From Streptomyces phaeolivaceus (GTDB taxonomy: Bacteria; Actinomycetota; Actinomycetes; Streptomycetales; Streptomycetaceae), in NCBI RefSeq assembly GCF_009184865.1, contig NZ_CP045096.1:7068001-7132000 (forward strand): a stretch of DNA of 64,000 nucleotides, read 5' to 3'. The notes beneath the pieces are model-generated. The model saw only the letters and a list, made by a program, of their open reading frames with translations, did no database searches and was not told where the DNA came from. Position numbers and translations under genes: made by a program. Shown here piece after piece: positions 1-64,000 of the stretch. The number at the start of each line of letters is the position of its first letter. Positions within the stretch are counted from its first letter, which is position 1.

Positions 1-69
1 CTGATGCAGGCGTGCGGCCTGGTGAACGACCACTTGGAGACATGCGTGGCGAGAAGCGCGCCCGTTTAG
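1..69 (+). CDS. tag: DNA-3-methyladenine glycosylase I, C-terminal end (partial)
   Basis: The first 22 codons of the window, ending in TAG at 67-69, read as the C-terminus of a Tag-type 3-methyladenine DNA glycosylase, a base-excision repair enzyme. The stretch QACGLVNDH is the diagnostic C-terminal segment of this family, and the Cys and His in it belong to the zinc-binding end of Tag proteins. The gene runs in from outside the window. In M. tuberculosis tagA is followed by a DUF3117 gene, as here after one intervening crotonase gene. The family call rests on a short stretch only. Confidence 0.75.
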   Translation: MMQACGLVNDHLETCVARSAPV

Positions 70-82
70 GAGGCTCCGGCCG

Positions 83-874
83 TCACCGCCCCAAATACTT
101 CGGCTCCTCCTTGTTCACGAAGGCCCGTACGGCGATCCGGTGGTCCTCCGAGGCCCCCGCCCGGGTCTGCAGCTCGTCCTCCTTCTCCAGCGTCTCCGCC
201 AGCGTGTGGGAGAACCCGTACGCCACCGCCTCCTTGATCGCCGCGTACGCCACCGTCGGCCCCGAGGCCAGCATCCGCGCCACCTGCTCGGCGGCATCGT
301 GCAGCGAGGCGGACGGCACGAGCCGGTTCGCGATGCCCAGCTCGTACGCCTCCTGGGCCTTGATGCTGCGCGGGAACAGCAGCAGATCGGCGGCCCGACC
401 GGGGCCGATCACCCGCGGCAGCGTCCAGGACACCCCCGAGTCGGCGGTGAGCGCGACCCCGGCGAAGGAGGTGTTGAAGGAGGCCGTCTCCGCGACCACC
501 CGGTAGTCGGCCGCGAGCGCGAACCCCAGGCCGGCGCCGGCCGCGACCCCGTTCACCCCGGCCACCACGGGCTTCGGCATCTCGGTGAGCGCCTTCACCA
601 CGGGGTTGTAGTGCTCCTTGACCGTGCTCATGACCTCGCCCGAGCCCTCGACCAGCAGCCCGATGTGCTCCTTCAGGTCCTGCCCCACACAGAACGCCCG
701 GTCCCCGGCGGCGGTCAGCAGCACCGCCCGCACCGCGTCGTCCCCGGCGGCGGACTCCACGGCCTCCCGCAGGGCCACCTTCGTCGCGATGTTCAGCGCG
801 TTCATCGCCTCGGGGCGGTTGAGCGTGATCGTCGCGAGTCCGTCGTGCACCTCGTAGAGCACGGTGTCGGCCAT
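83..874 (-). CDS. Enoyl-CoA hydratase/isomerase (crotonase) family protein
   Basis: This 263-residue protein has the usual crotonase length. The oxyanion-hole segment AFCVGQDL lies near residues 60-67 and a second conserved Gly/Ala-rich segment at 109-122. The two glutamates used by true enoyl-CoA hydratases are not visible, but Asp145 in TADSGVSWTLPR sits where PaaG-type isomerases keep their catalytic aspartate. An isomerase such as a phenylacetate-pathway PaaG-like or delta3-delta2 enoyl-CoA isomerase is therefore more likely than a hydratase. The ATG at 874 is preceded by GGAGGGG with a 7-nt spacer. A 14-bp inverted repeat at 919-932 lies in the promoter region and suggests control by a TetR-type regulator. 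The exact substrate cannot be told. Confidence 0.85.
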   Translation of the reverse strand: MADTVLYEVHDGLATITLNRPEAMNALNIATKVALREAVESAAGDDAVRAVLLTAAGDRAFCVGQDLKEHIGLLVEGSGEVMSTVKEHYNPVVKALTEMPKPVVAGVNGVAAGAGLGFALAADYRVVAETASFNTSFAGVALTADSGVSWTLPRVIGPGRAADLLLFPRSIKAQEAYELGIANRLVPSASLHDAAEQVARMLASGPTVAYAAIKEAVAYGFSHTLAETLEKEDELQTRAGASEDHRIAVRAFVNKEEPKYLGR

Positions 875-918
875 GGCGGTTCCCCTCCGGTGTCGCGGCT
901 GGTGACGCAGCTGGTGAC

Positions 919-932
919 GTACTGGTCAGTAC
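919..932. promoter_or_regulatory. Candidate operator palindrome upstream of the crotonase gene
   Basis: GTACTGGTCAGTAC has 6-bp inverted arms (GTACTG/CAGTAC) around a 2-bp centre and lies 45 bp upstream of the crotonase start. The arms resemble sites of TetR-family regulators of fatty acid or aromatic-acid catabolism in actinobacteria. No regulator gene sits next to it, so the binding protein is unknown. Confidence 0.45.
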
Positions 933-1118
933 GCCTCTGTCACAGCACAGCATGGCGGAGTTCCCGGGTCCTGACCGGTGGCGGACGTGTGACCTGCGTC
1001 AAAGAATCACCAATGGCCGAGCGCCGACCCGGGACCGTGCGGCGGCGCAGTATCGCAGTCACATCGCCGAATTGGGTGGTTTTGCTCGCGCGCGTTGCCC
1101 AAGCGATGCCGACCGATG

Positions 1119-1149
1119 TTGGTCATCGGGTCATGAGATGCGGGATAAT
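1119..1149 (+). promoter_or_regulatory. Possible sigma-A type promoter for the DUF3117 gene
   Basis: GGTCAT at 1121-1126 and GATAAT at 1144-1149 are separated by 17 bp; TTGGTC at 1119 is an alternative -35. Transcription would start near 1156 and give a leader of about 105 nt before the ATG at 1262. The rest of the 387-bp gap 875-1261 shows no gene. Confidence 0.35.
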
Positions 1150-1261
1150 GGCCTGGAAGCAATGTGTTCGATGCCGGTGTCGCGTGTCCCCAGGTGGGCA
1201 CGCGCCTGCCCTCCCGGGCCGTCGGCTTGGCGATGAGCTGGTTTCAGGAAGGGGTACGAGC

Positions 1262-1429
1262 ATGGCGGCCATGAAGCCGCGGACGGGCGATGGCCCGCTC
1301 GAGGTGACCAAGGAGGGGCGGGGCATCGTCATGCGCGTTCCGCTCGAAGGCGGCGGGCGGCTCGTCGTCGAGCTGACCCCGGACGAGGCCGACGCCCTCG
1401 GCGACGCCCTCAAGAAGGTCGTCGGCTGA
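1262..1429 (+). CDS. DUF3117 domain-containing small protein
   Basis: A 55-residue acidic protein beginning MAAMKPRTGDGPLEVTKEG. It matches the actinobacterial DUF3117 family (Rv1211 in M. tuberculosis), which is nearly always this length and has no known function. The start at 1262 is preceded by GGAAGGGG with suitable spacing. A strong hairpin follows directly. The gene stands alone between the crotonase and the convergent methyltransferase gene. Confidence 0.9.
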   Translation: MAAMKPRTGDGPLEVTKEGRGIVMRVPLEGGGRLVVELTPDEADALGDALKKVVG

Positions 1430-1457
1430 CGCGCGTAGCGACCATACCCTTTCAGTT

Positions 1458-1491
1458 GCCCCGGCACCGCCGCACTCGGCGGTGCCGGGGC
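1458..1491. terminator. Bidirectional hairpin terminator
   Basis: A perfect 15-bp stem (GCCCCGGCACCGCCG at 1458-1472, complement at 1477-1491) closes a 4-nt loop, followed by a short T-rich stretch. It lies between the convergent DUF3117 and methyltransferase genes and can serve both. Confidence 0.8.
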
Positions 1492-1544
1492 GCTGTTGTA
1501 CCGGGGGTGGGACAGGGGGCCCGGACGGGCCCAAGAAGGGTGCC

Positions 1545-2177
1545 TCAGCGCTTGACCGCGCACAGCAGGCCGTCGCCCACCGGGAGCAGTGAGGGCACCA
1601 GCTCGGGGCTCTCCCGGACCGTGCGCAGCAGCTCCCGCAGCCGTATGACCTCGGTCGGCTGCGGGTTCGAGTCGACCGTGCGGCCACTGGCGAAGACACC
1701 CTCGAAGGCGACCAGGCCACCGGGTCTGAGCAGACGCAACGATTCAGCGAGGTAGTCGAGGGACTCCAGCCGGTCGCCGTCGCAGAACACCAGGTCGTAG
1801 CCGGCGTCCGCGAGCCGGGGCAGCACGTCCAGCGCGTGGCCCGGGATGAAGCGCGCGCGATTGCTGGCGAAGCCGGCCGCGCGGAACGCCTGCCGGGCGA
1901 ACTGCTGGTGATCCGGCTCCGGGTCCACGGTGGTCAGCACCCCGTCCGGCCGCATACCGTGCAGCAGATGGATCCCGGAGACACCGGTCCCGGTCCCGAT
2001 CTCCGCCACCGCCTTCGCGTCCACGGTGGCGGCGAGCACCCGCAGCGCGGCGCCCGTGCCGGGCGACACCGAGCGCAGCCCTGCTTCCCGGGCCCGTTCG
2101 CGGGCCCAGCGCAGCGCGTCGTCCTCGGCGACAAAGGCGTCGGCGAACGCCCAGCTCGTCAGCCGGTTGCCGGTAAT
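1545..2177 (-). CDS. SAM-dependent O-methyltransferase, non-canonical ATT start proposed
   Basis: A class I methyltransferase of the small O-methyltransferase type (Rv1220c-like). Motif I, EIGTGTGVSG, lies at about residues 59-68 and the acidic motif TTVDPEP follows. Conserved-looking coding sequence extends upstream of the GTG at 2069 (residues ITGNRLTSW...), but that part contains no ATG, GTG or TTG before the in-frame TAA further upstream. The ATT at 2175-2177 follows AAGGAG with a 6-nt spacer, so I place the start there, giving 210 residues. A shorter product from the GTG at 2067-2069 (174 residues) would lack the N-terminal helix typical of the family. It is divergent from the sigma factor gene and its substrate is unknown. 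Confidence 0.75.
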   Translation of the reverse strand: MTGNRLTSWAFADAFVAEDDALRWARERAREAGLRSVSPGTGAALRVLAATVDAKAVAEIGTGTGVSGIHLLHGMRPDGVLTTVDPEPDHQQFARQAFRAAGFASNRARFIPGHALDVLPRLADAGYDLVFCDGDRLESLDYLAESLRLLRPGGLVAFEGVFASGRTVDSNPQPTEVIRLRELLRTVRESPELVPSLLPVGDGLLCAVKR

Positions 2178-2233
2178 GACCCTCTCCTTATGTCCCCGTG
2201 GTTGCCTGGGCGTGACTGTATCCGTTGCCGTCG

Positions 2234-2259
2234 GGAACCTGCTGATGGGACCGGTCGTT
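2234..2259 (+). promoter_or_regulatory. ECF-type promoter upstream of the sigma factor gene
   Basis: GGAACC at 2234-2239 and CGTT at 2256-2259 are separated by 16 bp, the layout of promoters read by ECF sigma factors. It faces the sigma gene, which suggests positive autoregulation. Transcription would begin near 2266, just before a GTG at 2271 in frame with the sigma gene and a 3-codon ATG ORF at 2267. Confidence 0.6.
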
Positions 2260-2456
2260 TAAAGGGATGAGTGAGTGACGGGGGCCGCGACGGGGGGCAG
2301 GGGATGGATCGGACCGGCGAGCAGGTGCGGGCATCGACGCAGGTGTCCACGCAGGTGCTGACCAAGCCTTATGAGCCGGATCGGCCATATGGGCCGGATC
2401 GGCGTACATCAATTTCTTATAAAACCGCTTATCCGGAGCTAACGGGCGAGGTGGCT

Positions 2457-3230
2457 ATGGTAGGGGCTCCGCTGGACACCACCAGAGCCGACAGGGGAGG
2501 TGCGGCTGCGCCTGTGGATCGGGGAGGAGTGCTGCGGCGCTTTCTCGGATCGGCGGGCAGGCCGAAATCCGTGAACGACACCGCTGACCACAGCCACGCC
2601 GCCGTCGCACAGACCGCGACCTTCACCACGGACGCGCACGCACAGGCGTGGACTCCGCCCACCTGGGAGGAGATCGTCAGCACCCACAGCGGCCGTGTGT
2701 ACCGGCTCGCCTACCGTCTGACCGGCAACCAGCACGACGCCGAGGACCTCACCCAGGAGGTCTTCGTCCGCGTCTTCCGCTCTCTGTCGACCTACACGCC
2801 CGGCACCTTCGAGGGCTGGCTGCACCGCATCACCACCAATCTCTTCCTGGACATGGTCCGGCGCAAGCAGCGCATCCGCTTCGACGCCCTCGGCGACGAC
2901 GCGGCCGAGCGCCTGCCCAGCCGCGAACCCACCCCGCAGCAGATCTTCAACGACGCCCACTTCGACGCCGACGTCCAGCAGGCCCTCGACACCCTGGCGC
3001 CCGAGTTTCGCGCCGCCGTCGTCCTCTGTGACATCGAGGGCCTGTCGTACGAGGAGATCGCCGCGACCCTGGGCGTCAAGCTCGGCACGGTCCGGTCCCG
3101 GATCCACCGTGGCCGCTCGCAGCTCCGCAAGGCCCTCGCGCACCGCTCCCCGGAGGCTCGGGCCGAGCAGCGCCGCGGGTTCACGGTGCCGCGGGTGCCC
3201 GTGCTGGGAGGAGGGGGCGCGACCGCGTGA
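2457..3230 (+). CDS. sigE: ECF RNA polymerase sigma factor, SigE-like
   Basis: A 257-residue group IV sigma factor. Region 2 spans about residues 75-145 ([15 protein letters not shown], then [15 protein letters not shown]) and region 4 about 172-230 ([19 protein letters not shown] helix-turn-helix). The N-terminal 70 residues are low complexity. I chose ATG 2457, preceded by GAGG; an in-frame GTG at 2271 would add 62 residues and lies immediately after a putative ECF transcription start, so more than one isoform is possible. The stop overlaps the start of the anti-sigma gene (GTGA), implying coupled translation. The neighbours (anti-sigma, HtrA protease, TatB) match the M. tuberculosis sigE locus, which responds to envelope stress. 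Confidence 0.92.
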
Positions 3231-4450
3231 GTGGATCCCGTCCTACGCCTGCCGAGCAGCACCTGGGAGACCGTCTCTCCGCCCTGGTCGACGGAGAGCT
3301 CGGTCATGAGGCGCGTGACCGCGTCCTGGCACATCTCGCCACCTGCGCGAAGTGCAAGACCGAGGCGGACGAGCAGCGCCGCCTGAAGAACGTGTTCGCG
3401 GAGGTCGCCCCGCCACCTCCCTCCGAGAGCTTCCTGGCCAGGCTCCAGATGCTCCCGGCGGGCGGCGACGGCGACGGCGGCTCACCGCTGCCCGGTGGCT
3501 TCGGAGGAAGACTCGGGGGCACGGCCGGCGGGCCGGGTCTGCCCGTGGACCCCTCCGACTCCCGGGACCTCGCCGACTTCGGCGTCTTCGGACCCGGTGG
3601 CGACTCCTTCGGATACCTCCCGTCGGGACCACACGGCGGCGCGCTGACGCCGTCGGAGGGCCGCGGACTGCTCGGCGGCGGCCGAGGAGCGTCCGGCGGC
3701 CGTGGGTTCCTCGGTGACCGGGGCTTCCTGGGCGGGCGGGGCTTCCTGGGCGACCGCGGAATGCTGGGCGACCGTGGCTTCCTGGGCGGTGGCGGACGCG
3801 ACCTCTCCGGCTCCGGGGACACGGACGACCGCGCCGACCGAGAGGAGAGAGCGGCCGACGACAGAGCCGACCGCGGGGTCACGGGCGACCGTGGCTTTCG
3901 GATCCATGACGTGAGCCGCCAGGAGGCCGAGCGCTCCGCCTCACGCGGCATGCGGTTCGCCTTCGTCGCGGCGGGCGCGGTCTCGCTGGCCGCGATCGCC
4001 CTCGGCGGCGTGACCAACGGGATGCCCGTCGAGACGGCGGACGCCCGGGGCGGTGCCGGCGCCGGCAGCAATGTCACCCCGCTGCGCACCCAGGCCTCGG
4101 GCACGGTTCCGCCCCCCGAGGCGCAGCGCCGCCGGGGATCCGTCGGGCCGCTGCTCGGACAGGGTCAGCAGTCCCTCGGCGAGGTGCCCGTCGCCCCGAC
4201 GGAGATCTCCGCGCCCCTGCTGCCCGGGATCCCCGCGCCGACCGGTCAGAACCGCCGGGCGGTCCATCCGCTCACCGCGCCCGTGCTGGCCGGTGCCGCA
4301 GTGATGTCCCCGCTCATACGTCCGCTCACCGTCGCGCCTCCGCTGCAGCTGACCGACTGGTCCCCGGCACCCGAGCTGATCGGACCGGGCCTGCTGACGG
4401 CTCCCGACGCCACCTCGTCTCCCACACCCACCTCGCCCGTCCTCCGCTGA
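3227..4450 (+). CDS. Membrane zinc anti-sigma factor, RseA-like, with long repetitive linker
   Basis: The N-terminus carries the zinc-binding anti-sigma signature: His36, Cys40 and Cys43 in HLATCAKC. This domain should hold the adjacent sigma factor inactive. A long Gly/Arg/Asp-rich linker follows with repeats of [12 protein letters not shown] type around residues 155-190. One transmembrane segment lies at about 240-262 and an extracytoplasmic Pro/Thr-rich tail of about 145 residues ends the protein. At 407 residues it is much longer than the mycobacterial RseA (about 150). The GTG start at 3227 overlaps the sigma gene stop. Assignment as the cognate anti-sigma factor is from motif and gene order. 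Confidence 0.85.
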
Positions 4451-4591
4451 CCCCGAGTTCTGCGCACCGGCCCGCGAACCTGGTTGAATCCAGAGTGGGC
4501 CGTGTCCGCTCGGGCCGCTTCCGGCCCGCGGCACTCGGCGAACGGTGGGCGGCGGGCCGGTCCTTGGGCGGGCCCTAGGTGTGGGGAGAAC

Positions 4592-7012
4592 ATGAACGAG
4601 GGGAAGCCCACGAAGGCGAAATGGTGGAGCCGCCCCCGAGCGCACGGCGCGGGGGACGGTACGGCGGGGGAACACCTCGGGGCGGCGGAAGCCGACGGAC
4701 CGACGGGACCTCCCGGAGCCGCCGGGTTGCCCCCGAGTGCGGTTCGTGGCGAAAATCCCGACGGCGACTTCGAGTTGGAACGCCCGACGCCGGCCACCGG
4801 CGAGGCCGCCACCCGGACCGAGATCTACACCGACGCGGGCGCGGGCTCCGACGCGGGCTCCGAATCGGACTCGGACTCCGACTCGGACTCCGATTTCGAA
4901 CTGGCCCGTCCCGTTGCCGAGGCTCCGCTCCGGTCCGGCCCCACGCCGTCCGCAGCCGCCGACGCGGACGCCGCCGTCGGCTTGGACGGCGACTTCGAAC
5001 TGGAGCGACCGGCCGGGCCCAACGGCTCGTCCGCCGACACTGCTGTCGTCGATGCCCGGCCGGTGGGCGCGCAAGGTGCGTTGAGCGCCCCTGGAGCGCC
5101 CTCTGAGCGCCCCAAGCCGCTGCACGACCCCGATCCCTACGGCACCCCGCCGTACGGCGAGCCCGGCCCCTGGGCGCCCGCTCCGCCGGTCCAGCACCCG
5201 GCGACGACTCCCGCACACGGCACGCATGTCCGGGCGGCGACTCCCGCACACGGCACGCATGTCCGGGCGGCGACTCCCGCACACGGCGCGGACGCCCAGG
5301 CGGGTACACCGGCGCACGGCGTGCCCGTGACGGTGGGGGCGCCCACGGACGAGGGGGCGCACGCGCTGGGGCCCACGGCAGCGGGGGGCTCGGTGGCGGC
5401 GGGCTCGGCGGGCGGCGGAGCGCCTTCGGCTGCTGCCTCGGCTGTTGCCCCGACGTCCGCCGGAGCGCCTTCGGCGGCTGCCGCCGCGCACGCAGGGACC
5501 CCGGCCCAGGGCACCGCCGTACCGCCGACGACCCCGCAGCCGGCGGCGGTGGCCCAGCACCCGGAGGTGCCTGGGCCCGGCGTGGCCGCGTACTCCGAGA
5601 CGGCCCGGCCGGCGGCGCCGTATCCCCACGCGCCCCAGCCTCCCGGGGCCTCCTACGCCTACCCGTCGCAGCCGGGCCCGCCGCCCTTCGGGGACTCGGC
5701 GCAGGCTGTGGCCCCTCCCTACGCGGGCGGGACGCATCCTGTACCGCCTCCTTTCGGGGACTCGGCCCACCCCGTGCCGCCTCCCTACGCGGGCGGGGGG
5801 CAGCCCGCGCGCGGTGTGCCGGGGGTGGCGCAAGGGCCCTGGCAGAACTACGACCCTTGGGCCGGGTCGGGGTCGTTGCAGCAGAACGGGGCGCGGCCAC
5901 GTCGACGGAGCGGCCGGGTCCTGCTGGTGGGGGCCTTGCTGATCGCCGTCGTCGCCGGAGGCATCGGCGGAGCCGTGGGCGCGTATCTGGAGCGGAACGG
6001 CGGTGTCGGGGCGATCGAACTGCCGCAGACCAGCGACGGGGTGACGGACCGGGCGCCCGACAGCGTCGCCGGGATCGCCGCCAGCGCCCTGCCCAGCGTC
6101 GTGACCCTCCATGTCAGCGGGGACAGCGCACAGGGCACCGGCACCGGGTTCGTGCTCGACGAGCGCGGCCACATCCTCACCAACAACCATGTCGTCGACC
6201 CCGCCGGCACGAACGGCGACATATCTGTGACGTTCAGCGGCGGAGAGACCGCCGAGGCCACCATCGTCGGCCGGGACACGGGCTACGACCTGGCCGTCGT
6301 CAAGGTGTCCGGCGTCGGCGGACTCAAGCCGCTGCCCCTGGGCAACTCGGAGGAGGTCCAGGTCGGCGACCCGGTCGTCGCCATCGGCGCCCCCTTCGAC
6401 CTGGCGAACACGGTCACCTCCGGCATCATCAGCGCCAAGGAACGGCCCATCACGGCCGGCGGTGAGAGCGGCGACGTCAGCGATGTGTCGTACGTGGACG
6501 CGCTGCAGACCGACGCGCCGATAAACCCCGGCAACTCCGGCGGCCCGCTGCTCGACGGCAAGGCCCGGGTGATCGGCATCAACAGCGCCATCCGCTCGGC
6601 CGGCAGCGGCTCCGAGTCGGACGGCGGGCAGGCCGGTTCGATCGGGCTGGGCTTCGCGATACCCATCAACCAGGGCAAGCGCGTCGCCGAGGAGCTGATC
6701 AACACCGGCAAGGCGACCCACCCGGTGATCGGTGTCACCCTCGACATGGACTACGCGGGCGACGGCGCCCGTATCGGCGACGAGGGTGACGGCGACGGCA
6801 CCGGGGTGGCCTCGGGCGGCCCCGCCGACCGGGCGGGCATCCGCTCGGGCGACGTCATCACCGAGGTCGACGGCCAGCGTGTGCACTCCGGCGACGAACT
6901 GATCGTCAAGGTCCGCGCCCACCGCCCCGGCGACCGCCTGGAACTCACCCTCCTGCGCGACGGCAGGGAGCGGACGGTCACCCTCACCCTCGGCTCGTCC
7001 GGCGGCGCCTGA
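4592..7012 (+). CDS. htrA: Membrane-anchored HtrA/DegP-family serine protease with PDZ domain
   Basis: An 806-residue trypsin-like protease. Residues 1-440 are a cytoplasmic Pro/Ala-rich region with three copies of a DFELxRP motif, an acidic Ser-Asp run and an 11-residue tandem repeat. A transmembrane helix lies at about 443-467. The catalytic triad is His533 (NNHVVD), Asp566 (YDLAVV) and Ser649 (GNSGGP). A PDZ domain fills about 725-800 (GPADRAGIRSGDVI). The protease therefore acts outside the membrane, where it degrades or senses misfolded envelope proteins; in mycobacteria the equivalent HtrA/PepD functions with SigE and RseA. ATG 4592 follows GGGGAGAAC. A terminator follows at 7071. Confidence 0.9.
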   Translation: MNEGKPTKAKWWSRPRAHGAGDGTAGEHLGAAEADGPTGPPGAAGLPPSAVRGENPDGDFELERPTPATGEAATRTEIYTDAGAGSDAGSESDSDSDSDSDFELARPVAEAPLRSGPTPSAAADADAAVGLDGDFELERPAGPNGSSADTAVVDARPVGAQGALSAPGAPSERPKPLHDPDPYGTPPYGEPGPWAPAPPVQHPATTPAHGTHVRAATPAHGTHVRAATPAHGADAQAGTPAHGVPVTVGAPTDEGAHALGPTAAGGSVAAGSAGGGAPSAAASAVAPTSAGAPSAAAAAHAGTPAQGTAVPPTTPQPAAVAQHPEVPGPGVAAYSETARPAAPYPHAPQPPGASYAYPSQPGPPPFGDSAQAVAPPYAGGTHPVPPPFGDSAHPVPPPYAGGGQPARGVPGVAQGPWQNYDPWAGSGSLQQNGARPRRRSGRVLLVGALLIAVVAGGIGGAVGAYLERNGGVGAIELPQTSDGVTDRAPDSVAGIAASALPSVVTLHVSGDSAQGTGTGFVLDERGHILTNNHVVDPAGTNGDISVTFSGGETAEATIVGRDTGYDLAVVKVSGVGGLKPLPLGNSEEVQVGDPVVAIGAPFDLANTVTSGIISAKERPITAGGESGDVSDVSYVDALQTDAPINPGNSGGPLLDGKARVIGINSAIRSAGSGSESDGGQAGSIGLGFAIPINQGKRVAEELINTGKATHPVIGVTLDMDYAGDGARIGDEGDGDGTGVASGGPADRAGIRSGDVITEVDGQRVHSGDELIVKVRAHRPGDRLELTLLRDGRERTVTLTLGSSGGA
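5207..5272 (+). repeat. 33-bp tandem repeat inside the htrA gene
   Basis: Two exact 33-bp copies (5207-5239 and 5240-5272) and a partial third encode an 11-residue unit TPAHGTHVRAA in the cytoplasmic linker of the protease. The unit length keeps the reading frame. Confidence 0.9.
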
Positions 7013-7070
7013 CCGCCGGGCATCGGCCGCGACGGCGGGACGACGGAGGAGCCGTACTGACAGCAACTTC

Positions 7071-7099
7071 ACAGGAGGGGGTCCCGCACCCCCTCCTGT
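7071..7099 (+). terminator. Hairpin terminator after htrA
   Basis: ACAGGAGGGGG (7071-7081) pairs perfectly with CCCCCTCCTGT (7089-7099) across a 7-nt loop. It separates the sigE-rseA-htrA unit from tatB, although no T-run follows. Confidence 0.65.
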
Positions 7100-7151
7100 C
7101 AGGCAAACAGCTGGGAAAACCCGTCGTTCGGGCATGGTCGGAAGGCGCCTG

Positions 7152-7185
7152 ACGGTACCGGTTCCGCGGGATCGCCGGGTACCGT
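7152..7185. promoter_or_regulatory. Inverted repeat upstream of tatB
   Basis: ACGGTACC (7152-7159) is repeated in inverse as GGTACCGT (7178-7185) with an 18-bp spacer, and each arm contains the palindrome GGTACC. It lies 74 bp before the tatB start and may be an operator. Confidence 0.3.
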
Positions 7186-7258
7186 GGATCCGGCCCGGAC
7201 CACGGAAGACCTGCCGAGGCCCGCGGATCGGGACCGAGGACATCGCAAGGAGCTTCAG

Positions 7259-7741
7259 GTGTTCAATGACATAGGTGCGCTCGAGGTGGTGACGCTCGTC
7301 GTCCTCGCCGTGCTCGTCTTCGGTCCGGACAAGCTCCCGAAGGTGATCCAGGACGTCACGCGGACCATCCGCAAGATCCGCGAGTTCTCGGACAGCGCCA
7401 AGGCGGACATCCGCAGCGAACTGGGCCCGGAGTTCAAGGACTTCGAGTTCGAGGACCTCAACCCCAAGACGTTCATCCGCAAGCAGCTGGACAACGACGA
7501 ACTGGGGCTGAAGGAGATCCGCAACGGCTTCGACCTGAAGAAGGAGATGGCCGAGCTGACGGACGCGGTCCACGGCCGCGAGTCCGAGTCGTCGTCCTCG
7601 TCCTCCTCCTCGGCCGCCGCCATCGGCTCCGGCTCCGAGGCCGCCGCGTCCGGCCCGTCCGGCTCGTCCGGCGGAACCATCGACATGACCAAGAAGCCCG
7701 AGCAGGTCGAGCGTCCGCCGTACGACATGGACGCCACCTGA
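7259..7741 (+). CDS. tatB: Sec-independent protein translocase subunit TatB
   Basis: A 160-residue protein with one N-terminal membrane helix (residues about 5-20), the Gly-Pro hinge FGPDKLP, an amphipathic helix and a charged C-terminal region with a run of eight Ser residues. This is the TatB/TatA architecture; the length and the NDIGALE N-terminus favour TatB. It forms the receptor part of the twin-arginine translocon. The GTG start at 7259 follows AAGGAG with a 6-nt spacer. Its place after sigma/anti-sigma/HtrA is conserved in actinobacteria. Confidence 0.92.
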   Translation: MFNDIGALEVVTLVVLAVLVFGPDKLPKVIQDVTRTIRKIREFSDSAKADIRSELGPEFKDFEFEDLNPKTFIRKQLDNDELGLKEIRNGFDLKKEMAELTDAVHGRESESSSSSSSSAAAIGSGSEAAASGPSGSSGGTIDMTKKPEQVERPPYDMDAT

Positions 7742-8073
7742 GGCGTACCCCCGGCCGCCGTGCGCCCGCCCGCCGCGCACCGGGCCGCCGGATGTCCGTC
7801 CACCGCCCGTAACGGCCTCCGGCCTGCCCTTCCGCGCCGTACGCCCGTGTGCCGCCGCGCCCCCGTACGTGATGCGATTCATACCGCCACGCACCCTCGT
7901 ACGGCCCGAAGCCGCCCGTACGCCGTCCCACGCGCCGGGCGCTTTCCCTGCTGCTCGGAGAGCTGTGGCTATGCTGCCCAGTTGTTGTGCGGACCGCAGG
8001 AGAGCGAGCGACGACGCCCGAGGGGGGCGGGCGGCCGCTCCGGTCCGTCGAGAGCGAGGAGGCGTCCGGGCAC

Positions 8074-8745
8074 ATGGAGACGACGAGTCGGGTAGGCGCG
8101 CAGGCGTCGGCCGCGGAGGGTGGACAACAGCTCCCCTCCGCCCGTCGCACGGTCGACGGCTATCTGCTGGCGTCCTTCCCTTGGTACGGCCTCGACGAGG
8201 CCTTCACGGGGCCGCGCTGGCTGATGCAGGTCGGTACGTCGGCGGAAGGGGCCGTCGAGCACGGTTCGATCGGACACGGCGACGAGCCCTCGGTGCGCAA
8301 CGAGTACACCGCCGGGTCGGACGACGAGGTCAAGGAGCGGTTCGCGGTCGTGGTGACCGTCGCGGAGAATCCGTCCCGCAGGAGCGCCGACGGTACGGGG
8401 CTGCTGGAAGCCACGTCGGTCTCCTCGGCGGCGTGGCTCGCCGGCGTGGGGCTGCTGTCCTTCACCTGGCCCGGTCAGTTGGACCACTCCCTGCGGGACG
8501 ACTGGCTGGATCAGCAGACCGAGGCCGCGTGGGTGTTGGCCGACGATCTCGCCGGGGAGGACTGGTCGACGCTGTCCCTGCCCGTGGACGGGGTTCCCAC
8601 GCCGTTCCACTACCGCGAGTCCGAGTTCGGCTGGGTGCTGGCCGGGTCGACCTCGGAGGGGGTGCATGTGGGGGCGTACGGGAGAGGGATGAGCGCGTAC
8701 GGTCTCGGCTTCGCCGTGATCAAGGACATCGAGGGGTACGCGTAG
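8074..8745 (+). CDS. Conserved hypothetical protein
   Basis: A 223-residue protein without membrane segments or motifs I recognise; it is acidic and rich in Trp near GEDWSTLSLP and SEFGWVLAG. The ATG at 8074 has GAGGAGG 11 nt upstream, a long spacing; a GTG at 7987 would add 29 residues. It is convergent with mrp and separated by a dispersed repeat. No function is proposed. Confidence 0.7.
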   Translation: METTSRVGAQASAAEGGQQLPSARRTVDGYLLASFPWYGLDEAFTGPRWLMQVGTSAEGAVEHGSIGHGDEPSVRNEYTAGSDDEVKERFAVVVTVAENPSRRSADGTGLLEATSVSSAAWLAGVGLLSFTWPGQLDHSLRDDWLDQQTEAAWVLADDLAGEDWSTLSLPVDGVPTPFHYRESEFGWVLAGSTSEGVHVGAYGRGMSAYGLGFAVIKDIEGYA

Positions 8746-8836
8746 GGCTTTGAAGGGCACCGTCGGGTTGTGCGGGGGTGCCCTTCAGCGCCGTAGGGCT
8801 TCGGTGGGTTTTGGGGGCTGCGGGTGCGTCGTGGTT

Positions 8837-8860
8837 GCTCGCGCGGTTCCCCGCGCCCCT
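8837..8860 (+). repeat. Dispersed intergenic repeat, copy 1
   Basis: The core CGCGCGGTTCCCCGCGCCCC recurs at five intergenic places in this window (see also 16883, 21048, 21144 and 26801). This copy lies between two convergent genes and may act as a transcription end. Confidence 0.7.
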
Positions 8861-8892
8861 TTGTGTGCGGCCCCAGGCTTCGGCAGGTGGCC

Positions 8893-10026
8893 CTAGAACT
8901 TGTTCCTCGGGGTGATTCCCAGGCTCATGCCCGACAGGCCCCTCTGACGGCCGCCCAGCTTGCCCGCGATGGCGCGCAGGGCGGCGCCGGCGGGGGAGTC
9001 GGGGTCGGAGAGGACGACCGGGCGGCCGTCGTCGCCGCCCTCGCGGAGGCGGACGTCGATGGGGATGGAGCCGAGGACCGGGACGGTGGCGCCGGTGGTG
9101 CGGGTGAGGCCGTCGGCGACGGACTGGCCGCCGCCGGTGCCGAAGACGTCCACCATCTCGTCGCAGTGCGGGCAGGGCAGGCCCGCCATGTTCTCGACCA
9201 CGCCGACGATCTTCTGGTGGGTCTGCACGGCGATGGAACCGGCGCGCTCGGCGACCTCGGCCGCCGCCTGCTGAGGGGTCGTCACGACGAGGATCTCGGC
9301 GTTCGGGACCAGCTGCGCCACCGAGATCGCGATGTCGCCGGTGCCCGGCGGGAGGTCGAGGAGCAGCACGTCCAGGTCGCCCCAGTAGACGTCCGAGAGG
9401 AACTGCTGCAACGCCCGGTGCAGCATCGGGCCGCGCCAGACCACCGGGGTGTTGCCCGGGGTGAACATACCGATCGAGATGACCTTCACGCCGTTCGCGG
9501 ACGGCGGCATGATCATGTTCTCGACCTGGGTGGGAAGGCCGTCGGCGCCCAGCATGCGGGGCACGGAGTGGCCGTAGATGTCGGCGTCGACGACGCCCAC
9601 CTTCAGGCCGTCGGCGGCCATCGCCGCCGCCAGGTTCACCGTCACCGAGGACTTGCCGACGCCGCCCTTGCCGGAGGCGACGGCGTACACGCGCGTGAGG
9701 GAGCCCGGCTTGGCGAACGGGACCTCGCGCTCGGCCTGGCCGCCGCGCAGGGCGCCCGCCAGCTCCTTGCGCTGCTCGTCGCTCATGACGTCCAGTTCGA
9801 CGTCGACGCGGGTGACGCCCTCGACGCGCGCGACCGCATCGGTCACGCGCTGGGTGATCGTGTCCCGCATGGGGCAGCCGGAGACCGTCAGGTACACGGC
9901 GACCGCGACCGCTCCGTCCGCACCGATCTCCACCGACTTGACCATCCCGAGTTCGGTGATGGGACGGTTGATCTCGGGGTCGTTCACCGTCGACAGTGCT
10001 TCACGCACCGCGTCTTCCGTAGCCAT
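8893..10026 (-). CDS. mrp: Mrp/NBP35-family iron-sulfur carrier ATPase
   Basis: A 377-residue P-loop protein. An N-terminal MIP18/DUF59 domain covers residues 1-80, the deviant Walker A GKGGVGKS is at 119-126, and the cluster-binding pair CPHC has Cys285 and Cys288. Mrp proteins bind and deliver Fe-S clusters to apoproteins in the cytoplasm. The start at 10026 has no Shine-Dalgarno; TACCAT ends 6 nt before it, which fits a leaderless transcript. It follows the DUF1003 and CBS genes on the same strand, as in M. tuberculosis (Rv1229c). Confidence 0.92.
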   Translation of the reverse strand: MATEDAVREALSTVNDPEINRPITELGMVKSVEIGADGAVAVAVYLTVSGCPMRDTITQRVTDAVARVEGVTRVDVELDVMSDEQRKELAGALRGGQAEREVPFAKPGSLTRVYAVASGKGGVGKSSVTVNLAAAMAADGLKVGVVDADIYGHSVPRMLGADGLPTQVENMIMPPSANGVKVISIGMFTPGNTPVVWRGPMLHRALQQFLSDVYWGDLDVLLLDLPPGTGDIAISVAQLVPNAEILVVTTPQQAAAEVAERAGSIAVQTHQKIVGVVENMAGLPCPHCDEMVDVFGTGGGQSVADGLTRTTGATVPVLGSIPIDVRLREGGDDGRPVVLSDPDSPAGAALRAIAGKLGGRQRGLSGMSLGITPRNKF

Positions 10027-10068
10027 AGGACGATGGTACGGCGCCGCGCGGGGCCCCTGGGAGGCCCG

Positions 10069-10761
10069 TCAGCGGTCGCCCATGTCACGTCCGCGCGGCT
10101 GCTCCGGCGGGAATACGGTCCGGGTCCCGCGCGGCCCCTCCCCGTCGTGCTCGTGCAACTCCCTGACCAGGTCATGAAGCTCCGAGCGCAGCCAGTCGCG
10201 GGTGGCGACCTCGCCGAGCCCGATCCGCAGCGCGGCGATCTCCCTGGTCAGATACTCGGTGTCGGCGATCGACCGCTCGTTCTGCTTGCGGTCCTGTTCG
10301 AGGTTGACCCGGTCGCGGTCGTCCTGGCGGTTCTGCGCGAGCAGGATCAGCGGGGCGGCGTACGAGGCCTGGAGGGAGAGCATCAGGGTCAGGAAGATGA
10401 AGGGGTAGGTGTCGAAGCGCAGGTCGCGCGGGGCGGAGACGTTCCAGACCACCCAGAGGATGATGACGACGGTCATCCACACGAGGAACGTGCCGGTGCC
10501 CAGGAAGCGCGCGATCCGCTCCGAGAGCCGTCCGAAGGCCTCCGGGTCCCACTCGGGCAGGAACCTGGTCCGGCGCGGCAGCGGCTGGTCGAGCCGTGTA
10601 CGCGGGCGGGCGGTTGCGCCGGTGGGCGTGCGTTCCCGCAGCGGCGCTCCGGACGACGACGCGCGCTCGCGCACGCCCGCGCTGGAGTGCGCCCGCTCAC
10701 GCCCCGCGTTCCTCCCGTCCCGCCCGTCCCGCCCCTCGCGCCTGTCCCGCTCAGGAACCAT
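10069..10761 (-). CDS. DUF1003 membrane protein
   Basis: A 230-residue protein with a basic, low-complexity N-terminal 60 residues, two transmembrane helices at about 91-110 and 119-142, and a cytoplasmic coiled-coil-like C-terminal part (NRQDDRDRVNLEQDRKQNE). This is the DUF1003 family, of unknown function. Its start overlaps the end of the upstream CBS-domain gene by 11 bp, so the two are probably translated together; the CBS protein is related to magnesium channels, which hints at a shared role in cation handling. Confidence 0.85.
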   Translation of the reverse strand: MVPERDRREGRDGRDGRNAGRERAHSSAGVRERASSSGAPLRERTPTGATARPRTRLDQPLPRRTRFLPEWDPEAFGRLSERIARFLGTGTFLVWMTVVIILWVVWNVSAPRDLRFDTYPFIFLTLMLSLQASYAAPLILLAQNRQDDRDRVNLEQDRKQNERSIADTEYLTREIAALRIGLGEVATRDWLRSELHDLVRELHEHDGEGPRGTRTVFPPEQPRGRDMGDR

Positions 10762-12052
10762 CGAGGGCCCCCTCGTCCTCGACGAGACCGTCGTCCTCGT
10801 GCAGATGGAACTCCGTCTCCCGCCAGTCCTCGGGCAGCATGTGGTCCAGTACGTCGTCCACGGTCACCGCGCCCAGCAGCGAGCCGCTCTCGTCGACCAC
10901 GGGCGCCGCGACCATGTCGTACGTCGCGAAGAACCCGGCGACGGCGCGCAGCGCGGCCTCCGGGTCCAGCGGCTGGAGATCGTCGTCGAGGATCGAGCCG
11001 ACCAGGGTGTACGGCGGGTCCCGCAGCAGCCGCTGGAAGTGGACCGTGCCCAGGTACTTGCCGGTCGGGGTCTCGTCCGGCGGCCGGCACACGTACACCT
11101 GGGCGGCGAGCGCGGGGGACAGGTCGGCGTTGCGGACCCGGGCGAGCGCGTCGGCGACGGTCGCGTCCGGGCGCAGCACGATCGGCTCGGTGGTCATCAG
11201 ACCGCCGGCGGTCTTCTCCTCGTACGCCATGAGCCGGCGTACGTCCGCCGCGTCGTCCGGCTGCATCAGCGTCAGCAGGCGCTCCTGCTCCTCCTCCGGC
11301 AGCTCGGCGAGGAGGTCGGCGGCGTCGTCCGGGTCCATGGCCTCCAGGACGTCGGCGGCCCGCTCCTCCTTGAGCTTGCCGAGGATCTCGATCTGGTCGT
11401 CCTCGGGCAGCTCCTCCAGGACGTCGGCGAGCCGGTCGTCGTCGAGGGCGGCGGCGACCTCGGCCCGGCGCTTGGGGGAGAGGTGGTGCAGCACGTTGGC
11501 GAGGTCGGCCGGGCGGAGCTGCTCGAAGGTCGCGAGGAGGTTCTCGGCGCCCTGCCCGTGCTCCTCCAGGGAGAACCCGGTGACCGCCGACCACTCCACG
11601 GTCAGCGTCTCGCCCTTGTGCCGCCGGAAGGCCCCGGCCTTCCCCTTCCGTACGAACACCCGGTCGATCTCCCAGTCCCGGCGGGCCGGCAGCTGCTGGA
11701 CCGAGATGTCGCGGACGGACACCTCCTCGCCCGTCTCGACCAGGGTCACGCGCCGGTCCAGCAGTTCACCGATCACGAGGCGCTCGGTGGGCCGCTGTTC
11801 GAACCGGCGCACATTGAGGACACCGGTGGTGATGACCTGGCCGGACTCGATGCCGGTGACCCGGGTCATGGGCAGGAAGATCCGGCGGCGGGTGGAGAGT
11901 TCGACGACCAGACCCAGCAGCCGCGGCGGTTTGCGCCCCACCCGCAGGATGGCCACCAGATCGCGGACGCGGCCCACCTGGTCGCCGTTCGGGTCGAACA
12001 CGGCGACGCCGGAGAGATGGGAGACGAAGATCCGGGGCGCCACCGCCGCCAT
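10751..12052 (-). CDS. PRC-barrel, MgtE N-domain and CBS-domain protein without a channel
   Basis: A 433-residue soluble protein. A PRC-barrel-like region covers residues 1 to about 140, an MgtE intracellular N-domain with repeats such as LADVLEELPEDDQ covers about 165-270, and a CBS pair follows to about 420. The membrane domain of MgtE magnesium transporters is absent, so it may be a Mg2+ or nucleotide sensor rather than a transporter. ATG 12052 follows AAAGGGGCGG. It overlaps the DUF1003 gene and lies near corA, as in mycobacteria (Rv1232c). Confidence 0.85.
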   Translation of the reverse strand: MAAVAPRIFVSHLSGVAVFDPNGDQVGRVRDLVAILRVGRKPPRLLGLVVELSTRRRIFLPMTRVTGIESGQVITTGVLNVRRFEQRPTERLVIGELLDRRVTLVETGEEVSVRDISVQQLPARRDWEIDRVFVRKGKAGAFRRHKGETLTVEWSAVTGFSLEEHGQGAENLLATFEQLRPADLANVLHHLSPKRRAEVAAALDDDRLADVLEELPEDDQIEILGKLKEERAADVLEAMDPDDAADLLAELPEEEQERLLTLMQPDDAADVRRLMAYEEKTAGGLMTTEPIVLRPDATVADALARVRNADLSPALAAQVYVCRPPDETPTGKYLGTVHFQRLLRDPPYTLVGSILDDDLQPLDPEAALRAVAGFFATYDMVAAPVVDESGSLLGAVTVDDVLDHMLPEDWRETEFHLHEDDGLVEDEGALDGS

Positions 12053-12228
12053 GAGCCGCCCCTTTCCTTCCCGTCGCGAGGGGATTGTCCGCCGAGGAGG
12101 GCTTCAGGCTAGCCCGTCCCGATCGGATATGCCCTGGTGAGCGGTCCGGACGGACTGGCTCCGAGGTGTGCCGGAGGCCCCGGTACTCTGCGGTACGCCT
12201 GGACTCCCCACGAAGAGGTGCATCGCCT

Positions 12229-12987
12229 GTGACTGTGATTCCCCGTACCCGAAGGGCCGCACTGGTGAGCGCCGTCTGCACCCTCGTGGCGAGCGGGCTG
12301 GGGCTCACCGGATGCGGCGAGGACCCCAACGAGGGCACCAACGGGGTCGGCAAGCTGGAACCGGCGAAGATCCAGAGCACGACCAGGGCGGCGGCCACCG
12401 CGGCTGACACGGTCCGGCTGTCCGGGGCCGTGGTGAGCAACGGCAGGACCTACAAGCTGGACATGCGCCTGAAGGAGGACGGCGGCACCGGTTCGGTGAC
12501 GTCCGAGGGGTCCACCTTCCGGCTGCTGAAGGTCGGCGAGCACCTCTTCCTCAAGGCCGACAAGGACTTCTGGGACCATCAGGACACGGGCAAGGGCTCG
12601 GCGGGGGACGAGGACTCCGAGGCAGCCGCCGCGGACAAGCTGGACGGCATGTATGTGAAGGTGCCGACCGGCGACCCGGCCTACAAGCGCTTCAGCGGCT
12701 TCACAGACAAGGACGTCCTCCTCAACAGCCTGCTCACCCTGCACGGCACGCTGTCCACCGACGGCCACCACGAGCAGTCCGGCACCCGCACCATCCGCAT
12801 CACCGGTGACAAGGGCTCCGGCGGCACTCTCGACGTCTCCCTCGAAGGCACCCCCTACCCCCTGCGCCTGGTCCGGGCCGGCGACGCCGGAACCATCCTC
12901 CTCACCGACTGGGGCAAGGACTTCACCCTGGAGGAGCCGGACGACAAGTCGGTCGTGGACTACGGCAAGCAGCTGCCCACGTCGTAG
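12229..12987 (+). CDS. Secreted lipoprotein, LppX/LprG-like fold possible
   Basis: A 252-residue precursor with a lipoprotein signal peptide: Arg-rich start, hydrophobic core and lipobox LTGC with Cys29. The mature part alternates short beta-type segments (SGAVVSNGRTYKLDMRL, RLLKVGEHLFLKADKDFW) as in LppX/LprG lipid-binding lipoproteins, but the relation is tentative. The GTG at 12229 follows GAAGAGG. It is divergent from the CBS gene. Confidence 0.8.
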   Translation: MTVIPRTRRAALVSAVCTLVASGLGLTGCGEDPNEGTNGVGKLEPAKIQSTTRAAATAADTVRLSGAVVSNGRTYKLDMRLKEDGGTGSVTSEGSTFRLLKVGEHLFLKADKDFWDHQDTGKGSAGDEDSEAAAADKLDGMYVKVPTGDPAYKRFSGFTDKDVLLNSLLTLHGTLSTDGHHEQSGTRTIRITGDKGSGGTLDVSLEGTPYPLRLVRAGDAGTILLTDWGKDFTLEEPDDKSVVDYGKQLPTS

Positions 12988-13048
12988 CCGGTCCGCGTCT
13001 CTCGGCCCGCTCCACCGCGGCGACGGTCAGCCACGCCCGCAGCCGCGG

Positions 13049-13594
13049 TCAGCCACGCCTGCGGCGGCCGAAGAGCAGACGCGGCACCGCCGCCGGGATC
13101 GGCAGCCGGGTGGTCGCGGGCGTCGCTACCGGCGCCTCGGCCAGGTCGTCGTCCGGCAGGGGGAGGGTCGTCCCCGTCGGCTTCAGCCGGAGCACCCGGC
13201 ACTCGCGGGCCCAGCGGGCCGGCATCGCCTCGCCGTCGGGGGCGTTGAGGCGCTTGCCCTTGAGTTCGGCCACGACGGCCTCCCACTCGGGGGAGTCGGG
13301 GGCCAGTTCGACGACATCGGCGGTCCAGCCGGCCAGCCGACCGCCCTTGTCCTTGCTGCGGACGGTCACCACCGCCGATCCCCCGTCGACCAGCCCCGGC
13401 AGCGGCTGCTCACCGGGACCGTCCCCGACCACACACGCCGCACCCTCGTGCCAGACGTGCCACAGGGCGCGTGACACGCCACCCTGCCCCCGCACCCAGA
13501 CGAGCCCGGACTTCTTGGTGGCCTCCTCGACGAGGGCCTGATCGAACAGCGCGTCGGCGGTCGGCGCGTCGGCGCCCGGCGGGTCGGCGGTCAT
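13049..13594 (-). CDS. Conserved hypothetical protein, possible flavin split-barrel
   Basis: A 181-residue soluble protein. The pattern LVWVRGQGG...ALWHVWHEGAACVV...AVVTVRSKDKGG is reminiscent of pyridoxamine-phosphate-oxidase-like beta barrels, but no cofactor motif is certain. TAGGCT lies 6 nt before the ATG and there is no Shine-Dalgarno, so it is likely leaderless. The 3' end is duplicated: GGTCAGCCACGCC, which contains its stop codon, is repeated just downstream at about 13026. Confidence 0.6.
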   Translation of the reverse strand: MTADPPGADAPTADALFDQALVEEATKKSGLVWVRGQGGVSRALWHVWHEGAACVVGDGPGEQPLPGLVDGGSAVVTVRSKDKGGRLAGWTADVVELAPDSPEWEAVVAELKGKRLNAPDGEAMPARWARECRVLRLKPTGTTLPLPDDDLAEAPVATPATTRLPIPAAVPRLLFGRRRRG

Positions 13595-13635
13595 GGGGGC
13601 AGCCTAACCGCGCCCCCACGCCCCGCCCCGCCGGC

Positions 13636-14760
13636 CTACAGCCACCCGTTGCGCTTCAGCGTCCGGTGGATGCCGAGGCAGAGCGCGACCGTGACGCCGA
13701 GGACGACCGGGTAGCCGTACTTCCAGTGCGTCTCCGGCATGTAGTCGAAGTTCATGCCGTAGACGCCGCACACCATCGTCGGTACGGCGATGATGGCCGC
13801 CCATGACGTGATCTTGCGCATGTCCTCGTTCTGCGCGACGGAGGACTGCGCCAGGTTCGCCTGGAGGATCGAGTTGAGGAGTTCGTCGAAGCCGACGACC
13901 TGCTCCTGGACGCGGGCGAGGTGGTCGGCCACATCACGGAAGTACTTCTGGATGTCCGGGTCGATCAGCCGCATCGGCCGCTCGCTCAGCAGCTGCATGG
14001 GCCGCACCAGCGGCAGCACCGCGCGCTTGAACTCCATGACCTCGCGCTTGAGTTGGTAGATCCGGCCGGCGTCGGTGCCCCGGGGCGTGCCCTTGCGCCC
14101 GGGGGAGAACACCTCCGTCTCCACCTCGTCGATGTCGTCCTGCACGGCGTCCGCGACCGCCACGTATCCGTCGACGACATGGTCGGCGATGGCGTGCAGC
14201 ACGGCCGAGGGGCCCTTGGCGAGCAACTCCGGGTCGTCCTGCAGCCGGTGACGCAGCGCCCGGAGCGAGCCCTGCCCGCCGTGCCGGACGGTGATGAAGA
14301 AGTCCCGTCCGGTGAAGCACATGACCTCGCCGGACTCCACGACCTCGCTGGTGGCGGTGAGTTCGTCGTGCTCGACGTAGTGGATGGTCTTGAAGACGGT
14401 GAACAGGGTGTCGTCGTAACGCTCCAGCTTCGGCCGCTGGTGCGCGTGCACCGCGTCCTCCACGGCCAGCGGGTGCAGCCCGAACTCGGCCGCGATACCG
14501 GCGAATTCGGCCTCCGACGGCTCGTGCAGGCCGATCCAGACGAAGCCACCGTCCCGGCGCACCTGACGGATCGCCTCGTGCGGGGTCAGATTGCGCTCGA
14601 ACTCGACGCGGGCCCCGTCGCGGTAGACGGCGCAGTCCACGACGGCCGTCGCCGCCTCCGCCGGACGCGTGGCGTCGTACACGCCACCGTCCTTGCGCAG
14701 CGAAAGACGCGAGGGACGGGACGGGCGAACGGCGGCACGCAGGTTGTGGATCATCGACAT
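13636..14760 (-). CDS. corA: CorA-type magnesium/cobalt channel
   Basis: A 374-residue CorA: a large cytoplasmic N-domain, a long stalk helix and two C-terminal membrane helices, with the pore signature GMN at about residues 335-337 between them. It lets Mg2+ into the cell. ATG 14760 is chosen because AAGGAG lies 7 nt upstream; an ATG at 14754 is possible. The C-terminus is basic (HRTLKRNGWL), typical for the family. Confidence 0.93.
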   Translation of the reverse strand: MSMIHNLRAAVRPSRPSRLSLRKDGGVYDATRPAEAATAVVDCAVYRDGARVEFERNLTPHEAIRQVRRDGGFVWIGLHEPSEAEFAGIAAEFGLHPLAVEDAVHAHQRPKLERYDDTLFTVFKTIHYVEHDELTATSEVVESGEVMCFTGRDFFITVRHGGQGSLRALRHRLQDDPELLAKGPSAVLHAIADHVVDGYVAVADAVQDDIDEVETEVFSPGRKGTPRGTDAGRIYQLKREVMEFKRAVLPLVRPMQLLSERPMRLIDPDIQKYFRDVADHLARVQEQVVGFDELLNSILQANLAQSSVAQNEDMRKITSWAAIIAVPTMVCGVYGMNFDYMPETHWKYGYPVVLGVTVALCLGIHRTLKRNGWL

Positions 14761-15179
14761 GAGCAGGCTCCTTCGCAACGAAAGGCCGCCGACGACGGTT
14801 GGAACTACCCGGAATGGGGACGTTTTGACTGCGGATGTTTGGCACGTCCACAAAGCGGGGAGCACCGCACCGTCGCGGTGACAGCTTCGCGTGATTCAGA
14901 TGCGCTTGATTCAGATCAAGACGGGAAAGAAGTGCTCTTCCGATGCGCGACGACCGACGAGCGGCACGACGCGAGTGAGGGTGGCAGCCAGCGGAGCGAG
15001 AACTACGGCTACGACAAGAGCTACGGAACTCGGCGCGCGGAAGAGCGGGTGGTACTGCCAGGCCGACTTCGGTCCATCGCAGCCCCACCTCCTCCGGCCG
15101 GTCCCCCGTGAGGGACGTTCCATACCCCATCCGGGGTTCCCCGTAGGGGAGTCAGTCTTCTCGGTCCGGGACGCGAAGG
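14761..15179. other. Intergenic region without recognisable gene
   Basis: Between corA and the SUFU-domain gene I see no convincing reading frame. The stretch is somewhat richer in A/T near 14880-14940. The corA promoter should lie here, but no clear -10/-35 pair was found. Confidence 0.5.
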
Positions 15180-15206
15180 CTTGAGAAACACTTGAGAAGC
15201 CTTGAG
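15180..15206 (+). promoter_or_regulatory. Three helically phased CTTGAG direct repeats
   Basis: CTTGAG occurs at 15180-15185, 15191-15196 and 15201-15206, that is with spacings of 11 and 10 bp, so all three face the same side of the DNA helix. The set lies 116 bp upstream of the SUFU-domain gene and is a candidate binding site for a direct-repeat-recognising regulator. Confidence 0.45.
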
Positions 15207-15321
15207 TGCGAGGCTTCTGTGTGCTGCCCGCGTGCTGTCCCGACCGGCGCCCCAGACTAACAGTCGGCTGAAGTGTCAAGGCGCCCGTTTGCCGGTTCCT
15301 GACGAGTTCTATGCTCGGTTC

Positions 15322-15906
15322 ATGGCTGATGTTCTTCCGTTGGTGGAGGCCCGTTTGCGCACCGCGCTGGGCGAACCGGACGCGCGCGCCGCGGTCACCT
15401 TCCTCGGCACGGACCGCTTCGAGGTGCTCCGTTTCACCGACGGCGACGTCGTCCGCTACGCCACGCTCGGCATGTCCGCCCAGCCGATGGCCGACCCCAC
15501 CGCCGTCCTCGCCGACCCCGTCAAGGGTCCCCGCGCCGAGCTGGTCCTGTCCGTACGGCACGGCCTCGCCGACACCGACAAGGTGCTCCGCCCGCTCGCC
15601 GTGCTCGCCGCGTCACCGCAGGTCGAGGGCGTGATCGTGGCCCCCGGCGCCTCCCTCGACGTGGGCGGCCCGCTCTGGCCCGGCGCCCCCTTCACCTCCG
15701 TGCTCGTCGCCGAGTCCGGCGGCCTGGTCGAGGACCTGGAACTCGACGCCCCCGCCGATCCCGTACGGTTCCTGCCCCTCCTCCCGATGACCGCCAACGA
15801 GGCCGCCTGGAAGCGGGTGCACGGCGCCCAGGCCCTCCAGGAGCGCTGGCTCACCCAGGGGACCGACCTTCGCGATCCGGTGCGCGGGTCGGCTTCCCTG
15901 GGCTGA
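15322..15906 (+). CDS. Suppressor-of-fused (SUFU) domain protein
   Basis: A 194-residue protein matching bacterial SUFU-domain proteins by the pattern FEVLRFTDGDVVRYATLGMS, then ELVLSVRHGL and FTSVLVAE, and the C-terminal KRVHGAQALQERW. The bacterial family has no settled function; some members are immunity-like proteins of toxin systems. TATGCT ends 6 nt before the ATG at 15322 and no Shine-Dalgarno is present, so the mRNA is probably leaderless. Confidence 0.7.
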   Translation: MADVLPLVEARLRTALGEPDARAAVTFLGTDRFEVLRFTDGDVVRYATLGMSAQPMADPTAVLADPVKGPRAELVLSVRHGLADTDKVLRPLAVLAASPQVEGVIVAPGASLDVGGPLWPGAPFTSVLVAESGGLVEDLELDAPADPVRFLPLLPMTANEAAWKRVHGAQALQERWLTQGTDLRDPVRGSASLG

Positions 15907-16160
15907 CGGGACCGCTCCGATCCGACGTCCCCATGTGACGGACGGCACGCCGTACGTGACCGGGGGCGGCTCGACAGGTGGCCGAAAACCACCGCTTCCC
16001 TTGGCCGTGTGGGTAGTTGATCCCGTTGGTCGGTCCGACGGACCGTCCGCCGCCCGGAGACCGGCGTTCGTGCGCGGTTCGTGCGCGGAATGTGACGCGC
16101 TCACGCCGGACGGGTGATCGTCCTTGACGCGAGGAACCACGGGGAGGACCGTTGGGCCCT

Positions 16161-16802
16161 ATGAGGGGCGAACCCAGTTGCCCGAAGTGTGGTGGCCGGG
16201 TCAGGGCTCCCGGCCTCTTTGCCGATTCCTGGCAGTGCGCCGCGCACGGGACGGTGCACCCGCTGCAGCCCGTGATCCCGCCCAGCGTCGAGGCCCTCAG
16301 CGTCGTGGTGCACCGCGCCAAGGTGCCCGTCTGGATGCCGTGGCCGCTGCCGGTGGGCTGGCTGTTCACGGGTGCCGCGTTCGCCGGGGACGACCGCAGC
16401 GGCGGACGCGCCACCGCCGTCGCCTGCTCCGGACCCGGCCCGCTCGGCGGCGTCGGAGAACTCGTCCTCATCGCGGAGGAGCTCGGCGTCGGCCTCGGCT
16501 CGCGGTACGCGGGCATCGACGGACCCGACCCCGGGCCGTATCTGAGCGTGGAGAAACCGCCCCAGGCGAAGGTGCTCGCCGCGGGCCGGCCGACACCGCT
16601 CTGGCATGTCACCGGCACACCGGACGACCGCGCGGTCTTCGCGGGGGAGGCGCTCGGCCTCTGGCTCTGGGCGATCGTCTGGCCCGAGCAGACGGGGCTG
16701 CTGATGTACGACGAACTCGTGCTGACGGATCTGCGGGACGCGGGCGCGGAGGTGGAGCTGCTGCCGTGCGGGGCGCTCTCACCGAGAATCCTGGAGCCGT
16801 AG
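16161..16802 (+). CDS. DUF6758-type zinc-ribbon protein
   Basis: A 213-residue Streptomyces-type protein starting MRGEPSCPKCGGRVRAPG. CPKC at residues 7-10, together with a later Cys-x-x-His (QCAAH), suggests a zinc ribbon at the N-terminus. The rest is a predicted globular domain with Trp-rich segments (LWLWAIVWPEQ). ATG 16161 is 13 nt from GGGGAGG; a TTG at 16152 is closer to it (4 nt) and would add three residues. Function unknown. Confidence 0.7.
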   Translation: MRGEPSCPKCGGRVRAPGLFADSWQCAAHGTVHPLQPVIPPSVEALSVVVHRAKVPVWMPWPLPVGWLFTGAAFAGDDRSGGRATAVACSGPGPLGGVGELVLIAEELGVGLGSRYAGIDGPDPGPYLSVEKPPQAKVLAAGRPTPLWHVTGTPDDRAVFAGEALGLWLWAIVWPEQTGLLMYDELVLTDLRDAGAEVELLPCGALSPRILEP

Positions 16803-16882
16803 GGCGCGTTGCTTGAAGAGCGGGCGCCTGACCTGAGGGGGCGGGGGTTCCGTGCTCGGGCGGCTGCGGGTTCGCCGTGGCT

Positions 16883-16906
16883 GGTCGCGCGGTTCCCCGC
16901 GCCCCT
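16883..16906 (+). repeat. Dispersed intergenic repeat, copy 2
   Basis: GGTCGCGCGGTTCCCCGCGC followed by CCCT is almost identical to the copies at 8837 and 26801. It lies between the DUF6758-type gene and the PHP gene. Confidence 0.7.
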
Positions 16907-17060
16907 GGCGTGACTGCGCCCGGCCAGGTTGAGCGGCGCCCCTCCCCGGTACCTGTAGGGGGCACTCTGAGGTTTCGAGTGTGACAGGAGTAGCCCGGAA
17001 GGGCGCTACCCTTGAGCGTCCGCTTCCGTTTCTTCGTCTAGCGCGCCTGGAGTCCGAGTC

Positions 17061-17921
17061 GTGCGTATCGATCTGCACTGCCACTCCACGGCCTCCGACG
17101 GTACGGACACTCCCGCGGAGCTGGTGCGGAAGGCGGGCGCGGCCGGACTGGACGTCGTCGCGCTGACCGACCACGACACCACGCGCGGGCACGCCGAGGC
17201 GATCGCCGCGCTGCCGGAAGGGCTCACGCTGGTCACCGGCGCCGAGCTGTCGTGCCGCCTCGACGGCGTCAGCATGCATATGCTCGCCTACCTGTTCGAC
17301 CCCGAGGAGCCCGACCTGCTCGCCGAGCGCGAACTGGTCCGGGACGACCGGGTGCCGCGGGCCCGGGGCATGATCGCCAAGCTGAACGACCTGGGCGTAC
17401 CGGTGACCTGGGACCAGGTCGCGCGGATCGCCGGCGACGGTTCCGTGGGTCGCCCGCACGTGGCCACCGCCCTCGTCGAACTCGGCGTCGTACCGACCGT
17501 GGGCGACGCCTTCACCGAGCAGTGGCTCGCGGACGGCGGCCGAGCCTACGTCGAGAAGCACGAGACCGACCCCTTCGAGGCGATCCGGCTGATCAAGGGC
17601 GCCGGCGGTGTCGCCGTCTTCGCCCACCCCGCCGCCGCCAAGCGCGGCCGGACCGTGCCGGAGTCCGCGATCGCCGAGCTGGCCGCCGCCGGGCTCGACG
17701 GCATCGAGGTCGACCACATGGAGCACGACCCGGCGACCCGGGCACGGCTGCGCGGCCTCGCGAAGGAACTGGGGCTGCTCACCACGGGCTCCTCCGACTA
17801 CCACGGCAGCCGCAAGACCTGCGTGCTCGGCGAGTACACGACCGACCCCGAGGTGTACGGGGAGATCACGCGCCGGGCCACCGGAGCGTTTCCCGTCCCG
17901 GGGGCGGGCGGGGTTCGCTAG
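17061..17921 (+). CDS. PHP-domain metal-dependent phosphoesterase
   Basis: A 286-residue PHP protein with metal ligands His6 and His8 (DLHCHS), Asp37-His38-Asp39 (LTDHDT), a conserved Glu in GAELS and late His residues in FAHPAAA and SSDYHG. This arrangement matches the YciV/RNase AM group, which hydrolyses 3',5'-nucleoside bisphosphates and can trim RNA 5' ends. The GTG start at 17061 gives the typical MRIDLHCHS N-terminus. It precedes marC on the same strand. Confidence 0.9.
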   Translation: MRIDLHCHSTASDGTDTPAELVRKAGAAGLDVVALTDHDTTRGHAEAIAALPEGLTLVTGAELSCRLDGVSMHMLAYLFDPEEPDLLAERELVRDDRVPRARGMIAKLNDLGVPVTWDQVARIAGDGSVGRPHVATALVELGVVPTVGDAFTEQWLADGGRAYVEKHETDPFEAIRLIKGAGGVAVFAHPAAAKRGRTVPESAIAELAAAGLDGIEVDHMEHDPATRARLRGLAKELGLLTTGSSDYHGSRKTCVLGEYTTDPEVYGEITRRATGAFPVPGAGGVR

Positions 17922-18059
17922 CCGATCCCCCGGTTTCGTACGGCACCCGGCGGCTGCCGGCTGTGCCCACCCGTTCCGCCCGCGGAACGATTGCCCACAG
18001 TGGTTCTGGACCGTGGGCTGCCCACTCTCTTTCGCTCTTCACTCCCGCAAGGCACCCCT

Positions 18060-18665
18060 GTGTTCGATCTCGCCGTCTTCGGTTCCCTCTTTCTCACCCT
18101 CTTCGTGATCATGGATCCCCCGGGGATCACGCCGATCTTCCTCGGGCTCACCGCCGGGCGGCCCGCGCGCACCCAGAAGCGGATGGCCTTCCAGGCCGTA
18201 TGCGTGGCCGGTGGTGTGATCACCGTCTTCGGGCTGCTCGGGCATCAGATCCTGGCCCATCTGCATGTGTCCGTACCGGCGCTGATGATCGCGGGCGGGC
18301 TGCTGCTTCTGCTGATCGCGCTGGATCTGCTGACCGGCAAGTCGGACGAGCCCACGCAGACGAAGGACGTGAACGTCGCCCTCGTCCCGCTGGGCATGCC
18401 GCTGCTGGCCGGCCCCGGGGCGATCGTGTCCGTGATCCTCGCGGTGCAGAAGGCGGACGGCGTGGCCGGTCAGGTGTCCGTGTGGGCCGCGATCCTGGCC
18501 ATCCACGTCGTGCTGTGGCTGACCATGCGGTACTCGCTGCTGATCATCCGCGTCATCAAGGACGGCGGTGTGGTCCTGGTGACCCGGCTCGCGGGCATGA
18601 TGCTCTCCGCGATCGCCGTCCAGCAGATCATCAACGGTGTCACCCAGGTCGTCCGAGCCGCCTAG
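18060..18665 (+). CDS. MarC-family integral membrane protein
   Basis: A 201-residue protein with about six membrane helices. The N-terminal segment FVIMDPPGITPIFLGLT and the mirrored segment VPLGMPLLAGPGAIVSVI are the two Pro/Gly-rich signatures of the MarC/YhgN family, whose transport role is not established. GTG 18060 follows AAGG with a 7-nt spacer. A perfect palindrome ends the gene at 18699. Confidence 0.88.
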   Translation: MFDLAVFGSLFLTLFVIMDPPGITPIFLGLTAGRPARTQKRMAFQAVCVAGGVITVFGLLGHQILAHLHVSVPALMIAGGLLLLLIALDLLTGKSDEPTQTKDVNVALVPLGMPLLAGPGAIVSVILAVQKADGVAGQVSVWAAILAIHVVLWLTMRYSLLIIRVIKDGGVVLVTRLAGMMLSAIAVQQIINGVTQVVRAA

Positions 18666-18698
18666 CTCACCCGGACATCCGGCTCACCCGGACGTAAC

Positions 18699-18734
18699 AG
18701 AGCCCCGTACGGCATCGATGCCGTACGGGGCTCT
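18699..18734. terminator. Perfect 36-bp palindrome, bidirectional terminator
   Basis: AGAGCCCCGTACGGCATC pairs with its own complement immediately following, with no unpaired bases. It sits between the convergent marC gene and the small gene at 18757 and is likely to end transcription from both sides. Confidence 0.8.
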
Positions 18735-18756
18735 GAAGTGTGAACGGATCCGCGTA

Positions 18757-18909
18757 CTACGAGGCGGTCACGTCGGCCGGGCGGATCCAGAGGCGCTGCC
18801 CGATGGCGGCGGCCTGCTGCACGATCCGGTTGACGGAGGCGGCATCCACGACGGTGCTGTCCACGGGCGTGCCGCTGACATCGTCGAGTCGCAGGATTTC
18901 GAAGCGCAA
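18757..18909 (-). CDS. Small conserved actinobacterial protein (50 residues)
   Basis: A 50-residue protein beginning MRFEILRLDDVSGTPVDSTV and ending WIRPADVTAS. It resembles a widespread Streptomyces small protein of unknown function with the core VVDAASVNRIVQQAAAIGQR. The TTG at 18909 is preceded by AGGGAG with a 6-nt spacer and gives the conserved start; an ATG further upstream would overlap its own ribosome site. The gene faces an A/T-rich promoter region. Confidence 0.65.
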   Translation of the reverse strand: MRFEILRLDDVSGTPVDSTVVDAASVNRIVQQAAAIGQRLWIRPADVTAS

Positions 18910-19019
18910 GGGCTTCTCCCTTCGTCTGGTCATCCTCCTGAGGAGAACTACTGGTGCTGGTTCACGGGTCATCGGTGCCCGTGTTCCATACGGAGTCAAC
19001 GGTATGCGTGTTACAAACA

Positions 19020-19036
19020 TTCCTTACGCTAAGGAA
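19020..19036. promoter_or_regulatory. Inverted repeat in an A/T-rich divergent promoter region
   Basis: TTCCTTA-cgc-TAAGGAA is a perfect 7-bp inverted repeat within about 100 bp (18985-19060) that is far richer in A/T than the rest of the window. It lies between the divergent 50-residue protein gene and the NYN gene and is a candidate operator. Confidence 0.45.
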
Positions 19037-19155
19037 AATTTTCGAGAAGCTAATTACTAGCTGGTAAGTGGTGTGGGGGGTATGTCTACCCGCAGGCAAG
19101 AAGACTGATTGGGACCGGTTGTGTTCGCAGCGTGACCGCCGGGACAATGGAAGCA

Positions 19156-20052
19156 ATGAACGACGACCTCACGGCGCTCGGCGCCCGCATCGACCGTACG
19201 AACGAGCTGCTGCACCGCATGCTCGCCGAGGTGGCGAAGACACCCTCGACACACGCGATCTTCGTCGATGCGGGCTATCTGTACGCGGCCGCGGGGCGGC
19301 TCGTCGCCGGAACGGAGGACCGGCGGTCCTTCGACCTGGACGCGGAGGGACTGATCGACGCCCTGATCGACAAGGCGCGCACGATCTTCGCGGACAGCCG
19401 GCTGCTGAGGGTCTACTGGTACGACGGGGCCCGCCGCCGCATCCACACGGCGGAGCAGCAGTCGATCGCCGAGCTGCCGGACGTGAAGGTGCGGCTCGGC
19501 AACCTCAACGCCAACAACCAGCAGAAGGGCGTCGACTCCCTCATCCGCACCGATCTGGAGTCGCTGGCCCGGCATCGCGCGATCAGCGACGCGGCCCTCA
19601 TCGGCGGCGACGAGGACCTGGTCTCGGCGGTCGAGGCCGCGCAGGGGTACGGGGCGCGGGTCCATCTGTGGGGCATCGAGGCGCCCGAGGGCCGCAACCA
19701 GGCGGAGCCGCTGCTGTGGGAGGTCGACAGCCAGCGGACCTTCGACCTGGACTTCTTCAAGCCGTATGTGTCACGGCGGACCGCCGCCACCTACGACGCC
19801 CCCACCGGCGCCCGCCCCACCCGCGAGGACGTCCGCTTCGTAGGCGCCCAGATCGCCGCGAAGTGGCTCGCCTCCCGGGGCCGGGAGACCTTGCAGGAAC
19901 TGCTCCACGGCCACCCGTACCTGCCCGGCTCGGTCGACCAGGACCTGCTCGTCGAGGCGGAGGGGCTGCTCCAGTACTCGCTGCGCGGGCAGGCGGACCT
20001 CAGACGGGCACTGCGGGACGGCTTCTGGGAGCACTTGCGGGCGCAGTACTAG
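19156..20052 (+). CDS. NYN-domain (PIN-like) RNase-like protein
   Basis: A 298-residue protein. After a short N-terminal helix comes a NYN/PIN-like fold: first acidic residue in AIFVDAGYLYA, then KGVDSLIRTDL and ALIGGDEDLVSAVEAA, the spaced acidic residues that bind metal in this nuclease superfamily. A C-terminal OST-HTH-like or helical region of about 80 residues follows. The family acts on RNA; the target is unknown. ATG 19156 is chosen over in-frame ATG 19147 and upstream GTG; the 5' end is uncertain. Confidence 0.8.
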   Translation: MNDDLTALGARIDRTNELLHRMLAEVAKTPSTHAIFVDAGYLYAAAGRLVAGTEDRRSFDLDAEGLIDALIDKARTIFADSRLLRVYWYDGARRRIHTAEQQSIAELPDVKVRLGNLNANNQQKGVDSLIRTDLESLARHRAISDAALIGGDEDLVSAVEAAQGYGARVHLWGIEAPEGRNQAEPLLWEVDSQRTFDLDFFKPYVSRRTAATYDAPTGARPTREDVRFVGAQIAAKWLASRGRETLQELLHGHPYLPGSVDQDLLVEAEGLLQYSLRGQADLRRALRDGFWEHLRAQY

Positions 20053-20078
20053 GGGCTCGCCCTGCCCGGCTGCTGGGC

Positions 20079-20957
20079 TCAGCGGGTGGTGATCCCGTCC
20101 CAGAATCCGATGAGGGCGTCCGCCGTCGCCTTCGGCTGATCGGTGTTGGGGGAGTGCTCGGCGTCGCGGACGACGGTGCGACGGGCGTTCAGCCGTACGG
20201 CCATGTCGTCGAGGAGCGGGATCGGCCAGGTGTCGTCGCGTTCGCCGGACAGGACGTGCTGGGGCAGGTCCACGGCGGCGAGTTCGGCGACGCGGTCGGG
20301 TTCCGAGCAGAGCTGGCGGCCCGTGGCGATCAGTTGGGCGGGGCTGGTGGCGAGCCAGCGGCGGCGCAGGTCGTCGCGGTCGTCCAGCCCTTCGTCGAGG
20401 GCGCCCGTCTCGGTCTCCTCGGGCTCCGGCGCGTCCATCGCCTGGATGGCGTCCCACACCTGCGCCATGTCCATCACGGCGAGGGCGTCCCGCAACAGCT
20501 TCACGCGCTCCTGCTGGCCGGCCGAGATCTGGGCGGGCCCCGAGGCCATGAGGGTGAGCGAGGCGAAGGGGGAGGCGTCCAGCAGCAGGGCGGCGCGGGA
20601 GATCTGGCCGCCGAGGGAGTGACCGACGAGATGCAGCGGACCACCGTCGCTCACGGCCTCCGCCTGGGCGAGCAGATCCTTTGCCAACTCGGCCTGTGCG
20701 TAAGGCGCTTCGTCGTCCTCCGCCCCCGGGCTCTCGTACTGCCCCCGCCCGTCCACCGCCACCGACCGATAGCCCGCCTCCGCCAACGGCTCGTGCAACG
20801 CGATGAAGTCCTCCTTGCTCCCGGTGAACCCCGGCACGAGCAGGACGGTCCCCTTCACCGCCGTGCCCGCCTCGATCACGGCGAACTCCCCGCGGGGGGT
20901 ACGCAGACGATGTGCACGGGCGCCGGGCGGCGGTGTGAAGGTAGGGGGACGACTCAT
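20079..20957 (-). CDS. Alpha/beta hydrolase
   Basis: A 292-residue hydrolase with the nucleophile elbow GHSLGG, an oxyanion segment LLVPGFTGSKEDF, an acid residue region HVLSGERDDTWP and a late catalytic His in AEHSPNTDQP. The product is cytoplasmic, with no signal peptide. ATG 20957 gives the shortest full domain; there is no clear Shine-Dalgarno. Substrate unknown. Confidence 0.85.
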   Translation of the reverse strand: MSRPPTFTPPPGARAHRLRTPRGEFAVIEAGTAVKGTVLLVPGFTGSKEDFIALHEPLAEAGYRSVAVDGRGQYESPGAEDDEAPYAQAELAKDLLAQAEAVSDGGPLHLVGHSLGGQISRAALLLDASPFASLTLMASGPAQISAGQQERVKLLRDALAVMDMAQVWDAIQAMDAPEPEETETGALDEGLDDRDDLRRRWLATSPAQLIATGRQLCSEPDRVAELAAVDLPQHVLSGERDDTWPIPLLDDMAVRLNARRTVVRDAEHSPNTDQPKATADALIGFWDGITTR

Positions 20958-21011
20958 GGGTGGAGGGTAACCGGCCACGGCCCCGGACGACCGTCCCACC
21001 CCTGCGTCCGG

Positions 21012-21204
21012 GTGGGGCGCGCTTTCGGGTGCGGGTCCGGTGGGGCTTCTCGCGCAGTTCCCCGCGCCCCTCAAGGGCCTCCGGCCCTTGGGCGCAGACC
21101 GGCCCTTCGGCCCGAAGAGCACGGGGCGCAGCCCCGGCTCTTCAGGGGCGCGGGGAACTGCGCGACCAGCCCCCACCGGACCCGCACCCGAAAGCGCACC
21201 CCCC
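21012..21204. repeat. Long inverted repeat made of two dispersed-repeat copies (3 and 4)
   Basis: Arms of about 60 bp (21012-21071 and 21144-21204) are near-perfect inverse copies; each contains the core CGCGCAGTTCCCCGCGCCCC also found singly at 8837, 16883 and 26801. The 72-bp centre holds a further small hairpin AAGGGCC-tcc-GGCCCTT. It occupies most of the 400-bp gap 20958-21357, in which I see no gene, upstream of the hydrolase and downstream of the helicase gene. Confidence 0.8.
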
Positions 21205-21357
21205 GCGCGGAGCGCGAAAGCGGGTCGAAGGGCGCAGCCCCTGGGGATGGGATGGGACGGGTAGGGGCGGCGGAAGCGAGAAGCCCTGGAAACGCCGAAG
21301 GCCCGGCCCCCCGAAGGGAAACCGGACCTTCTACTCGGCAGCTACGGCAGAACCGCC

Positions 21358-23943
21358 TCAGCCCTCCGTGCCCTCCACGGCGGCCACAGCCTTCCGCACA
21401 CGCCGCCGAGGCGCCGGAGCCTCAGCCCCACCGTCCTCGACGACAGCCGGAGCCGCGGCCTTCCGCGTACGACGAGGCTTAGTGGCCTGCTCCTCCGTAG
21501 GCTGAGCAGGAACCACCCCCTCACCCGTCGCGGTCACGGTCGCCGCGGCCTTCCGCGTACGACGACGCGGCGCAGGAGCCTCGACCTCGACGCCGGCCTC
21601 GTCCACGGCAACGGCGGCTTCGGCCACCTTGCGTGTACGACGCCGGGGCTTGGCCGGTGCCTCCTCGGCAACGGCTTCCTCGACCACGGTCTCGACGGGC
21701 GCGGTCTCGACGGGCGCCGCGACCTTACGCGTACGGCGGCGCGGCGCGGCGGCAACCTCGGCGGTCGCCCCCTCGGCCGTGTCGACCGCGGCCACGGCGG
21801 CCTCCGCGGTCTTGCGGGTCCGACGACGCGGCGCGGGCGCGGCCTCCTCGGCGACAGCCTCCACCACGCTCTCGGCGGCCTCCGCCACACTCTTGCGAGC
21901 CCGACGGCGCGTCTTGGGCGCCTCGACGGCGTCGACGGCGGCCTCGGCCGCACCGTCCGTCGTCTCGACGACGGCCTCGGCGCTCTCCGCGGCCTTCCGG
22001 GTCCGGCGCCGGGGCTTGGCCGGTGCCTCCTCGGCCACGGCCTCCTCGACCACGGTCTCGACGGGCGCGGCCGCGACGGGCGCCGCGACCTTCCGCGTAC
22101 GACGACGCGGCTTGGCCGGAGCCTCGGCGGTGTCGAGCGAGGCTTCCGCGCTCGGCGCCACCTCGGCGACGGCGGCAGCCTCGACGGCTTCCACGGCCGC
22201 CGCGGCGTCCACGGACTTGCGGGTCCGACGGCGACGCGGCTTCGGCGCCTCCTCGGCCGACTCGACGGGCGTACCCGCAGTCGTACCGGCGACGGTCCCG
22301 ACCACGGCCTCGGCCCGCTCGATCGGCGTGCTCTCGACCGTCTCGGCAGTCTCGGCCGTCTCGACAGCGGCCTCGGCGGCGGGGTTCGCCCCGACCCGGG
22401 TGCGACGACGACGGCGAGGCGTACGGGGCTCGGACTCGACCGAGTCGCCACCCGGCGTCTGCACGGACGGCGCGGACGCGGGCGCCGACGGCTCGGTGAC
22501 CGTCGCGGCTTCCGGGGCGACGCCGTCGAGCGTGGCGCCACCGCGCGTACGGCGGCGACGACGCGGCGTACGCGCCGGGCGCTCACGCTCACGCTCGCGC
22601 TCGGCGGCGGGCGCCGGGCCGGAGGAACGGCCGCCACGACCGCGCGGACCGCGCCCGCCCGGCTCGCCGAGGTCTTCCAGCTCCTCGGCCTCCAGACCGG
22701 CCCGGGTGCGCTCGGAGCGCGGCAGGACACCCTTGGTGCCCGCCGGGATGCTCAGCTCCTCGAAGAGGTGCGGGGAGGTGGAGTACGTCTCCGGCGGGTC
22801 GTTGAACCCGAGGTCCAGCGCCTTGTTGATGAGCTGCCAGCGCGGGATGTCGTCCCAGTCGACGAGGGTGATCGCGATGCCCTTGGCACCCGCGCGGCCC
22901 GTACGGCCGATGCGGTGCAGGTACGTCTTCTCGTCCTCGGGGGACTGGTAGTTGATGACGTGGGTGACACCCTCGACATCGATGCCTCGGGCGGCGACGT
23001 CGGTGCAGACGAGGACGTCCACCTTGCCGTTGCGGAAGGCGCGCAGCGCCTGCTCGCGGGCGCCCTGGCCGAGGTCGCCGTGGACCGCGCCGGAGGCGAA
23101 GCCCCGCTGCTTGAGCTGGTCGGCGAGGTCGGCGGCGGTGCGCTTGGTACGGCAGAAGACCATGGCCAGTCCCCGGCCGTCGGCCTGCAGTATGCGCGCG
23201 ACCAGCTCGGGCTTGTCCATGTTGTGCGCGCGGTAGATGTGCTGCGAGGTGTTGCGGACCGTCGCGCCCTCGTCGTCCGGGGCCGTGGCACGGATGTGCG
23301 TCGGCTGGGACATGTAACGGCGGGCGAGACCGATGACCGCGCCCGGCATGGTCGCCGAGAACAGCATCGTCTGGCGGCGGGCCGGAAGCATGTTGATGAT
23401 CTTCTCGACGTCGGGCAGGAAGCCCAGGTCGAGCATCTCGTCGGCCTCGTCGAGGACCAGGCACTTGACGTGCTTCAGGTTCAGCTTCTTCTGGCCCGCG
23501 AGGTCGAGGAGCCGCCCGGGGGTGCCGATGACGACGTCCACGCCCTTCTTGAGGGCCTCGACCTGGGGCTCGTAGGCACGGCCGCCGTAGATGGCGGTGA
23601 CGCGGACGTTGCGCACCTTGCCGGCGGTCAGCAGGTCGTTGGTGACCTGGGTGCACAGCTCTCGGGTCGGGACGACGACGAGCGCCTGCGGGGAGTCGAC
23701 CAGGTCCTCTGGCTTGGCACGCCCGGCCTCGACATCGGCGGGGACGACCACGCGCTCGAGCAGCGGGAGGCCGAAGCCCAGCGTCTTGCCGGTACCGGTC
23801 TTGGCCTGGCCGATGACGTCGGTGCCGGTGAGGGCGACCGGGAGGGTCATCTCCTGGATGGGGAAGGGGTTGACGATGCCGACGGCCTCAAGGGCCTCGG
23901 CCGTCTCGGGAAAGATCCCGAGATCTCGGAAAGTCGTAGTCAG
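21358..23943 (-). CDS. DEAD-box RNA helicase with long basic repeat tail
   Basis: An 861-residue protein. The helicase core covers about residues 1-430: Q-motif region FPIQEMTLPVAL, AKTGTGKT (47-54), PTRELC (92-97), DEAD (165-168), SAT (196-198), ARGID and HRIGRTGR. The remaining 430 residues are an Ala/Glu-rich tail with twelve spaced basic patches of the PRRRTRK type, unlike the short tails of most RhlE/CshA helicases and similar in style to histone H1-like tails. The natural N-terminus LTTTFRDLGIF begins at a CTG (23941-23943) with GAGG 7 nt upstream; the first ATG upstream (24042) would add 33 unrelated-looking residues. It corresponds by position to mycobacterial rhlE. Confidence 0.88.
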   Translation of the reverse strand: MTTTFRDLGIFPETAEALEAVGIVNPFPIQEMTLPVALTGTDVIGQAKTGTGKTLGFGLPLLERVVVPADVEAGRAKPEDLVDSPQALVVVPTRELCTQVTNDLLTAGKVRNVRVTAIYGGRAYEPQVEALKKGVDVVIGTPGRLLDLAGQKKLNLKHVKCLVLDEADEMLDLGFLPDVEKIINMLPARRQTMLFSATMPGAVIGLARRYMSQPTHIRATAPDDEGATVRNTSQHIYRAHNMDKPELVARILQADGRGLAMVFCRTKRTAADLADQLKQRGFASGAVHGDLGQGAREQALRAFRNGKVDVLVCTDVAARGIDVEGVTHVINYQSPEDEKTYLHRIGRTGRAGAKGIAITLVDWDDIPRWQLINKALDLGFNDPPETYSTSPHLFEELSIPAGTKGVLPRSERTRAGLEAEELEDLGEPGGRGPRGRGGRSSGPAPAAERERERERPARTPRRRRRTRGGATLDGVAPEAATVTEPSAPASAPSVQTPGGDSVESEPRTPRRRRRTRVGANPAAEAAVETAETAETVESTPIERAEAVVGTVAGTTAGTPVESAEEAPKPRRRRTRKSVDAAAAVEAVEAAAVAEVAPSAEASLDTAEAPAKPRRRTRKVAAPVAAAPVETVVEEAVAEEAPAKPRRRTRKAAESAEAVVETTDGAAEAAVDAVEAPKTRRRARKSVAEAAESVVEAVAEEAAPAPRRRTRKTAEAAVAAVDTAEGATAEVAAAPRRRTRKVAAPVETAPVETVVEEAVAEEAPAKPRRRTRKVAEAAVAVDEAGVEVEAPAPRRRTRKAAATVTATGEGVVPAQPTEEQATKPRRTRKAAAPAVVEDGGAEAPAPRRRVRKAVAAVEGTEG

Positions 23944-24394
23944 GGTGCTGCCTCTTCTGTGTACGCGGTGTGAGGCGAGCGCGGGGGTCGTGTCGGACCG
24001 TGCCGGGGACGTCGGCCGCCTCACGGGCGGGCCGTGTGGCACGGGACCACTGCCGACGCTCTAGCGCTCATACCGCTGAGGGGTTCCCTCCGGACGCCGT
24101 ACGCGGAGTGCCGTACGGAAAAGGAGGGCTGTCGGGTCGGAGCCGATCGGGCCACCGACCGGGCATCCTCATGCGTGCGGCCTGTCGAGATACGGTCGAG
24201 CGATCGAACTACGTCCGAACTATGTCGACGTACCAGCAGGCGCATTACCACCATACCCCGGAATCGCGCATATGCGATGGCCGATTTGGTCACGTAGTCG
24301 TCGTCACATCGAATCACGCGCCGATTCGTGCGCCGGGGGCGCACTGCGTGACCAGGCCCTTCCGCGTTGCGCGAAGCGGGCTATTGTGCGCTTC
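23944..24394. other. Divergent intergenic region without gene
   Basis: The 451 bp between the divergent helicase and ferritin-like genes contain no convincing gene. It is relatively A/T-rich at 24180-24310 and contains the 8-bp palindrome GCATATGC near 24268. Promoters for both neighbours should lie here. Confidence 0.5.
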
Positions 24395-25159
24395 ATGACC
24401 ACGTCTGACAAGCCTGAGAACGCCACCGGCGGCGAGTCCGCCGCCGACGACACCGCCGAGGTCACCGGGATCGCCGCCCAGGACTGGGACCGGGCCTCCG
24501 CCGACCCGCAGTACCGCGCGGCGGTGGTGGATCTGCTGGGGGCGCTGGCGTACGGGGAGCTGGCGGCGTTCGAACGGCTCGCGGAGGACGCGAAGCTGGC
24601 GCCGACCCTCGTCGACAAGGCGGAGCTGGCGAAGATGGCGGCGGCCGAGTTCCACCACTTCGAGAGGCTCGCCGGTCGGCTCACCGAGATCGGCGAGGAG
24701 CCGACGCGGGCCATGGAGCCGTTCGTCGACGCGCTCGACGGCTTCCACAAGCAGACCGCGCCGTCGGACTGGTTGGAGGGACTCGTCAAGGCGTATGTCG
24801 GCGACTCGATCGCCAGCGACTTCTACCGAGAGGTCGCGGCGCACCTCGACTCGGACACCCGCGGGCTGGTGCTCGCCGTGCTCGACGACACGGGGCACGC
24901 CGGGTTCGCCGTGGAGAAGGTGCGTGCCGCGATCGACGAGGACCCGCGCGTGGGCGGCCGACTGGCGCTGTGGGCGCGGCGGTTGATGGGGGAGGCGCTG
25001 TCGCAGTCGCAGCGGGTGGTGGCCGACCGGGACGCCCTGTCCACGATGCTCGTGGGCGGTGTCGCCGACGGCTTCGATCTGGCCGAGGTGGGGCGGATGT
25101 TCTCGCGGATCACCGAGGCGCACACCAAGCGGATGGCCGCGCTGGGCCTCGCGGCGTGA
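24395..25159 (+). CDS. Ferritin-like fold protein
   Basis: A 254-residue all-helical protein. The pairs ELAAFERL and EFHHFERL (E-x-x-H type) in the first half are the metal-binding signature of ferritin-like four-helix bundles, and a matching second pair region follows (GHAGFAVEKV, ITEAHTKRM). It resembles the Rv3210c family and tRNA-hydroxylase MiaE-like proteins in fold; its reaction is unknown. TATTGT lies 7 nt before the ATG and no Shine-Dalgarno is seen, so it may be leaderless. Confidence 0.8.
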   Translation: MTTSDKPENATGGESAADDTAEVTGIAAQDWDRASADPQYRAAVVDLLGALAYGELAAFERLAEDAKLAPTLVDKAELAKMAAAEFHHFERLAGRLTEIGEEPTRAMEPFVDALDGFHKQTAPSDWLEGLVKAYVGDSIASDFYREVAAHLDSDTRGLVLAVLDDTGHAGFAVEKVRAAIDEDPRVGGRLALWARRLMGEALSQSQRVVADRDALSTMLVGGVADGFDLAEVGRMFSRITEAHTKRMAALGLAA

Positions 25160-25173
25160 GCGGGGGCTCCTAT

Positions 25174-25357
25174 GCCCTGTCGTTTGGATCACGCCGGCTT
25201 CGGGCCACGGTGCCTGGTGACCGCCGGTGAGCGGGGCCTGGTGCGTGCGGCTGCAAGGCGGAGGAGGGCGTCGACGCGGAGCGTCGGCGACTGACGACAA
25301 CGCGGCAGATGCGCGTGCCACGCCCCGCGGCCCAGGCGTGAGCCAAACGACAGGCCC
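25174..25357. mobile_element. MITE-like element with imperfect terminal inverted repeats
   Basis: CCTGTCGTTTGGATCACGCC (25176-25195) is matched in inverse at 25335-25354 with one mismatch. The approximately 180 bp between have no reading frame of interest. From memory this sequence type recurs in Streptomyces genomes as a non-coding repeat. It begins 15 bp after the ferritin-like gene and abuts the IS701-family insertion. Confidence 0.65.
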
Positions 25358-25560
25358 TAGTACTGCAACCGCATCTGCGGGTTGTGGCCTCGGCGTTTGT
25401 AGTGGGAGCGGCGGGCACGGGCCTGGCTGCGTCGTCGGAAGCGTGACCAGTGCAGATGATGGTCGTTGCTGTGGTGGCGGGGCGTGACGATGATGTGGCC
25501 GATCAGTCGGCGGATCTCCGGGACGCTGAGGGGTATGAGGTCTTGCTCGTCGTCCGCTCC
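25357..25560 (-). pseudogene. Transposase C-terminal segment in the -1 frame
   Basis: Codons reading DEQDLIPLSVPEIRRLI through SHYKRRGHNPQMRLQY form the usual C-terminus of IS701 transposases, but they are one base out of phase with the main frame. The last codon TAC spans the IS end, and the stop TAG is made entirely by the flanking CTAG target duplication (25357-25359 on the minus strand). Confidence 0.8.
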
Positions 25561-26748
25561 GCCCCTTTTGCGGCTTCTGCGGCGCGGACGGCGGTCAGGT
25601 AGGCGAGGGCGGCCATGGCCAGGGTGATGTGGCGGTACCAGGCCCGGTAGAGCCTCACCTGGTAGTGGTCCAGGCCGCACTCGCCCTTGGCGGTCTGGAA
25701 GCACTCCTCCACCGCCCACCTCGCGGCGGCTACCTTGACCAGGTCTTTCAGCCGGGAGGCCACCGATCCGTAGCAGACGTAGTAGGCGATCTCGGTGGGG
25801 TCGCTGATGCTGCGGCGGGCCAGAACCCAGTGCCCGAAGCCGTTCTCCCAGTACGGGCGGATGGCGACGCGGGCCCAGTCGTAGATCCGTTCGCCGTGCG
25901 CGCCCTGGCCCCCGGAAACCCGCTTCCACGCTTGCCTGGGCAGGGCGGCGACCAACTGGTCCACCCTGGCGTCGCCGCCGTCCGCCGTGGTCACGGTGTC
26001 GTTGACCTTGGTGGCCAGTACGTGCGCGATCCTGCGTTCCTCCAGCCATACCCGCAGGTGCTTGACCTGCCCGTATGCCTCGTCAGCGGTGACCCACGCG
26101 AACGGGATGCCTGCGTCGACGGCACGTTGCAGCATCCACTTGCAGTGCTCATTCTTGGTCGCGAAGGGGATCTCGTCGTCGATCCCGGCTGCGCGGCAGC
26201 GCTCACGGTCATCCGTCCAGGAAACGGGGATGTAGAGCTCACGGTCGATCAATGCCCGCCCCCTGGCGGAGGCGTAGGCCAGGAAGGTCCCGATCTGGCA
26301 GTTCTCCGTGCGGCCGGCGGTACCTGTGTACTGCCGCTGGACTCCGGCGGACTTGGTGCCCTTCTTCAGGAAACCGGTGTCGTCGCAGATCAGGACCGCG
26401 TTCTTGGCTCCGATGGTCTCCACGACGAAGTCGCGCACATCGTCGCGGACCGCGTTCTCGTCCCAGTCGGAGTGGTTGAGCAGGCGCTGGACGCCGTCCG
26501 GGCGGAGCTGCCCGACCTGCTCGGACAGCGTCCACCCGTTCTTCTTCTCCAGCGGCGCGACGAGTCCGTTCAGGTAGTCCAGCGCCCGCTCGCGGGGCTC
26601 CGACCTGCCGAAACGGTGGGCGAACCGGGCATGGAGCCCGGCCACCCCCTCGGACCACGACTCGACCTGCTCAACCGTCAGCGCATCAGCACACAGTCAT
26701 ACCAACGAGACCGCCGACCATCCGTCACGCCAGATGCGGTTGCAGTAC
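25361..26748 (-). mobile_element. IS701-family insertion sequence, 1388 bp
   Basis: The ends are perfect 17-bp inverted repeats: TACTGCAACCGCATCTG at 25361-25377 and its complement at 26732-26748. Both are flanked by the 4-bp direct repeat CTAG (25357-25360 and 26749-26752), the target duplication expected for IS701-type elements. The element carries one transposase gene on the minus strand. It landed between the MITE-like element and dispersed-repeat copy 5, interrupting no gene. Confidence 0.9.
25503..26645 (-). CDS. IS701-family DDE transposase, main frame
   Basis: The 380 residues show the DDE pattern of IS701-type transposases: Asp in LICDDTGFLKKG, Asp in WVTADEAYG and Glu in WAVEECFQTAKGE. 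The first standard start is a GTG at 26645, yet family-like sequence (LTVEQVESWSEG) continues upstream in frame where only CTG codons are available. At the 3' end the frame ends at 25503 after an unrelated-looking tail (SKTSYPSASRRSAD); the expected C-terminus lies in the -1 frame. The switch is at AAAAGGGG, about 25565. Either a one-base loss has broken the gene, or the run is a programmed slip site. Confidence 0.85.
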   Translation of the reverse strand: MAGLHARFAHRFGRSEPRERALDYLNGLVAPLEKKNGWTLSEQVGQLRPDGVQRLLNHSDWDENAVRDDVRDFVVETIGAKNAVLICDDTGFLKKGTKSAGVQRQYTGTAGRTENCQIGTFLAYASARGRALIDRELYIPVSWTDDRERCRAAGIDDEIPFATKNEHCKWMLQRAVDAGIPFAWVTADEAYGQVKHLRVWLEERRIAHVLATKVNDTVTTADGGDARVDQLVAALPRQAWKRVSGGQGAHGERIYDWARVAIRPYWENGFGHWVLARRSISDPTEIAYYVCYGSVASRLKDLVKVAAARWAVEECFQTAKGECGLDHYQVRLYRAWYRHITLAMAALAYLTAVRAAEAAKGAERTTSKTSYPSASRRSAD

Positions 26749-26800
26749 TAGTCGCCGTGGGGTGCGGTGTCGTTCTGCGGGTGCGGCGCTCGTCGTGGCC

Positions 26801-26824
26801 GGTCGCGCAGTTCCCCGCGCCCCT
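26801..26824 (+). repeat. Dispersed intergenic repeat, copy 5
   Basis: GGTCGCGCAGTTCCCCGCGC followed by CCCT, 49 bp from the IS target site. Its neighbourhood (TGCGGGTGCGGCGCTCGTCG) resembles the flanks of the other copies. Confidence 0.7.
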
Positions 26825-26859
26825 GAACGGACGGCTTCGCCGCCGTGGGAGGGTCTTCC

Positions 26860-27132
26860 TCAGGCTGTCGCGGAGCTGCTGCGTCGAAATCGTTCCGTCG
26901 GGCGCAGCAGCAGGGACAGGGAGGCCGCCGCGACGATCAGCGCGCCGGTGAGGATCAGCAGGTAGTTCACGGAGCCCAGCGTCGTGTGGGTCAGGAAGGC
27001 GCCGAAGAGGCCGCCCGCGGTGCCGGTCGGGAGGACCAGGGTGCGGGACGGCAGGCGGTGCGGCAGACGGTAGGCCGCGGCGCAGGCAAGGACGAAGCCG
27101 AGCAGTGCGGATCCGAGTGCTTCCAAGAACAT
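26860..27132 (-). CDS. Small membrane protein, hypothetical
   Basis: A 90-residue protein with two or three hydrophobic segments (about residues 4-22, 40-60 and 58-78) and a basic C-terminus (RPTERFRRSSSATA). The ATG at 27132 follows GGGAGG with a 9-nt spacer. It sits where M. tuberculosis has Rv3209, but similarity cannot be judged. Function unknown. Confidence 0.65.
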   Translation of the reverse strand: MFLEALGSALLGFVLACAAAYRLPHRLPSRTLVLPTGTAGGLFGAFLTHTTLGSVNYLLILTGALIVAAASLSLLLRPTERFRRSSSATA

Positions 27133-27283
27133 GATCGGGTTCCCTCCCGCACGGCCTGGCCTGGGCAGATCGGTCGTAGCCGGTACTACCCGCGAGTCAA
27201 GGAACGCAATCATCGTCTGTGCGGGAGATGTGGTGGCTCTGTGCGCTTTCCCCCGTGGGGGCGACGAGCGGCGGACATACGCA

Positions 27284-27314
27284 GGGGCCCGGTGGTTTCA
27301 CACCACCGGGCCCC
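27284..27314 (-). terminator. Hairpin terminator after the DUF3107 gene
   Basis: A perfect 13-bp stem GGGGCCCGGTGGT/ACCACCGGGCCCC encloses a 5-nt loop. It lies 36 bp beyond the DUF3107 stop codon. Confidence 0.8.
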
Positions 27315-27349
27315 TCCGTGCACCTCTTGTGCCTCTTGCCCACAGCTGA

Positions 27350-27577
27350 CTACAGCGCGCTGAAGCCCACCTTGCGGACGGCCGACTCGCCGATGTCGAC
27401 GTAAGCGAGACGGTCGGCCGGGATCAGCACCTTGCGGCCGTGCTCGTCCGTGAGGCTCAGCAGCGCCGACTTGCCGGTCAGCGCCTCGGCAACGGCACGC
27501 TCGACCTCCTCGGCACTCTGACCGCTCTCCAGAACGATCTCGCGGGGCGCGTGCTGCACGCCGATCTTGACCTCCAC
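27350..27577 (-). CDS. DUF3107 small protein (TB9.4-like)
   Basis: A 75-residue protein beginning at GTG 27577 (VEVKIGVQHAPREIV) with GGAGGG 8 nt upstream. The pattern ESGQSAEEVERAVAEAL and the end YVDIGESAVRKVGFSAL match the actinobacterial DUF3107 family, Rv3208A/TB9.4 in M. tuberculosis, described as nucleotide-binding. The same TetR-type gene stands upstream in mycobacteria. Confidence 0.88.
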   Translation of the reverse strand: MEVKIGVQHAPREIVLESGQSAEEVERAVAEALTGKSALLSLTDEHGRKVLIPADRLAYVDIGESAVRKVGFSAL

Positions 27578-27727
27578 GGCTATGTCCCTCCGACGGTCAG
27601 TGAAATGCGCGGGCTTCCGCGCCGTACGCAGCACACATTAGCCCGGTGAGGGGACGCGCACGCTCCGCCCGAGAACGCCAGGAGCGAACAGAGGCCGGGA
27701 ACAAATCGTTCGACCGCGAACGGAGCT

Positions 27728-27818
27728 GTCGAGCGACGCCGTCGAGCGACGCCGTTGATCAGTGCCGCCGATCAGTGCGGTCAGTCAGTGCAGTCAGTCA
27801 GTGCAATCGGTCAGTGCT
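27728..27818. repeat. Degenerate 13-bp tandem repeat, seven units
   Basis: Units begin at 27728, 27741, 27754, 27767, 27780, 27793 and 27806. The first two (GTCGAGCGACGCC) are identical and units 5 and 6 (GTCAGTCAGTGCA) are identical; the others differ by a few bases. The array reaches over the stop codon of the TetR gene. Since 13 is not a multiple of three, it is not maintained as a protein repeat. Confidence 0.85.
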
Positions 27819-28452
27819 GGTCGATGCCGTGCAGGGGGAAGCCGGCGATACCGCGCCAGGCCAGCGAGGCCAGCAGCTGGACCGCCTGTTCGCGCGGGAC
27901 GCTGCGGTCGCTGTGCAGCCAGGACCGCGCCACCACCTGGGAGAGACCGCCAAGACCGGAGGCGAGAAGCATCGACTCCGCGCGCGAGAGACCGGTGTCC
28001 TCCGCGATGACGTCGCAGATGGCCTCGGCGCACTCGTTGGTCACCTTGTCGACGCGCTCGCGCACGGCGGGCTCGTTCGTCAGGTCCGACTCGAAGACCA
28101 GCCGGAAGGCGCCGCCCTCGTCCTCGACGTACGCGAAATAGGCGTCCATCGTGGCCCGGACGCGCTGCTTGTTGTCGGTCGTCGACGCCAGCGCGCCGCG
28201 TACGGCCTGGATGAGGGACTCGCAGTGCTGGTCCAGCAGGGCCAGATAGAGGTCGAGCTTGCCGGGGAAGTGCTGGTAGAGCACCGGCTTGCTGACTCCG
28301 GCGCGTTCGGCGATGTCGTCCATCGCGGCCGAGTGGTAACCCTGGGCCACGAAGACTTCCTGGGCGGCGCCCAGCAACTGGTTCCGTCGGGCTCGGCGCG
28401 GCAGGCGCGTGCCTCGCGGGCGCGCCGCCTCTGTCTGCTCGATGGCTGTCAC
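27811..28452 (-). CDS. TetR-family transcriptional regulator
   Basis: A 213-residue regulator. The DNA-binding helix-turn-helix lies at about residues 22-68 (AAQEVFVAQGYHSAAMDDIAE, then SKPVLYQHFPGK). The C-terminal domain resembles the Rv3208 type. GTG 28452 follows GGGAGG closely; an ATG at 28476 would add 8 residues. In mycobacteria the orthologous regulator sits next to DUF3107 as here; the ligand and targets are not evident. Its 3' end is overrun by a 13-bp tandem repeat. Confidence 0.88.
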   Translation of the reverse strand: MTAIEQTEAARPRGTRLPRRARRNQLLGAAQEVFVAQGYHSAAMDDIAERAGVSKPVLYQHFPGKLDLYLALLDQHCESLIQAVRGALASTTDNKQRVRATMDAYFAYVEDEGGAFRLVFESDLTNEPAVRERVDKVTNECAEAICDVIAEDTGLSRAESMLLASGLGGLSQVVARSWLHSDRSVPREQAVQLLASLAWRGIAGFPLHGIDQH

Positions 28453-28652
28453 GCCGCCTCCCAAAATCGTCCACATGCGGTGAGCGCCGCGCCGCCATCG
28501 TACTTTTCGGTAACCCGGGTGTGCGCGGTGCGAGCGCAGAATTTCACGGACCGGACGCCGGGGAAAGTGCCGCGTACCACGTCAAACAGGTGCATGGCGG
28601 GCAGACGGAAGCCCTTTCTCGTCACCGGTCGTCGTCCCAGGTGAGGGTCGGG

Positions 28653-28871
28653 TTACCGGTAGTCGTCCTCGTCCAGGGAGACCACCCTGGCCTGTTCCGC
28701 CAGGTCCGCCTCGTTGGCGGCGTCCGGGTCGGCGTCGGTCAGCGGGTCGTCCCGGTTCCGGGCGACGTCGGTGTGCTGCTCGGCGGCGTCGGCCTCGGTG
28801 GCCTCGACGTCGTCGAACTGTACGGAGTCCTCCTCGGCGAAGGTGTCGGGATCGGTCGGGTCGACGGCCAT
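28653..28871 (-). CDS. Small acidic hypothetical protein
   Basis: A 72-residue, highly acidic protein (AVDPTDPDTFAEEDSVQFDD... to SLDEDDYR), probably unfolded. ATG 28871 follows AGGAAGGGG. No family recognised. Confidence 0.6.
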   Translation of the reverse strand: MAVDPTDPDTFAEEDSVQFDDVEATEADAAEQHTDVARNRDDPLTDADPDAANEADLAEQARVVSLDEDDYR

Positions 28872-28953
28872 CGTGGGTTCCCCTTCCTGGTGCTGCCCCG
28901 GTGCCGCCGGTATGTCCCCGGCGGCAGGTGGGGCCGCGTACGGGTTCCCTCTT

Positions 28954-28996
28954 CGCGAGCCCGGATGCCCTGTCCGCGAGCCCGGATTTCCCTGTC
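28954..28996. repeat. Direct repeat of about 21 bp in an intergenic region
   Basis: CGCGAGCCCGGATGCCCTGTC (28954-28974) is followed directly by a second copy with one inserted base (28975-28996). The 318-bp gap 28872-29189 holds no gene otherwise and contains the start region of the hydrolase gene. Confidence 0.7.
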
Positions 28997-29189
28997 TGCA
29001 AGCCTACCCACGAGCCTATCGAGCCTGGGAGACGGCGATCGCGGCGCTGTGCGGTCCGCGCGGACCGGCCGCCGCGACTGCTCGCTCCGGTCCTCGCTCC
29101 GGACACCCGTGGCAAGTGGCCGAATAGTGGTCTGGTCTGTGACGGCGAACACATGAGCCACTGCGTGATCGTCTCGTAACATTGCCCGC

Positions 29190-30446
29190 ATGTCTTCGAC
29201 CGAGCTGCCGTCCCTGCTGACCGCCACCGCGTCGCCGAAGGCGAGTGCCGTGCGTGTGGCGCCCGGTGAGCGGCTGAGGACGGTCCGGCTGCCGGGGATC
29301 ACCCTCTCGGTCCGGTCGAGACCGCCGGCGCGCGAAGGACTGCCGCCCGCCCTGTACGTGCACGGTCTGGGCGGGTCCTCGCAGAACTGGTCCGCGCTGA
29401 TGCCGCTGCTCGACGCGTGCGTGGACGGCGAGGCGCTCGATCTGCCCGGCTTCGGCGACTCGCCGCCGCCGGACGACGGCAACTACTCCGTCACCGGACA
29501 CGCGCGCGCGGTCATCCGTCACCTCGACGCGTCCGGGCGCGGTCCCGTGCACCTCTTCGGCAACTCCCTCGGCGGCGCGATCACGACCCGGGTCGCCGCC
29601 CTCCGCCCCGATCTCGTCCGCACCCTGACCCTCGTCTCGCCCGCCCTGCCGGAGTTCCTCGTGCAGCGGACCGCCGTACCGACGGCGATGTTCGCCCTGC
29701 CGGGCGTGCCGAGGCTCTTCGCCCGCTTCACCAAGGGCTGGAGCGCCGAGCAGCGGGTACGGGGCGTCATGGCGCTCTGCTACGGCGACCCCGGCCGCGT
29801 CTCGGACGAGGCGTTCCGCAACGCCGTCGAGGAGATGGAGCGGCGCCTCCAACTGCCGTACATGTGGGACGCGATGACGCGTTCCACCCGGGGGCTCGTG
29901 GACGCGTACACGCTGGGCGGACAGCACTCTCTCTGGCGCCAGGCCGAGCGCGTCCTCGCCCCGACGCTCCTCGTCTACGGCCGCCGCGACCAACTCGTCG
30001 GCTATCGCATGGCCCAGCGCGCGGCCCGCTCCTTCCGCGACTCCCGTCTTGTCTCGTTGCCGGAGGCGGGACATGTGGCGATGATGGAGTATCCGGAGGC
30101 GGTTGCCGCCGCGTTCCGTGAACTGCTCGTGGACACAGGGAAGTCGGGCGACGAGGCGGGTGCGGAGGACGCGGGGCCGATGGGCTCGGCGTCGGTGGGT
30201 TCAGGGCCGAGGGGTTCGGGGTCGAGGGGCTGGGATTCGGGTGCGGATTCGCCTTCGCCTTCGGCTTCGGTGAGTTCGGCCGGTAAGGGTGCCGGCAAGA
30301 CTGTTGGTGCGGTGGCTTCGGGTTCGGCTTCGGTCGGCGATTCGAATGAGGGTGGTCCGGTGGGCGGCGGTGGTTCGGCCGGTGCCGACGGTGTCGGATC
30401 GGCTGCCGAAGGGCCTCCAACGGGCCCTCCCGGCGTGGGGAGCTGA
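29190..30446 (+). CDS. Alpha/beta hydrolase with low-complexity C-terminal tail
   Basis: A 418-residue protein. Residues 1 to about 315 are an alpha/beta hydrolase: oxyanion segment YVHGLGGSSQNW, nucleophile elbow GNSLGG, acid region LLVYGRRDQLVGY and catalytic His in PEAGHVAMME. The last 100 residues are Gly/Ser/Ala-rich and probably unfolded. TAACAT lies 7 nt before ATG 29190 and no Shine-Dalgarno is present, so it is likely leaderless. The DUF3152 gene starts 8 bp after its stop, which makes an operon likely. Confidence 0.85.
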   Translation: MSSTELPSLLTATASPKASAVRVAPGERLRTVRLPGITLSVRSRPPAREGLPPALYVHGLGGSSQNWSALMPLLDACVDGEALDLPGFGDSPPPDDGNYSVTGHARAVIRHLDASGRGPVHLFGNSLGGAITTRVAALRPDLVRTLTLVSPALPEFLVQRTAVPTAMFALPGVPRLFARFTKGWSAEQRVRGVMALCYGDPGRVSDEAFRNAVEEMERRLQLPYMWDAMTRSTRGLVDAYTLGGQHSLWRQAERVLAPTLLVYGRRDQLVGYRMAQRAARSFRDSRLVSLPEAGHVAMMEYPEAVAAAFRELLVDTGKSGDEAGAEDAGPMGSASVGSGPRGSGSRGWDSGADSPSPSASVSSAGKGAGKTVGAVASGSASVGDSNEGGPVGGGGSAGADGVGSAAEGPPTGPPGVGS

Positions 30447-30454
30447 GGCGCGGC

Positions 30455-32182
30455 GTGGGACGGCACAGCCGCAAGGGGCGGGCGCCGAAAGGCGACACGA
30501 ACGACACAAGGGCAGCCCGGACGGCGACGTCCGCCGGGCCGGACGACCGCGGACCTGCGGCGCCGCGAGCGCCGGAGGGCCAGGCCGTCCGGGGTGTCCC
30601 GGGCGCGGGCGGACCGGCGATTCCGGGCGCCAGGGGCGCTTCGGTGCCGGCGACTCCGACGGCTCCGGCGGGGGCCCGGTCGCCGGGCGGTACCCCGCGG
30701 CTCCGCGGATACGACGGCGCCCCCGGCCAGGGGGCGCCGAGGTTCGCCGGGGGCGCGCCAGGGCAGCAGGGGCCGCGCTTCCCCGACGGCACGCCCGCGC
30801 ACGGATTCCCCCGCTTTCCCGACGGCACCCCGGCGCACGGGGTGCCGCGTTTTGCCGATGGCACTCCGGCGCACGGTTTTCCCCGGCTGCCCGACGGCAC
30901 TCCGGCGCGCGGCTATCCGCCGAGTCGTGGTGGGCACCCCGAGCAGCGTGAAGAGGGCGGGGGCTGGGGGCATCTGGGTGGTGGTGGGCGCCGTACGGGT
31001 GCCGGACACGGCGTGGCGCAAGGGGCTCCCCAGGGGGCCCCGTATGGTGTGCCGGGCGAGGCGTCACCCCCCGGCGCCCCGTACGGCGAGCCTTCCGAGC
31101 GTTCCGGTCGCCGCACCCCCATTCCCCGGCAGCGGCAGGAGACCATGCCCCCCGGAGGCCCCCGCCAGGCCTATCTGGATGCCTTCGACGAGGTCGACGA
31201 CATCCACACACCCGGTCGGACACACCGTGCCGCGCCGGGCGCCGACGCGGACGGCCGGGTCGAGGTGGCCCTTGAGGAGATGCCGCTGCGGGAGGCTCCT
31301 TCGCGGCGGGAACCGCTGTCCGAGGATCCTCCGGACGACGGGTCCGCGGCCGGGTCCGGGGAGACGGCGAAGGGCGGCAAGGGGCGCGCGTTCGCCGGGA
31401 TCGCCGCCGCCGCGGTGACGACCGTGCTGGTGGTCGTCGTGGGCGGGCAGATGACTGGCGGGGACGAGGGCACCGTCACACAGCCGCAGGCCGCCGACGC
31501 CGGCGAACGCGATGTGCGCGACACCTCGCGCAGCGACGACCGGCCCACACCGTCCAGCTCGCCCAGCCCGAGCGCGACCCCGCTGTCGTACGACCAGAAG
31601 ATGGGCGAGAAGTACGCGCTCGCCGCCGATCTGAAGGGCGGCGGGAAGTTCGAGGCGGTCAAGGGCTTCGACAAGGCGCCGGGGACGGGTGAGAAGTTCC
31701 GCTACCGGGTCGATGTCGAGAAGGGACTCGGCCTGGACGCCGCGCTGTTCGCCGAGGCGGTGCAGAAGACCCTGAACGACGACCGGAGTTGGGCCCACAG
31801 CGGCGGCCGTACGTTCGAGCGGATCTCCTCGGGGACACCGGACTTCGTGATCACGCTGGCCAGCCCGGGGACCACCGCGTTCTGGTGTGCCAAGTCGGGG
31901 CTCGACACGACCGTCGACAACGTGTCCTGCGACTCGGCCTCCACCGAGCGCGTGATGATCAACGCCTACCGCTGGGCCCAGGGTTCCGAGACGTACGGCG
32001 ACCGGATCCATCCGTACCGGCAGATGCTGATCAACCACGAGATCGGTCACCGCCTCGGCTACAACCATGTGACCTGCGACAAGGACGGCGACCTCGCCCC
32101 CGTCATGCAGCAGCAGAGCAAGTTCCTGACGTACGACGGGATCACCTGCAAGGCCAACCCTTGGCCCTACCCTGGTAGTTGA
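30455..32182 (+). CDS. DUF3152 membrane-anchored metzincin-like protein
   Basis: A 575-residue protein. Residues 1-310 are cytoplasmic and low complexity, with four to five copies of a 12-residue unit FPDGTPAHGFPR at about 108-155. One transmembrane helix lies at about 311-332. The extracytoplasmic C-terminal domain carries HEIGHRLGYNH (His528, Glu529, His532, His538), exactly the HExxHxxGxxH zinc motif of metzincin peptidases, and several Cys residues that may form disulfides. The family is DUF3152 (Rv3207c). A zinc endopeptidase acting on the envelope is likely, though activity is not shown. GTG 30455 is the start. Confidence 0.85.
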   Translation: MGRHSRKGRAPKGDTNDTRAARTATSAGPDDRGPAAPRAPEGQAVRGVPGAGGPAIPGARGASVPATPTAPAGARSPGGTPRLRGYDGAPGQGAPRFAGGAPGQQGPRFPDGTPAHGFPRFPDGTPAHGVPRFADGTPAHGFPRLPDGTPARGYPPSRGGHPEQREEGGGWGHLGGGGRRTGAGHGVAQGAPQGAPYGVPGEASPPGAPYGEPSERSGRRTPIPRQRQETMPPGGPRQAYLDAFDEVDDIHTPGRTHRAAPGADADGRVEVALEEMPLREAPSRREPLSEDPPDDGSAAGSGETAKGGKGRAFAGIAAAAVTTVLVVVVGGQMTGGDEGTVTQPQAADAGERDVRDTSRSDDRPTPSSSPSPSATPLSYDQKMGEKYALAADLKGGGKFEAVKGFDKAPGTGEKFRYRVDVEKGLGLDAALFAEAVQKTLNDDRSWAHSGGRTFERISSGTPDFVITLASPGTTAFWCAKSGLDTTVDNVSCDSASTERVMINAYRWAQGSETYGDRIHPYRQMLINHEIGHRLGYNHVTCDKDGDLAPVMQQQSKFLTYDGITCKANPWPYPGS

Positions 32183-32190
32183 CGGGCCGT

Positions 32191-32202
32191 GATCACGTGA
32201 TC
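32191..32202. promoter_or_regulatory. Perfect 12-bp palindrome upstream of the polysaccharide locus
   Basis: GATCACGTGATC, centred on CACGTG, lies 8 bp after the DUF3152 stop and about 170 bp before the glycosyltransferase start. It is the only strong symmetrical site in the 190-bp gap and could be an operator for the downstream genes. Confidence 0.4.
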
Positions 32203-32372
32203 CCTTAGCGCGACAAAAGGCGTCCCGCTAGGGAAAGTTACGACCGTTCACCCCTTTTGGTGGCGCGATGGACAACCGTCCGTCGCGCCACCGCCTTGTC
32301 CGCATACGTTCGTCCCGCTGCGAGCCGCCGGGTGAACGGCGGCTCCTCAAACGGGAGATCGGGGGTGCACGC

Positions 32373-34529
32373 GTGCGCATCGGACTGCTTACGGAGGGTG
32401 GCTATCCGTATGTGAGCGGTGACGCCAGGCTCTGGTGCGACCGACTCGTACGCGGGCTGGAGCGACACGAGTTCGACATCTACGCGCTCAGCCGGAGCGA
32501 GCGGCAGGAGGACGAGGGCTGGATCCCGCTGCCGAGGCAGGTCAGCCGGGTCCGCACGGCACCGCTCTGGACGGCCGAGGGCGACGGGGTCGTCCATGGC
32601 CGCCGGACCCGCAGGCGCTTCGCGGAGGCGTACGGCGAACTGGTGGCGGCCGTGTGCTCGGGCGGAGGAGGCGGGGTCGGGGTTGCGGCTGGGGTCGCAG
32701 CCGGGGTTGCGGCTGGCATGGACGGCGGGGCCGGTGCGGCCGGTGTGGCCGGAGATGCCTCCCGAGGTGGGGCCGACGTTGAGGCGGACCGTTTCGGCAA
32801 CGCGCTGTACGGGCTCGCCGAGTTGGCGCGTGACGAGGGTGGGCTGGTCGGCGCGCTGCGCTCCGAGGTCGCCGTGCGCACGCTGGAGCGCGCCTGTCGT
32901 GCGCCGGGCGCACTGCGGGGGGCGCGTGCGGCTCGCGTACCGGATCTGCTGACGGTCGCCTCACATCTCGAACGCGCCCTGCGCCCCCTCTCGCTCGACT
33001 GGTACGAGGACGACGGGCTCGGCTCGGTCGACCTGTGCCACGCGGCGGCGGGCGGCTCGGCCGCGCTGCCCGGACTGCTGGCCCGGCACTTCCACGGGGT
33101 GCCGCTGCTGGTCACCGAGTACGGCGTGCCGCTGCGGGCGCACTACCTCGGGGCCTCGGGGGAGCCGCCGGTGCGCGCCCTGCTCGCGGCCTTCCACCGG
33201 CGGCTGACCGCCGAGGTCTACCGGGAGGCCGCCTGCCTCACCCCCGGCAACACCCACGCCCGGCGCTGGCAGGAGCGCTGTGGCGCCGACCGCGCCAGGA
33301 TCCGGACGGTCTACCCCGGCATGGACGCCGCCCGCTTCGCGCAGGTCGGCGAGTCGGCGGAGTGCGCGGATCCGCACACGCTGGTCTGGGTCGGCCGTAT
33401 CGAGCCCGCCAAGGACCTGATCTCGCTGCTGCACGCCTTCGCCGAGATCCGCCGGGCGGAACCCAAGGCGCGGCTCAGGATCGTCGGAGCGGCGGCGGGG
33501 TCCGAGGCCGTCGCCTATCTGGGGCACTGCAAGGCCCTGGCCGCACAGCTCTTCCCCGACGAGGCGGACGGCGTCCACGCGGTCGGCGACAACCCCGTCT
33601 CCTTCGAGGGGATCGGCGACCCGGCCGTCCCCGACCTGGCCGAGGCCTATGCGGCGGGCGCGGTGGTCGTGCTGTCCAGCGTCGTCGAGGGCTTCCCGAT
33701 CAGCCTGGTCGAGGCCATGTTCTGCGCCCGGCCGACGGTCTCCACCGATGTGGGCGCGGTCGTGGAGGTCATCGGCGGCACCGGGCTCGTCGTACCGCCG
33801 CGCAATCCGCGGGCGCTCGCCGAGGCGTGCGTGGCACTCCTGCGAGAACCCGAGCGCCGCGCGCGCCTTGGCGCCGCCGCCCGCGCACGAGCCCTCGAAC
33901 TCTTCACGGTGGAACAGAACGTCGAGGCATTTCGTGGCATCTACCTCGAAGTCGTCTCCCACGCCCCGGTACGCAAGGTCGTCCTCGACGACTCCGGCGA
34001 ACCACGGCCCTTCGGAGCGCCCGCCGAGGCCCGTGTCCCCGGCCGCTGGACCGATTCCCAGGTGGCGACGGGAGGGCTTGGGGTTGCGGGGGTCGCTGGT
34101 GTGGCAGGAGTTGCTGGTGTGGCGGGGATCGCGGGGGTCGCCGGTGTGGTGGGGGCCGCCGGGCCCGGTGGGGGTGCTGCCGGGAGGCCGCCGTGGGCCG
34201 TGGGGGCGCCCGTGCGGGCGACGGTGCCGCCGCCGGCCCCGGCCCCGCCGCTGGCACCTGGCTCGGCATCGGCACCGGGCGCTGTGCCTGGCCTTGCACG
34301 GGGGCCCGTGGCCCGGCCGGTTCGGGAGGCGGCATCCGGCACAACACCCGACACAGCACCCGACACGGCTCCGCCCTCGGTGTCCGCCCCGGTCACGGCT
34401 TCGCCCTCGGTGTCCGCCCCGGTCACGGCTTCGGCTTCGGCGTCGGCCGGGGATCCGGTCCTGGCCACGGAGAGGGCCTCGGGCACGGGGGCCGGGGAGC
34501 CGGTGCCCGCGGGGGAGGGGGCGCGATGA
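32373..34529 (+). CDS. PelF-like family 4 glycosyltransferase (DUF3492)
   Basis: A 718-residue cytoplasmic glycosyltransferase. The N-terminus VRIGLLTEGGYPYVSGDARL is the DUF3492 signature found in PelF, the enzyme that polymerises the Pel polysaccharide from UDP-GalNAc/GlcNAc. The C-terminal Rossmann domain has VWVGRIEPAKD and the EX7E motif EGFPISLVE near residue 440. After about residue 560 comes a Gly/Ala/Val repeat (GVAG units) and a Pro/Ala/Ser-rich tail. GTG 32373 has GGGGG 7 nt upstream. The stop overlaps the next gene (ATGA). Which sugar it uses is inference from the family and neighbours. Confidence 0.82.
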   Translation: MRIGLLTEGGYPYVSGDARLWCDRLVRGLERHEFDIYALSRSERQEDEGWIPLPRQVSRVRTAPLWTAEGDGVVHGRRTRRRFAEAYGELVAAVCSGGGGGVGVAAGVAAGVAAGMDGGAGAAGVAGDASRGGADVEADRFGNALYGLAELARDEGGLVGALRSEVAVRTLERACRAPGALRGARAARVPDLLTVASHLERALRPLSLDWYEDDGLGSVDLCHAAAGGSAALPGLLARHFHGVPLLVTEYGVPLRAHYLGASGEPPVRALLAAFHRRLTAEVYREAACLTPGNTHARRWQERCGADRARIRTVYPGMDAARFAQVGESAECADPHTLVWVGRIEPAKDLISLLHAFAEIRRAEPKARLRIVGAAAGSEAVAYLGHCKALAAQLFPDEADGVHAVGDNPVSFEGIGDPAVPDLAEAYAAGAVVVLSSVVEGFPISLVEAMFCARPTVSTDVGAVVEVIGGTGLVVPPRNPRALAEACVALLREPERRARLGAAARARALELFTVEQNVEAFRGIYLEVVSHAPVRKVVLDDSGEPRPFGAPAEARVPGRWTDSQVATGGLGVAGVAGVAGVAGVAGIAGVAGVVGAAGPGGGAAGRPPWAVGAPVRATVPPPAPAPPLAPGSASAPGAVPGLARGPVARPVREAASGTTPDTAPDTAPPSVSAPVTASPSVSAPVTASASASAGDPVLATERASGTGAGEPVPAGEGAR

Positions 34530-35914
34530 GCGAGCTGCGCTTGGACGGGCTGGACGAGTTGGACGGGTTCGACGGACTCCACGGGGCGGATCGCTCGGCC
34601 GTGGACGGGACGGACCGCTCGGCCGTGGAGGCGGCGGATCGCACGGACGCATTGGACCGCGCGGACATCCTGGACCGCTCGGCAGCGTCGGACCGATCAG
34701 CAGCGTCGGACCGATCAGCAGCGTCGGACCGCTCGGCAGCGTCGGACCGCTCGGCAGCGCCGGGCCGTTCGGACGGGGTCGCCCCGCCCGAGACCACTGC
34801 CCGGCTCATCGACGACAGCTCCGCCGCGGCCGAGGCCAAGGCTTCTCCGCGCCGCGGTGGCGTCGATCCGGTGAAGGCCCTGATGCACCGGCACCGGGTG
34901 CTGTGCGAGCGGGCGGTGGACCCCTTGGAGATCGCCGCCGGGCTGGAGGCGCACGGGGTGACCGACCGCACGGCTGCCCGCTTCCGGCACCGGGACGTCT
35001 TCTCGCTCGCCGAGGAGATGTACGCGCGCGTGTCGCGCGACGCGGAGGAATCCACAGAGCGCGAGCCGGTGCCGAGCGCGCCCGGCGCACGCCGTGGCTG
35101 GGCCGTGCTCGCCGTTCTGCCGGGCACGGTGTGCGCGGCGGCCGTCGTCGGAGTACGCCTCACCGACGGCCAACCCCGTCTCGTGGCCGCCGCCCTCGGC
35201 GCCCTCGCGGTGGCGCTCTCCCTCCGCGTGGCCCTCGACCGGGGCCCACTGCGTGTCCCGCCGGACATGGCGGGCCGCACCCGGATCTGGACCTGCTGGC
35301 TGGTCGCGTACGCCCTCCTCGGCGACGGCCTGCTCACCGCCGGTCTCGACGGCGGCCCCCACGGCCTCTGGCCCATGGCCCTCGCGCCCGTACTCGCGCT
35401 CGCCCTGTCCTGCGCCCCCGCCGTCTGGTGCGCCCACCTCCTCTCGGTACGCGCCCGCCGCAAACTGGCCGCCAGCCGGGGCCTCGCCGAGTTCGCCGAC
35501 TCCGTGCAGCCCCTGATCCTCGGCGTGTTCGCACTCCACCTCTGCGCTCTGGGCGCTCTGCTCGCGCTGAGCGGCGCCGTCCTGGACGAGACCGCCGGGT
35601 ACGCCGGCGCGGGTGCCCTGGGCGCGCTCCTGCTGCTCGCCCGTCTCCTCACCGCCCACGGGTTCCCCCAGGCCCCGGCCGTCGCCCTCCGCGCCGCCGC
35701 CGTGGCCGTGGCGCTCGCGCTGGGCACGGTCTTCGCGAGCCGACTGCCCGGCTGCTCCCTCCTGTCCGTCCCGGTCGAGACCGTCGCCGAGGCCTGGGGC
35801 CCCGGGGCCGTCCCCGCCCTCGTGTGCGGCGCCGCCGCGCTCGCCCTGCTCGTCCACGCCACCCGCACGCTGACCCGGGCCTCGGCCCACGCCCTGCCCT
35901 CCGGGGCGACCTGA
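34526..35914 (+). CDS. Integral membrane protein of the polysaccharide locus (about 8 TM)
   Basis: A 462-residue protein. Residues 1-75 are a charged, repetitive leader with five SDRSAA-type units of 18 bp each; residues 110-170 are soluble; then about eight hydrophobic helices run from residue 185 to 455. I do not recognise the family. PelG, the membrane partner of PelF, has 12 helices, so this is not an obvious PelG, but position and translational coupling (ATG overlapping the glycosyltransferase stop) make it a candidate export or assembly partner. Confidence 0.7.
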   Translation: MSELRLDGLDELDGFDGLHGADRSAVDGTDRSAVEAADRTDALDRADILDRSAASDRSAASDRSAASDRSAASDRSAAPGRSDGVAPPETTARLIDDSSAAAEAKASPRRGGVDPVKALMHRHRVLCERAVDPLEIAAGLEAHGVTDRTAARFRHRDVFSLAEEMYARVSRDAEESTEREPVPSAPGARRGWAVLAVLPGTVCAAAVVGVRLTDGQPRLVAAALGALAVALSLRVALDRGPLRVPPDMAGRTRIWTCWLVAYALLGDGLLTAGLDGGPHGLWPMALAPVLALALSCAPAVWCAHLLSVRARRKLAASRGLAEFADSVQPLILGVFALHLCALGALLALSGAVLDETAGYAGAGALGALLLLARLLTAHGFPQAPAVALRAAAVAVALALGTVFASRLPGCSLLSVPVETVAEAWGPGAVPALVCGAAALALLVHATRTLTRASAHALPSGAT

Positions 35915-36064
35915 CCCACCTCGGGCCCCGCACGGCCGAACACCGCCCTGCGAGCCCGAGTCCGACCGATGCGCGGGACATCCGTCCCGGGCGTCACCTC
36001 CCGCGGGGCCGACACCGCGGGCCCACCTCATCACCCCGGCACCACCCCATAAGGAGAACGCCAG

Positions 36065-36112
36065 ATGATCACCTCCCGAACCGGAGAACCCGCCCCGGGA
36101 GCCGCCCGATGA
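36065..36112 (+). CDS. 15-residue mini-ORF coupled to the epimerase gene
   Basis: ATG 36065, preceded by AAGGAG with an 8-nt spacer, opens MITSRTGEPAPGAAR and stops with TGA at 36110-36112, which overlaps the epimerase ATG. The ribosome site is the best in the locus. It may couple or regulate translation of the epimerase rather than make a functional peptide. Too short to judge by coding statistics. Confidence 0.45.
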   Translation: MITSRTGEPAPGAAR

Positions 36113-37068
36113 GGGTCCTGCTGATCGGAGCCAACGGATACCTCGGCCGCTTCGTCGCCGAGCGCCTGCTCGCCGACCCGGCCGTACAGCTCACCGCGCT
36201 CGGCCGCGGCGACGACGCCGACGTACGGTTCGACCTCGCCACCGGCAGCCCTGGCGCGCTCACCCGCTTCCTGGACGCCGTCCACCCCGGAGTCGTCGTC
36301 AACTGCGCCGGAGCCACCCGCGGCGGCGCCCGCGAACTCACCCGGCACAACACCGTCGCCGTCGCCACCGTCTGTGAGGCCCTGCGTCGCAGCGGCTGCG
36401 GCGCCCGACTGGTGCAGCTCGGCTGCGGCGCCGAGTACGGGCCCAGCCAGCCCGGCTCCTCCACCGCCGAGGACGCCGTGCCCCGCCCCGGCGGCCCGTA
36501 TGGCGTCAGCAAACTCGCCGCCACCGAACTCGTCCTCGGCTCCGGCCTGGACGCCGTGGTCCTCCGTGTCTTCTCGCCCGCCGGACCCGGCACCCCCGCC
36601 GGCTCCCCGCTCGGCCGCCTCGCCGAAGCCATGCGCCGCGCCATGCAGTCCGGCGACGGCGAGCTGAAACTCGGCGGCCTCGGCGTCCAGCGCGACTTCG
36701 TCGACGTCCGCGACGTCGCCCGCGCCGTCCACGCCGCCTCGCTCTCCGCCGCCCAGGGTGTGATCAACATCGGCTCGGGCCGAGCCGTACGCCTCCGCGA
36801 CGCTGCCGCCGTCCTCGCCCGCGTCGCCGGATACGGCGGCGCCCTCCACGAACTCGACGCCCCACCCGGCCCCCTCAGGCCCACCATCGGCCACCCCCGC
36901 CCCGAACCGGACCACGCGGGCCCCGTCTCCTACCCCTATCCGGACGGCTGCGGCAGCTGGCAGCAGGCCGATGTGCGCACCGCCCGCGACCGCCTCGGCT
37001 GGCGGCCCCGCATCAATCTGGAGGAGTCCCTCGCCGACATCTGGATGGAGGCGGCATGCCGTATCTGA
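36109..37068 (+). CDS. NAD-dependent sugar-nucleotide epimerase/dehydratase
   Basis: A 319-residue short-chain epimerase. GANGYLG at residues 7-13 is the NAD-binding loop and Tyr131-x3-Lys135 (YGVSK) the catalytic pair; NIGSG and DFVDVRDVARA fit extended SDR sugar epimerases. With the neighbouring PelF-like transferase a C4-epimerase making a UDP-GalNAc-type precursor is plausible, as PelX does in Pel systems; other sugars are possible. The start overlaps a mini-ORF and its 3' end overlaps the glycosidase gene by 13 bp. Confidence 0.85.
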   Translation: MRVLLIGANGYLGRFVAERLLADPAVQLTALGRGDDADVRFDLATGSPGALTRFLDAVHPGVVVNCAGATRGGARELTRHNTVAVATVCEALRRSGCGARLVQLGCGAEYGPSQPGSSTAEDAVPRPGGPYGVSKLAATELVLGSGLDAVVLRVFSPAGPGTPAGSPLGRLAEAMRRAMQSGDGELKLGGLGVQRDFVDVRDVARAVHAASLSAAQGVINIGSGRAVRLRDAAAVLARVAGYGGALHELDAPPGPLRPTIGHPRPEPDHAGPVSYPYPDGCGSWQQADVRTARDRLGWRPRINLEESLADIWMEAACRI

Positions 37069-37805
37069 CCCCCTCCCCGTCCGGCGTCGCCAGTACCGGC
37101 TTACGTCTGCGCTTCGGCATCCCCGGCTATGCCCACCCCCTCGTCGCTCCCCTGGAATGGGGCGAACTCACCCGCCCCGGCACGCCGCTGCACTGGGTCG
37201 TCCTGAACGTCTCCGACGGCCCCGGCACCCGCCCCGACCCGCACTGCCTGGAAGCCGCCGGACGGCTCCGGAACGGGGGCGTCCGGGTCCTCGGCCACCT
37301 GGACACGACCTATGGGGCGCGCGCCCTCGCCGAGATCGCCGCCGACGCACACCGCTATCTCGACTGGTATCGGGTCGACGGCTTCGTCCTGGACCGCTGT
37401 CCCACCGGGCGCGGCGCCCTCCCCGAGACCGGCCGCACGGTCACCGCGCTCCGGACCCTCCTCGGCGGCGGCCACCTCGTCCTCGGCCACGGCACGCACC
37501 CCCACCCCGGATATGTGGAGATCGCCGACCAGCTGGTGACCTTCTCCGGGCCGTGGAGCGACTACCGTTGGTCGCAGGTGGCCGAGTGGACCGCAGACCA
37601 TCCGCCCGAGCGCTTCTGCCATTTCGTCCATGGTGTCCCGCGCGGCCACCTCGACGAAGCGCTGCGCATCGCCCGCTGGCAGGGCGCCGCCACGATCTAC
37701 TTCACCGACCGCACGGACCGCGGCGGACGGATCGACCCCTGGGAGACGATGCCCGGCTACTGGGACGAAATCGTCTCGCTGGTTGGAACGGGTGTCTCGG
37801 AATGA
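37056..37805 (+). CDS. Spherulation-specific family 4 protein (Sph3/GH135-like)
   Basis: A 249-residue protein with the spherulin-4 pattern: PGYAHPL at the start, VVLNVSDGPG, LGHLDTTYG, YRVDGFVLDR and LVLGHGTHPHPGY. Fungal Sph3 of this family (GH135) is an endo-acting glycosidase needed to make galactosaminogalactan, chemically related to Pel. No signal peptide is seen, so the protein should be cytoplasmic. Where I would expect an Asp-Glu pair after the DG motif the sequence reads Asp-Arg, so catalysis may differ or be lost. Overlap with the epimerase gene supports a common operon. Confidence 0.78.
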   Translation: MPYLTPSPSGVASTGLRLRFGIPGYAHPLVAPLEWGELTRPGTPLHWVVLNVSDGPGTRPDPHCLEAAGRLRNGGVRVLGHLDTTYGARALAEIAADAHRYLDWYRVDGFVLDRCPTGRGALPETGRTVTALRTLLGGGHLVLGHGTHPHPGYVEIADQLVTFSGPWSDYRWSQVAEWTADHPPERFCHFVHGVPRGHLDEALRIARWQGAATIYFTDRTDRGGRIDPWETMPGYWDEIVSLVGTGVSE

Positions 37806-37868
37806 AAAAGGGCGTGGCAGTGTTACGGGGAGAACAACTGTAGTGATTGACCGACCAACGGAGTCCCC

Positions 37869-39047
37869 GTGTCGCTGCCACCCCTGGTCGAGCCCGCTTC
37901 CGAGCTCACCGTAGACGAGGTCCGCAGGTACTCCCGCCACCTGATCATCCCCGACGTGGGCATGGACGGGCAGAAGCGGCTGAAGAACGCCAAGGTGCTC
38001 TGTGTGGGCGCCGGCGGCCTGGGCTCGCCGGCGCTGATGTACCTGGCCGCGGCGGGTGTCGGCACGCTCGGCATCGTGGAGTTCGACGAGGTCGACGAGT
38101 CGAACCTGCAGCGCCAGATCATTCACAGCCAGGCCGACATCGGCCGCTCCAAGGCCGCGTCCGCCCGTGACTCCGTCCTCGGCATCAACCCGTACGTGAA
38201 CGTGATCCTCCACGAAGAGCGGCTCGAGGCCGAGAACGTGATGGACATCTTCAGCCAGTACGACCTGATCGTCGACGGCACGGACAACTTCGCGACCCGC
38301 TACCTGGTCAACGACGCGGCCGTGCTGCTGAACAAGCCGTACGTCTGGGGCTCGATCTACCGCTTCGACGGCCAGGCCTCCGTCTTCTGGTCCGAGCACG
38401 GCCCGTGCTACCGCTGCCTCTACCCGGAGCCCCCGCCGCCGGGCATGGTCCCCTCCTGCGCCGAGGGCGGCGTCCTCGGTGTGCTGTGCGCCTCCATCGG
38501 CTCCATCCAGGTCACCGAGGCCATCAAGGTCCTCACCGGCACGGGCGAGCCGCTGGTCGGCCGCCTGATGATCTACGACGCCCTGGAGATGCAGTACCGC
38601 CAGGTCAAGGTCCGCAAGGACCCGAACTGCGCGGTCTGCGGCGAGAACCCCACCGTGACCGAGCTCATCGACTACGAGGCCTTCTGCGGCGTCGTCTCCG
38701 AGGAGGCCCAGCAGGCCGCCGCCGGCTCGACCATCACTCCCAAGCAGCTCAAGGAGTGGATCGACGACGGCGAGAACATCGAGATCATCGACGTCCGCGA
38801 GATCAACGAGTACGAGATCGTCTCCATCCCGGGCGCCAAGCTGATCCCGAAGAACGAGTTCCTCATGGGCACCGCCCTGGAGTCCCTCCCGCAGGACAAG
38901 AAGATCGTCCTGCACTGCAAGACGGGTGTCCGCAGTGCGGAAGTCCTCGCGGTCCTGAAGTCGGCCGGTTTCGCCGACGCGGTCCACGTCGGCGGCGGTG
39001 TGATCGGCTGGGTCAACCAGATCGAGCCGAACAAGCCGGTCTACTAG
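37869..39047 (+). CDS. moeZ: Adenylyltransferase/sulfurtransferase MoeZ
   Basis: A 392-residue fusion. The N-terminal E1-like domain has GAGGLGSPALMYLAAAGVG for ATP binding and two CxxC zinc pairs (CYRC and CAVC). The C-terminal rhodanese domain has catalytic Cys350 in HCKTGVRSAE. MoeZ adenylates and sulfurates the C-terminal glycine of small sulfur carriers (MoaD, ThiS, CysO types) and in actinobacteria serves several pathways including thio-tailored natural products. GTG 37869 follows GGAG. A terminator lies at 39066. The mycobacterial moeB1 (Rv3206c) directly follows DUF3152, without the intervening polysaccharide genes. Confidence 0.93.
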   Translation: MSLPPLVEPASELTVDEVRRYSRHLIIPDVGMDGQKRLKNAKVLCVGAGGLGSPALMYLAAAGVGTLGIVEFDEVDESNLQRQIIHSQADIGRSKAASARDSVLGINPYVNVILHEERLEAENVMDIFSQYDLIVDGTDNFATRYLVNDAAVLLNKPYVWGSIYRFDGQASVFWSEHGPCYRCLYPEPPPPGMVPSCAEGGVLGVLCASIGSIQVTEAIKVLTGTGEPLVGRLMIYDALEMQYRQVKVRKDPNCAVCGENPTVTELIDYEAFCGVVSEEAQQAAAGSTITPKQLKEWIDDGENIEIIDVREINEYEIVSIPGAKLIPKNEFLMGTALESLPQDKKIVLHCKTGVRSAEVLAVLKSAGFADAVHVGGGVIGWVNQIEPNKPVY

Positions 39048-39065
39048 ACACACGCCTTCCCGAGA

Positions 39066-39097
39066 GGGGCTCGGCACTACGAGTGCCGGGCCCCTTT
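39066..39097 (+). terminator. Intrinsic terminator after moeZ
   Basis: GGGGCTCGGCACT (39066-39078) pairs with AGTGCCGGGCCCC (39082-39094) with one G-T pair and a 3-nt loop, followed by TTT. Confidence 0.85.
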
Positions 39098-39163
39098 CCG
39101 CTGCCGCCCGCGCGACCGGGAGAGGGAAGGGGTGGGCGAGTGGGGGTCGGCGGCGGCCCCTGT

Positions 39164-40681
39164 CTACGTGCAGACCTTGCCGTCCTTCGGTACGGTCCCG
39201 TCCAGCAGATACGCGTTCACCGTCGAGTCGACACAACTGCTGCCGCTGCCGTACGCGCCATGGCCCTCGCCCTTCCAGGTGAGCATCACACCGACGCCCT
39301 CGCCCAGTTCCCCGGCCATCTTCCGCGCACCCTCGTAGGGCGTCGCCGGGTCCCCGGTGTTGCCCACCACGAGGACGGGCGCCGCTCCGGGGGCGCTCAC
39401 CTCCGGTGAGTCCGTCAGGCCAGGCACCGGCCAGTCGTAGCACCAGCCCGCGGTGTCCCAGCCCAGGTACTCGCCGAAGACGGGCGAGATCTTCCGGAAC
39501 TCGGGCAGCAGCTTCTTCGTCTCCTCGGGAGTCGGCCGCTGCTTCTGGTCCAAGCACGATATGACCCGTTGGGAGTGGGTCGTCGTGCCGTAGCGGCCCG
39601 AGGGGTCGCGCTCGTTGTAACCGTCGGCCAGCGTGAGCAGCTCGGTGCCGTCGCCGTCCTCGGCCGCGTCGAGCGCGCTGGTCAGCGTGGACCAGCTCTG
39701 CTCGCTGTAGAGCGGCAGGACGATACCGGTGGTGGCCAGCGTCTGGGTGAGTTCACGGCCGGACGTCGTCGCCAGGGGCTCGGCATCGATCCGCTCCAGC
39801 AGGGCCTCGATCTTCCGGGTGCCCGCCGCGGGGTCCTGGCCCGTGGACTTCAGATAGTTGTCCAGCGCGCGCTGGAAGCCCAGGGTCTGGTTCTTCGCGT
39901 GGCCCACGGTGTCGGCCGTGGGGTCGACCACCGCGTCCAGGACCAGGCGCCCCACGTTCTCGGGGAACAGATGGGCGTAGACCCCACCGAGCTCGGTGCC
40001 GTAGGAGATGCCGAAGTAGTGCAGCTTCTCGTCGCCGAGCGCCTGGCGCATGAGGTCCATGTCGCGGGCGGTCTCGGTGGTCGAGACATGCGACAGCAGC
40101 TTGCCGGCGGCCTTCTCGCAGCCCGCGCCGAAGTCGGACGCGTCCTTGAAGAAGGCCGTCTCCTCCGTCGCGTCGTCCGGTGTGGCGTCCACCGACTCGC
40201 CCGCCTGGATCTCCTTGTCGCTGCGGCAGCGCACCCCCTCGCTCTCGGCCACCCCGCGCGGATCCCAGCTCACCAGGTCGTACCGCTCGTGCAGTTCGCT
40301 CGTGAGGCCCGCGTACGACGGCAGCATGGACACGCCCGAGCCACCGGGCCCGCCGAAGTTGAACAGGAGGGAGCCGACACGGTCGTCTGCGTCACCGGTC
40401 GCCTTGCTGCGGATCAGGGCGAGCCCGATCGTGCCGTCGTGCGGTTTCGCGTGGTCCAGCGGCACCTTCAGCGTCGCGCACTGCCAGTCGTCGCCCGGCG
40501 CCGGGCCCTCCGAAGTCGCCTCGCAGCGCCCCCAGTCGAGCTTCTGCGGCGCCGCTGCGGAAGTCGAGGCAGCCTTTCCGTCGTCCGCGTCCTCGCTCGC
40601 CTTGTCCTCCGTGCCGCCACTACAGCCGGCGATCAGCAGCACGGCAGCGGCCAGAGCCGCCCCCCGTGGAAAACGCGCCAT
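39164..40681 (-). CDS. Secreted Slp/tripeptidyl-aminopeptidase-type lipoprotein hydrolase (copy 1)
   Basis: A 505-residue precursor with a lipoprotein signal (lipobox IAGC). The alpha/beta hydrolase domain shows NFGGPGGSG (oxyanion), DLVSWDPRG, nucleophile GISYGTELGG near residue 225, LVVGNTGDPATPYEGA (acid) and GEGHGAYG (His). This is the pattern of Streptomyces SlpD/SlpE and tripeptidyl aminopeptidases, which remove N-terminal peptides outside the cell. ATG 40681 is preceded by GGGGGA. It is a tandem paralogue of the next gene. Confidence 0.88.
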   Translation of the reverse strand: MARFPRGAALAAAVLLIAGCSGGTEDKASEDADDGKAASTSAAAPQKLDWGRCEATSEGPAPGDDWQCATLKVPLDHAKPHDGTIGLALIRSKATGDADDRVGSLLFNFGGPGGSGVSMLPSYAGLTSELHERYDLVSWDPRGVAESEGVRCRSDKEIQAGESVDATPDDATEETAFFKDASDFGAGCEKAAGKLLSHVSTTETARDMDLMRQALGDEKLHYFGISYGTELGGVYAHLFPENVGRLVLDAVVDPTADTVGHAKNQTLGFQRALDNYLKSTGQDPAAGTRKIEALLERIDAEPLATTSGRELTQTLATTGIVLPLYSEQSWSTLTSALDAAEDGDGTELLTLADGYNERDPSGRYGTTTHSQRVISCLDQKQRPTPEETKKLLPEFRKISPVFGEYLGWDTAGWCYDWPVPGLTDSPEVSAPGAAPVLVVGNTGDPATPYEGARKMAGELGEGVGVMLTWKGEGHGAYGSGSSCVDSTVNAYLLDGTVPKDGKVCT

Positions 40682-40800
40682 GAGCACTTCCCCCCTCTCG
40701 CGATACCGTCCACCGGATGTCCCGAATGGCAGTCATGCCATGGTATGCGGACCGCCGTGTCGGCCGAGAAGGCCTGTGGATAACGTTCTGACCTGCATGT

Positions 40801-42360
40801 TCAGGAGCAGACCGTGCCGGATTTCGGTACCTTCCCCGTCAGCAGGTAGCCGTCCACGGCCGTTTGTACGCAGGAGTTGCCGCTGCCGTACGCACCGTGC
40901 CCCTGCCCCTTGTACGTCAGCTCGACGCCGACCCCCGCCCCGAGCGCCTCGACCATCTTCCGCGCGCCCTCGTACGGGGTGGCCGGGTCGCCCGTGTTGC
41001 CGATCACGAGGATCGGCGCCGAGTCAGGGGCACGCACGTCGGGGTGGTCGGCCGCGCCGACGACGGCCCAGTCCGTGCAGCTCAGCATGGCCCAGGCGAG
41101 CCACTCACCGAAGAGGGGGGAGGCCGCCCGGAACTCGGCCAGTCTCGCCTCCACGTCCTCGGTGGTGTAGCGGGGCTTGTCGTCCGCGCAGTTGATGGAG
41201 ATGTTCGCCGCGGTGATGTTGCTGTACTCACCGTTCTCGCTGCGCCCGTTCAACGAGTCGGACAGCAGCATCAGCACACTGCCGTCCCCGTCGTACGCCT
41301 GTTCAAGGCCCTCGGTCAGGTACTGCCAGAGATCCTCGGAGTACAGGGCCTGGGCGATCCCCGCCCGCGCCTCCGACTCGGTCAGGTCGCGGGGGAAGAC
41401 TCCGGCGATCGGCTTGCGATCGAGGTCGTCGAGCAGCTTGACGATCCGGTCCTCGACGTCCTGCTCGGTGTCGCCGACCGGGCAGTCCTCCACCTTCGAC
41501 ACACAGTCCCGGGCGTAGTTGTCGAGCGCCAGCTGGAAGCCCTCTGCCTGTCCGAGCGAGCTTTGTTCCGCGGTCTGGGTCGGGTCGACGACCGCGTCGA
41601 ACACGGCCCGTCCGACGTTCTCGGGGAACAGATGGGCGTAGACGCCGCCGAGTTCGGTGCCGTACGAGAAGCCGAAGTAGTGCAGTGCGTCGTCGCCGAG
41701 GACCTGGCGCAGGAGGTCCATGTCGCGGGCCGCGTCCGTGGTGCGGACGTGCGGGAGGGTCGTGCCGGAGTTCTCCTCGCAGGTGGAGTTGAAGGTCTTC
41801 GTGTTGTCGAGGAACTCCGTACGCTCGGCCGCGTCGTCCGGGGTCCCGTCCTGCTGGAAGTACTCGTCGAGTTCCTCGTCGTCCTCGCACTCGACGCCGA
41901 CGCTGCGACCGACGCCCCGCGGGTCGAAGCTCACCAGGTCGTAGCGGGTGCGCAGTTTCGCGTAGTCCTCGCCGAAGGAGGGGAGCGTCTTGACGCCAGA
42001 GAGGCCGGGGCCGCCGAAGTTGAAGACGAGCGAGCCGATGCGCTGCTTCCCGGAGCCGCTGGATTCGGCCCGGATCAGGGCGATGCCGATCGTGTCGCGT
42101 TCGGGCTCGTCCCATGCGAGGGGCGCCTTCATGGTCGCGCACTGCCAGACCTGGCCGTCCGGCAGCGGTGCGGGCGCGCTGCCGCCGCCCTGGGCCTGGG
42201 AGGGTGCCCCGCAGGTCTCCCAGCTCAGCTTTTGGGTGGTCAGATCCCCGTCGTCGCCCTGGGAGTCGTCTCCGCAGCCCGCCGCCGACAGGGACAGCAG
42301 GACGGCGACGGCGGTCATGGCGACGGCACATGATCGGGGCGAGGTCGGCATGCACCCCAT
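40801..42360 (-). CDS. Secreted Slp/tripeptidyl-aminopeptidase-type lipoprotein hydrolase (copy 2)
   Basis: A 519-residue paralogue of the preceding gene with lipobox SAAGC, NFGGPGLSG, nucleophile FSYGTELGG near residue 230, VIGNTGDPATPYEGA and GQGHGAYG. The two share layout throughout but differ in many residues, so the duplication is old. An ATG at 42351 could also be the start. Both genes lie between moeZ and the flippase-like gene on the minus strand; each has its own upstream gap of about 110 bp. Confidence 0.87.
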   Translation of the reverse strand: MGCMPTSPRSCAVAMTAVAVLLSLSAAGCGDDSQGDDGDLTTQKLSWETCGAPSQAQGGGSAPAPLPDGQVWQCATMKAPLAWDEPERDTIGIALIRAESSGSGKQRIGSLVFNFGGPGLSGVKTLPSFGEDYAKLRTRYDLVSFDPRGVGRSVGVECEDDEELDEYFQQDGTPDDAAERTEFLDNTKTFNSTCEENSGTTLPHVRTTDAARDMDLLRQVLGDDALHYFGFSYGTELGGVYAHLFPENVGRAVFDAVVDPTQTAEQSSLGQAEGFQLALDNYARDCVSKVEDCPVGDTEQDVEDRIVKLLDDLDRKPIAGVFPRDLTESEARAGIAQALYSEDLWQYLTEGLEQAYDGDGSVLMLLSDSLNGRSENGEYSNITAANISINCADDKPRYTTEDVEARLAEFRAASPLFGEWLAWAMLSCTDWAVVGAADHPDVRAPDSAPILVIGNTGDPATPYEGARKMVEALGAGVGVELTYKGQGHGAYGSGNSCVQTAVDGYLLTGKVPKSGTVCS

Positions 42361-42469
42361 CCTGGAGGCGCCCGGGGCGATGCGCTCGGGGCGCGGGCCC
42401 GTGCGGGTGAGACACGGGAAGGGCCGCCACGCGCGCGTGGCGAGGGGGACCCACGCGCGCGGGGACCGC

Positions 42470-45298
42470 CTAGAGCGCGCCCTTTCGGGACAACTGGTTG
42501 AAGGCCAGCCACCCCGGCAGCACGGGCAGCCACAGCGTCAGCAGACGGAACAGCAGCACCGCGGGCGCGGCGACCTCCTTGGGGAGGCCGACGGCGATCA
42601 GGCCCACCGTCAGGGTGGCCTCGACCGCTCCCACACCGCCCGGGGTCGGCGCCGCGGAACCGAGCGCGTTGCCCGCGAGGAAGACGACGGCGACGCTGGC
42701 GATGCTGATCGAGACGTCGTCGTTGCCGAAGGCACGGATCGAGGCGTCCAGGCACATCACGAAGCAGCCGGTGAGGAGCAGCATGCCGCCGATGCCGGTG
42801 ACCAGCTTCTGCGGCCGCTGCAGCACGTCGAGCATGCGCGGCACGACACCGGCGAAGAGCGACCGCACGCGCGTGGCGACGAATTTGCGCAGGAACGGGA
42901 TCGACGTCACCACCAGGACGAGCACCGCGACCGTCAGCAGGCCCGCGATGACGGTGCGGGACGGCGACAGGGACGGCGTCTTCTCGGTGCCGGTCAGATA
43001 GCCGAAGGCGAGCAGCATCAGGATGTGGCAGCCGAGGCCGAAGAGCTGCGACGCACCGACACTCGCCACCGCGAGCCCCGGCCGTACCCCCGCGCGCTGC
43101 AGGAAGCGCGTGTTGAGCGCCACACCGCCCACCGCGGCAGGCGCCACGATCTTCACGAACGACCCGGCGACCTGCGCCGCGATCGTCCGCAGGAACGGCA
43201 CCCGTTCCGGTACGAAGCCCAGCAGGCTCATGGCCGCCGCGACATAGCTCAGCGCGGAGAAGAACACGGCGGCGGCGACCCAGCCCCACTCGGCGTTCTC
43301 GATCAGCGGCCCGAACTCGATGTGGGTGAGCTGGGTCAGCAGGAAGTACGCGCCGATCGCGCCGGCGATGAGACTGATCAGGGTGCGCGGCTTGACCCGC
43401 TCCAGCCGGGCCGGTTCGACCGGGGCCTGGGGCCTGATCAGCAGCACCTGATGGCGGATCTGGGTGAGCAGGTCCTCCTCGCGGGCCTCCTCCAGGGCCT
43501 CGTCGAGCGCCCTCTTCTCGGCCCGCTGCTCGGCCCGTACGGCCTTCTTGTCCGCCTTGCCGGGCTCACCGGCCTTGCCTGGCTCGGCAGCCTTGCCGTG
43601 CTCCTCCGCGCGCGCCTGCTTGGCCAGGTGGGATGCCTCCAGGACCGCCTCGCGCTCGCGTTCGGCACGTTCCCGGGCGAGTCTGCGCAGGGTCGCGCGC
43701 GTGGAGCGCGAAAGGGCGATGGGCTGCAGCATCGGCAGACAGTCGGCCACCGCGTCGGGGCCGAGGACGCTCACCGCCGAGGCCACCGCGCGTTCGGCAC
43801 CCACCCGCAGGCCCAGGGTCGTCAGCAGTTGGGAGACGTCCATGCGCAGCACCAGGTCGCCCGCCGCGATCTCGCCGACTCGCAGATCGGTCAGGATCAC
43901 CGTGCCGGAACGATCCACCAGAATCGCGTCGCCCACCAGCCTGCGGTGCGCGATGCGCCGCGACTGCAGCGCCTTCACCTGGTGCCAGGTGTCCGACATC
44001 AGCTCGTCGGTGACCTCGTCGTCCGCCAGGGAGTCCAGCGTGTGCCCACCGGTGTGCTCGTAGACGAGCATCACGGCGTCCGGTCCGAGCTCGGAGGTCG
44101 CGATCAGTTTGGGAGCGTTGGCGCCGGCCGCGATGGCCGCGTACGCGAGGAGGGCCTCCTGCTCCAGCGCCTGGCGCAGCGACTGGAGGCTGCGGCGCGT
44201 GGTGATGCCGCGCAGCGTCAGCCGCCGCCAGACGCGGTAGAAGAAGCCCTGCGCCTGCTGCTCCCGGTCGACGACGGTGACGTCCAGCGGTGGGCCGTCC
44301 TCCAGCGTCACGAAGTACCGGCGGCCCCGGTCCCCGCCCTCCGCCGTCTCCGGGAGCTCCTCGCGGGCGGCGCTCACCGGTTTGAAGCCGACCCGCCGGA
44401 GGCCGGCCATGAGGGTCCGGCCGGTCGGGCGTACGTTCGGGGAGCCGACCGCGTAGAGCGTCCCGTAGGCCACGGTCCAGCCGATCAGCACCGTCAGGAT
44501 GATCGAGAACGGTGTGGTGTAGCCGGTGACCAGCATCGAGAAGGCGTCCAGCAGCAGCACGATCCACAGCACGGCCCGCCAGCGCGGTCTGCGGGACATC
44601 CCGACGGCGGTCATGTACGCGATGACGGGTGCGAGATAGCCGTGCACGGGGTCGGTGAGAGCGTGGATGTCGCCGGGCGACGGCTGGGTGAGGGCCTCCT
44701 GGATGGAGTCCGGGGCGGCCCTGGCGACCCACAGGTCGGTCGCCAGCGTCACCCCGTGTGCCAGGACCGCGGCGAGTACACCGTCGGCGATGCGCAGCCC
44801 GTCCCGCTTGATCAGCCGTTCGATCGCGAAGGCGACCGGTACCAGCAGGATCGCGATGCTCGACCCGAGGCCCGCCAGCTTGATCAGGAGATCCGGCGCC
44901 TGCCCCGTGCCCTTGTTGATGTCCTGTTCGAGTCCGGAGGTGGTGCCATGGGCGAACGCGGCGATCGCCAGCAGGACGATGATCCCGAGGATGCCCACCG
45001 ACAGCCGCATGAGGTCGGAAGGACGGTGCACGCGCGCGGGGAGCAGCGGTTCGTCGCCCTCCACCTCCTCGGCGTGCGCCTCACCGGGATCGTCCTCGTC
45101 CGGCTCCGCCCGCTGCTTCTCGTTCTCGTCCGCCTTGGGGGAGGTGTTCTCGGCCACGGACGGGGAGGACGGGGTGGTGTCGGAGGCCTTCTCCGAGACG
45201 TCGTCGGTGCCCTCGTCGCCTCCCTGGGAGGCGTTCGGGCGCGATGAGGCGTCAGAGGTGCCCGCCGCGTCATCGGGGTGCACGCTCTGCTGCTTCAT
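42470..45298 (-). CDS. Lysylphosphatidylglycerol-synthase-TM/flippase-like protein with degenerate kinase-like domain
   Basis: A 942-residue membrane protein. Residues 1-95 are acidic and unfolded; about 6 helices follow (105-300); residues 330-560 form a soluble kinase-like region (ALLAYAAIAAGANAPKLIA, VYEHTGGHTLDSL, HRRLVGDAILV, VILTDLRVGEI) in which the usual HxD and DFG are replaced by HRR and TDL; then a Lys/Glu-rich linker and 8 or so helices of the LPG-synthase TM type (residues 640-935, APAAVGGVALNTRF, PGGVGAVEATL). No catalytic lysyl-transferase domain is present. A lipid flippase gated by a pseudokinase is an inference. ATG 45298 follows AAGAAG. Confidence 0.82.
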   Translation of the reverse strand: MKQQSVHPDDAAGTSDASSRPNASQGGDEGTDDVSEKASDTTPSSPSVAENTSPKADENEKQRAEPDEDDPGEAHAEEVEGDEPLLPARVHRPSDLMRLSVGILGIIVLLAIAAFAHGTTSGLEQDINKGTGQAPDLLIKLAGLGSSIAILLVPVAFAIERLIKRDGLRIADGVLAAVLAHGVTLATDLWVARAAPDSIQEALTQPSPGDIHALTDPVHGYLAPVIAYMTAVGMSRRPRWRAVLWIVLLLDAFSMLVTGYTTPFSIILTVLIGWTVAYGTLYAVGSPNVRPTGRTLMAGLRRVGFKPVSAAREELPETAEGGDRGRRYFVTLEDGPPLDVTVVDREQQAQGFFYRVWRRLTLRGITTRRSLQSLRQALEQEALLAYAAIAAGANAPKLIATSELGPDAVMLVYEHTGGHTLDSLADDEVTDELMSDTWHQVKALQSRRIAHRRLVGDAILVDRSGTVILTDLRVGEIAAGDLVLRMDVSQLLTTLGLRVGAERAVASAVSVLGPDAVADCLPMLQPIALSRSTRATLRRLARERAEREREAVLEASHLAKQARAEEHGKAAEPGKAGEPGKADKKAVRAEQRAEKRALDEALEEAREEDLLTQIRHQVLLIRPQAPVEPARLERVKPRTLISLIAGAIGAYFLLTQLTHIEFGPLIENAEWGWVAAAVFFSALSYVAAAMSLLGFVPERVPFLRTIAAQVAGSFVKIVAPAAVGGVALNTRFLQRAGVRPGLAVASVGASQLFGLGCHILMLLAFGYLTGTEKTPSLSPSRTVIAGLLTVAVLVLVVTSIPFLRKFVATRVRSLFAGVVPRMLDVLQRPQKLVTGIGGMLLLTGCFVMCLDASIRAFGNDDVSISIASVAVVFLAGNALGSAAPTPGGVGAVEATLTVGLIAVGLPKEVAAPAVLLFRLLTLWLPVLPGWLAFNQLSRKGAL

Positions 45299-45453
45299 CG
45301 TCTCTTCTTGGTCTCGTATCACCAGTCACCGCCCGCACGATGGTGGCATGCCGGGTGGGCACACAGGGGCATCAGGGTGCAATGCGGGGGCGCACAGTCT
45401 GCCCGAAGACCGCCCCCGGAGCGAGGGACGCACGCGGCGGCCACCACGTCCCA

Positions 45454-45476
45454 TTGTCGGTGGGGTGGGGCAGGAT
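45454..45476 (+). promoter_or_regulatory. PafBC-type DNA-damage promoter before the alkyltransferase-like gene
   Basis: TTGTCGGTG (45454-45462), 8 bp, then CAGGAT (45471-45476) fits the mycobacterial RecA-independent damage promoter consensus TTGTCRGTG-N8-TANNNT except for C in place of the first T of the -10. The start codon follows 7 nt later, so the mRNA is leaderless. Confidence 0.55.
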
Positions 45477-45483
45477 GGGGCGG

Positions 45484-45861
45484 ATGAGCGAGGAGAGCCT
45501 TCCGGCGGACGCCCTGCCGGAGTACGCGGAGCGGGTCCTCGAGGTCGCCGACCTGATCCCGCCGGGGCGGGTCATGACATACGGGGACGTCGCCGAATGG
45601 CTGGGGGAGGGCGGCCCGCGCCAGGTGGGCCGTGCGATGGCCCTCTACGGGGGCGCGGTTCCGTGGTGGCGGGTCGTCCGCGCGGACGGCGTGCTGCTGC
45701 TCGGCCACGAACTGAGAGCCCTGGAGCACTACCGCGCGGAGGCCACCCCCCTGCGCGAGGCGAGCCGCACCACCGAGGGCCATGTGCCGCGCGTCGACAT
45801 GAGACGGGCGCGCTGGGACGGCGGTGGGCACACGGGCGGACACGCGGAGGGTCACACCTGA
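45484..45861 (+). CDS. Alkyltransferase-like protein (ATL), MGMT family
   Basis: A 125-residue protein homologous to the O6-alkylguanine-DNA alkyltransferase DNA-binding domain (IPPGRVMTYGDVAEWLG). The acceptor-cysteine motif PCHRV is replaced by PWWRV, as in ATL proteins, which bind O6-alkylguanine but cannot dealkylate it and hand the lesion to nucleotide excision repair. The Gly/His-rich C-terminus may bind metal. It begins the DNA repair block (adnA, adnB, uvrD2 follow) and has a putative damage-inducible promoter. Confidence 0.9.
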   Translation: MSEESLPADALPEYAERVLEVADLIPPGRVMTYGDVAEWLGEGGPRQVGRAMALYGGAVPWWRVVRADGVLLLGHELRALEHYRAEATPLREASRTTEGHVPRVDMRRARWDGGGHTGGHAEGHT

Positions 45862-46172
45862 CAGCCTCCGGCATCCGGCGGACCTCGGTGCGGCCCCTGC
45901 TCCGTCCGGGGGACACGGGGCACATCGGTGGTATGCCGTACGTTCGTGGGGCGAGGGACGCACGGGCCGCGCGAGCCGGGAGGGAACAAGAGGAAGCCCT
46001 GCTTCCGAACCGACGGTCGGCGTAGCGTCGGCTGCACGTGTCCCTCTCACCCCGCGGCCACCGCTCTCGACGAGCGGCGGGTCTCGCACCCGCTTCCCGA
46101 CCACCGCCCCTCGACGCCGGCGCACCGCGCCGGCAGTGACCTCTCGCACACCCACCAGGACCGGCGAACCAC
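45862..46172. other. Intergenic region before adnA
   Basis: No gene is seen in these 311 bp. ATCGGTG (45924-45930) followed after 8 bp by TACGTT (45939-45944) is a weak match to the damage promoter pattern found in front of the two neighbouring repair genes. Confidence 0.4.
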
Positions 46173-49100
46173 GTGAGCTCCTCTTTCTCCACCAGGCGCC
46201 TGTCGCACACCCAGGTGCGACAGGGGAGCCGTGGCGCTTACCGACTGGTGCGTACCCCACCGGCCCGGACGGACCCCCCTCGTCTGGACGCCGAGCAGCG
46301 CGGCGTGGTTGACCACGAGAGGGGCCCTCTCCTCGTCCTCGCGGGTCCGGGCACCGGCAAGACGACCACGCTCGTCGAGTCCGTGGCGGCCCGCGTCGCG
46401 CGCGGTGCGGACCCCGCGCGCGTGCTGGTCCTGACCTTCAGCCGCAAGGCGGCCGTGGAGCTGCGCGACCGCATGGCGCTGCGCATGGGCGCCCCGCGCG
46501 CCCCGCAGGCCACGACCTTCCACTCGTTCTGCTACGCCCTGGTCCGCGCCCACCAGGACAGCGACCTGTTCGTCGAACCCCTGCGACTGCTGTCCGGTCC
46601 CGAACAGGACGTGGCGGTCCGTGAACTGCTCGCGGGCCAGCCCGACCTGGAGCGCCTGGGCCTCGCACATGTGCGCTGGCCGGACGAGCTGCGCGCCTGT
46701 CTGACCACGCGCGGGTTCGCCGACGAGGTCCGCGCGGTCCTCGCCCGCAGCCGCGAACTGGGCCTGGCCCCCGAGGACCTACGGGCCTTCGCCGCGCGCA
46801 TCGGCCGCCCGGACTGGCTCGCGGCCTCCGCCTTCCTCGCCGAGTACCTCGACGTCCTCGATCTGCAGGGAGTGCTCGACTACGCGGAGCTGGTCCACCG
46901 GGCGGTGCTCCTGGCCGGCCGCCCCGGCGTCGCCGAGCGGCTGGCCGCCCAGTACGACGCCGTCTACGTCGACGAGTACCAGGACACGGACCCGGCGCAG
47001 GTGCGGCTGCTGCGGGCCCTCGCGGACGGCGGTCGCACCCTGGTGGCCTTCGGCGACCCCGACCAGTCGATCTACACCTTCCGGGGCGCCGACGTGAACG
47101 GCATCCTGGAGTTCCCGGCGGCCTTCCCGCGCGCGGACGGCCGCCCGGCCCCGGTGACGGTCCTGCGGAACTCCCGCCGCTCCGGAGCGGACCTGCTCGC
47201 CGCCACGCGCCTGCTCACCCGGCGCATGCCGCTCACCCGGCTCCCGGCGGAGAAGGTGCGGGCCCACCGCGAGCTGAGGCCGGTGCGGGACGGGGGGCGC
47301 GTGGAGGTCCACACGTACCCGACGCCGGGCACCGAAGTGGACAACATCGCCGACGTCCTGCGCCGGGCGCATCTGGAGGACGGCGTCCCCTGGAGCGAGA
47401 TGGCCGTCCTGGTACGCGCCGGCGCCCGCACGATCCCGTCGATCCGGCGCACCCTCACCGCCGCGGGCGTCCCTCTGGAGATCGACGGCGACGACCTCCC
47501 CCTGCGCCACGAGCCGGCCGTACAGCCCCTCCTGGCGGCACTGCGGGCGGTGGCACGGGCGGAGTTGGGCAAGGCGGCCCCGACGGCCCCGACGGCCTCG
47601 GCGACGGACCCCGATCAGTCGCCTGACGGGACCGAGTCGTCTGACGGGACCGAGCCACTCGACGCGCCCGATCCGCCCGACGAAGAACCCTCCTGGCTCG
47701 ACACCGAGACCGCGCTCGACCTCCTCGCCTCCCCGCTCGCGGGCATGGACACCGCCGATCTGCGGCGCCTCGGCCGCGCGTTGCGCGAGGAGGAGCGGGC
47801 CGGCGGCAACCCCGTGCCGCCGCCCTCGGACGAACTGCTCGCCCGCGCGCTGGCGGAGCCGGAGCGCCTGGTGGCGCACGACCCGGTGTACGCGCGGGGC
47901 GCGCAACGTCTCGGCTCGCTGTTGCGGAAGGCACGCGAGCACCTCGCGGGCGGCGGTACGGCCGAGGAGGCGCTGTGGGAGCTGTGGGACGGCACACCGT
48001 GGCCCAAGCGCCTGGAGCGGGCCGCCCGGCGCGGCGGCGCGGGCGGACGCAACGCCGACCGTGACCTCGACGCCGTGTGCGCGCTGTTCGCCACGGCGGC
48101 CCGCGCGGAGGAGCGCACCGGCGGCGTCGGCGCCCTCAACTTCCTGGCGGAGATCGAGGCCGAGGACATCGCCGCCGACACACTCACCGGACGGGCCGTG
48201 CGCCCCGACGCCGTACGCCTGATGACCGCGCACCGCTCCAAGGGCCTCCAGTGGCGGCTGGTCGTCGTCGCGGGCGTCCAGGAGGGGCTGTGGCCGGACC
48301 TGCGCCGTCGTGGCTCGCTCCTGGAGGCCGACCGCATCGGCCGCGACGGTCTCGCCGAACCGCTCACCCCGGGCGCGCTGCTCGCGGAGGAACGCCGACT
48401 GTTCTACGTGGCCACCACGCGCGCGTGTGAACGCCTCGTCGTCACCGCCGTGAAGGCCCCGGCCGACGACGGGGACCAGCCCTCCCGCTTCCTCGCCGAA
48501 CTCGGTGTCGAGCCCAAGGACGTCACCGGCCGCCCCCGCCGCCCGCTCTCCGTGGCCGCACTGGTCGCCGAACTGCGCGCCACGACCGTCGACCCGCGCG
48601 TGTCGGACAGCCTCCGCGAGGCCGCGGCCCAGCGGCTGGCCCGGCTGGCCGCCTTGAGCGACGAGGACGACCGCCCGCTGGTGCCGTCGGCGCACCCGTA
48701 CCGCTGGTGGGGCATGGACGAGCCCACCGAGAGCAAGGTGCCGCTCAGAAACCGCGACCAGCCCGTGGTGCTGTCCGGCAGCGCCCTCGACCAGCTCGCC
48801 AACACCTGCGCCCTGCAGTGGTTCCTGGGCCGAGAGGTGAAGGCCGACGCGCCCGCGACCGCCGCCCAGGGCTTCGGCAACGTCGTCCACGTCCTCGCCG
48901 ACGAGGTCGCCTCCGGACGCACGCCCGCCGACCTCGACGTCCTCATGGAGCGCCTCGACTCCGTGTGGAACGCGCTCGCCTTCGACGCGCCCTGGAAGTC
49001 GGAGCAGGAGAAGCAACACGCGCGCGTGGCGCTCGAACGCTTCCTGAAGTGGCATGTCATGGACCGCACGGGGCGGGCCCCGGTGGCCAGCGAGCACGAC

Positions 49101-49574
49101 TTCGACGTCACCCTCGAAGCGGGCGACTACGAGGTGCGCATCCGGGGCTCCATGGACCGTGTCGAGACCGACGCCGAGGGCCGCGCGTATGTCGTGGACT
49201 TCAAGACGGGCAAGCAAGCCGTGAGTTCCGCCGAGGTGACCCGCCATCCCCAGCTCGCCGTGTACCAGCTGGCGGTCCGCGAGGGAGCCGTCGACGAGCC
49301 GTTCGGTGGCGTGCGGCCCGAGCCGGGCGGCGCCGAACTCGTCCAGCTGCGGCAGGGCGCCGCCAAGAAGAACGGCGGCGAGACCGTCCCCAAGGTGCAG
49401 GCTCAGGCCCCCCTTGAGGGCGCGGAAGGGGAGTGGGTCGGAGACCTCCTGGCGACGGCCGCGGGCAAGGTCCTGGACGAACGTTTCTCCCCGACCGCCG
49501 GACAACACTGTGCACACTGCGCTTTCCGGGCATCGTGCAGCGCGCGCCCGGAGGGCCGTCACGTGGTCGAGTGA
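46173..49574 (+). CDS. adnA: AdnA-like UvrD-family helicase/nuclease
   Basis: An 1133-residue protein. The superfamily 1A motor has Walker A AGPGTGKTTT (about 57-66), VDEYQD near 265, GDPDQSIYTFRG and late motif VATTRA. The C-terminal RecB-like nuclease has VVDFKTGKQ near 1007, and four Cys residues (one near 879, then CAHCAFRASC at about 1112-1121) fit the iron-sulfur staple of AddAB/RecB-type nucleases. AdnA and AdnB form a heterodimer that resects DNA double-strand ends in actinobacteria. GTG 46173 is the most upstream plausible start, with only a weak ribosome site. Gene order adnA-adnB matches Rv3202c-Rv3201c. Confidence 0.88.
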   Translation: MSSSFSTRRLSHTQVRQGSRGAYRLVRTPPARTDPPRLDAEQRGVVDHERGPLLVLAGPGTGKTTTLVESVAARVARGADPARVLVLTFSRKAAVELRDRMALRMGAPRAPQATTFHSFCYALVRAHQDSDLFVEPLRLLSGPEQDVAVRELLAGQPDLERLGLAHVRWPDELRACLTTRGFADEVRAVLARSRELGLAPEDLRAFAARIGRPDWLAASAFLAEYLDVLDLQGVLDYAELVHRAVLLAGRPGVAERLAAQYDAVYVDEYQDTDPAQVRLLRALADGGRTLVAFGDPDQSIYTFRGADVNGILEFPAAFPRADGRPAPVTVLRNSRRSGADLLAATRLLTRRMPLTRLPAEKVRAHRELRPVRDGGRVEVHTYPTPGTEVDNIADVLRRAHLEDGVPWSEMAVLVRAGARTIPSIRRTLTAAGVPLEIDGDDLPLRHEPAVQPLLAALRAVARAELGKAAPTAPTASATDPDQSPDGTESSDGTEPLDAPDPPDEEPSWLDTETALDLLASPLAGMDTADLRRLGRALREEERAGGNPVPPPSDELLARALAEPERLVAHDPVYARGAQRLGSLLRKAREHLAGGGTAEEALWELWDGTPWPKRLERAARRGGAGGRNADRDLDAVCALFATAARAEERTGGVGALNFLAEIEAEDIAADTLTGRAVRPDAVRLMTAHRSKGLQWRLVVVAGVQEGLWPDLRRRGSLLEADRIGRDGLAEPLTPGALLAEERRLFYVATTRACERLVVTAVKAPADDGDQPSRFLAELGVEPKDVTGRPRRPLSVAALVAELRATTVDPRVSDSLREAAAQRLARLAALSDEDDRPLVPSAHPYRWWGMDEPTESKVPLRNRDQPVVLSGSALDQLANTCALQWFLGREVKADAPATAAQGFGNVVHVLADEVASGRTPADLDVLMERLDSVWNALAFDAPWKSEQEKQHARVALERFLKWHVMDRTGRAPVASEHDFDVTLEAGDYEVRIRGSMDRVETDAEGRAYVVDFKTGKQAVSSAEVTRHPQLAVYQLAVREGAVDEPFGGVRPEPGGAELVQLRQGAAKKNGGETVPKVQAQAPLEGAEGEWVGDLLATAAGKVLDERFSPTAGQHCAHCAFRASCSARPEGRHVVE

Positions 49575-49602
49575 CCGGGCCCGCGGGGCGGCCGGCATCC
49601 GC

Positions 49603-49624
49603 TGTCAGTGGCCGCGGCTAGCCT
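49603..49624 (+). promoter_or_regulatory. PafBC-type DNA-damage promoter before adnB
   Basis: TGTCAGTG (49603-49610), exactly 8 bp, then TAGCCT (49619-49624) matches the consensus TTGTCRGTG-N8-TANNNT. The adnB ATG follows 7 nt later with no Shine-Dalgarno, so a leaderless damage-induced transcript is likely. Confidence 0.65.
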
Positions 49625-49631
49625 CTCTGGA

Positions 49632-52600
49632 ATGTCCGCCCCTATCAGCGATCCCGAGCAGCTCAAGGAGCTCCTCGGCATCCCGTTCACCCCGGAGCAG
49701 ACGGCCTGCGTCGTCGCGCCGCCCGCCCCGCAGGTGATCGTGGCGGGAGCCGGGTCGGGCAAGACCACGGTGATGGCCGCGCGCGTGGTGTGGCTGGTCG
49801 GCACCGGACAGGTCGCCCCCGAACAGGTGCTCGGCCTGACCTTCACCAACAAGGCGGCGGGCGAACTCGCCGAGCGTGTGCGCAAGGCCCTGGTCAGGGC
49901 CGGCATCACCGACCCCGACGTGATCGACCCGGACAACCCGCCGGGCGAGCCGGTCATCTCCACCTACCACGCCTTCGCGGGCCGCCTCCTGACCGACCAC
50001 GGCCTGCGCATCGGCCTGGAACCCAGCTCCCGGCTCCTCGCCGACGCCACCCGCTACCAGCTCGCCGCCCGCGTCCTGCGCGAGTCCCCGGGCCCGTACC
50101 CGGCGCTGACCCGCTCCTTCCCGGACCTGGTCAGCGACATCCTGACCCTCGACTCCGAACTCGCCGAGCACCTCGTACGCCCTGAGGACCTGCGCGCGTA
50201 CGACGCCGGACTGCTGCGCGAGCTGGAGGGCGCCAAGCTCACCAACGCGGACCTCCGCAAGGTCCCCGAGGCCGCCGCCGCCCGGCGCGAACTCACCGAA
50301 CTGGTGGGCCGCTACCGCGCGGCCAAGCGCGAGCGGAACCTCCTCGACTTCGGCGACCAGATCGCCCTGTCGGCCGGCCTCGCGCGGCTCCCCGAGGTGG
50401 GGCGCGTCCTGCGGGACGAGTTCCGGGTGGTCCTGCTCGACGAGTACCAGGACACCTCGGTGGCCCAACGCGTGCTGCTGGCGGGCCTGTTCGGCGGCGG
50501 CACCGGCCACCCGGTGACCGCCGTCGGTGACCCCTGCCAGGCCATCTACGGCTGGCGCGGCGCCTCCGTCGCCAACCTCGACGACTTCCCCGAGCACTTC
50601 GCCCACCCCGACGGCCGCCCCGCGACCCGGCAGTCGCTCAGCGAGAACCGCCGCAGCGGCGGCCGTCTCCTGGACCTCGCCAACGGCCTCGCGGAGCCCC
50701 TGCGGGCCATGCACGCGGGCGTGGAGGCCCTCCGGCCCGCCCCGGGCGCCGAACGCGCCGGAGTGGTCCGCTGCGCCCTGCTGAACACCCACGCCGAGGA
50801 ACTGGACTGGATCGCCGACTCGATCGCCCACCTCGTGCGCACCGGCAAGGAACCCGGCGAGATCGCCGTCCTGTGCCGTACGGCCGGAGACTTCGCCGAG
50901 ATCCAGGGCGCCCTGGTCGCCCGTGACATCCCGGTGGAGGTCGTCGGCCTCTCCGGGCTGCTCCACCTGCCCGAGGTCGCCGATCTCGTCGCCGTCTGCG
51001 AGGTCCTCCAGGACCCCGGCGCCAATGCCTCCCTCGTCCGCCTCCTCACCGGCCCGCGCTGGCGGATCGGCCCCCGTGATCTCGCCCTCCTGGGGCGCCG
51101 GGCAAGGCTGCTGGTGTCCCACGCGCGCGTGGACGGCGACGACGACCCGGACCGCCGGCTCGCCGCGGCCGTGGAGGGCGTCGACCCGTCCGAGGTGATC
51201 TCGCTGGCGGACGCGCTGGACACGTTCCTGGAACTGCCACTCGAAGCCGAGCGGGAGGACGACGGGCTGCCGTTCTCACCGGACGCGCGCGTGCGGTTCG
51301 CCCGGCTCGCCGCCGAACTGCGCGACCTGCGCCGCTCGCTGGCCGATCCGCTCATGGACGTCCTCCACCGCGTCCTCGCCGCCACCGGCCTGGAGGTGGA
51401 ACTCTCCGCGTCCCCGCACGCGCTCGCCGCCCGCCGCCGCGAGACCCTGTCCAACTTCCTGGACATCGCCGCCTCCTTCGCCGCCAACAGCGCAGGCGAG
51501 GCCACCCTGCTCGCCTTCCTCGGCTTCCTGCGTACGGCCGCCCAGTACGAGAAGGGCCTCGACAACGCCCTGCCGGGCGGAGAGAACACCGTCAAGGTGC
51601 TCACCGCCCACAAGTCCAAGGGACTGGAATGGGACGTCGTCGCCGTCCCCGGCCTGGTCACCGGCACCTTCCCCAGCACCCAGGGACGCGAGAAGTGGAC
51701 CGCACAGGGCAAGGTCCTGCCGCACGAACTGCGCGGCGACGCCGACACCCTTCCCGACGTCGAGGCCTGGGACTCCCGCGGCCTCAAAGCCTTCCAGGAG
51801 GCCATGAAGGACCACCAGCACACCGAGGAACTCCGCCTCGGCTACGTCACCTTCACCCGCCCCCGCTCCCTGCTCCTCGGCTCCGGCCACTGGTGGGGCC
51901 CCTCGCAGAAACGCCCGCGCGGTCCGTCCGACTTCCTCATGGCCCTCCACGACCACTGCGTCGCCGGACACGGCGAGATCGAGGCATGGGCCGACGAACC
52001 CGAGGAGGAGGCCGAGAACCCCGCCCTCCGAGAGGCCGCCGCCGACCACGCCTGGCCCCTCCCGCTCGACGGCGCGGCCCTGATGCGCCGCCGCGCCGCC
52101 GCCGCGACCGTACTGGCCCATCTGGAGACGGCGTCGTCCCACGAGGACGCGCATCCGGGCGCCGCCGAGGAGGACGCCCAGGAGGCCCCGGACGACATTC
52201 CCTTGGAGCCCTTCGAGCCCTTCGAGGAGGACTCCGGTGACGAGGAGGAGGACACCGGCGACTGGGACTCCTGGTCGTCTGACCGCCCCGCACCGGGCCT
52301 CCACGCGCGCGTGGAGGACGCGGAGAACACCGTCCGGGACAGGCACACGCCGACCGTCCCACGCGCGCGCAGGCACCCCGCCACGTCCGGTCTCAGCCCC
52401 GAGGAGGCACGCACCGTCGCCTCCTGGGACCGCGACCTGGACGCCCTCGCCGGGGAACTCGTGCGGGCCCGCACGAAGGTCACCGACGTACCCCTGCCGG
52501 CCTCGCTGACCGCCTCGCAGGTGATGCGTCTGGCCGCCGATCCGGACGCGTTCGCACAGGAACTCGCGCGCCCCATGCCCCGCCCTCCGCAGCCCGGGGC

Positions 52601-53123
52601 ACGTCGTGGCACCCGATTCCACGCCTGGGTCGAGGCCCGCTTCGAAGAGCTGCGGCTGCCCATGCTGGAGCCCGACGAGCTGCCCGGCGGCGAGGCCGAG
52701 ATCGCCGACGAGCAGGACCTGGAGGCCCTCAAGGAGGCCTTCGACCGCACTCCGTACGCACACCGCACGCCCCACCGGGTCGAGGCACCGTTCCAACTCG
52801 GCATCGCCGGACGCGTCGTACGTGGCCGTATCGACGCCGTCTACCGGGAGAGCGACGGCGACGGGACGACGAGGTACGAGATCGTCGACTGGAAGACCAG
52901 CCGCACCCGCACCGCCGACCCGCTCCAGCTCGCCGTCTACCGGCTCGCCTGGGCCGAGCAGCACGGCGTGCCCCTGGAGTCCGTCGGAGCGGCCTTCCTG
53001 TACGTCCGCACAGGGGACGTCGTACGGCCCACGAACCTCCCCGACCGGGTCGCACTGGAGCGGTTGCTCCTGGAGGAGCCCGACGGCGGGAGACCGGACT
53101 CGACCGGAGAGGGACGGGAATAG
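49632..53123 (+). CDS. adnB: AdnB-like UvrD-family helicase/nuclease
   Basis: An 1163-residue protein. Walker A GAGSGKTT lies at about residues 39-46, the DEYQD box follows GRVLRDEFRVVLL, and GDPCQAIYGWRG and HKSKGLEWDVV are further motor motifs. The C-terminal RecB-like nuclease has IVDWKTSR near residue 1082. Between motor and nuclease is an acidic low-complexity stretch (about 840-900). It partners AdnA in double-strand end resection. It begins 57 bp after adnA and has its own putative damage promoter. ATG 49632 lacks a ribosome site, which fits a leaderless mRNA. Confidence 0.88.
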   Translation: MSAPISDPEQLKELLGIPFTPEQTACVVAPPAPQVIVAGAGSGKTTVMAARVVWLVGTGQVAPEQVLGLTFTNKAAGELAERVRKALVRAGITDPDVIDPDNPPGEPVISTYHAFAGRLLTDHGLRIGLEPSSRLLADATRYQLAARVLRESPGPYPALTRSFPDLVSDILTLDSELAEHLVRPEDLRAYDAGLLRELEGAKLTNADLRKVPEAAAARRELTELVGRYRAAKRERNLLDFGDQIALSAGLARLPEVGRVLRDEFRVVLLDEYQDTSVAQRVLLAGLFGGGTGHPVTAVGDPCQAIYGWRGASVANLDDFPEHFAHPDGRPATRQSLSENRRSGGRLLDLANGLAEPLRAMHAGVEALRPAPGAERAGVVRCALLNTHAEELDWIADSIAHLVRTGKEPGEIAVLCRTAGDFAEIQGALVARDIPVEVVGLSGLLHLPEVADLVAVCEVLQDPGANASLVRLLTGPRWRIGPRDLALLGRRARLLVSHARVDGDDDPDRRLAAAVEGVDPSEVISLADALDTFLELPLEAEREDDGLPFSPDARVRFARLAAELRDLRRSLADPLMDVLHRVLAATGLEVELSASPHALAARRRETLSNFLDIAASFAANSAGEATLLAFLGFLRTAAQYEKGLDNALPGGENTVKVLTAHKSKGLEWDVVAVPGLVTGTFPSTQGREKWTAQGKVLPHELRGDADTLPDVEAWDSRGLKAFQEAMKDHQHTEELRLGYVTFTRPRSLLLGSGHWWGPSQKRPRGPSDFLMALHDHCVAGHGEIEAWADEPEEEAENPALREAAADHAWPLPLDGAALMRRRAAAATVLAHLETASSHEDAHPGAAEEDAQEAPDDIPLEPFEPFEEDSGDEEEDTGDWDSWSSDRPAPGLHARVEDAENTVRDRHTPTVPRARRHPATSGLSPEEARTVASWDRDLDALAGELVRARTKVTDVPLPASLTASQVMRLAADPDAFAQELARPMPRPPQPGARRGTRFHAWVEARFEELRLPMLEPDELPGGEAEIADEQDLEALKEAFDRTPYAHRTPHRVEAPFQLGIAGRVVRGRIDAVYRESDGDGTTRYEIVDWKTSRTRTADPLQLAVYRLAWAEQHGVPLESVGAAFLYVRTGDVVRPTNLPDRVALERLLLEEPDGGRPDSTGEGRE

Positions 53124-53170
53124 TCGGCGGACTGGCAGGGGGCGGTCACGGACGAACCGCCGGACGAGCC

Positions 53171-53192
53171 TGCCGGTGCGGGCCTATAGGCT
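53171..53192 (+). promoter_or_regulatory. Possible damage-type promoter before the M20 peptidase gene
   Basis: TGCCGGTG (53171-53178), 8 bp, then TAGGCT (53187-53192) differs from the PafBC-type consensus by one base in the -35 part. The ATG follows 7 nt later. The -10 and leaderless arrangement are convincing, the damage control is not. Confidence 0.35.
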
Positions 53193-53199
53193 CGTGAGC

Positions 53200-54603
53200 A
53201 TGAGCGAGACCCCGGACAGCGTCGTCCGTACGTACATAGAGAACCACCGTGCCGCCTTCCTCGACGATCTCGTGGAATGGCTGCGCATCCCGTCGGTCTC
53301 GGCCCAGCCCGAGCACGCGACGGACGTACGACGCAGCGCCGACTGGCTGGCCGCCAAGCTCAAGGAGACCGGCTTCCCCACGGCCGAGGTCTGGGAGACA
53401 CCGGGTGCCCCCACCGTCTTCGCGGAGTGGCCCTCCGCGAACGCCGACGCCCCCACCGTTCTCGTCTACGGGCACCACGACGTGCAGCCCGCGGCCCTCG
53501 CCGACGGCTGGGACAGCGAGCCCTTCGAACCGGTGATCCGCGGAAACCGTCTCCACGCGCGCGGGGCGGCCGACGACAAGGGCCAGGTGTTCTTCCACAC
53601 ACTCGGTGTCCGCGCCCACCTCGCCGCGACCGGCCGCACCACCCCCGCCGTCCACCTGAAGATGCTGATCGAGGGCGAGGAGGAGTCCGGCTCCCCGCAC
53701 TTCCGTGCCCTCGTCGAGGAGCACGCCGAGCGGCTTGCCGCCGACGCGGTCGTCGTCTCCGACACCGGCATGTGGGCCGAGGACACCCCCACCGTGTGCA
53801 CCGGGATGCGGGGCCTCGCCGAGTGCGAGATCCACCTGCACGGCCCCGACCAGGACATCCACTCCGGCTCCTTCGGCGGCGCCGTACCGAACCCGGCCAC
53901 CGAGATCGCCCGCCTCGTCGCCGCCCTGCACGACGAGCACGCGCGCGTGGCGATCCCCGGCTTCTACGACGGCATCGCCGAACTCACCGACCGCGAGCGC
54001 GAACTCCTCGCCGAACTGCCCTTCGACGAGGAGCGATGGCTGCGCACGGCCAGGTCGACGGCGACGCACGGCGAGGCCGGACACACCACCCTGGAGCGCG
54101 TCTGGGCCCGCCCGACCGCCGAGGTCAACGGCATCGGTGGCGGCTACCAGGGCGCCGGCAGCAAGACGATCATCCCGTCCTCGGCCATGGTGAAGCTGTC
54201 CTTCCGCCTGGTCGCCGGACAGGACCCGGAGCACATCCGGAAGGCCGTCACGGCATGGGCCGCCGAGCGGATCCCCGCCGGTGTCCGCCACGAGATCACG
54301 TTCAGCGGGTCCACCCGTCCCTGCCTGACACCGCTGGACCACCCGGCCCTGCGGTCGCTGGTACGGGCCATGGGCCGCGCCTTCCAGCAGCCGGTCCGCC
54401 ACACGCGCGAGGGCGGCTCCGGCCCCGCCGCCGACCTCCAGGAAGTCCTCGACGCACCCGTGCTCTTCCTGGGCATCTCCGTCCCCTCCGACGGCTGGCA
54501 CGCCCCCAACGAGAAGGTCGAACTCGATCTGCTCCTCAAAGGCGTCGAGACCAGCGCGTACCTCTGGGGCGAACTGGCCCGAGGCCCCGGCGAGGCACAC
54601 TGA
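53200..54603 (+). CDS. M20-family dipeptidase/aminoacylase
   Basis: A 467-residue zinc peptidase. Metal ligands and catalytic residues are visible: His in YGHHDVQP (92/93), Asp126 in GAADDKGQ, Glu pair in EGEEESGS (160-163) and Asp in VSDTGMW; a lid domain interrupts the catalytic part. The family hydrolyses dipeptides or N-acyl amino acids in the cytoplasm. TAGGCT lies 7 nt before the ATG, so it is probably leaderless. It separates the repair genes from nudC; in mycobacteria another gene occupies this spot. Confidence 0.9.
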   Translation: MSETPDSVVRTYIENHRAAFLDDLVEWLRIPSVSAQPEHATDVRRSADWLAAKLKETGFPTAEVWETPGAPTVFAEWPSANADAPTVLVYGHHDVQPAALADGWDSEPFEPVIRGNRLHARGAADDKGQVFFHTLGVRAHLAATGRTTPAVHLKMLIEGEEESGSPHFRALVEEHAERLAADAVVVSDTGMWAEDTPTVCTGMRGLAECEIHLHGPDQDIHSGSFGGAVPNPATEIARLVAALHDEHARVAIPGFYDGIAELTDRERELLAELPFDEERWLRTARSTATHGEAGHTTLERVWARPTAEVNGIGGGYQGAGSKTIIPSSAMVKLSFRLVAGQDPEHIRKAVTAWAAERIPAGVRHEITFSGSTRPCLTPLDHPALRSLVRAMGRAFQQPVRHTREGGSGPAADLQEVLDAPVLFLGISVPSDGWHAPNEKVELDLLLKGVETSAYLWGELARGPGEAH

Positions 54604-54698
54604 AGAAGGCCCCGCACGCCCCAGCCCACCCGCACGCCGCACGCCCCGCCGAACCACCCGCCCCATCAACCGTTTCACCGGGGGAGTTGGAAGCACCC

Positions 54699-55646
54699 GT
54701 GACCACCTGGACCGACCACACCGCCGACCGCCCCATCGCCCTCACCGCCCCCGGCGGCATCGACCGGGCCGCCCACCACCGGCTCGACGAGGCCTGGCTC
54801 GCGGCGGCGTGGAGCCACCCCACGACCCGCTGCTTCGTGGTCTCCGGCGGCCAGGTCCTCATCGACGAGACCCCGGACGGCACCACCGAACTCGTCATGA
54901 TCCCCTCCTTCGAGGCACCGCTCACCGAGGCACACCGCTACTTCCTGGGCACCGACGCGGACGGTGTGAGCTATTTCGCACTCCAGAAGGACGCGCTCCC
55001 CGGCCGCATGGACCAGTCCGCGCGCCCGGCCGGACTGCGCGAGGCGGGCATGCTCCTGTCACCGCGTGACACGGGCCTCATGGTGCACGCGGTCGGCCTG
55101 GAGAACTGGCAGCGCACCCACCGCTTCTGCTCCCGCTGCGGCGAGCGCACGGTCATCGCGGCGGCCGGTCACATCCGCCGCTGCCAGGCCTGCGGCGCCG
55201 AGCACTACCCGCGCACCGACCCGGCGGTGATCATGGCGGTCACGGACGAGGAGGACCGCATCCTGCTCGGCCGCCAGGTGCACTGGCCCGAGGGCCGCTT
55301 CTCCACCCTGGCGGGCTTCGTGGAGCCCGGCGAGTCCATCGAGCAGTCCGTACGGCGCGAGGTCCACGAGGAGGTCGGCATCACCGTCGGCCAGGTCGAG
55401 TACATCGCCAGCCAGCCCTGGCCCTTCCCGTCCAGCCTGATGCTGGGCTTCATGGCCCGCGCCACCTCGACCACCGTGGAGGTCGACGGCGACGAGATCC
55501 ACGAGGCCCGCTGGTTCTCCCGGGAAGAGCTGCGGGCCGCGTTCGACTCCGGGGAGGTCCTGCCTCCCTACGGCATCTCGATCGCGGCCCGACTGATCGA
55601 ACTCTGGTACGGCAAGCCCCTGCCGACGCGAAGTCACATCGGCTAG
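54699..55646 (+). CDS. nudC: NADH pyrophosphatase NudC
   Basis: A 315-residue Nudix hydrolase. Zinc ligands are Cys144, Cys147, Cys162 and Cys165 (CSRC, CQAC); the Nudix box runs from Gly206 to about 228 (GFVEPGES...REVHEEVGI); SQPWPFPSS at 238-246 is the NudC-specific motif for NAD(H). NudC splits NADH and removes NAD caps from RNA. GTG 54699 gives the usual N-terminus; a TTG at 54687 directly after GGGGGAG is an alternative. Confidence 0.92.
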   Translation: MTTWTDHTADRPIALTAPGGIDRAAHHRLDEAWLAAAWSHPTTRCFVVSGGQVLIDETPDGTTELVMIPSFEAPLTEAHRYFLGTDADGVSYFALQKDALPGRMDQSARPAGLREAGMLLSPRDTGLMVHAVGLENWQRTHRFCSRCGERTVIAAAGHIRRCQACGAEHYPRTDPAVIMAVTDEEDRILLGRQVHWPEGRFSTLAGFVEPGESIEQSVRREVHEEVGITVGQVEYIASQPWPFPSSLMLGFMARATSTTVEVDGDEIHEARWFSREELRAAFDSGEVLPPYGISIAARLIELWYGKPLPTRSHIG

Positions 55647-55660
55647 GGACCCGCTTGCCG

Positions 55661-55903
55661 CTACGCGCCGATCTTCTGCTTGACCTGCGCCAGCGAGGGG
55701 TTCGTGAGCGTCGAGCCGTCCGGGAAGAGGACGGTGGGAACCGTCTGGTTCCCGCCGTTCGCCTTCTCCACGAACGCTGCGGAGTCCGGGTCATGCTCGA
55801 TGTTGATCTCGTTGTACGTGATGCCCTCGCGGTCCATCTGGCTCTTCAGCCGACGGCAGTAGCCGCACCACGTGGTGCTGTACATCGTCACAGTGCCCGG
55901 CAT
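55661..55903 (-). CDS. mrx1: Mycoredoxin (glutaredoxin-like)
   Basis: An 80-residue thioredoxin-fold protein with the active site WCGYC near residues 12-16 and the cis-Pro motif TVPTV near 55. Mycoredoxins reduce mycothiol mixed disulfides in actinobacteria. It is convergent with nudC (14 bp apart) and divergent from uvrD2, as in mycobacteria (Rv3198A). Confidence 0.93.
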   Translation of the reverse strand: MPGTVTMYSTTWCGYCRRLKSQMDREGITYNEINIEHDPDSAAFVEKANGGNQTVPTVLFPDGSTLTNPSLAQVKQKIGA

Positions 55904-56121
55904 GTCCCTGGCGCTCCTTCACGGTCCGATGGGGTGCTTGTTCGCAGTGAGTGGAACGTACGCGACACGCCCGCCATTCCCTTGCGCGGGTGCCGCCCAC
56001 CACCGCGCCCCGGCGCCCGACGTACGGGAACACACAAGCGCCTGCCGCATTGGTACGACTGCGAGTGCCTGCCTGTGGACAACTTGCTCAGCCGTCTCCG
56101 GCGACCTGGCAGCATGGCCAT

Positions 56122-58344
56122 GTGACAGCAGCAACGCACTCCACCCTCTTCCCGCGGGTCCCCGACTCGGCCGACGCGGTGCTCGAAGGGCTCGACCCCG
56201 AGCAGCGCGCGGTGGCGACCGCCCTGCACGGTCCGGTGTGCGTGCTGGCGGGGGCCGGTACGGGCAAGACGCGGGCGATCACCCACCGGATCGCCTACGG
56301 CGTGCGTGCCGGGATGCTCCAGCCCGCCAGTGTGCTGGCCGTCACCTTCACCAACCGCGCCGCCGGAGAGATGCGGGGTCGGCTCCGCCAGCTCGGTGCC
56401 GCCGGAGTCCAGGCCCGGACGTTCCACTCGGCCGCGCTGCGCCAGCTCCAGTACTTCTGGCCGAAGGCCGTCGGTGGTGGTATGCCGCGCATCGTCGACC
56501 GCAAGATCCAGATCGTCGCGGACGCGGCCGCCGCCTGCCGCATCCGTCTCGATCGCAACGAACTCCGGGACACCGCCGCCGAGATCGAGTGGTCCAAGGT
56601 CACCCGGACCGTCCCCGCCGACTACGCCGCCGCCACCGCCAAGCACGGCCGCGAGGCCCCCCGTGACCCGGCCGAGATCGCCCAGATCTACGCGACGTAC
56701 GAGGACCTCAAGCGCGAGCGGGGCGTCATCGATTTCGAGGACGTCCTCCTGCTCACGGTCGGCATCCTCCAGGACCGCCACGACATCGCCGAGCAGGTCC
56801 GCTCCCAGTACCAGCACTTCGTGGTCGACGAGTACCAGGACGTCAGCCCCCTCCAGCAGCGTCTGCTGGAGCTGTGGCTCGGCGACCGGGACGACCTGTG
56901 CGTCGTGGGCGACGCCAGCCAGACGATCTATTCGTTCACCGGCGCAACCCCCGACCATCTGCTCGACTTCCGTCACCGCCACCCCGGGGCCACCGTCGTC
57001 AAGCTCGTCCGCGACTACCGCTCCACCCCACAGGTCGTCCATCTCGCCAACGGTCTGCTCTCCCAGGCCCGAGGCCGCGCCGCCGACCACCGACTCGAAC
57101 TGATCTCCCAGCGCCCGGCGGGCCCGGAGCCCCGCTACACCGAGTACACGGACGAGCCCGCCGAGGCCGAGGGCGCCGCCCGCCGCATCCGTGACCTCAT
57201 CGCCTCCGGTGTCCCGGCGAGCGAGATCGCCATCCTGTTCCGGACGAACTCCCAGTCCGAGACCTACGAGCAGGCACTCGCGGACGTCGGAGTGCCCTAC
57301 CAACTGCGCGGCGCGGAACGGTTCTTCGACCGCCCCGAGGTGCGCAAGGCGGGGGCCGCGCTGAGAGCAGCCGCCCGCTTCGGCGGCAACGACGCCCTCC
57401 TGGAGGACGCCGTCGACCTTCCCTCACAGGTACGGGCCGTGCTCTCCGGGGAGGGCTGGACCGGTGAACCGCCGGCGGGCTCCGGCGCGGTCAGGGAACG
57501 CTGGGAGTCACTCGCGGCCCTGGTGAACCTCGCCCAGGACTTCACCGCGGCCAAGCCCGACGCGACCCTCGGTGACCTGGTGGCGGAACTCGACGAACGG
57601 GCGGGCGCCCAGCACGCCCCGACCGTCCAGGGCGTCACGCTCGCCTCACTGCACTCCGCGAAGGGCCTGGAGTGGGACGTCGTCTTCCTGGTCGGTGTCG
57701 CCGAGGGAATGATGCCGATCACCTACGCGCGGACGGACGAACAGATCGAGGAGGAGAGACGGCTCCTCTACGTGGGCGTCACCCGCGCGCGCGAACAGCT
57801 CTCCGTCTCCTGGTCCCTGTCCCGGTCGCCCGGCGGCCGCCCCAACCGCCGCCCCAGCCGTTTTCTGAACGGCCTGCGCCCCGGATCCACCGCCACGATG
57901 GGCCGGACCACTACGGGCGGCCCCGGGGGCGTCGAGCGGGGCACGACGGGCGGCCGGACGGGTGATCTCGCGGGCGGCGGCCCCGAGGCGGCGCCACGCC
58001 GCACCAGCCGGACCCCGGCCCGCTGCCGTGTCTGCGGGCGCACCCTGCGGGACGCCGGAGACATGAAACTGATGCGCTGCGAGGACTGCCCCTCCGACAT
58101 GGACGAGGGCCTCTACGAGCGACTGCGCGAGTGGCGCGCGGTCCAGGCACAGCGCAGCGGCCAACCCGACTTCTGTGTCTTCACCGACCGGACACTGATG
58201 GCGATCGCGGAAGCGGGGCCGAGCACTCCGGTTGAACTCGGTCGCATCCCCGGTGTCCGGGCCCGCAAGCTGCAGCGGTACGGCGCCGATGTTCTCGACA
58301 TCTGCGCAGGTCGGGAGCCCGGGTACGAGGACGAGAACGACTGA
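56122..58344 (+). CDS. uvrD2: ATP-dependent DNA helicase UvrD2
   Basis: A 740-residue superfamily 1A helicase. Walker A GAGTGKT lies at residues 44-50, VDEYQD and GDASQTIYSFTG follow, and HSAKGLEWDVVF is motif V. The C-terminus has a tetracysteine zinc motif (CRVC and CEDC, about 632-654) and an HRDC domain (about 665-735), the features that separate actinobacterial UvrD2 from UvrD1. The GTG at 56122 has no ribosome site; an upstream extension is unlikely because its composition is not protein-like. Confidence 0.9.
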   Translation: MTAATHSTLFPRVPDSADAVLEGLDPEQRAVATALHGPVCVLAGAGTGKTRAITHRIAYGVRAGMLQPASVLAVTFTNRAAGEMRGRLRQLGAAGVQARTFHSAALRQLQYFWPKAVGGGMPRIVDRKIQIVADAAAACRIRLDRNELRDTAAEIEWSKVTRTVPADYAAATAKHGREAPRDPAEIAQIYATYEDLKRERGVIDFEDVLLLTVGILQDRHDIAEQVRSQYQHFVVDEYQDVSPLQQRLLELWLGDRDDLCVVGDASQTIYSFTGATPDHLLDFRHRHPGATVVKLVRDYRSTPQVVHLANGLLSQARGRAADHRLELISQRPAGPEPRYTEYTDEPAEAEGAARRIRDLIASGVPASEIAILFRTNSQSETYEQALADVGVPYQLRGAERFFDRPEVRKAGAALRAAARFGGNDALLEDAVDLPSQVRAVLSGEGWTGEPPAGSGAVRERWESLAALVNLAQDFTAAKPDATLGDLVAELDERAGAQHAPTVQGVTLASLHSAKGLEWDVVFLVGVAEGMMPITYARTDEQIEEERRLLYVGVTRAREQLSVSWSLSRSPGGRPNRRPSRFLNGLRPGSTATMGRTTTGGPGGVERGTTGGRTGDLAGGGPEAAPRRTSRTPARCRVCGRTLRDAGDMKLMRCEDCPSDMDEGLYERLREWRAVQAQRSGQPDFCVFTDRTLMAIAEAGPSTPVELGRIPGVRARKLQRYGADVLDICAGREPGYEDEND

Positions 58345-58354
58345 TACGAACTCG

Positions 58355-58397
58355 TCGAAAAAATAGTTTGCGCATGCCCCAGCAATCCCCATAGGTT
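58355..58397 (+). promoter_or_regulatory. WhiB7-type promoter of the whiB7 leader
   Basis: TTGCGC (58368-58373) and TAGGTT (58392-58397) are separated by 18 bp. Immediately upstream of the -35 lies the A/T run GAAAAAATAG, the element that marks WhiB7-dependent promoters. Transcription would start near 58404 and give a leader of about 600 nt before whiB7. Confidence 0.7.
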
Positions 58398-58509
58398 CTT
58401 AGGCACGAGAGCAGGCGGCCTTCTCGAAGGCCCCGGTTTCGTGATGTACTTCATATCCGTCGGATCGGTTCGCACCGGTCCCCATAGACGCCGAGAGGAG
58501 GCGAGTCCA

Positions 58510-58833
58510 GTGATCAGCATCGACACCAGCTTCACCAGCACGGTCAAAATGACCGATCGCTCGGCCGTCTCCCTGTGCTTGCTCGGCGTCTCGAACCTGG
58601 GCACCGGTCTGTCCGCCATCAGTGGCGGCCGTCCGGCGTCCTCCGTGTCTCTGGCGGGTCTCCCCGTCCGTGAGCGCAATGAGCGACCGACCAAGGCACT
58701 GGAAGCAGCAGTAACGGCACAGGCCCAGGCCTATGCCGTCGCGGCGGCCGGTGCCGGATTCCGGAAGCAGACGACGCACCACCACCTGATGTGGGCCTTC
58801 CGTGGGCCTGAACCCTGGAGTGATCCAGCCTGA
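58510..58833 (+). CDS. Leader ORF upstream of whiB7 (uORF)
   Basis: A 107-residue frame beginning GTG 58510 (VISIDTSFTSTVKMTD) after GGAGG with an 8-nt spacer. The segment KMTDRSAVSLCLLGVSNLG looks conserved-like, and the C-terminus (HHHLMWAFRGPEPW) is unusual. It lies between the whiB7 promoter and an intrinsic terminator, the arrangement of a uORF whose translation controls read-through into whiB7 when ribosomes are inhibited. The peptide itself may have no function. Confidence 0.65.
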   Translation: MISIDTSFTSTVKMTDRSAVSLCLLGVSNLGTGLSAISGGRPASSVSLAGLPVRERNERPTKALEAAVTAQAQAYAVAAAGAGFRKQTTHHHLMWAFRGPEPWSDPA

Positions 58834-58856
58834 TCGACGATCAGGCCGGCGCCTTC

Positions 58857-58900
58857 AGGGCCGCGGAACCCCATCCGGGATCCGCGGCCCTTCTGTTTGT
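58857..58900 (+). terminator. Intrinsic terminator acting as whiB7 attenuator
   Basis: AGGGCCGCGGA (58857-58867) and TCCGCGGCCCT (58881-58891) form a perfect 11-bp stem with a 13-nt loop, followed by TTCTGTTTGT. A second small hairpin, CCTGATC-gac-GATCAGG, lies just upstream at the uORF stop. This terminator stands between the uORF and whiB7. Confidence 0.75.
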
Positions 58901-59006
58901 CCCCGACCGGGGACTGCGGAGCGAAGGGGCCTCGGGACAAGAAAAGAACCCGGTACCAGCCGCCACCGGCCAACAGGCCGGAACGACCAGACGAGGAAGA
59001 CGAACC

Positions 59007-59375
59007 GTGCAACTCGAAGCGCACGCCCCGTCCGTACCGCCTTCCGAAACGATCCCCCCGCCCGGCCTCACGGAGGACTCCACCTTGACCCCGCTCACCG
59101 CGCTCACCGCGCTCGACGACGCCATCGAGAACCTCGGCGTACCCGTCCCCTGCCGTTCCTACGACCCGGAGGTCTTCTTCGCCGAGTCGCCGGCCGACGT
59201 CGAGTACGCCAAGTCCCTCTGCCGCACCTGCCCGCTGATGGAGGCCTGCCTCGCCGGCGCCAAGGAGCGGCGTGAGCCCTGGGGCGTCTGGGGCGGCGAG
59301 CTCTTCGTCCAGGGTGTCGTCGTGGCCCGCAAGCGGCCCCGTGGCCGCCCGCGCAAGAACCCGGTCACGGCATGA
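59007..59375 (+). CDS. whiB7: WhiB7/WblC transcriptional activator of antibiotic resistance
   Basis: A 122-residue WhiB protein. Cys49, Cys72, Cys75 and Cys81 bind the [4Fe-4S] cluster, EPWGVWGGE is the sigma-A binding turn, and RGRPRK at about 112-117 is the AT-hook that reads A/T-rich DNA upstream of -35 boxes; the AT-hook separates WhiB7/WblC from other WhiB proteins. It activates ribosome-protection and efflux genes upon translation stress. GTG 59007 follows GAGGAA. Expression is probably controlled by the promoter at 58355 and the attenuator at 58857. Confidence 0.93.
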   Translation: MQLEAHAPSVPPSETIPPPGLTEDSTLTPLTALTALDDAIENLGVPVPCRSYDPEVFFAESPADVEYAKSLCRTCPLMEACLAGAKERREPWGVWGGELFVQGVVVARKRPRGRPRKNPVTA

Positions 59376-59695
59376 ACATCACCGGAACGATCGACCGCCC
59401 CCTCACGCACGATCCCAAGAAGCAGGCCCCGATGAAGCCGTCCACGAGTGAGCCCGTCGGCTCAGCGACTCCAGACTTCACCACCACCGGCGCGAACGCC
59501 TCGCGTCAGAACAGGACCCGAGAGATGCATCTCATGCCAGAAGCCCTGGCTCGTGCGCATATGCACGAGCGCCTGCACCAGGCGGAGCAGGAACGCCGGG
59601 CCATGCGCCTGGTGGTCGCCCGCCGGATGCAGCGCCGGGCCGAGCGCGCGTCGATGCGCGCCCGCCGTGCGCTCGCCATGGCGGTCATGCAGTAG
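59372..59695 (+). CDS. Small basic protein translationally coupled to whiB7
   Basis: A 107-residue frame whose ATG overlaps the whiB7 stop (ATGA). The C-terminal half (MHLMPEALARAHMHERLHQA then repeated RRMQRRAERASMRARRALA) is helical, Arg/Met-rich and looks conserved; a start at ATG 59525 giving 56 residues is possible. Function unknown; the coupling suggests expression together with WhiB7. Confidence 0.6.
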   Translation: MNITGTIDRPLTHDPKKQAPMKPSTSEPVGSATPDFTTTGANASRQNRTREMHLMPEALARAHMHERLHQAEQERRAMRLVVARRMQRRAERASMRARRALAMAVMQ

Positions 59696-59763
59696 TCGCC
59701 CCGCGACAACCGGCATGAACCGGCCTGGTCAGGCACAGCACGACCATCGCCAGCAGTGGCTCC

Positions 59764-59799
59764 CCGCGGGGGCCGGTCCCAAGGGGCCGGCCCCCGCGG
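59764..59799 (+). terminator. Hairpin terminator after the whiB7 operon
   Basis: CCGCGGGGGCCGG (59764-59776) pairs perfectly with CCGGCCCCCGCGG (59787-59799) over a 10-nt loop. Confidence 0.75.
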
Positions 59800-59846
59800 T
59801 GCGTGGTGACCACGGAACCGTCGACGGCGGCGATATCGTCGCTCGA

Positions 59847-60056
59847 GTGACGAGTCTTTCCGGGGACAACGACAACGGCGGCTCCGCCGCGGAACCCCAG
59901 ACCCTCATGTGCGCCCGCTGCGGCACCACGGCCGGCGCCCCTCAACCCCTGTGGATCTGTTCCGTGGAGAACGGCGCACGGCACTACTTCTGCGACACCT
60001 GCGCCAGACAGAACCTGCGAGCGATCGAAAGCAGGCTGGACTCGGCCTGGTGGTGA
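59847..60056 (+). CDS. Small zinc-ribbon-like protein
   Basis: A 69-residue protein (VTSLSGDNDNGGSAAEPQ...). Two Cys pairs, CARC and CDTC, plus one single Cys (WICS) suggest a zinc ribbon. It ends IESRLDSAWW, a tail I associate with a conserved Streptomyces small protein. TATCGT lies 7 nt before GTG 59847, without a ribosome site, so it may be leaderless. Function unknown. Confidence 0.7.
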   Translation: MTSLSGDNDNGGSAAEPQTLMCARCGTTAGAPQPLWICSVENGARHYFCDTCARQNLRAIESRLDSAWW

Positions 60057-60077
60057 CCTCGCCGCCGCCCCAACCGG

Positions 60078-61433
60078 CTACGCCTCCGCGGCCGAGTCGC
60101 CCTCCTCCTCTTCGAGGACGAAGCCCGGCAGCCACTCCTCCAGTTCGTCGCGCATACGCACCGTCGCGCCGAGTTGGCACAGGACACCGATGGTGCTCAG
60201 CGTCACCCGGTGGATGAGGAGATACGACGGGGGCAGGTTCAGTTGCTTCCCCAACTGGTGGGCGGGGGAGCGAGGGTCGGCGATACGGGCGGCCTGGCTG
60301 CGCATCCAGCCGCGGGCGAAGGTGAACTCGTCGGCCCGGACCGGTTCGATGATGGGGCGCAGATAGTCGAGGACCGTGTCCGGATCGAGGTCTATCGACT
60401 CCTTCACGAAGCCTTCCGTACAGAGCATCTCGTACACGGCCTCGGCCTCGCCCTCGATCGTCAGCCGAAGGGCCTCACCGATCGGGGCCGGCAGGCCGCC
60501 CGGCAGCCGGTCCACCGTGCCGAAGTCGAGGACGCCGAGGCGCCAGCCGCGTTTCTCGTCCGGCAGGAGGCGGAAGTTGCCCGGATGGGGGTCGGCGTGC
60601 AGCAGACCCGTACGGGCCGGGCCGGAGAAGAGGAAGCGGGTCAGCAGCTGGCCGGCCCGGTCCCGCTGCTCCTGGGAGCCGCCGGTGATCACCTCCGAGA
60701 GCGGGGTGCCCTCCATCCACTCGGTCACCAGCACCTGCTCGCACTGGTGCACCACGGCCGGGACCACGACATCGGGGTCGCCCGCGAACTCCTCCGCGTG
60801 CGCCTGCTGGGCCTGGGCCTCCAGGCCGTAGTCGAGCTCTTCGGAGACACGGTCCCGCAGCTCCGCGATGAGCGGCTTGATGTCCATCCCCGGGATCAGC
60901 GGGCCCAGCAGACGAGCGAACCGGCTGAGCTGGCCGAGGTCGGACAGGAGCGCCTCGCCCGCGCCCGGGTACTGCACCTTCACGGCGACCGTGCGGCCGT
61001 CGTGCCACACCGCGCGGTGCACCTGGCCGATCGAGGCCGCGGCGGCCGGCTTCTCCTCGAACTCCAGGAACAGGTCCTGCCAGTCCTCCCCGAGGCGCTC
61101 CTCCAGAACGGCGTGCACCGTGCGGGTCGGCATCGGGGGCGCCGCGTCCTGAAGCTTCGTCAGAGCCGCGCGATAGGGGCCCGCGACATCCTCGGGGAGA
61201 GCCGACTCGAAGACGGACAGGGCCTGCCCGAACTTCATCGCGCCGCCCTTCAGCTCGCCCAGGACCTTGAACAGCTGCTCCGCCGTGCGCTGCTGGAGTT
61301 CGCGGCCCACGAGCTCCGCCGACTCGCCGACGATTCGCTTGCCGAGTCCCCAGGTGGCCCGGCCTGCGATGCCGAGCGGAAGCGCGGCGAGCTTGGCGGT
61401 CCGGGTGACCGCCTTCCGGGGAAGATCAGACAT
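60078..61433 (-). CDS. ABC1/UbiB-family atypical kinase
   Basis: A 451-residue protein with all ABC1 kinase marks: KxGQ motif GAMKFGQALS, Ala-rich loop AAAASIGQVH, Lys in VAVKVQYPG, HADPHPGNF and LDFGTVD. UbiB-type kinases act as ATPases in lipid or quinone metabolism. The mycobacterial counterpart Rv3197 lies next to whiB7 and has been linked to macrolide tolerance. ATG 61433 follows GGAGG. Its start overlaps the end of the ThiF-like gene by 8 bp. Confidence 0.9.
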   Translation of the reverse strand: MSDLPRKAVTRTAKLAALPLGIAGRATWGLGKRIVGESAELVGRELQQRTAEQLFKVLGELKGGAMKFGQALSVFESALPEDVAGPYRAALTKLQDAAPPMPTRTVHAVLEERLGEDWQDLFLEFEEKPAAAASIGQVHRAVWHDGRTVAVKVQYPGAGEALLSDLGQLSRFARLLGPLIPGMDIKPLIAELRDRVSEELDYGLEAQAQQAHAEEFAGDPDVVVPAVVHQCEQVLVTEWMEGTPLSEVITGGSQEQRDRAGQLLTRFLFSGPARTGLLHADPHPGNFRLLPDEKRGWRLGVLDFGTVDRLPGGLPAPIGEALRLTIEGEAEAVYEMLCTEGFVKESIDLDPDTVLDYLRPIIEPVRADEFTFARGWMRSQAARIADPRSPAHQLGKQLNLPPSYLLIHRVTLSTIGVLCQLGATVRMRDELEEWLPGFVLEEEEGDSAAEA

Positions 61434-62691
61434 GCGCCCTCCAAGTCCCAGCAGGCCGTGCCGCGTGTGCCTTGCGAGACAACCTCGTTGACCGCTGATG
61501 CCCCGCCATTGTCGCGCGCGCCTCCCCGTCCGTTGCGGTGTGTTCCCCGTTACCTTTCCCGGCGGCGCCTTTTTCAGCTGCCGCGCAGGAACACGCGGGG
61601 TGGGGCCACACCGGGCGGGGGTGCCAGTCGAAGCCCGGTACCGAGACCTCCCAGCGGGCGCCCGCGCTGGACGGCAGCTGTCCGTCGAGGAACGCGAGCG
61701 CATGGCCTGCGGCCAGTCCGGCCACCGTCGTGGCCAGGGTCACATCGCAGGCCTCGTACGGATGCGGGCGACCGGAGCGCCACTGTGCGACCAGCCGCGG
61801 CCAGGTCTCGTCGCGGTCGGCGCGGCTCTGGTCGAGGCAGCCCGCGCAGCCCGTCTCACCGGGCAGGACCAGGGGACCGACCACGCCCGTCCCCTCCACC
61901 ACACCGGCGTAGAGATGGGGTGTGCCCGATTCGATCAGCGGTTCGGTGGCGGCGGGCTTCGGGGCGTGCGCCTCGACACCGTCGCGTGGGGCGAGGATCA
62001 CCAGGGAGAAGCCGGGCTCCTCACGGAGACGGTTCTGCGTGACCTCCTCGGTCGGGTCCGCCGGCTGCCGGGAGCCGCGGCGGCGCCGGGGCGGGCGGCC
62101 GGGTGCCGCGTCCCGGGCGGCTCGGCGGGCCGCCATGTCCCTGCGCTCGCCGACCGACTCGGCCGGCAGTCCGCCCGGCGTCACGTCCCACGGCTCGACC
62201 CGGCCGACGTCGCGTACGTCGATCTCGCCCACCCCGGCCGCAGACAGCAGCGAGGCGAGCACCGCCCCGACCCGACCGGCGCCCCGTACCTGCACTCTCA
62301 GTGACCGGCGGGTCGCCAGACGCCTCATGGCGTCGCCCGGCTCGGGTGAGATCAGCGACAGCGTGGCGGCGTCCGGGCGCAGTCGGTCGAGCACCTCGGG
62401 TTTGGCACGCAGGTCGTCCGCGGCGGGGCCGCCGCCCGTCGCGTCGTCCAGCAGGCCCGACCGGGACAGGCGGTCCACCAGACCGTCCACATGGGCGTCC
62501 GGCAGGCCCATGCGACGCCCCTCCTCGCGCAGCAGCGGCAGCCCGCGGGTGCCGTCGAGCAGGGCGAGGAAACTGCCCGTCGCCATGTCCATCGGGCCCA
62601 GCACCATGGCGTGCGCCGGCGCCAGACCGAACTGCACGGTGTTGAGATCCCGCCAGCCGCGCCGGAGCGCGGGCTTCACCATCGGATGCAT
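61426..62691 (-). CDS. ThiF/HesA-like family protein, probably non-catalytic
   Basis: A 421-residue protein. The central region has a Rossmann start VRGAGRVGAVLASLLSAAG and DVRDVGRVEPWDV as in ThiF/MoeB E1-like enzymes, and Cys pairs CAGC and CSC near the C-terminus; the Arg finger and ATP motifs of active E1 enzymes are not clear. The N-terminus resembles precursor-binding parts of TOMM cyclodehydratases in a loose way. It is the Rv3196-type neighbour of the ABC1 kinase, with overlapping genes. Start could be ATG 62691 or 62682. Confidence 0.75.
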   Translation of the reverse strand: MHPMVKPALRRGWRDLNTVQFGLAPAHAMVLGPMDMATGSFLALLDGTRGLPLLREEGRRMGLPDAHVDGLVDRLSRSGLLDDATGGGPAADDLRAKPEVLDRLRPDAATLSLISPEPGDAMRRLATRRSLRVQVRGAGRVGAVLASLLSAAGVGEIDVRDVGRVEPWDVTPGGLPAESVGERRDMAARRAARDAAPGRPPRRRRGSRQPADPTEEVTQNRLREEPGFSLVILAPRDGVEAHAPKPAATEPLIESGTPHLYAGVVEGTGVVGPLVLPGETGCAGCLDQSRADRDETWPRLVAQWRSGRPHPYEACDVTLATTVAGLAAGHALAFLDGQLPSSAGARWEVSVPGFDWHPRPVWPHPACSCAAAEKGAAGKGNGEHTATDGEARATMAGHQRSTRLSRKAHAARPAGTWRAHV

Positions 62692-62909
62692 GATCGGCCC
62701 CCGTAGCCAGAGATAGGTCCCCGTGTGTCGACGGTGCCAGTGCCTGGTCCGCCGACGAGTGCCAGCATGCACGGACCGCGACGAAGCGTGTCGAGAGTTG
62801 TCCACAGGCGACGGCATTCGTCGTACAAATCAGGCGCTCGGAGTGCGGATCGATATCGAACCGTCCCGGAGGCGGGACTTCTCCCGTGTGCAGCGGGTAA
62901 CGTCGGGGC

Positions 62910-63506
62910 GTGCCCGCCGACCCACTGCACCGCGCCGGAAAACCACAGCGCAGCACGACGAGCCAGCCGCCGAGCGGCTCGCGGGCGAGCGCGATCGAGG
63001 TCCGCAGGAGCGCGCGACGGCGCAGAACGGTCTCCGCGTACCGCGAGGGCGATCGCACCGTCGTGCTCATCCCCGCTCGGATGTCCGAGGCGGAGGAACA
63101 GCGCTGGGTGACGGTCATGCTCGACAAGCTGGCCGCGCAGGAAAGCAAACGACGTCTCGGCGACACCGAACTCGCGGAGCGCGCCGCCCGGCTCTCGGAC
63201 CAGTACTTCGGCGGTCGCGCCCGGCCCACGTCGGTCCGCTGGGTCACCAACCAGAACACCCGCTGGGGCTCGTGCACCCCCGCCGAGGGCAGCATCCGTC
63301 TGTCGCACCGGCTGCAGGGCATGCCCGAGTACGTCGTCGACTACGTCCTCCTCCACGAACTCGCCCACCTGCTCGTACCCGGCCACGGGCCCCGTTTCTG
63401 GCAGCTGCTGGAGGCGTATCCGCGTACCGAGCGTGCTCGCGGCTACCTCGAAGGGGTGGTCGCCGCCGACCGGCTGCCGCATCTGCCGGCCGAGCGGGAC
63501 GAGTGA
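62910..63506 (+). CDS. YgjP-like (M48/WLM-type) metallopeptidase
   Basis: A 198-residue protein. VVDYVLLHELAHLLVPGHG contains the zinc motif HELAH with a third His further on, and VTNQNTRWGSCTP is the signature preceding it in the YgjP/DUF45 family. A basic N-terminus of 45 residues precedes the domain. Bacterial members are putative metal-dependent hydrolases without known substrate. TAACGT lies 6 nt before GTG 62910, so it may be leaderless. It is divergent from the ThiF-like gene. Confidence 0.85.
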   Translation: MPADPLHRAGKPQRSTTSQPPSGSRASAIEVRRSARRRRTVSAYREGDRTVVLIPARMSEAEEQRWVTVMLDKLAAQESKRRLGDTELAERAARLSDQYFGGRARPTSVRWVTNQNTRWGSCTPAEGSIRLSHRLQGMPEYVVDYVLLHELAHLLVPGHGPRFWQLLEAYPRTERARGYLEGVVAADRLPHLPAERDE

Positions 63507-63666
63507 CGCCACCGCGTCACGCGTGTGCGTTTGTGGGACCGGTGACCGAAGTCGCGCTTTTGTACCGGCTCTGTACCAGCCTCGTACGTCCCAGGACTTT
63601 GCGGTTAGCCTGACGCGACGCACTCGCAGGCGCACGCACTTTCGGGATGGGGGACGGTCGTTACGC

Positions 63667-64000
63667 ATGGCCAGGGAATTCCAACGCGGCCACAAGGCCA
63701 AGATCAGTGACCTCACCGCGGGTACGGATCTGTACGTGGGTGTACAGATCTCCGCCCCCGGGCTGAGCTTCGACATCAGCTGCTTCGGTCTGGACGCCGA
63801 CGAACGGCTCTCGGACGACCGCTACTTCGTCTTCTTCAACCAGCCGAAGACCCCCGAGGAGTCGATCCAGCTCCTGGGTGCCCAGTCGGGCGACACGGAG
63901 TCCTTCCGCGTCACTCTCGACAAGATCCCGCCGCAGATCCAGAAGCTGTCCTTCACGGCGACGATCGACGGCAACGGGCAGATGTCGCAGATCGCCCCCG
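63667..64000 (+). CDS. TerD-family protein, N-terminal part (runs off the window)
   Basis: The 111 codons in the window begin MAREFQRGHKAKISDLT and continue GLSFDISCFGLDADERLSDD, RYFVFFNQPKTPEES and FRVTLDKIPPQIQKLSFTAT, the pattern of the TerD calcium-binding fold (Asp-rich loops D-x-D around residues 39-49). TerD proteins are linked to tellurite and stress resistance and are common in Streptomyces. The end of the gene is outside the window. Confidence 0.88.
   Translation, partial: MAREFQRGHKAKISDLTAGTDLYVGVQISAPGLSFDISCFGLDADERLSDDRYFVFFNQPKTPEESIQLLGAQSGDTESFRVTLDKIPPQIQKLSFTATIDGNGQMSQIAP

Follow-up and report, generated by a model that had tools for sequence, protein, structure and literature searches.

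A moeZ-linked gene block of Streptomyces related to galactosaminogalactan and Pel operons with altered active-site residues

Genes of the moeZ-linked locus

The window, a stretch of 64,000 nucleotides of the Streptomyces phaeolivaceus genome (NZ_CP045096.1, positions 7,068,001 to 7,132,000), contains a block of four genes, termed GT, MEM, EPI and SPH, between the genes for a DUF3152 protein and MoeZ (Table 1). Open reading frames and scans with Pfam and NCBIfam profiles bear out the position of the locus and the identity of the four genes as given in the first-pass annotation. The genes overlap by 4 nt at GT/MEM and by 13 nt at EPI/SPH, so that these two pairs are tightly packed as described there, but MEM and EPI are separated by a gap of 194 bp. 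The block is located between genes that adjoin each other in some other actinomycetes: of the 23 genomes outside Streptomyces that have a DUF3152 match in a 60-genome sample of the class, 6 have DUF3152 and moeZ side by side, and 4 have them at a distance of 1.9-2.9 kb. The adjacency named in the annotation applies to these genomes, but not to the other 13, in which the two genes are not close.

Table 1. Features of the moeZ-linked locus and its flanks (positions in the window)
Feature	Position	Strand	Basis
DUF3152 protein, upstream flank	30455..32182	+	Pfam PF11350, 205.1 bits
GT, PelF-like GT4 glycosyltransferase with a diverged DUF3492 domain	32373..34529	+	Pfam DUF3492, NCBIfam PelF, residue table
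MEM, membrane protein, probably with a reduced MOP-flippase-like fold and an N-terminal helical domain	34526..35914	+	Models, fold comparison, homology to MEM_B
EPI, extended SDR of the nucleotide-sugar epimerase/dehydratase/reductase type	36109..37068	+	Pfam PF01370, 127.3 bits
SPH, spherulin-4/GH135-like protein	37056..37805	+	Pfam PF12138, 85.0 bits; alignment to Sph3 (5d6t/5c5g)
MoeZ adenylyltransferase/sulfurtransferase, downstream flank	37869..39047	+	NCBIfam MoeZ, 755.7 bits

GT contains a DUF3492 domain (92.2 bits) and GT4 domains and passes the equivalog cut-off of NCBIfam PelF (104.6 against 100), so that profile search identifies it as a DUF3492/PelF-like protein and not as a trehalose or glycogen enzyme. 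SPH is Sph3-like by sequence, as proposed, with a Spherulin4 domain and a match to the Sph3 structure in the PDB (E 8.4e-08). The nearest PDB matches of EPI are mixed, the top one being GDP-6-deoxy-D-lyxo-4-hexulose reductase. MEM matches no Pfam or NCBIfam profile at E<=0.1 and is unfamiliar in this sense, but it is probably a reduced MOP-fold protein. It has 7 hydropathy peaks, and about 9-10 long helices in a model of moderate confidence only (pLDDT 73.2, pTM 0.62); its description as an 8-TM protein is approximate in the count. The MOP superfamily flippases (MATE, WzxE and MurJ) are among the closest known systems, with models and fold comparison pointing to a probable likeness of MEM in fold. 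MEM is also homologous to the membrane protein MEM_B of another locus of the same genome, L026 (1.5e-14), and a fold is hereby proposed for the unnamed membrane partner in bacterial galactosaminogalactan (GAG)-like operons.

Distribution and inheritance

EPI of the moeZ type is present in 141 of the 150 sampled genomes of the family and in all 38 within the genus. The order GT-MEM-EPI-(SPH)-moeZ on one strand is found in 74 of 78 regions (SPH is included in 59 of them and missing from 15), and the gene set is not scattered in relatives; scattering would have spoken against the first-pass annotation. A MEM match occurs in 135 genomes other than the window's own; 78 of these, mostly with the stronger matches, supplied the regions, so that the presence of MEM is biased by the sampling and deep genera are thinly covered. 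SPH is uncalled in 16 of the 78 regions by our own GC-bias gene caller, which made no gene calls at L126, L141 and L146. All five genes are in order in 67 of 80 named loci, which are the best 80 of 477 matches, are close relatives and may overlap the other samples. Across 75 loci, the distances of EPI (r 0.758) and GT (r 0.741) correlate with those of MoeZ, and none of 500 permutations gives a value as high. A recent insertion is ruled out by the wide presence of EPI, the conserved order and this correlation, and the idea that the block is an insertion adding a polymer to this organism is not upheld. Two genera of the family (g2 and g5) have no EPI or MEM match in any of their 7 sampled genomes, so that the locus is dispensable there.

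The S. coelicolor orthologues, assigned by colinearity, would be SCO5174-5177. This assignment fits because the helicases SCO5183/5184 correspond to genes downstream of moeZ in the window; a mapping to SCO5179-5182 is rejected for the same reason. With orthology assigned in this way, SCO5174, SCO5175 and SCO5177 are more than 8-fold upregulated in differentiated mycelium. SCO5174 mutants produce less actinorhodin, and SCO5174 has been grouped with cslA and glxA. No study on the moeZ-linked locus as such or on its divergence was found in the open-licence PMC literature.

Active-site residues and selection

The three DUF3492 loci of this genome coincide with its three Spherulin4 gene sites, indicating that the pairing of GT and SPH is not due to chance. 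The other two loci, L025 and L026, are fuller GAG-like operons with genes for an Agd3-like deacetylase and a GH114 protein (293.1 and 304.2 bits, respectively). Single Agd3-like sequences score under the Pfam cut-off, and one of them searched alone against the PDB gives no match, but 14 of 17 match Agd3_CE at E<=0.01, and a profile of all 17 gives Agd3 (6nwz) as its best PDB match (E 4.7e-11). L025, L026 and L108-L123 constitute the set of 18 canonical loci used for comparison. They were picked for a high DUF3492 score, a choice biased towards conserved GT motifs; the contrasts in EPI and SPH are independent of it.

The GGVS loop of GT is conserved in all 18 canonical copies, but in none of the 56 moeZ-linked copies that cover it (19 of 75 rows lack the N-terminal residues there); the window GT has GDAR instead. 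In contrast, the donor-site residues R342, K347, E439 and E447 are retained in the window and by at least 95% across 66 moeZ-linked GTs, a set defined by setting aside nine deep-branching loci (L039-L044, L096, L106 and L107), in which donor-site residues are lost too. At other positions a new residue has become fixed, such as Gln in place of E300 and Cys in place of G303 (66/66 each). The fixed replacements together with the retained donor site indicate, at the level of sequence, a new subfamily and not drift.

In EPI, GxxGxxG is present in 76 of 78 moeZ-linked copies (gapped in 2) and YxxxK in all 78. The position of the catalytic Ser/Thr, which we place via the YG motif, presumably as in GalE and RmlB, is occupied by Cys106 in the window, where the catalytic Ser/Thr of an extended SDR is therefore absent. 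It is Cys in 69 of 78 and 80 of 80 moeZ-linked relatives, as against Ser in 10 of 10 canonical copies. The EPI tree is unrooted, has no outgroup and carries a long-branch warning between these two groups.

In SPH, the acid/base Glu position in the alignment to Sph3 is Ser164. Glu is found there in 17 of 17 canonical proteins, but in only 1 of 61, 0 of 120 and 0 of 78 moeZ-type ones. The 120 are the best of 1277 matches, all closely related and including the window's own protein, and there may be overlap among the samples. The nucleophile is retained as Asp113 in the window, but is Asp in only 43 of 61 moeZ-type proteins and lost in 18. One paper (PMC10485009) gives Asp166, Glu167 and Glu222 as putative catalytic residues of Sph3, and another (PMC12054363) prints Asp196/Glu222. 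Glu167 is not used as evidence, because the residue after the nucleophile Asp is Arg or Gln in canonical copies as well. By a crude test, a signal-peptide-like N-terminus is present in 0 of 62 moeZ-type SPHs. Thus, the naming of SPH as an Sph3-like glycosidase is not sustained, since both this N-terminus and the acid/base Glu are missing, although the Glu loss may leave an altered hydrolase activity. MEM likewise has fewer hydropathy peaks and predicted TM helices in moeZ-linked loci than in canonical ones. Canonical-invariant columns retained in less than 10% of the moeZ rows number 7 of 44 in SPH, 53 of 206 in GT and 34 of 129 in EPI; the active-site changes are not singled out, because they fall within this wide overall divergence.

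It is very improbable that the block is a decaying leftover operon, kept only through its position upstream of the conserved moeZ. GT, MEM and SPH evolve fast, catalytic residues are lost, SPH is uncalled in some regions, and EPI and MEM are absent from two genera, as such decay would predict. However, dN/dS is below 1 in each of 20 hand-picked close pairs of moeZ loci, with medians of 0.24 (GT), 0.38 (MEM), 0.27 (SPH, 19 pairs) and 0.054 (EPI). The medians of GT, MEM and SPH are not above those of the canonical loci, calculated from all pairs with dS<0.75. EPI, the most constrained of the four, is constrained like MoeZ (0.077), while canonical EPI has 0.364 (38 pairs). By these values the four genes are not decaying, and pseudogene decay is disfavoured; the phenotype of the SCO5174 mutant also argues against it. 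A role as regulator or decoy of a canonical operon is disfavoured too: DUF3492 is matched in 28 genomes of the genus, but in 15 of these no match exceeds 150 bits, so that the moeZ copy is the only one.

Relation to Pel and GAG systems and possible function

The homology of GT, MEM, EPI and SPH establishes the proposed kinship with the Pel/GAG machinery. Agd3-linked actinobacterial operons have already been published (Bamford et al. 2020, PMC7229062); they share with the window locus a DUF3492 glycosyltransferase, a multi-spanning membrane protein and Spherulin-4, and EPI as well in the L025 type. The four window proteins are homologues of the parts of these operons, represented by the canonical loci. 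The window locus differs from them in that it has no Agd3-like or GH114 gene, is tied to moeZ and is nearly family-wide, and in that the active sites of GT, EPI and SPH are changed and MEM has fewer predicted TM helices. The Aspergillus GAG cluster, described as gtb3, agd3, ega3, sph3 and uge3, has in common a glycosyltransferase with a transmembrane part, an epimerase-type SDR and a GH135-type protein. However, Gtb3 is described as an integral membrane glycosyltransferase, whereas the two parts are separate genes in the window, where no Agd3 or Ega3 homologue is present and SPH is without the signal-like N-terminus and the acid/base Glu. Scans with Pfam and NCBIfam detect no Agd3 (CE18) or GH114 domain within 32373-37805.

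PelG is a MOP member, and its profile (PF16933) has no match in the S. phaeolivaceus genome, whereas the control, Thermotoga maritima, matches. The same scans detect no PelA-type deacetylase/hydrolase in the four genes and two flanks, and a deacetylase, PelD and PelE have no Pfam match among the four genes. Compared with the Gram-positive Pel operon, given as pelDEA(DA)FG by Whitfield et al. (2020, PMC7112168), the locus shares a PelF-like glycosyltransferase and probably a MOP-fold membrane protein in the role of PelG. If MEM is MOP-like, it would be analogous to PelG and would not imply Pel membership. The claim that the four genes are the functional set of Pel and GAG is not upheld, since PelG is unmatched in the genome and neither a deacetylase nor GH114 is among them.

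The sequence evidence supports the locus as an old, vertically inherited and neofunctionalised paralogue of an actinobacterial GAG/Pel-like operon. We infer that it acts on an envelope glycan instead of synthesizing a Pel/GAG polymer, and assign to this reading as a whole a probability of roughly 45%. EPI, with Cys for the catalytic Ser, would supply or modify a nucleotide sugar, and GT, with its donor site conserved and its N-terminal loop rebuilt, would act at the inner leaflet, transferring the sugar to an acceptor other than a Pel/GAG chain. The reduced MOP-like MEM may hold or pass the product, and cytosolic SPH may bind the glycan without hydrolysing it. The product would serve the cell envelope of differentiating mycelium and would not be a secreted, deacetylated cationic polymer. 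More tentatively, the operon may have been duplicated, followed by replacement of the GT acceptor loop, the SDR catalytic residue and the hydrolase acid/base early in the Streptomyces family, giving a development-induced complex of GT, MOP-like protein, Cys-SDR and non-hydrolytic GH135 protein. This complex, centred on the Cys-SDR, would make or sense a glycan required for normal differentiation.

Alternatively, no glycan is made, and GT, MEM and SPH are non-catalytic sensing or scaffold parts around EPI, which has the main function. Such an arrangement would agree with the MoeZ-level constraint of EPI alone, the loss of GGVS (0/56), the loss of the donor site in the nine deep loci, the loss of Glu (60/61) and Asp (18/61) in SPH and the reduced peaks of MEM. 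It is unlikely, because a pure scaffold would not need the donor site that GT retains outside the nine loci, and the catalytic residue of EPI itself is changed. Quite doubtful is the view of the first-pass annotation, that the locus encodes a working Pel/GAG-like synthase for a GalNAc-rich, possibly cationic polymer. The PelF cut-off is passed, SPH matches Sph3, the gene set parallels that of fungal GAG, and the genome also has paralogous operons that include Agd3-like and GH114 genes, but the missing deacetylase, GH114 and PelG, together with GGVS in 0/56, Ser to Cys in EPI and Glu in 1/61 SPHs, argue against this view.

With the locus regarded as a neofunctionalised paralogue, a gene block that is conserved in Streptomyces and induced during development is now tied to the GAG/Pel superfamily, and the residue-level predictions are testable in S. 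coelicolor. A PelF or spherulin-4 annotation at this locus should not be taken to mean that Pel or GAG is made. A cationic polymer fits L025 and L026 better than the moeZ-linked locus, whose four genes include no deacetylase, and L025 and L026 are the loci of this genome at which a GAG-like polymer is a reasonable expectation.

Gene content and distribution of the moeZ-linked block

The four-gene set reported by the first-pass annotation is recovered by our own gene calls at the same place in the 10.18 Mb genome, upstream of moeZ (see table). It consists of a PelF-like glycosyltransferase (GT), a membrane protein (MEM), a sugar-nucleotide SDR (EPI) and a spherulin-4-like protein (SPH). GT matches DUF3492 with 92.2 bits, split over two stretches (Pfam), contains GT4 domains, and narrowly passes the NCBIfam PelF model (104.6; cut-off 100). 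MEM gives no family match, EPI is an NAD-dependent epimerase-type SDR, and SPH is a Spherulin4 protein alignable with fungal Sph3 structures. The closest named relatives of MEM, SPH and EPI among the matches listed are from Streptomyces, including S. brasiliscabiei, S. europaeiscabiei and S. stelliscabiei.

Coordinates of the moeZ-linked genes, their neighbours and related loci (window positions unless a handle is given)
Feature	Location	Strand	Content
Window	G000:C2:7068001-7132000
DUF3152 gene	30455-32182	+
GT	32373-34529	+
MEM	34526-35914	+
EPI	36109-37068	+
SPH	37056-37805	+
moeZ	37869-39047	+
Hydrolase-like genes	39164-40687; 40801-42360	-
Large membrane protein	42470-45322	-
Helicase-like ORFs (by eye)	46173-49574; 49608-53123
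L025	G000:C2:604000-622000		AGD-GT-MEM-GalE-NTP transferase-EPI-SPH-GH114
L026	G000:C2:2386000-2404000		AGD-GT-MEM-SPH-GH114
Transporter cassette	L031:406-5802

Among 150 genomes of the family, MEM is matched in 136 (14 of 17 genera) and window-type EPI (E<=1e-70) in 141 (15 of 17 genera), including every one of the 38 from the own genus. EPI is not matched in nine: G074 (76% completeness), G075 and all seven of genera g2 and g5, which match neither EPI nor MEM. In a 246-genome class sample, the best non-genus EPI match is 164 bits, compared with at least 525 bits in 22 genus genomes. In a different class sample, of 296 genomes, DUF3492 is detected in 33, of which 28 belong to the own genus and five lie outside it. 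When 78 regions were fetched around MEM matches, EPI and MoeZ are called in all, GT and MEM in 76 each, and SPH in 62. The order GT-MEM-EPI-(SPH)-MoeZ is kept in 74 of them (59 with SPH, 15 without), none with mixed strands; the remaining four are without a GT or MEM call. All five genes are in order in 67 of the named loci (best 80 of 477); the other 13 are seven short contigs without GT and/or MEM, three with a gene called twice, and three without a MEM or SPH call. Of 20 outgroup moeZ regions fetched (one spanning just 3.2 kb), 18 have gene calls, and none of these gives a match to GT, MEM, EPI or SPH; DUF3152 directly adjoins moeZ in 6 of 23 non-genus genomes having DUF3152. Because of these outgroup results and its nearly family-wide presence, the block appears to be an ancient insertion at the level of the family. 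Thus, the proposed 5.4 kb insertion between DUF3152 and moeZ is retained as an insertion, but not as one of this strain. Comparison of the genomes supports vertical descent of the block across most of the family.

The gene immediately upstream of GT encodes a protein of 520-740 aa, unrecognised as DUF3152, in 34 of the 78 regions, and DUF3152 in 27. In L031, the only region searched with Pfam here, GT is directly preceded by a cassette for an oligopeptide ABC transporter, comprising SBP_bac_5, two permeases and a double ATPase. Genes upstream of GT in L036, L052 and other regions are similar to it in size.

Canonical operons in the same genome and genus

DUF3492 and Spherulin4 each occur at three loci of the genome, and the two sets of loci coincide. 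L025 and L026 are fuller operons that include an Agd3-like deacetylase (AGD) and GH114 genes (293.1 and 304.2 bits); MEM of L025 is assigned from its position and alignment A2. Their orders recur in 16 loci of the own genus (L108-L123), with some genes absent or uncalled, and these 18 loci are termed canonical. Single AGDs score under the Pfam Agd3 cut-off (21.1 and 19.0 versus 27.6). A 17-protein AGD profile gives Agd3 (6nwz) as its top PDB match (E 4.7e-11), and 14 of the 17 members match Agd3_CE (E<=0.01). Four loci lie outside the genus: L124 and L125 are partial sets including AGD, L127 has weak GT and GalE matches only, and L126 is without gene calls. The canonical operons are of an already known kind, though uncharacterised, because Bamford et al. 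(2020, PMC7229062) report bacterial operons linked to Agd3 in which a GT and a membrane protein are often joined by GH114 and, in some Actinobacteria, by Spherulin-4. The cationic polymer first proposed for the window would fit L025 and L026 better, each of which combines Agd3-like deacetylase, GH114, GT, MEM and Spherulin4. The moeZ-linked block is akin to GAG/Pel-like operons, as supported by sequence comparison.

Active-site residues and selection

The GGVS loop of GT is present in 18/18 canonical but 0/56 moeZ-linked proteins (19 further moeZ-linked rows lack the N-terminus owing to gene calling and are left out), and in 0/66 named GTs covering this region (best 80 of 477 loci). R342, K347, E439 and E447 are each kept in 18/18 canonical GTs, as against 65, 63, 65 and 70 of 75 moeZ-linked ones. 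Among 68 named GTs (best 80 of 477 loci), the last three are kept in all and R342 in 65. The losses fall mostly in deep-branching L039-L044, L096, L106 and L107, where GT, MEM and EPI still adjoin moeZ, donor-site residues are missing from GT and SPH is uncalled. The catalytic Ser of EPI is present in 10/10 canonical but 9/78 moeZ-linked proteins, with Cys in 69/78 and in all EPIs of the named loci (80/80; best 80 of 477); Tyr and Lys of YxxxK are both kept in 78/78. For SPH, the Asp is kept in 17/17 canonical versus 43/61 moeZ-linked proteins and the acid/base Glu in 17/17 versus 1/61. This Glu is found in 0/120 (best 120 of 1277) and 0/78 of further samples, the latter with Asp in one. W167 and Y170, near the Glu column, are present in 61/61 moeZ-linked proteins, and therefore the alignment at this column is firm.

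Canonical-invariant columns kept in <10% of moeZ-linked rows number 7/44 in SPH, 53/206 in GT and 34/129 in EPI, and many GT positions are fixed for a new residue; for example, Gln replaces E300 and Cys replaces G303 (66/66 each, nine deep-branching rows excluded). The active-site changes, which the comparison supports for this block, belong to a broad divergence of the moeZ-linked proteins. In an unrooted EPI tree, to which a long-branch warning applies, 79 moeZ-type and 10 canonical EPIs are split by one branch (100/100). L073 (G023:C7) is the sole moeZ-linked locus with the SPH Glu; it also has the EPI Ser, and its EPI is sister to the Cys-type crown. The two changes may therefore have occurred near one another, and L073 is possibly an intermediate form.

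Median dN/dS at the moeZ locus (20 close pairs chosen by hand; 19 for SPH) is 0.24 for GT, 0.38 for MEM, 0.054 for EPI, 0.27 for SPH and 0.077 for MoeZ. The canonical medians (pairs with dS<0.75) are 0.257 for GT (73 pairs), 0.428 for MEM (55), 0.364 for EPI (38), 0.391 for SPH (51), 0.41 for AGD (49) and 0.429 for GH114 (12). Thus, the moeZ-linked genes are not more relaxed than their canonical counterparts, and EPI is far more constrained. This comparison supports purifying selection on them.

Possible function and Streptomyces coelicolor counterparts

A crude hydropathy test finds a signal-like N-terminus in 0/17 canonical and 0/62 moeZ-type SPHs, as compared with 11/15 AGDs and 7/8 GH114 proteins, so that a cytosolic location of SPH is probable for each of the three types of operon. 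In the moeZ-linked block, SPH would be non-hydrolytic, MEM would play a MOP-like role, the acceptor of GT would be altered, and the block would serve an envelope glycan.

The four genes should correspond to SCO5174-SCO5177 by colinearity with SCO5178, described as moeB, a putative sulfurylase (PMC4340878), and with the helicases SCO5183/5184 (PMC6637917), the window having two helicase-like ORFs, recognised by eye (see table). SCO5174, SCO5175 and SCO5177 appear in a list of 53 conserved, functionally uncharacterised genes that change most between the first and second mycelium, with log2 changes of 2.2-2.6 (24 h), 3.3-3.8 (48 h) and 3.0-3.5 (72 h); SCO5176 is absent from that table (PMC3610822). 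SCO5174 mutants are reported to produce less actinorhodin, and SCO5174 is classed with cslA and glxA as a cell-envelope gene (PMC6585502).

Beyond the 3' end of moeZ, the other strand carries, as judged by eye, a tandem pair of genes for secreted alpha/beta-hydrolase-like proteins. They are followed by a gene for a large membrane protein, the C-terminal part of which resembles, also by eye, a putative lysylphosphatidylglycerol synthase/flippase-type domain.
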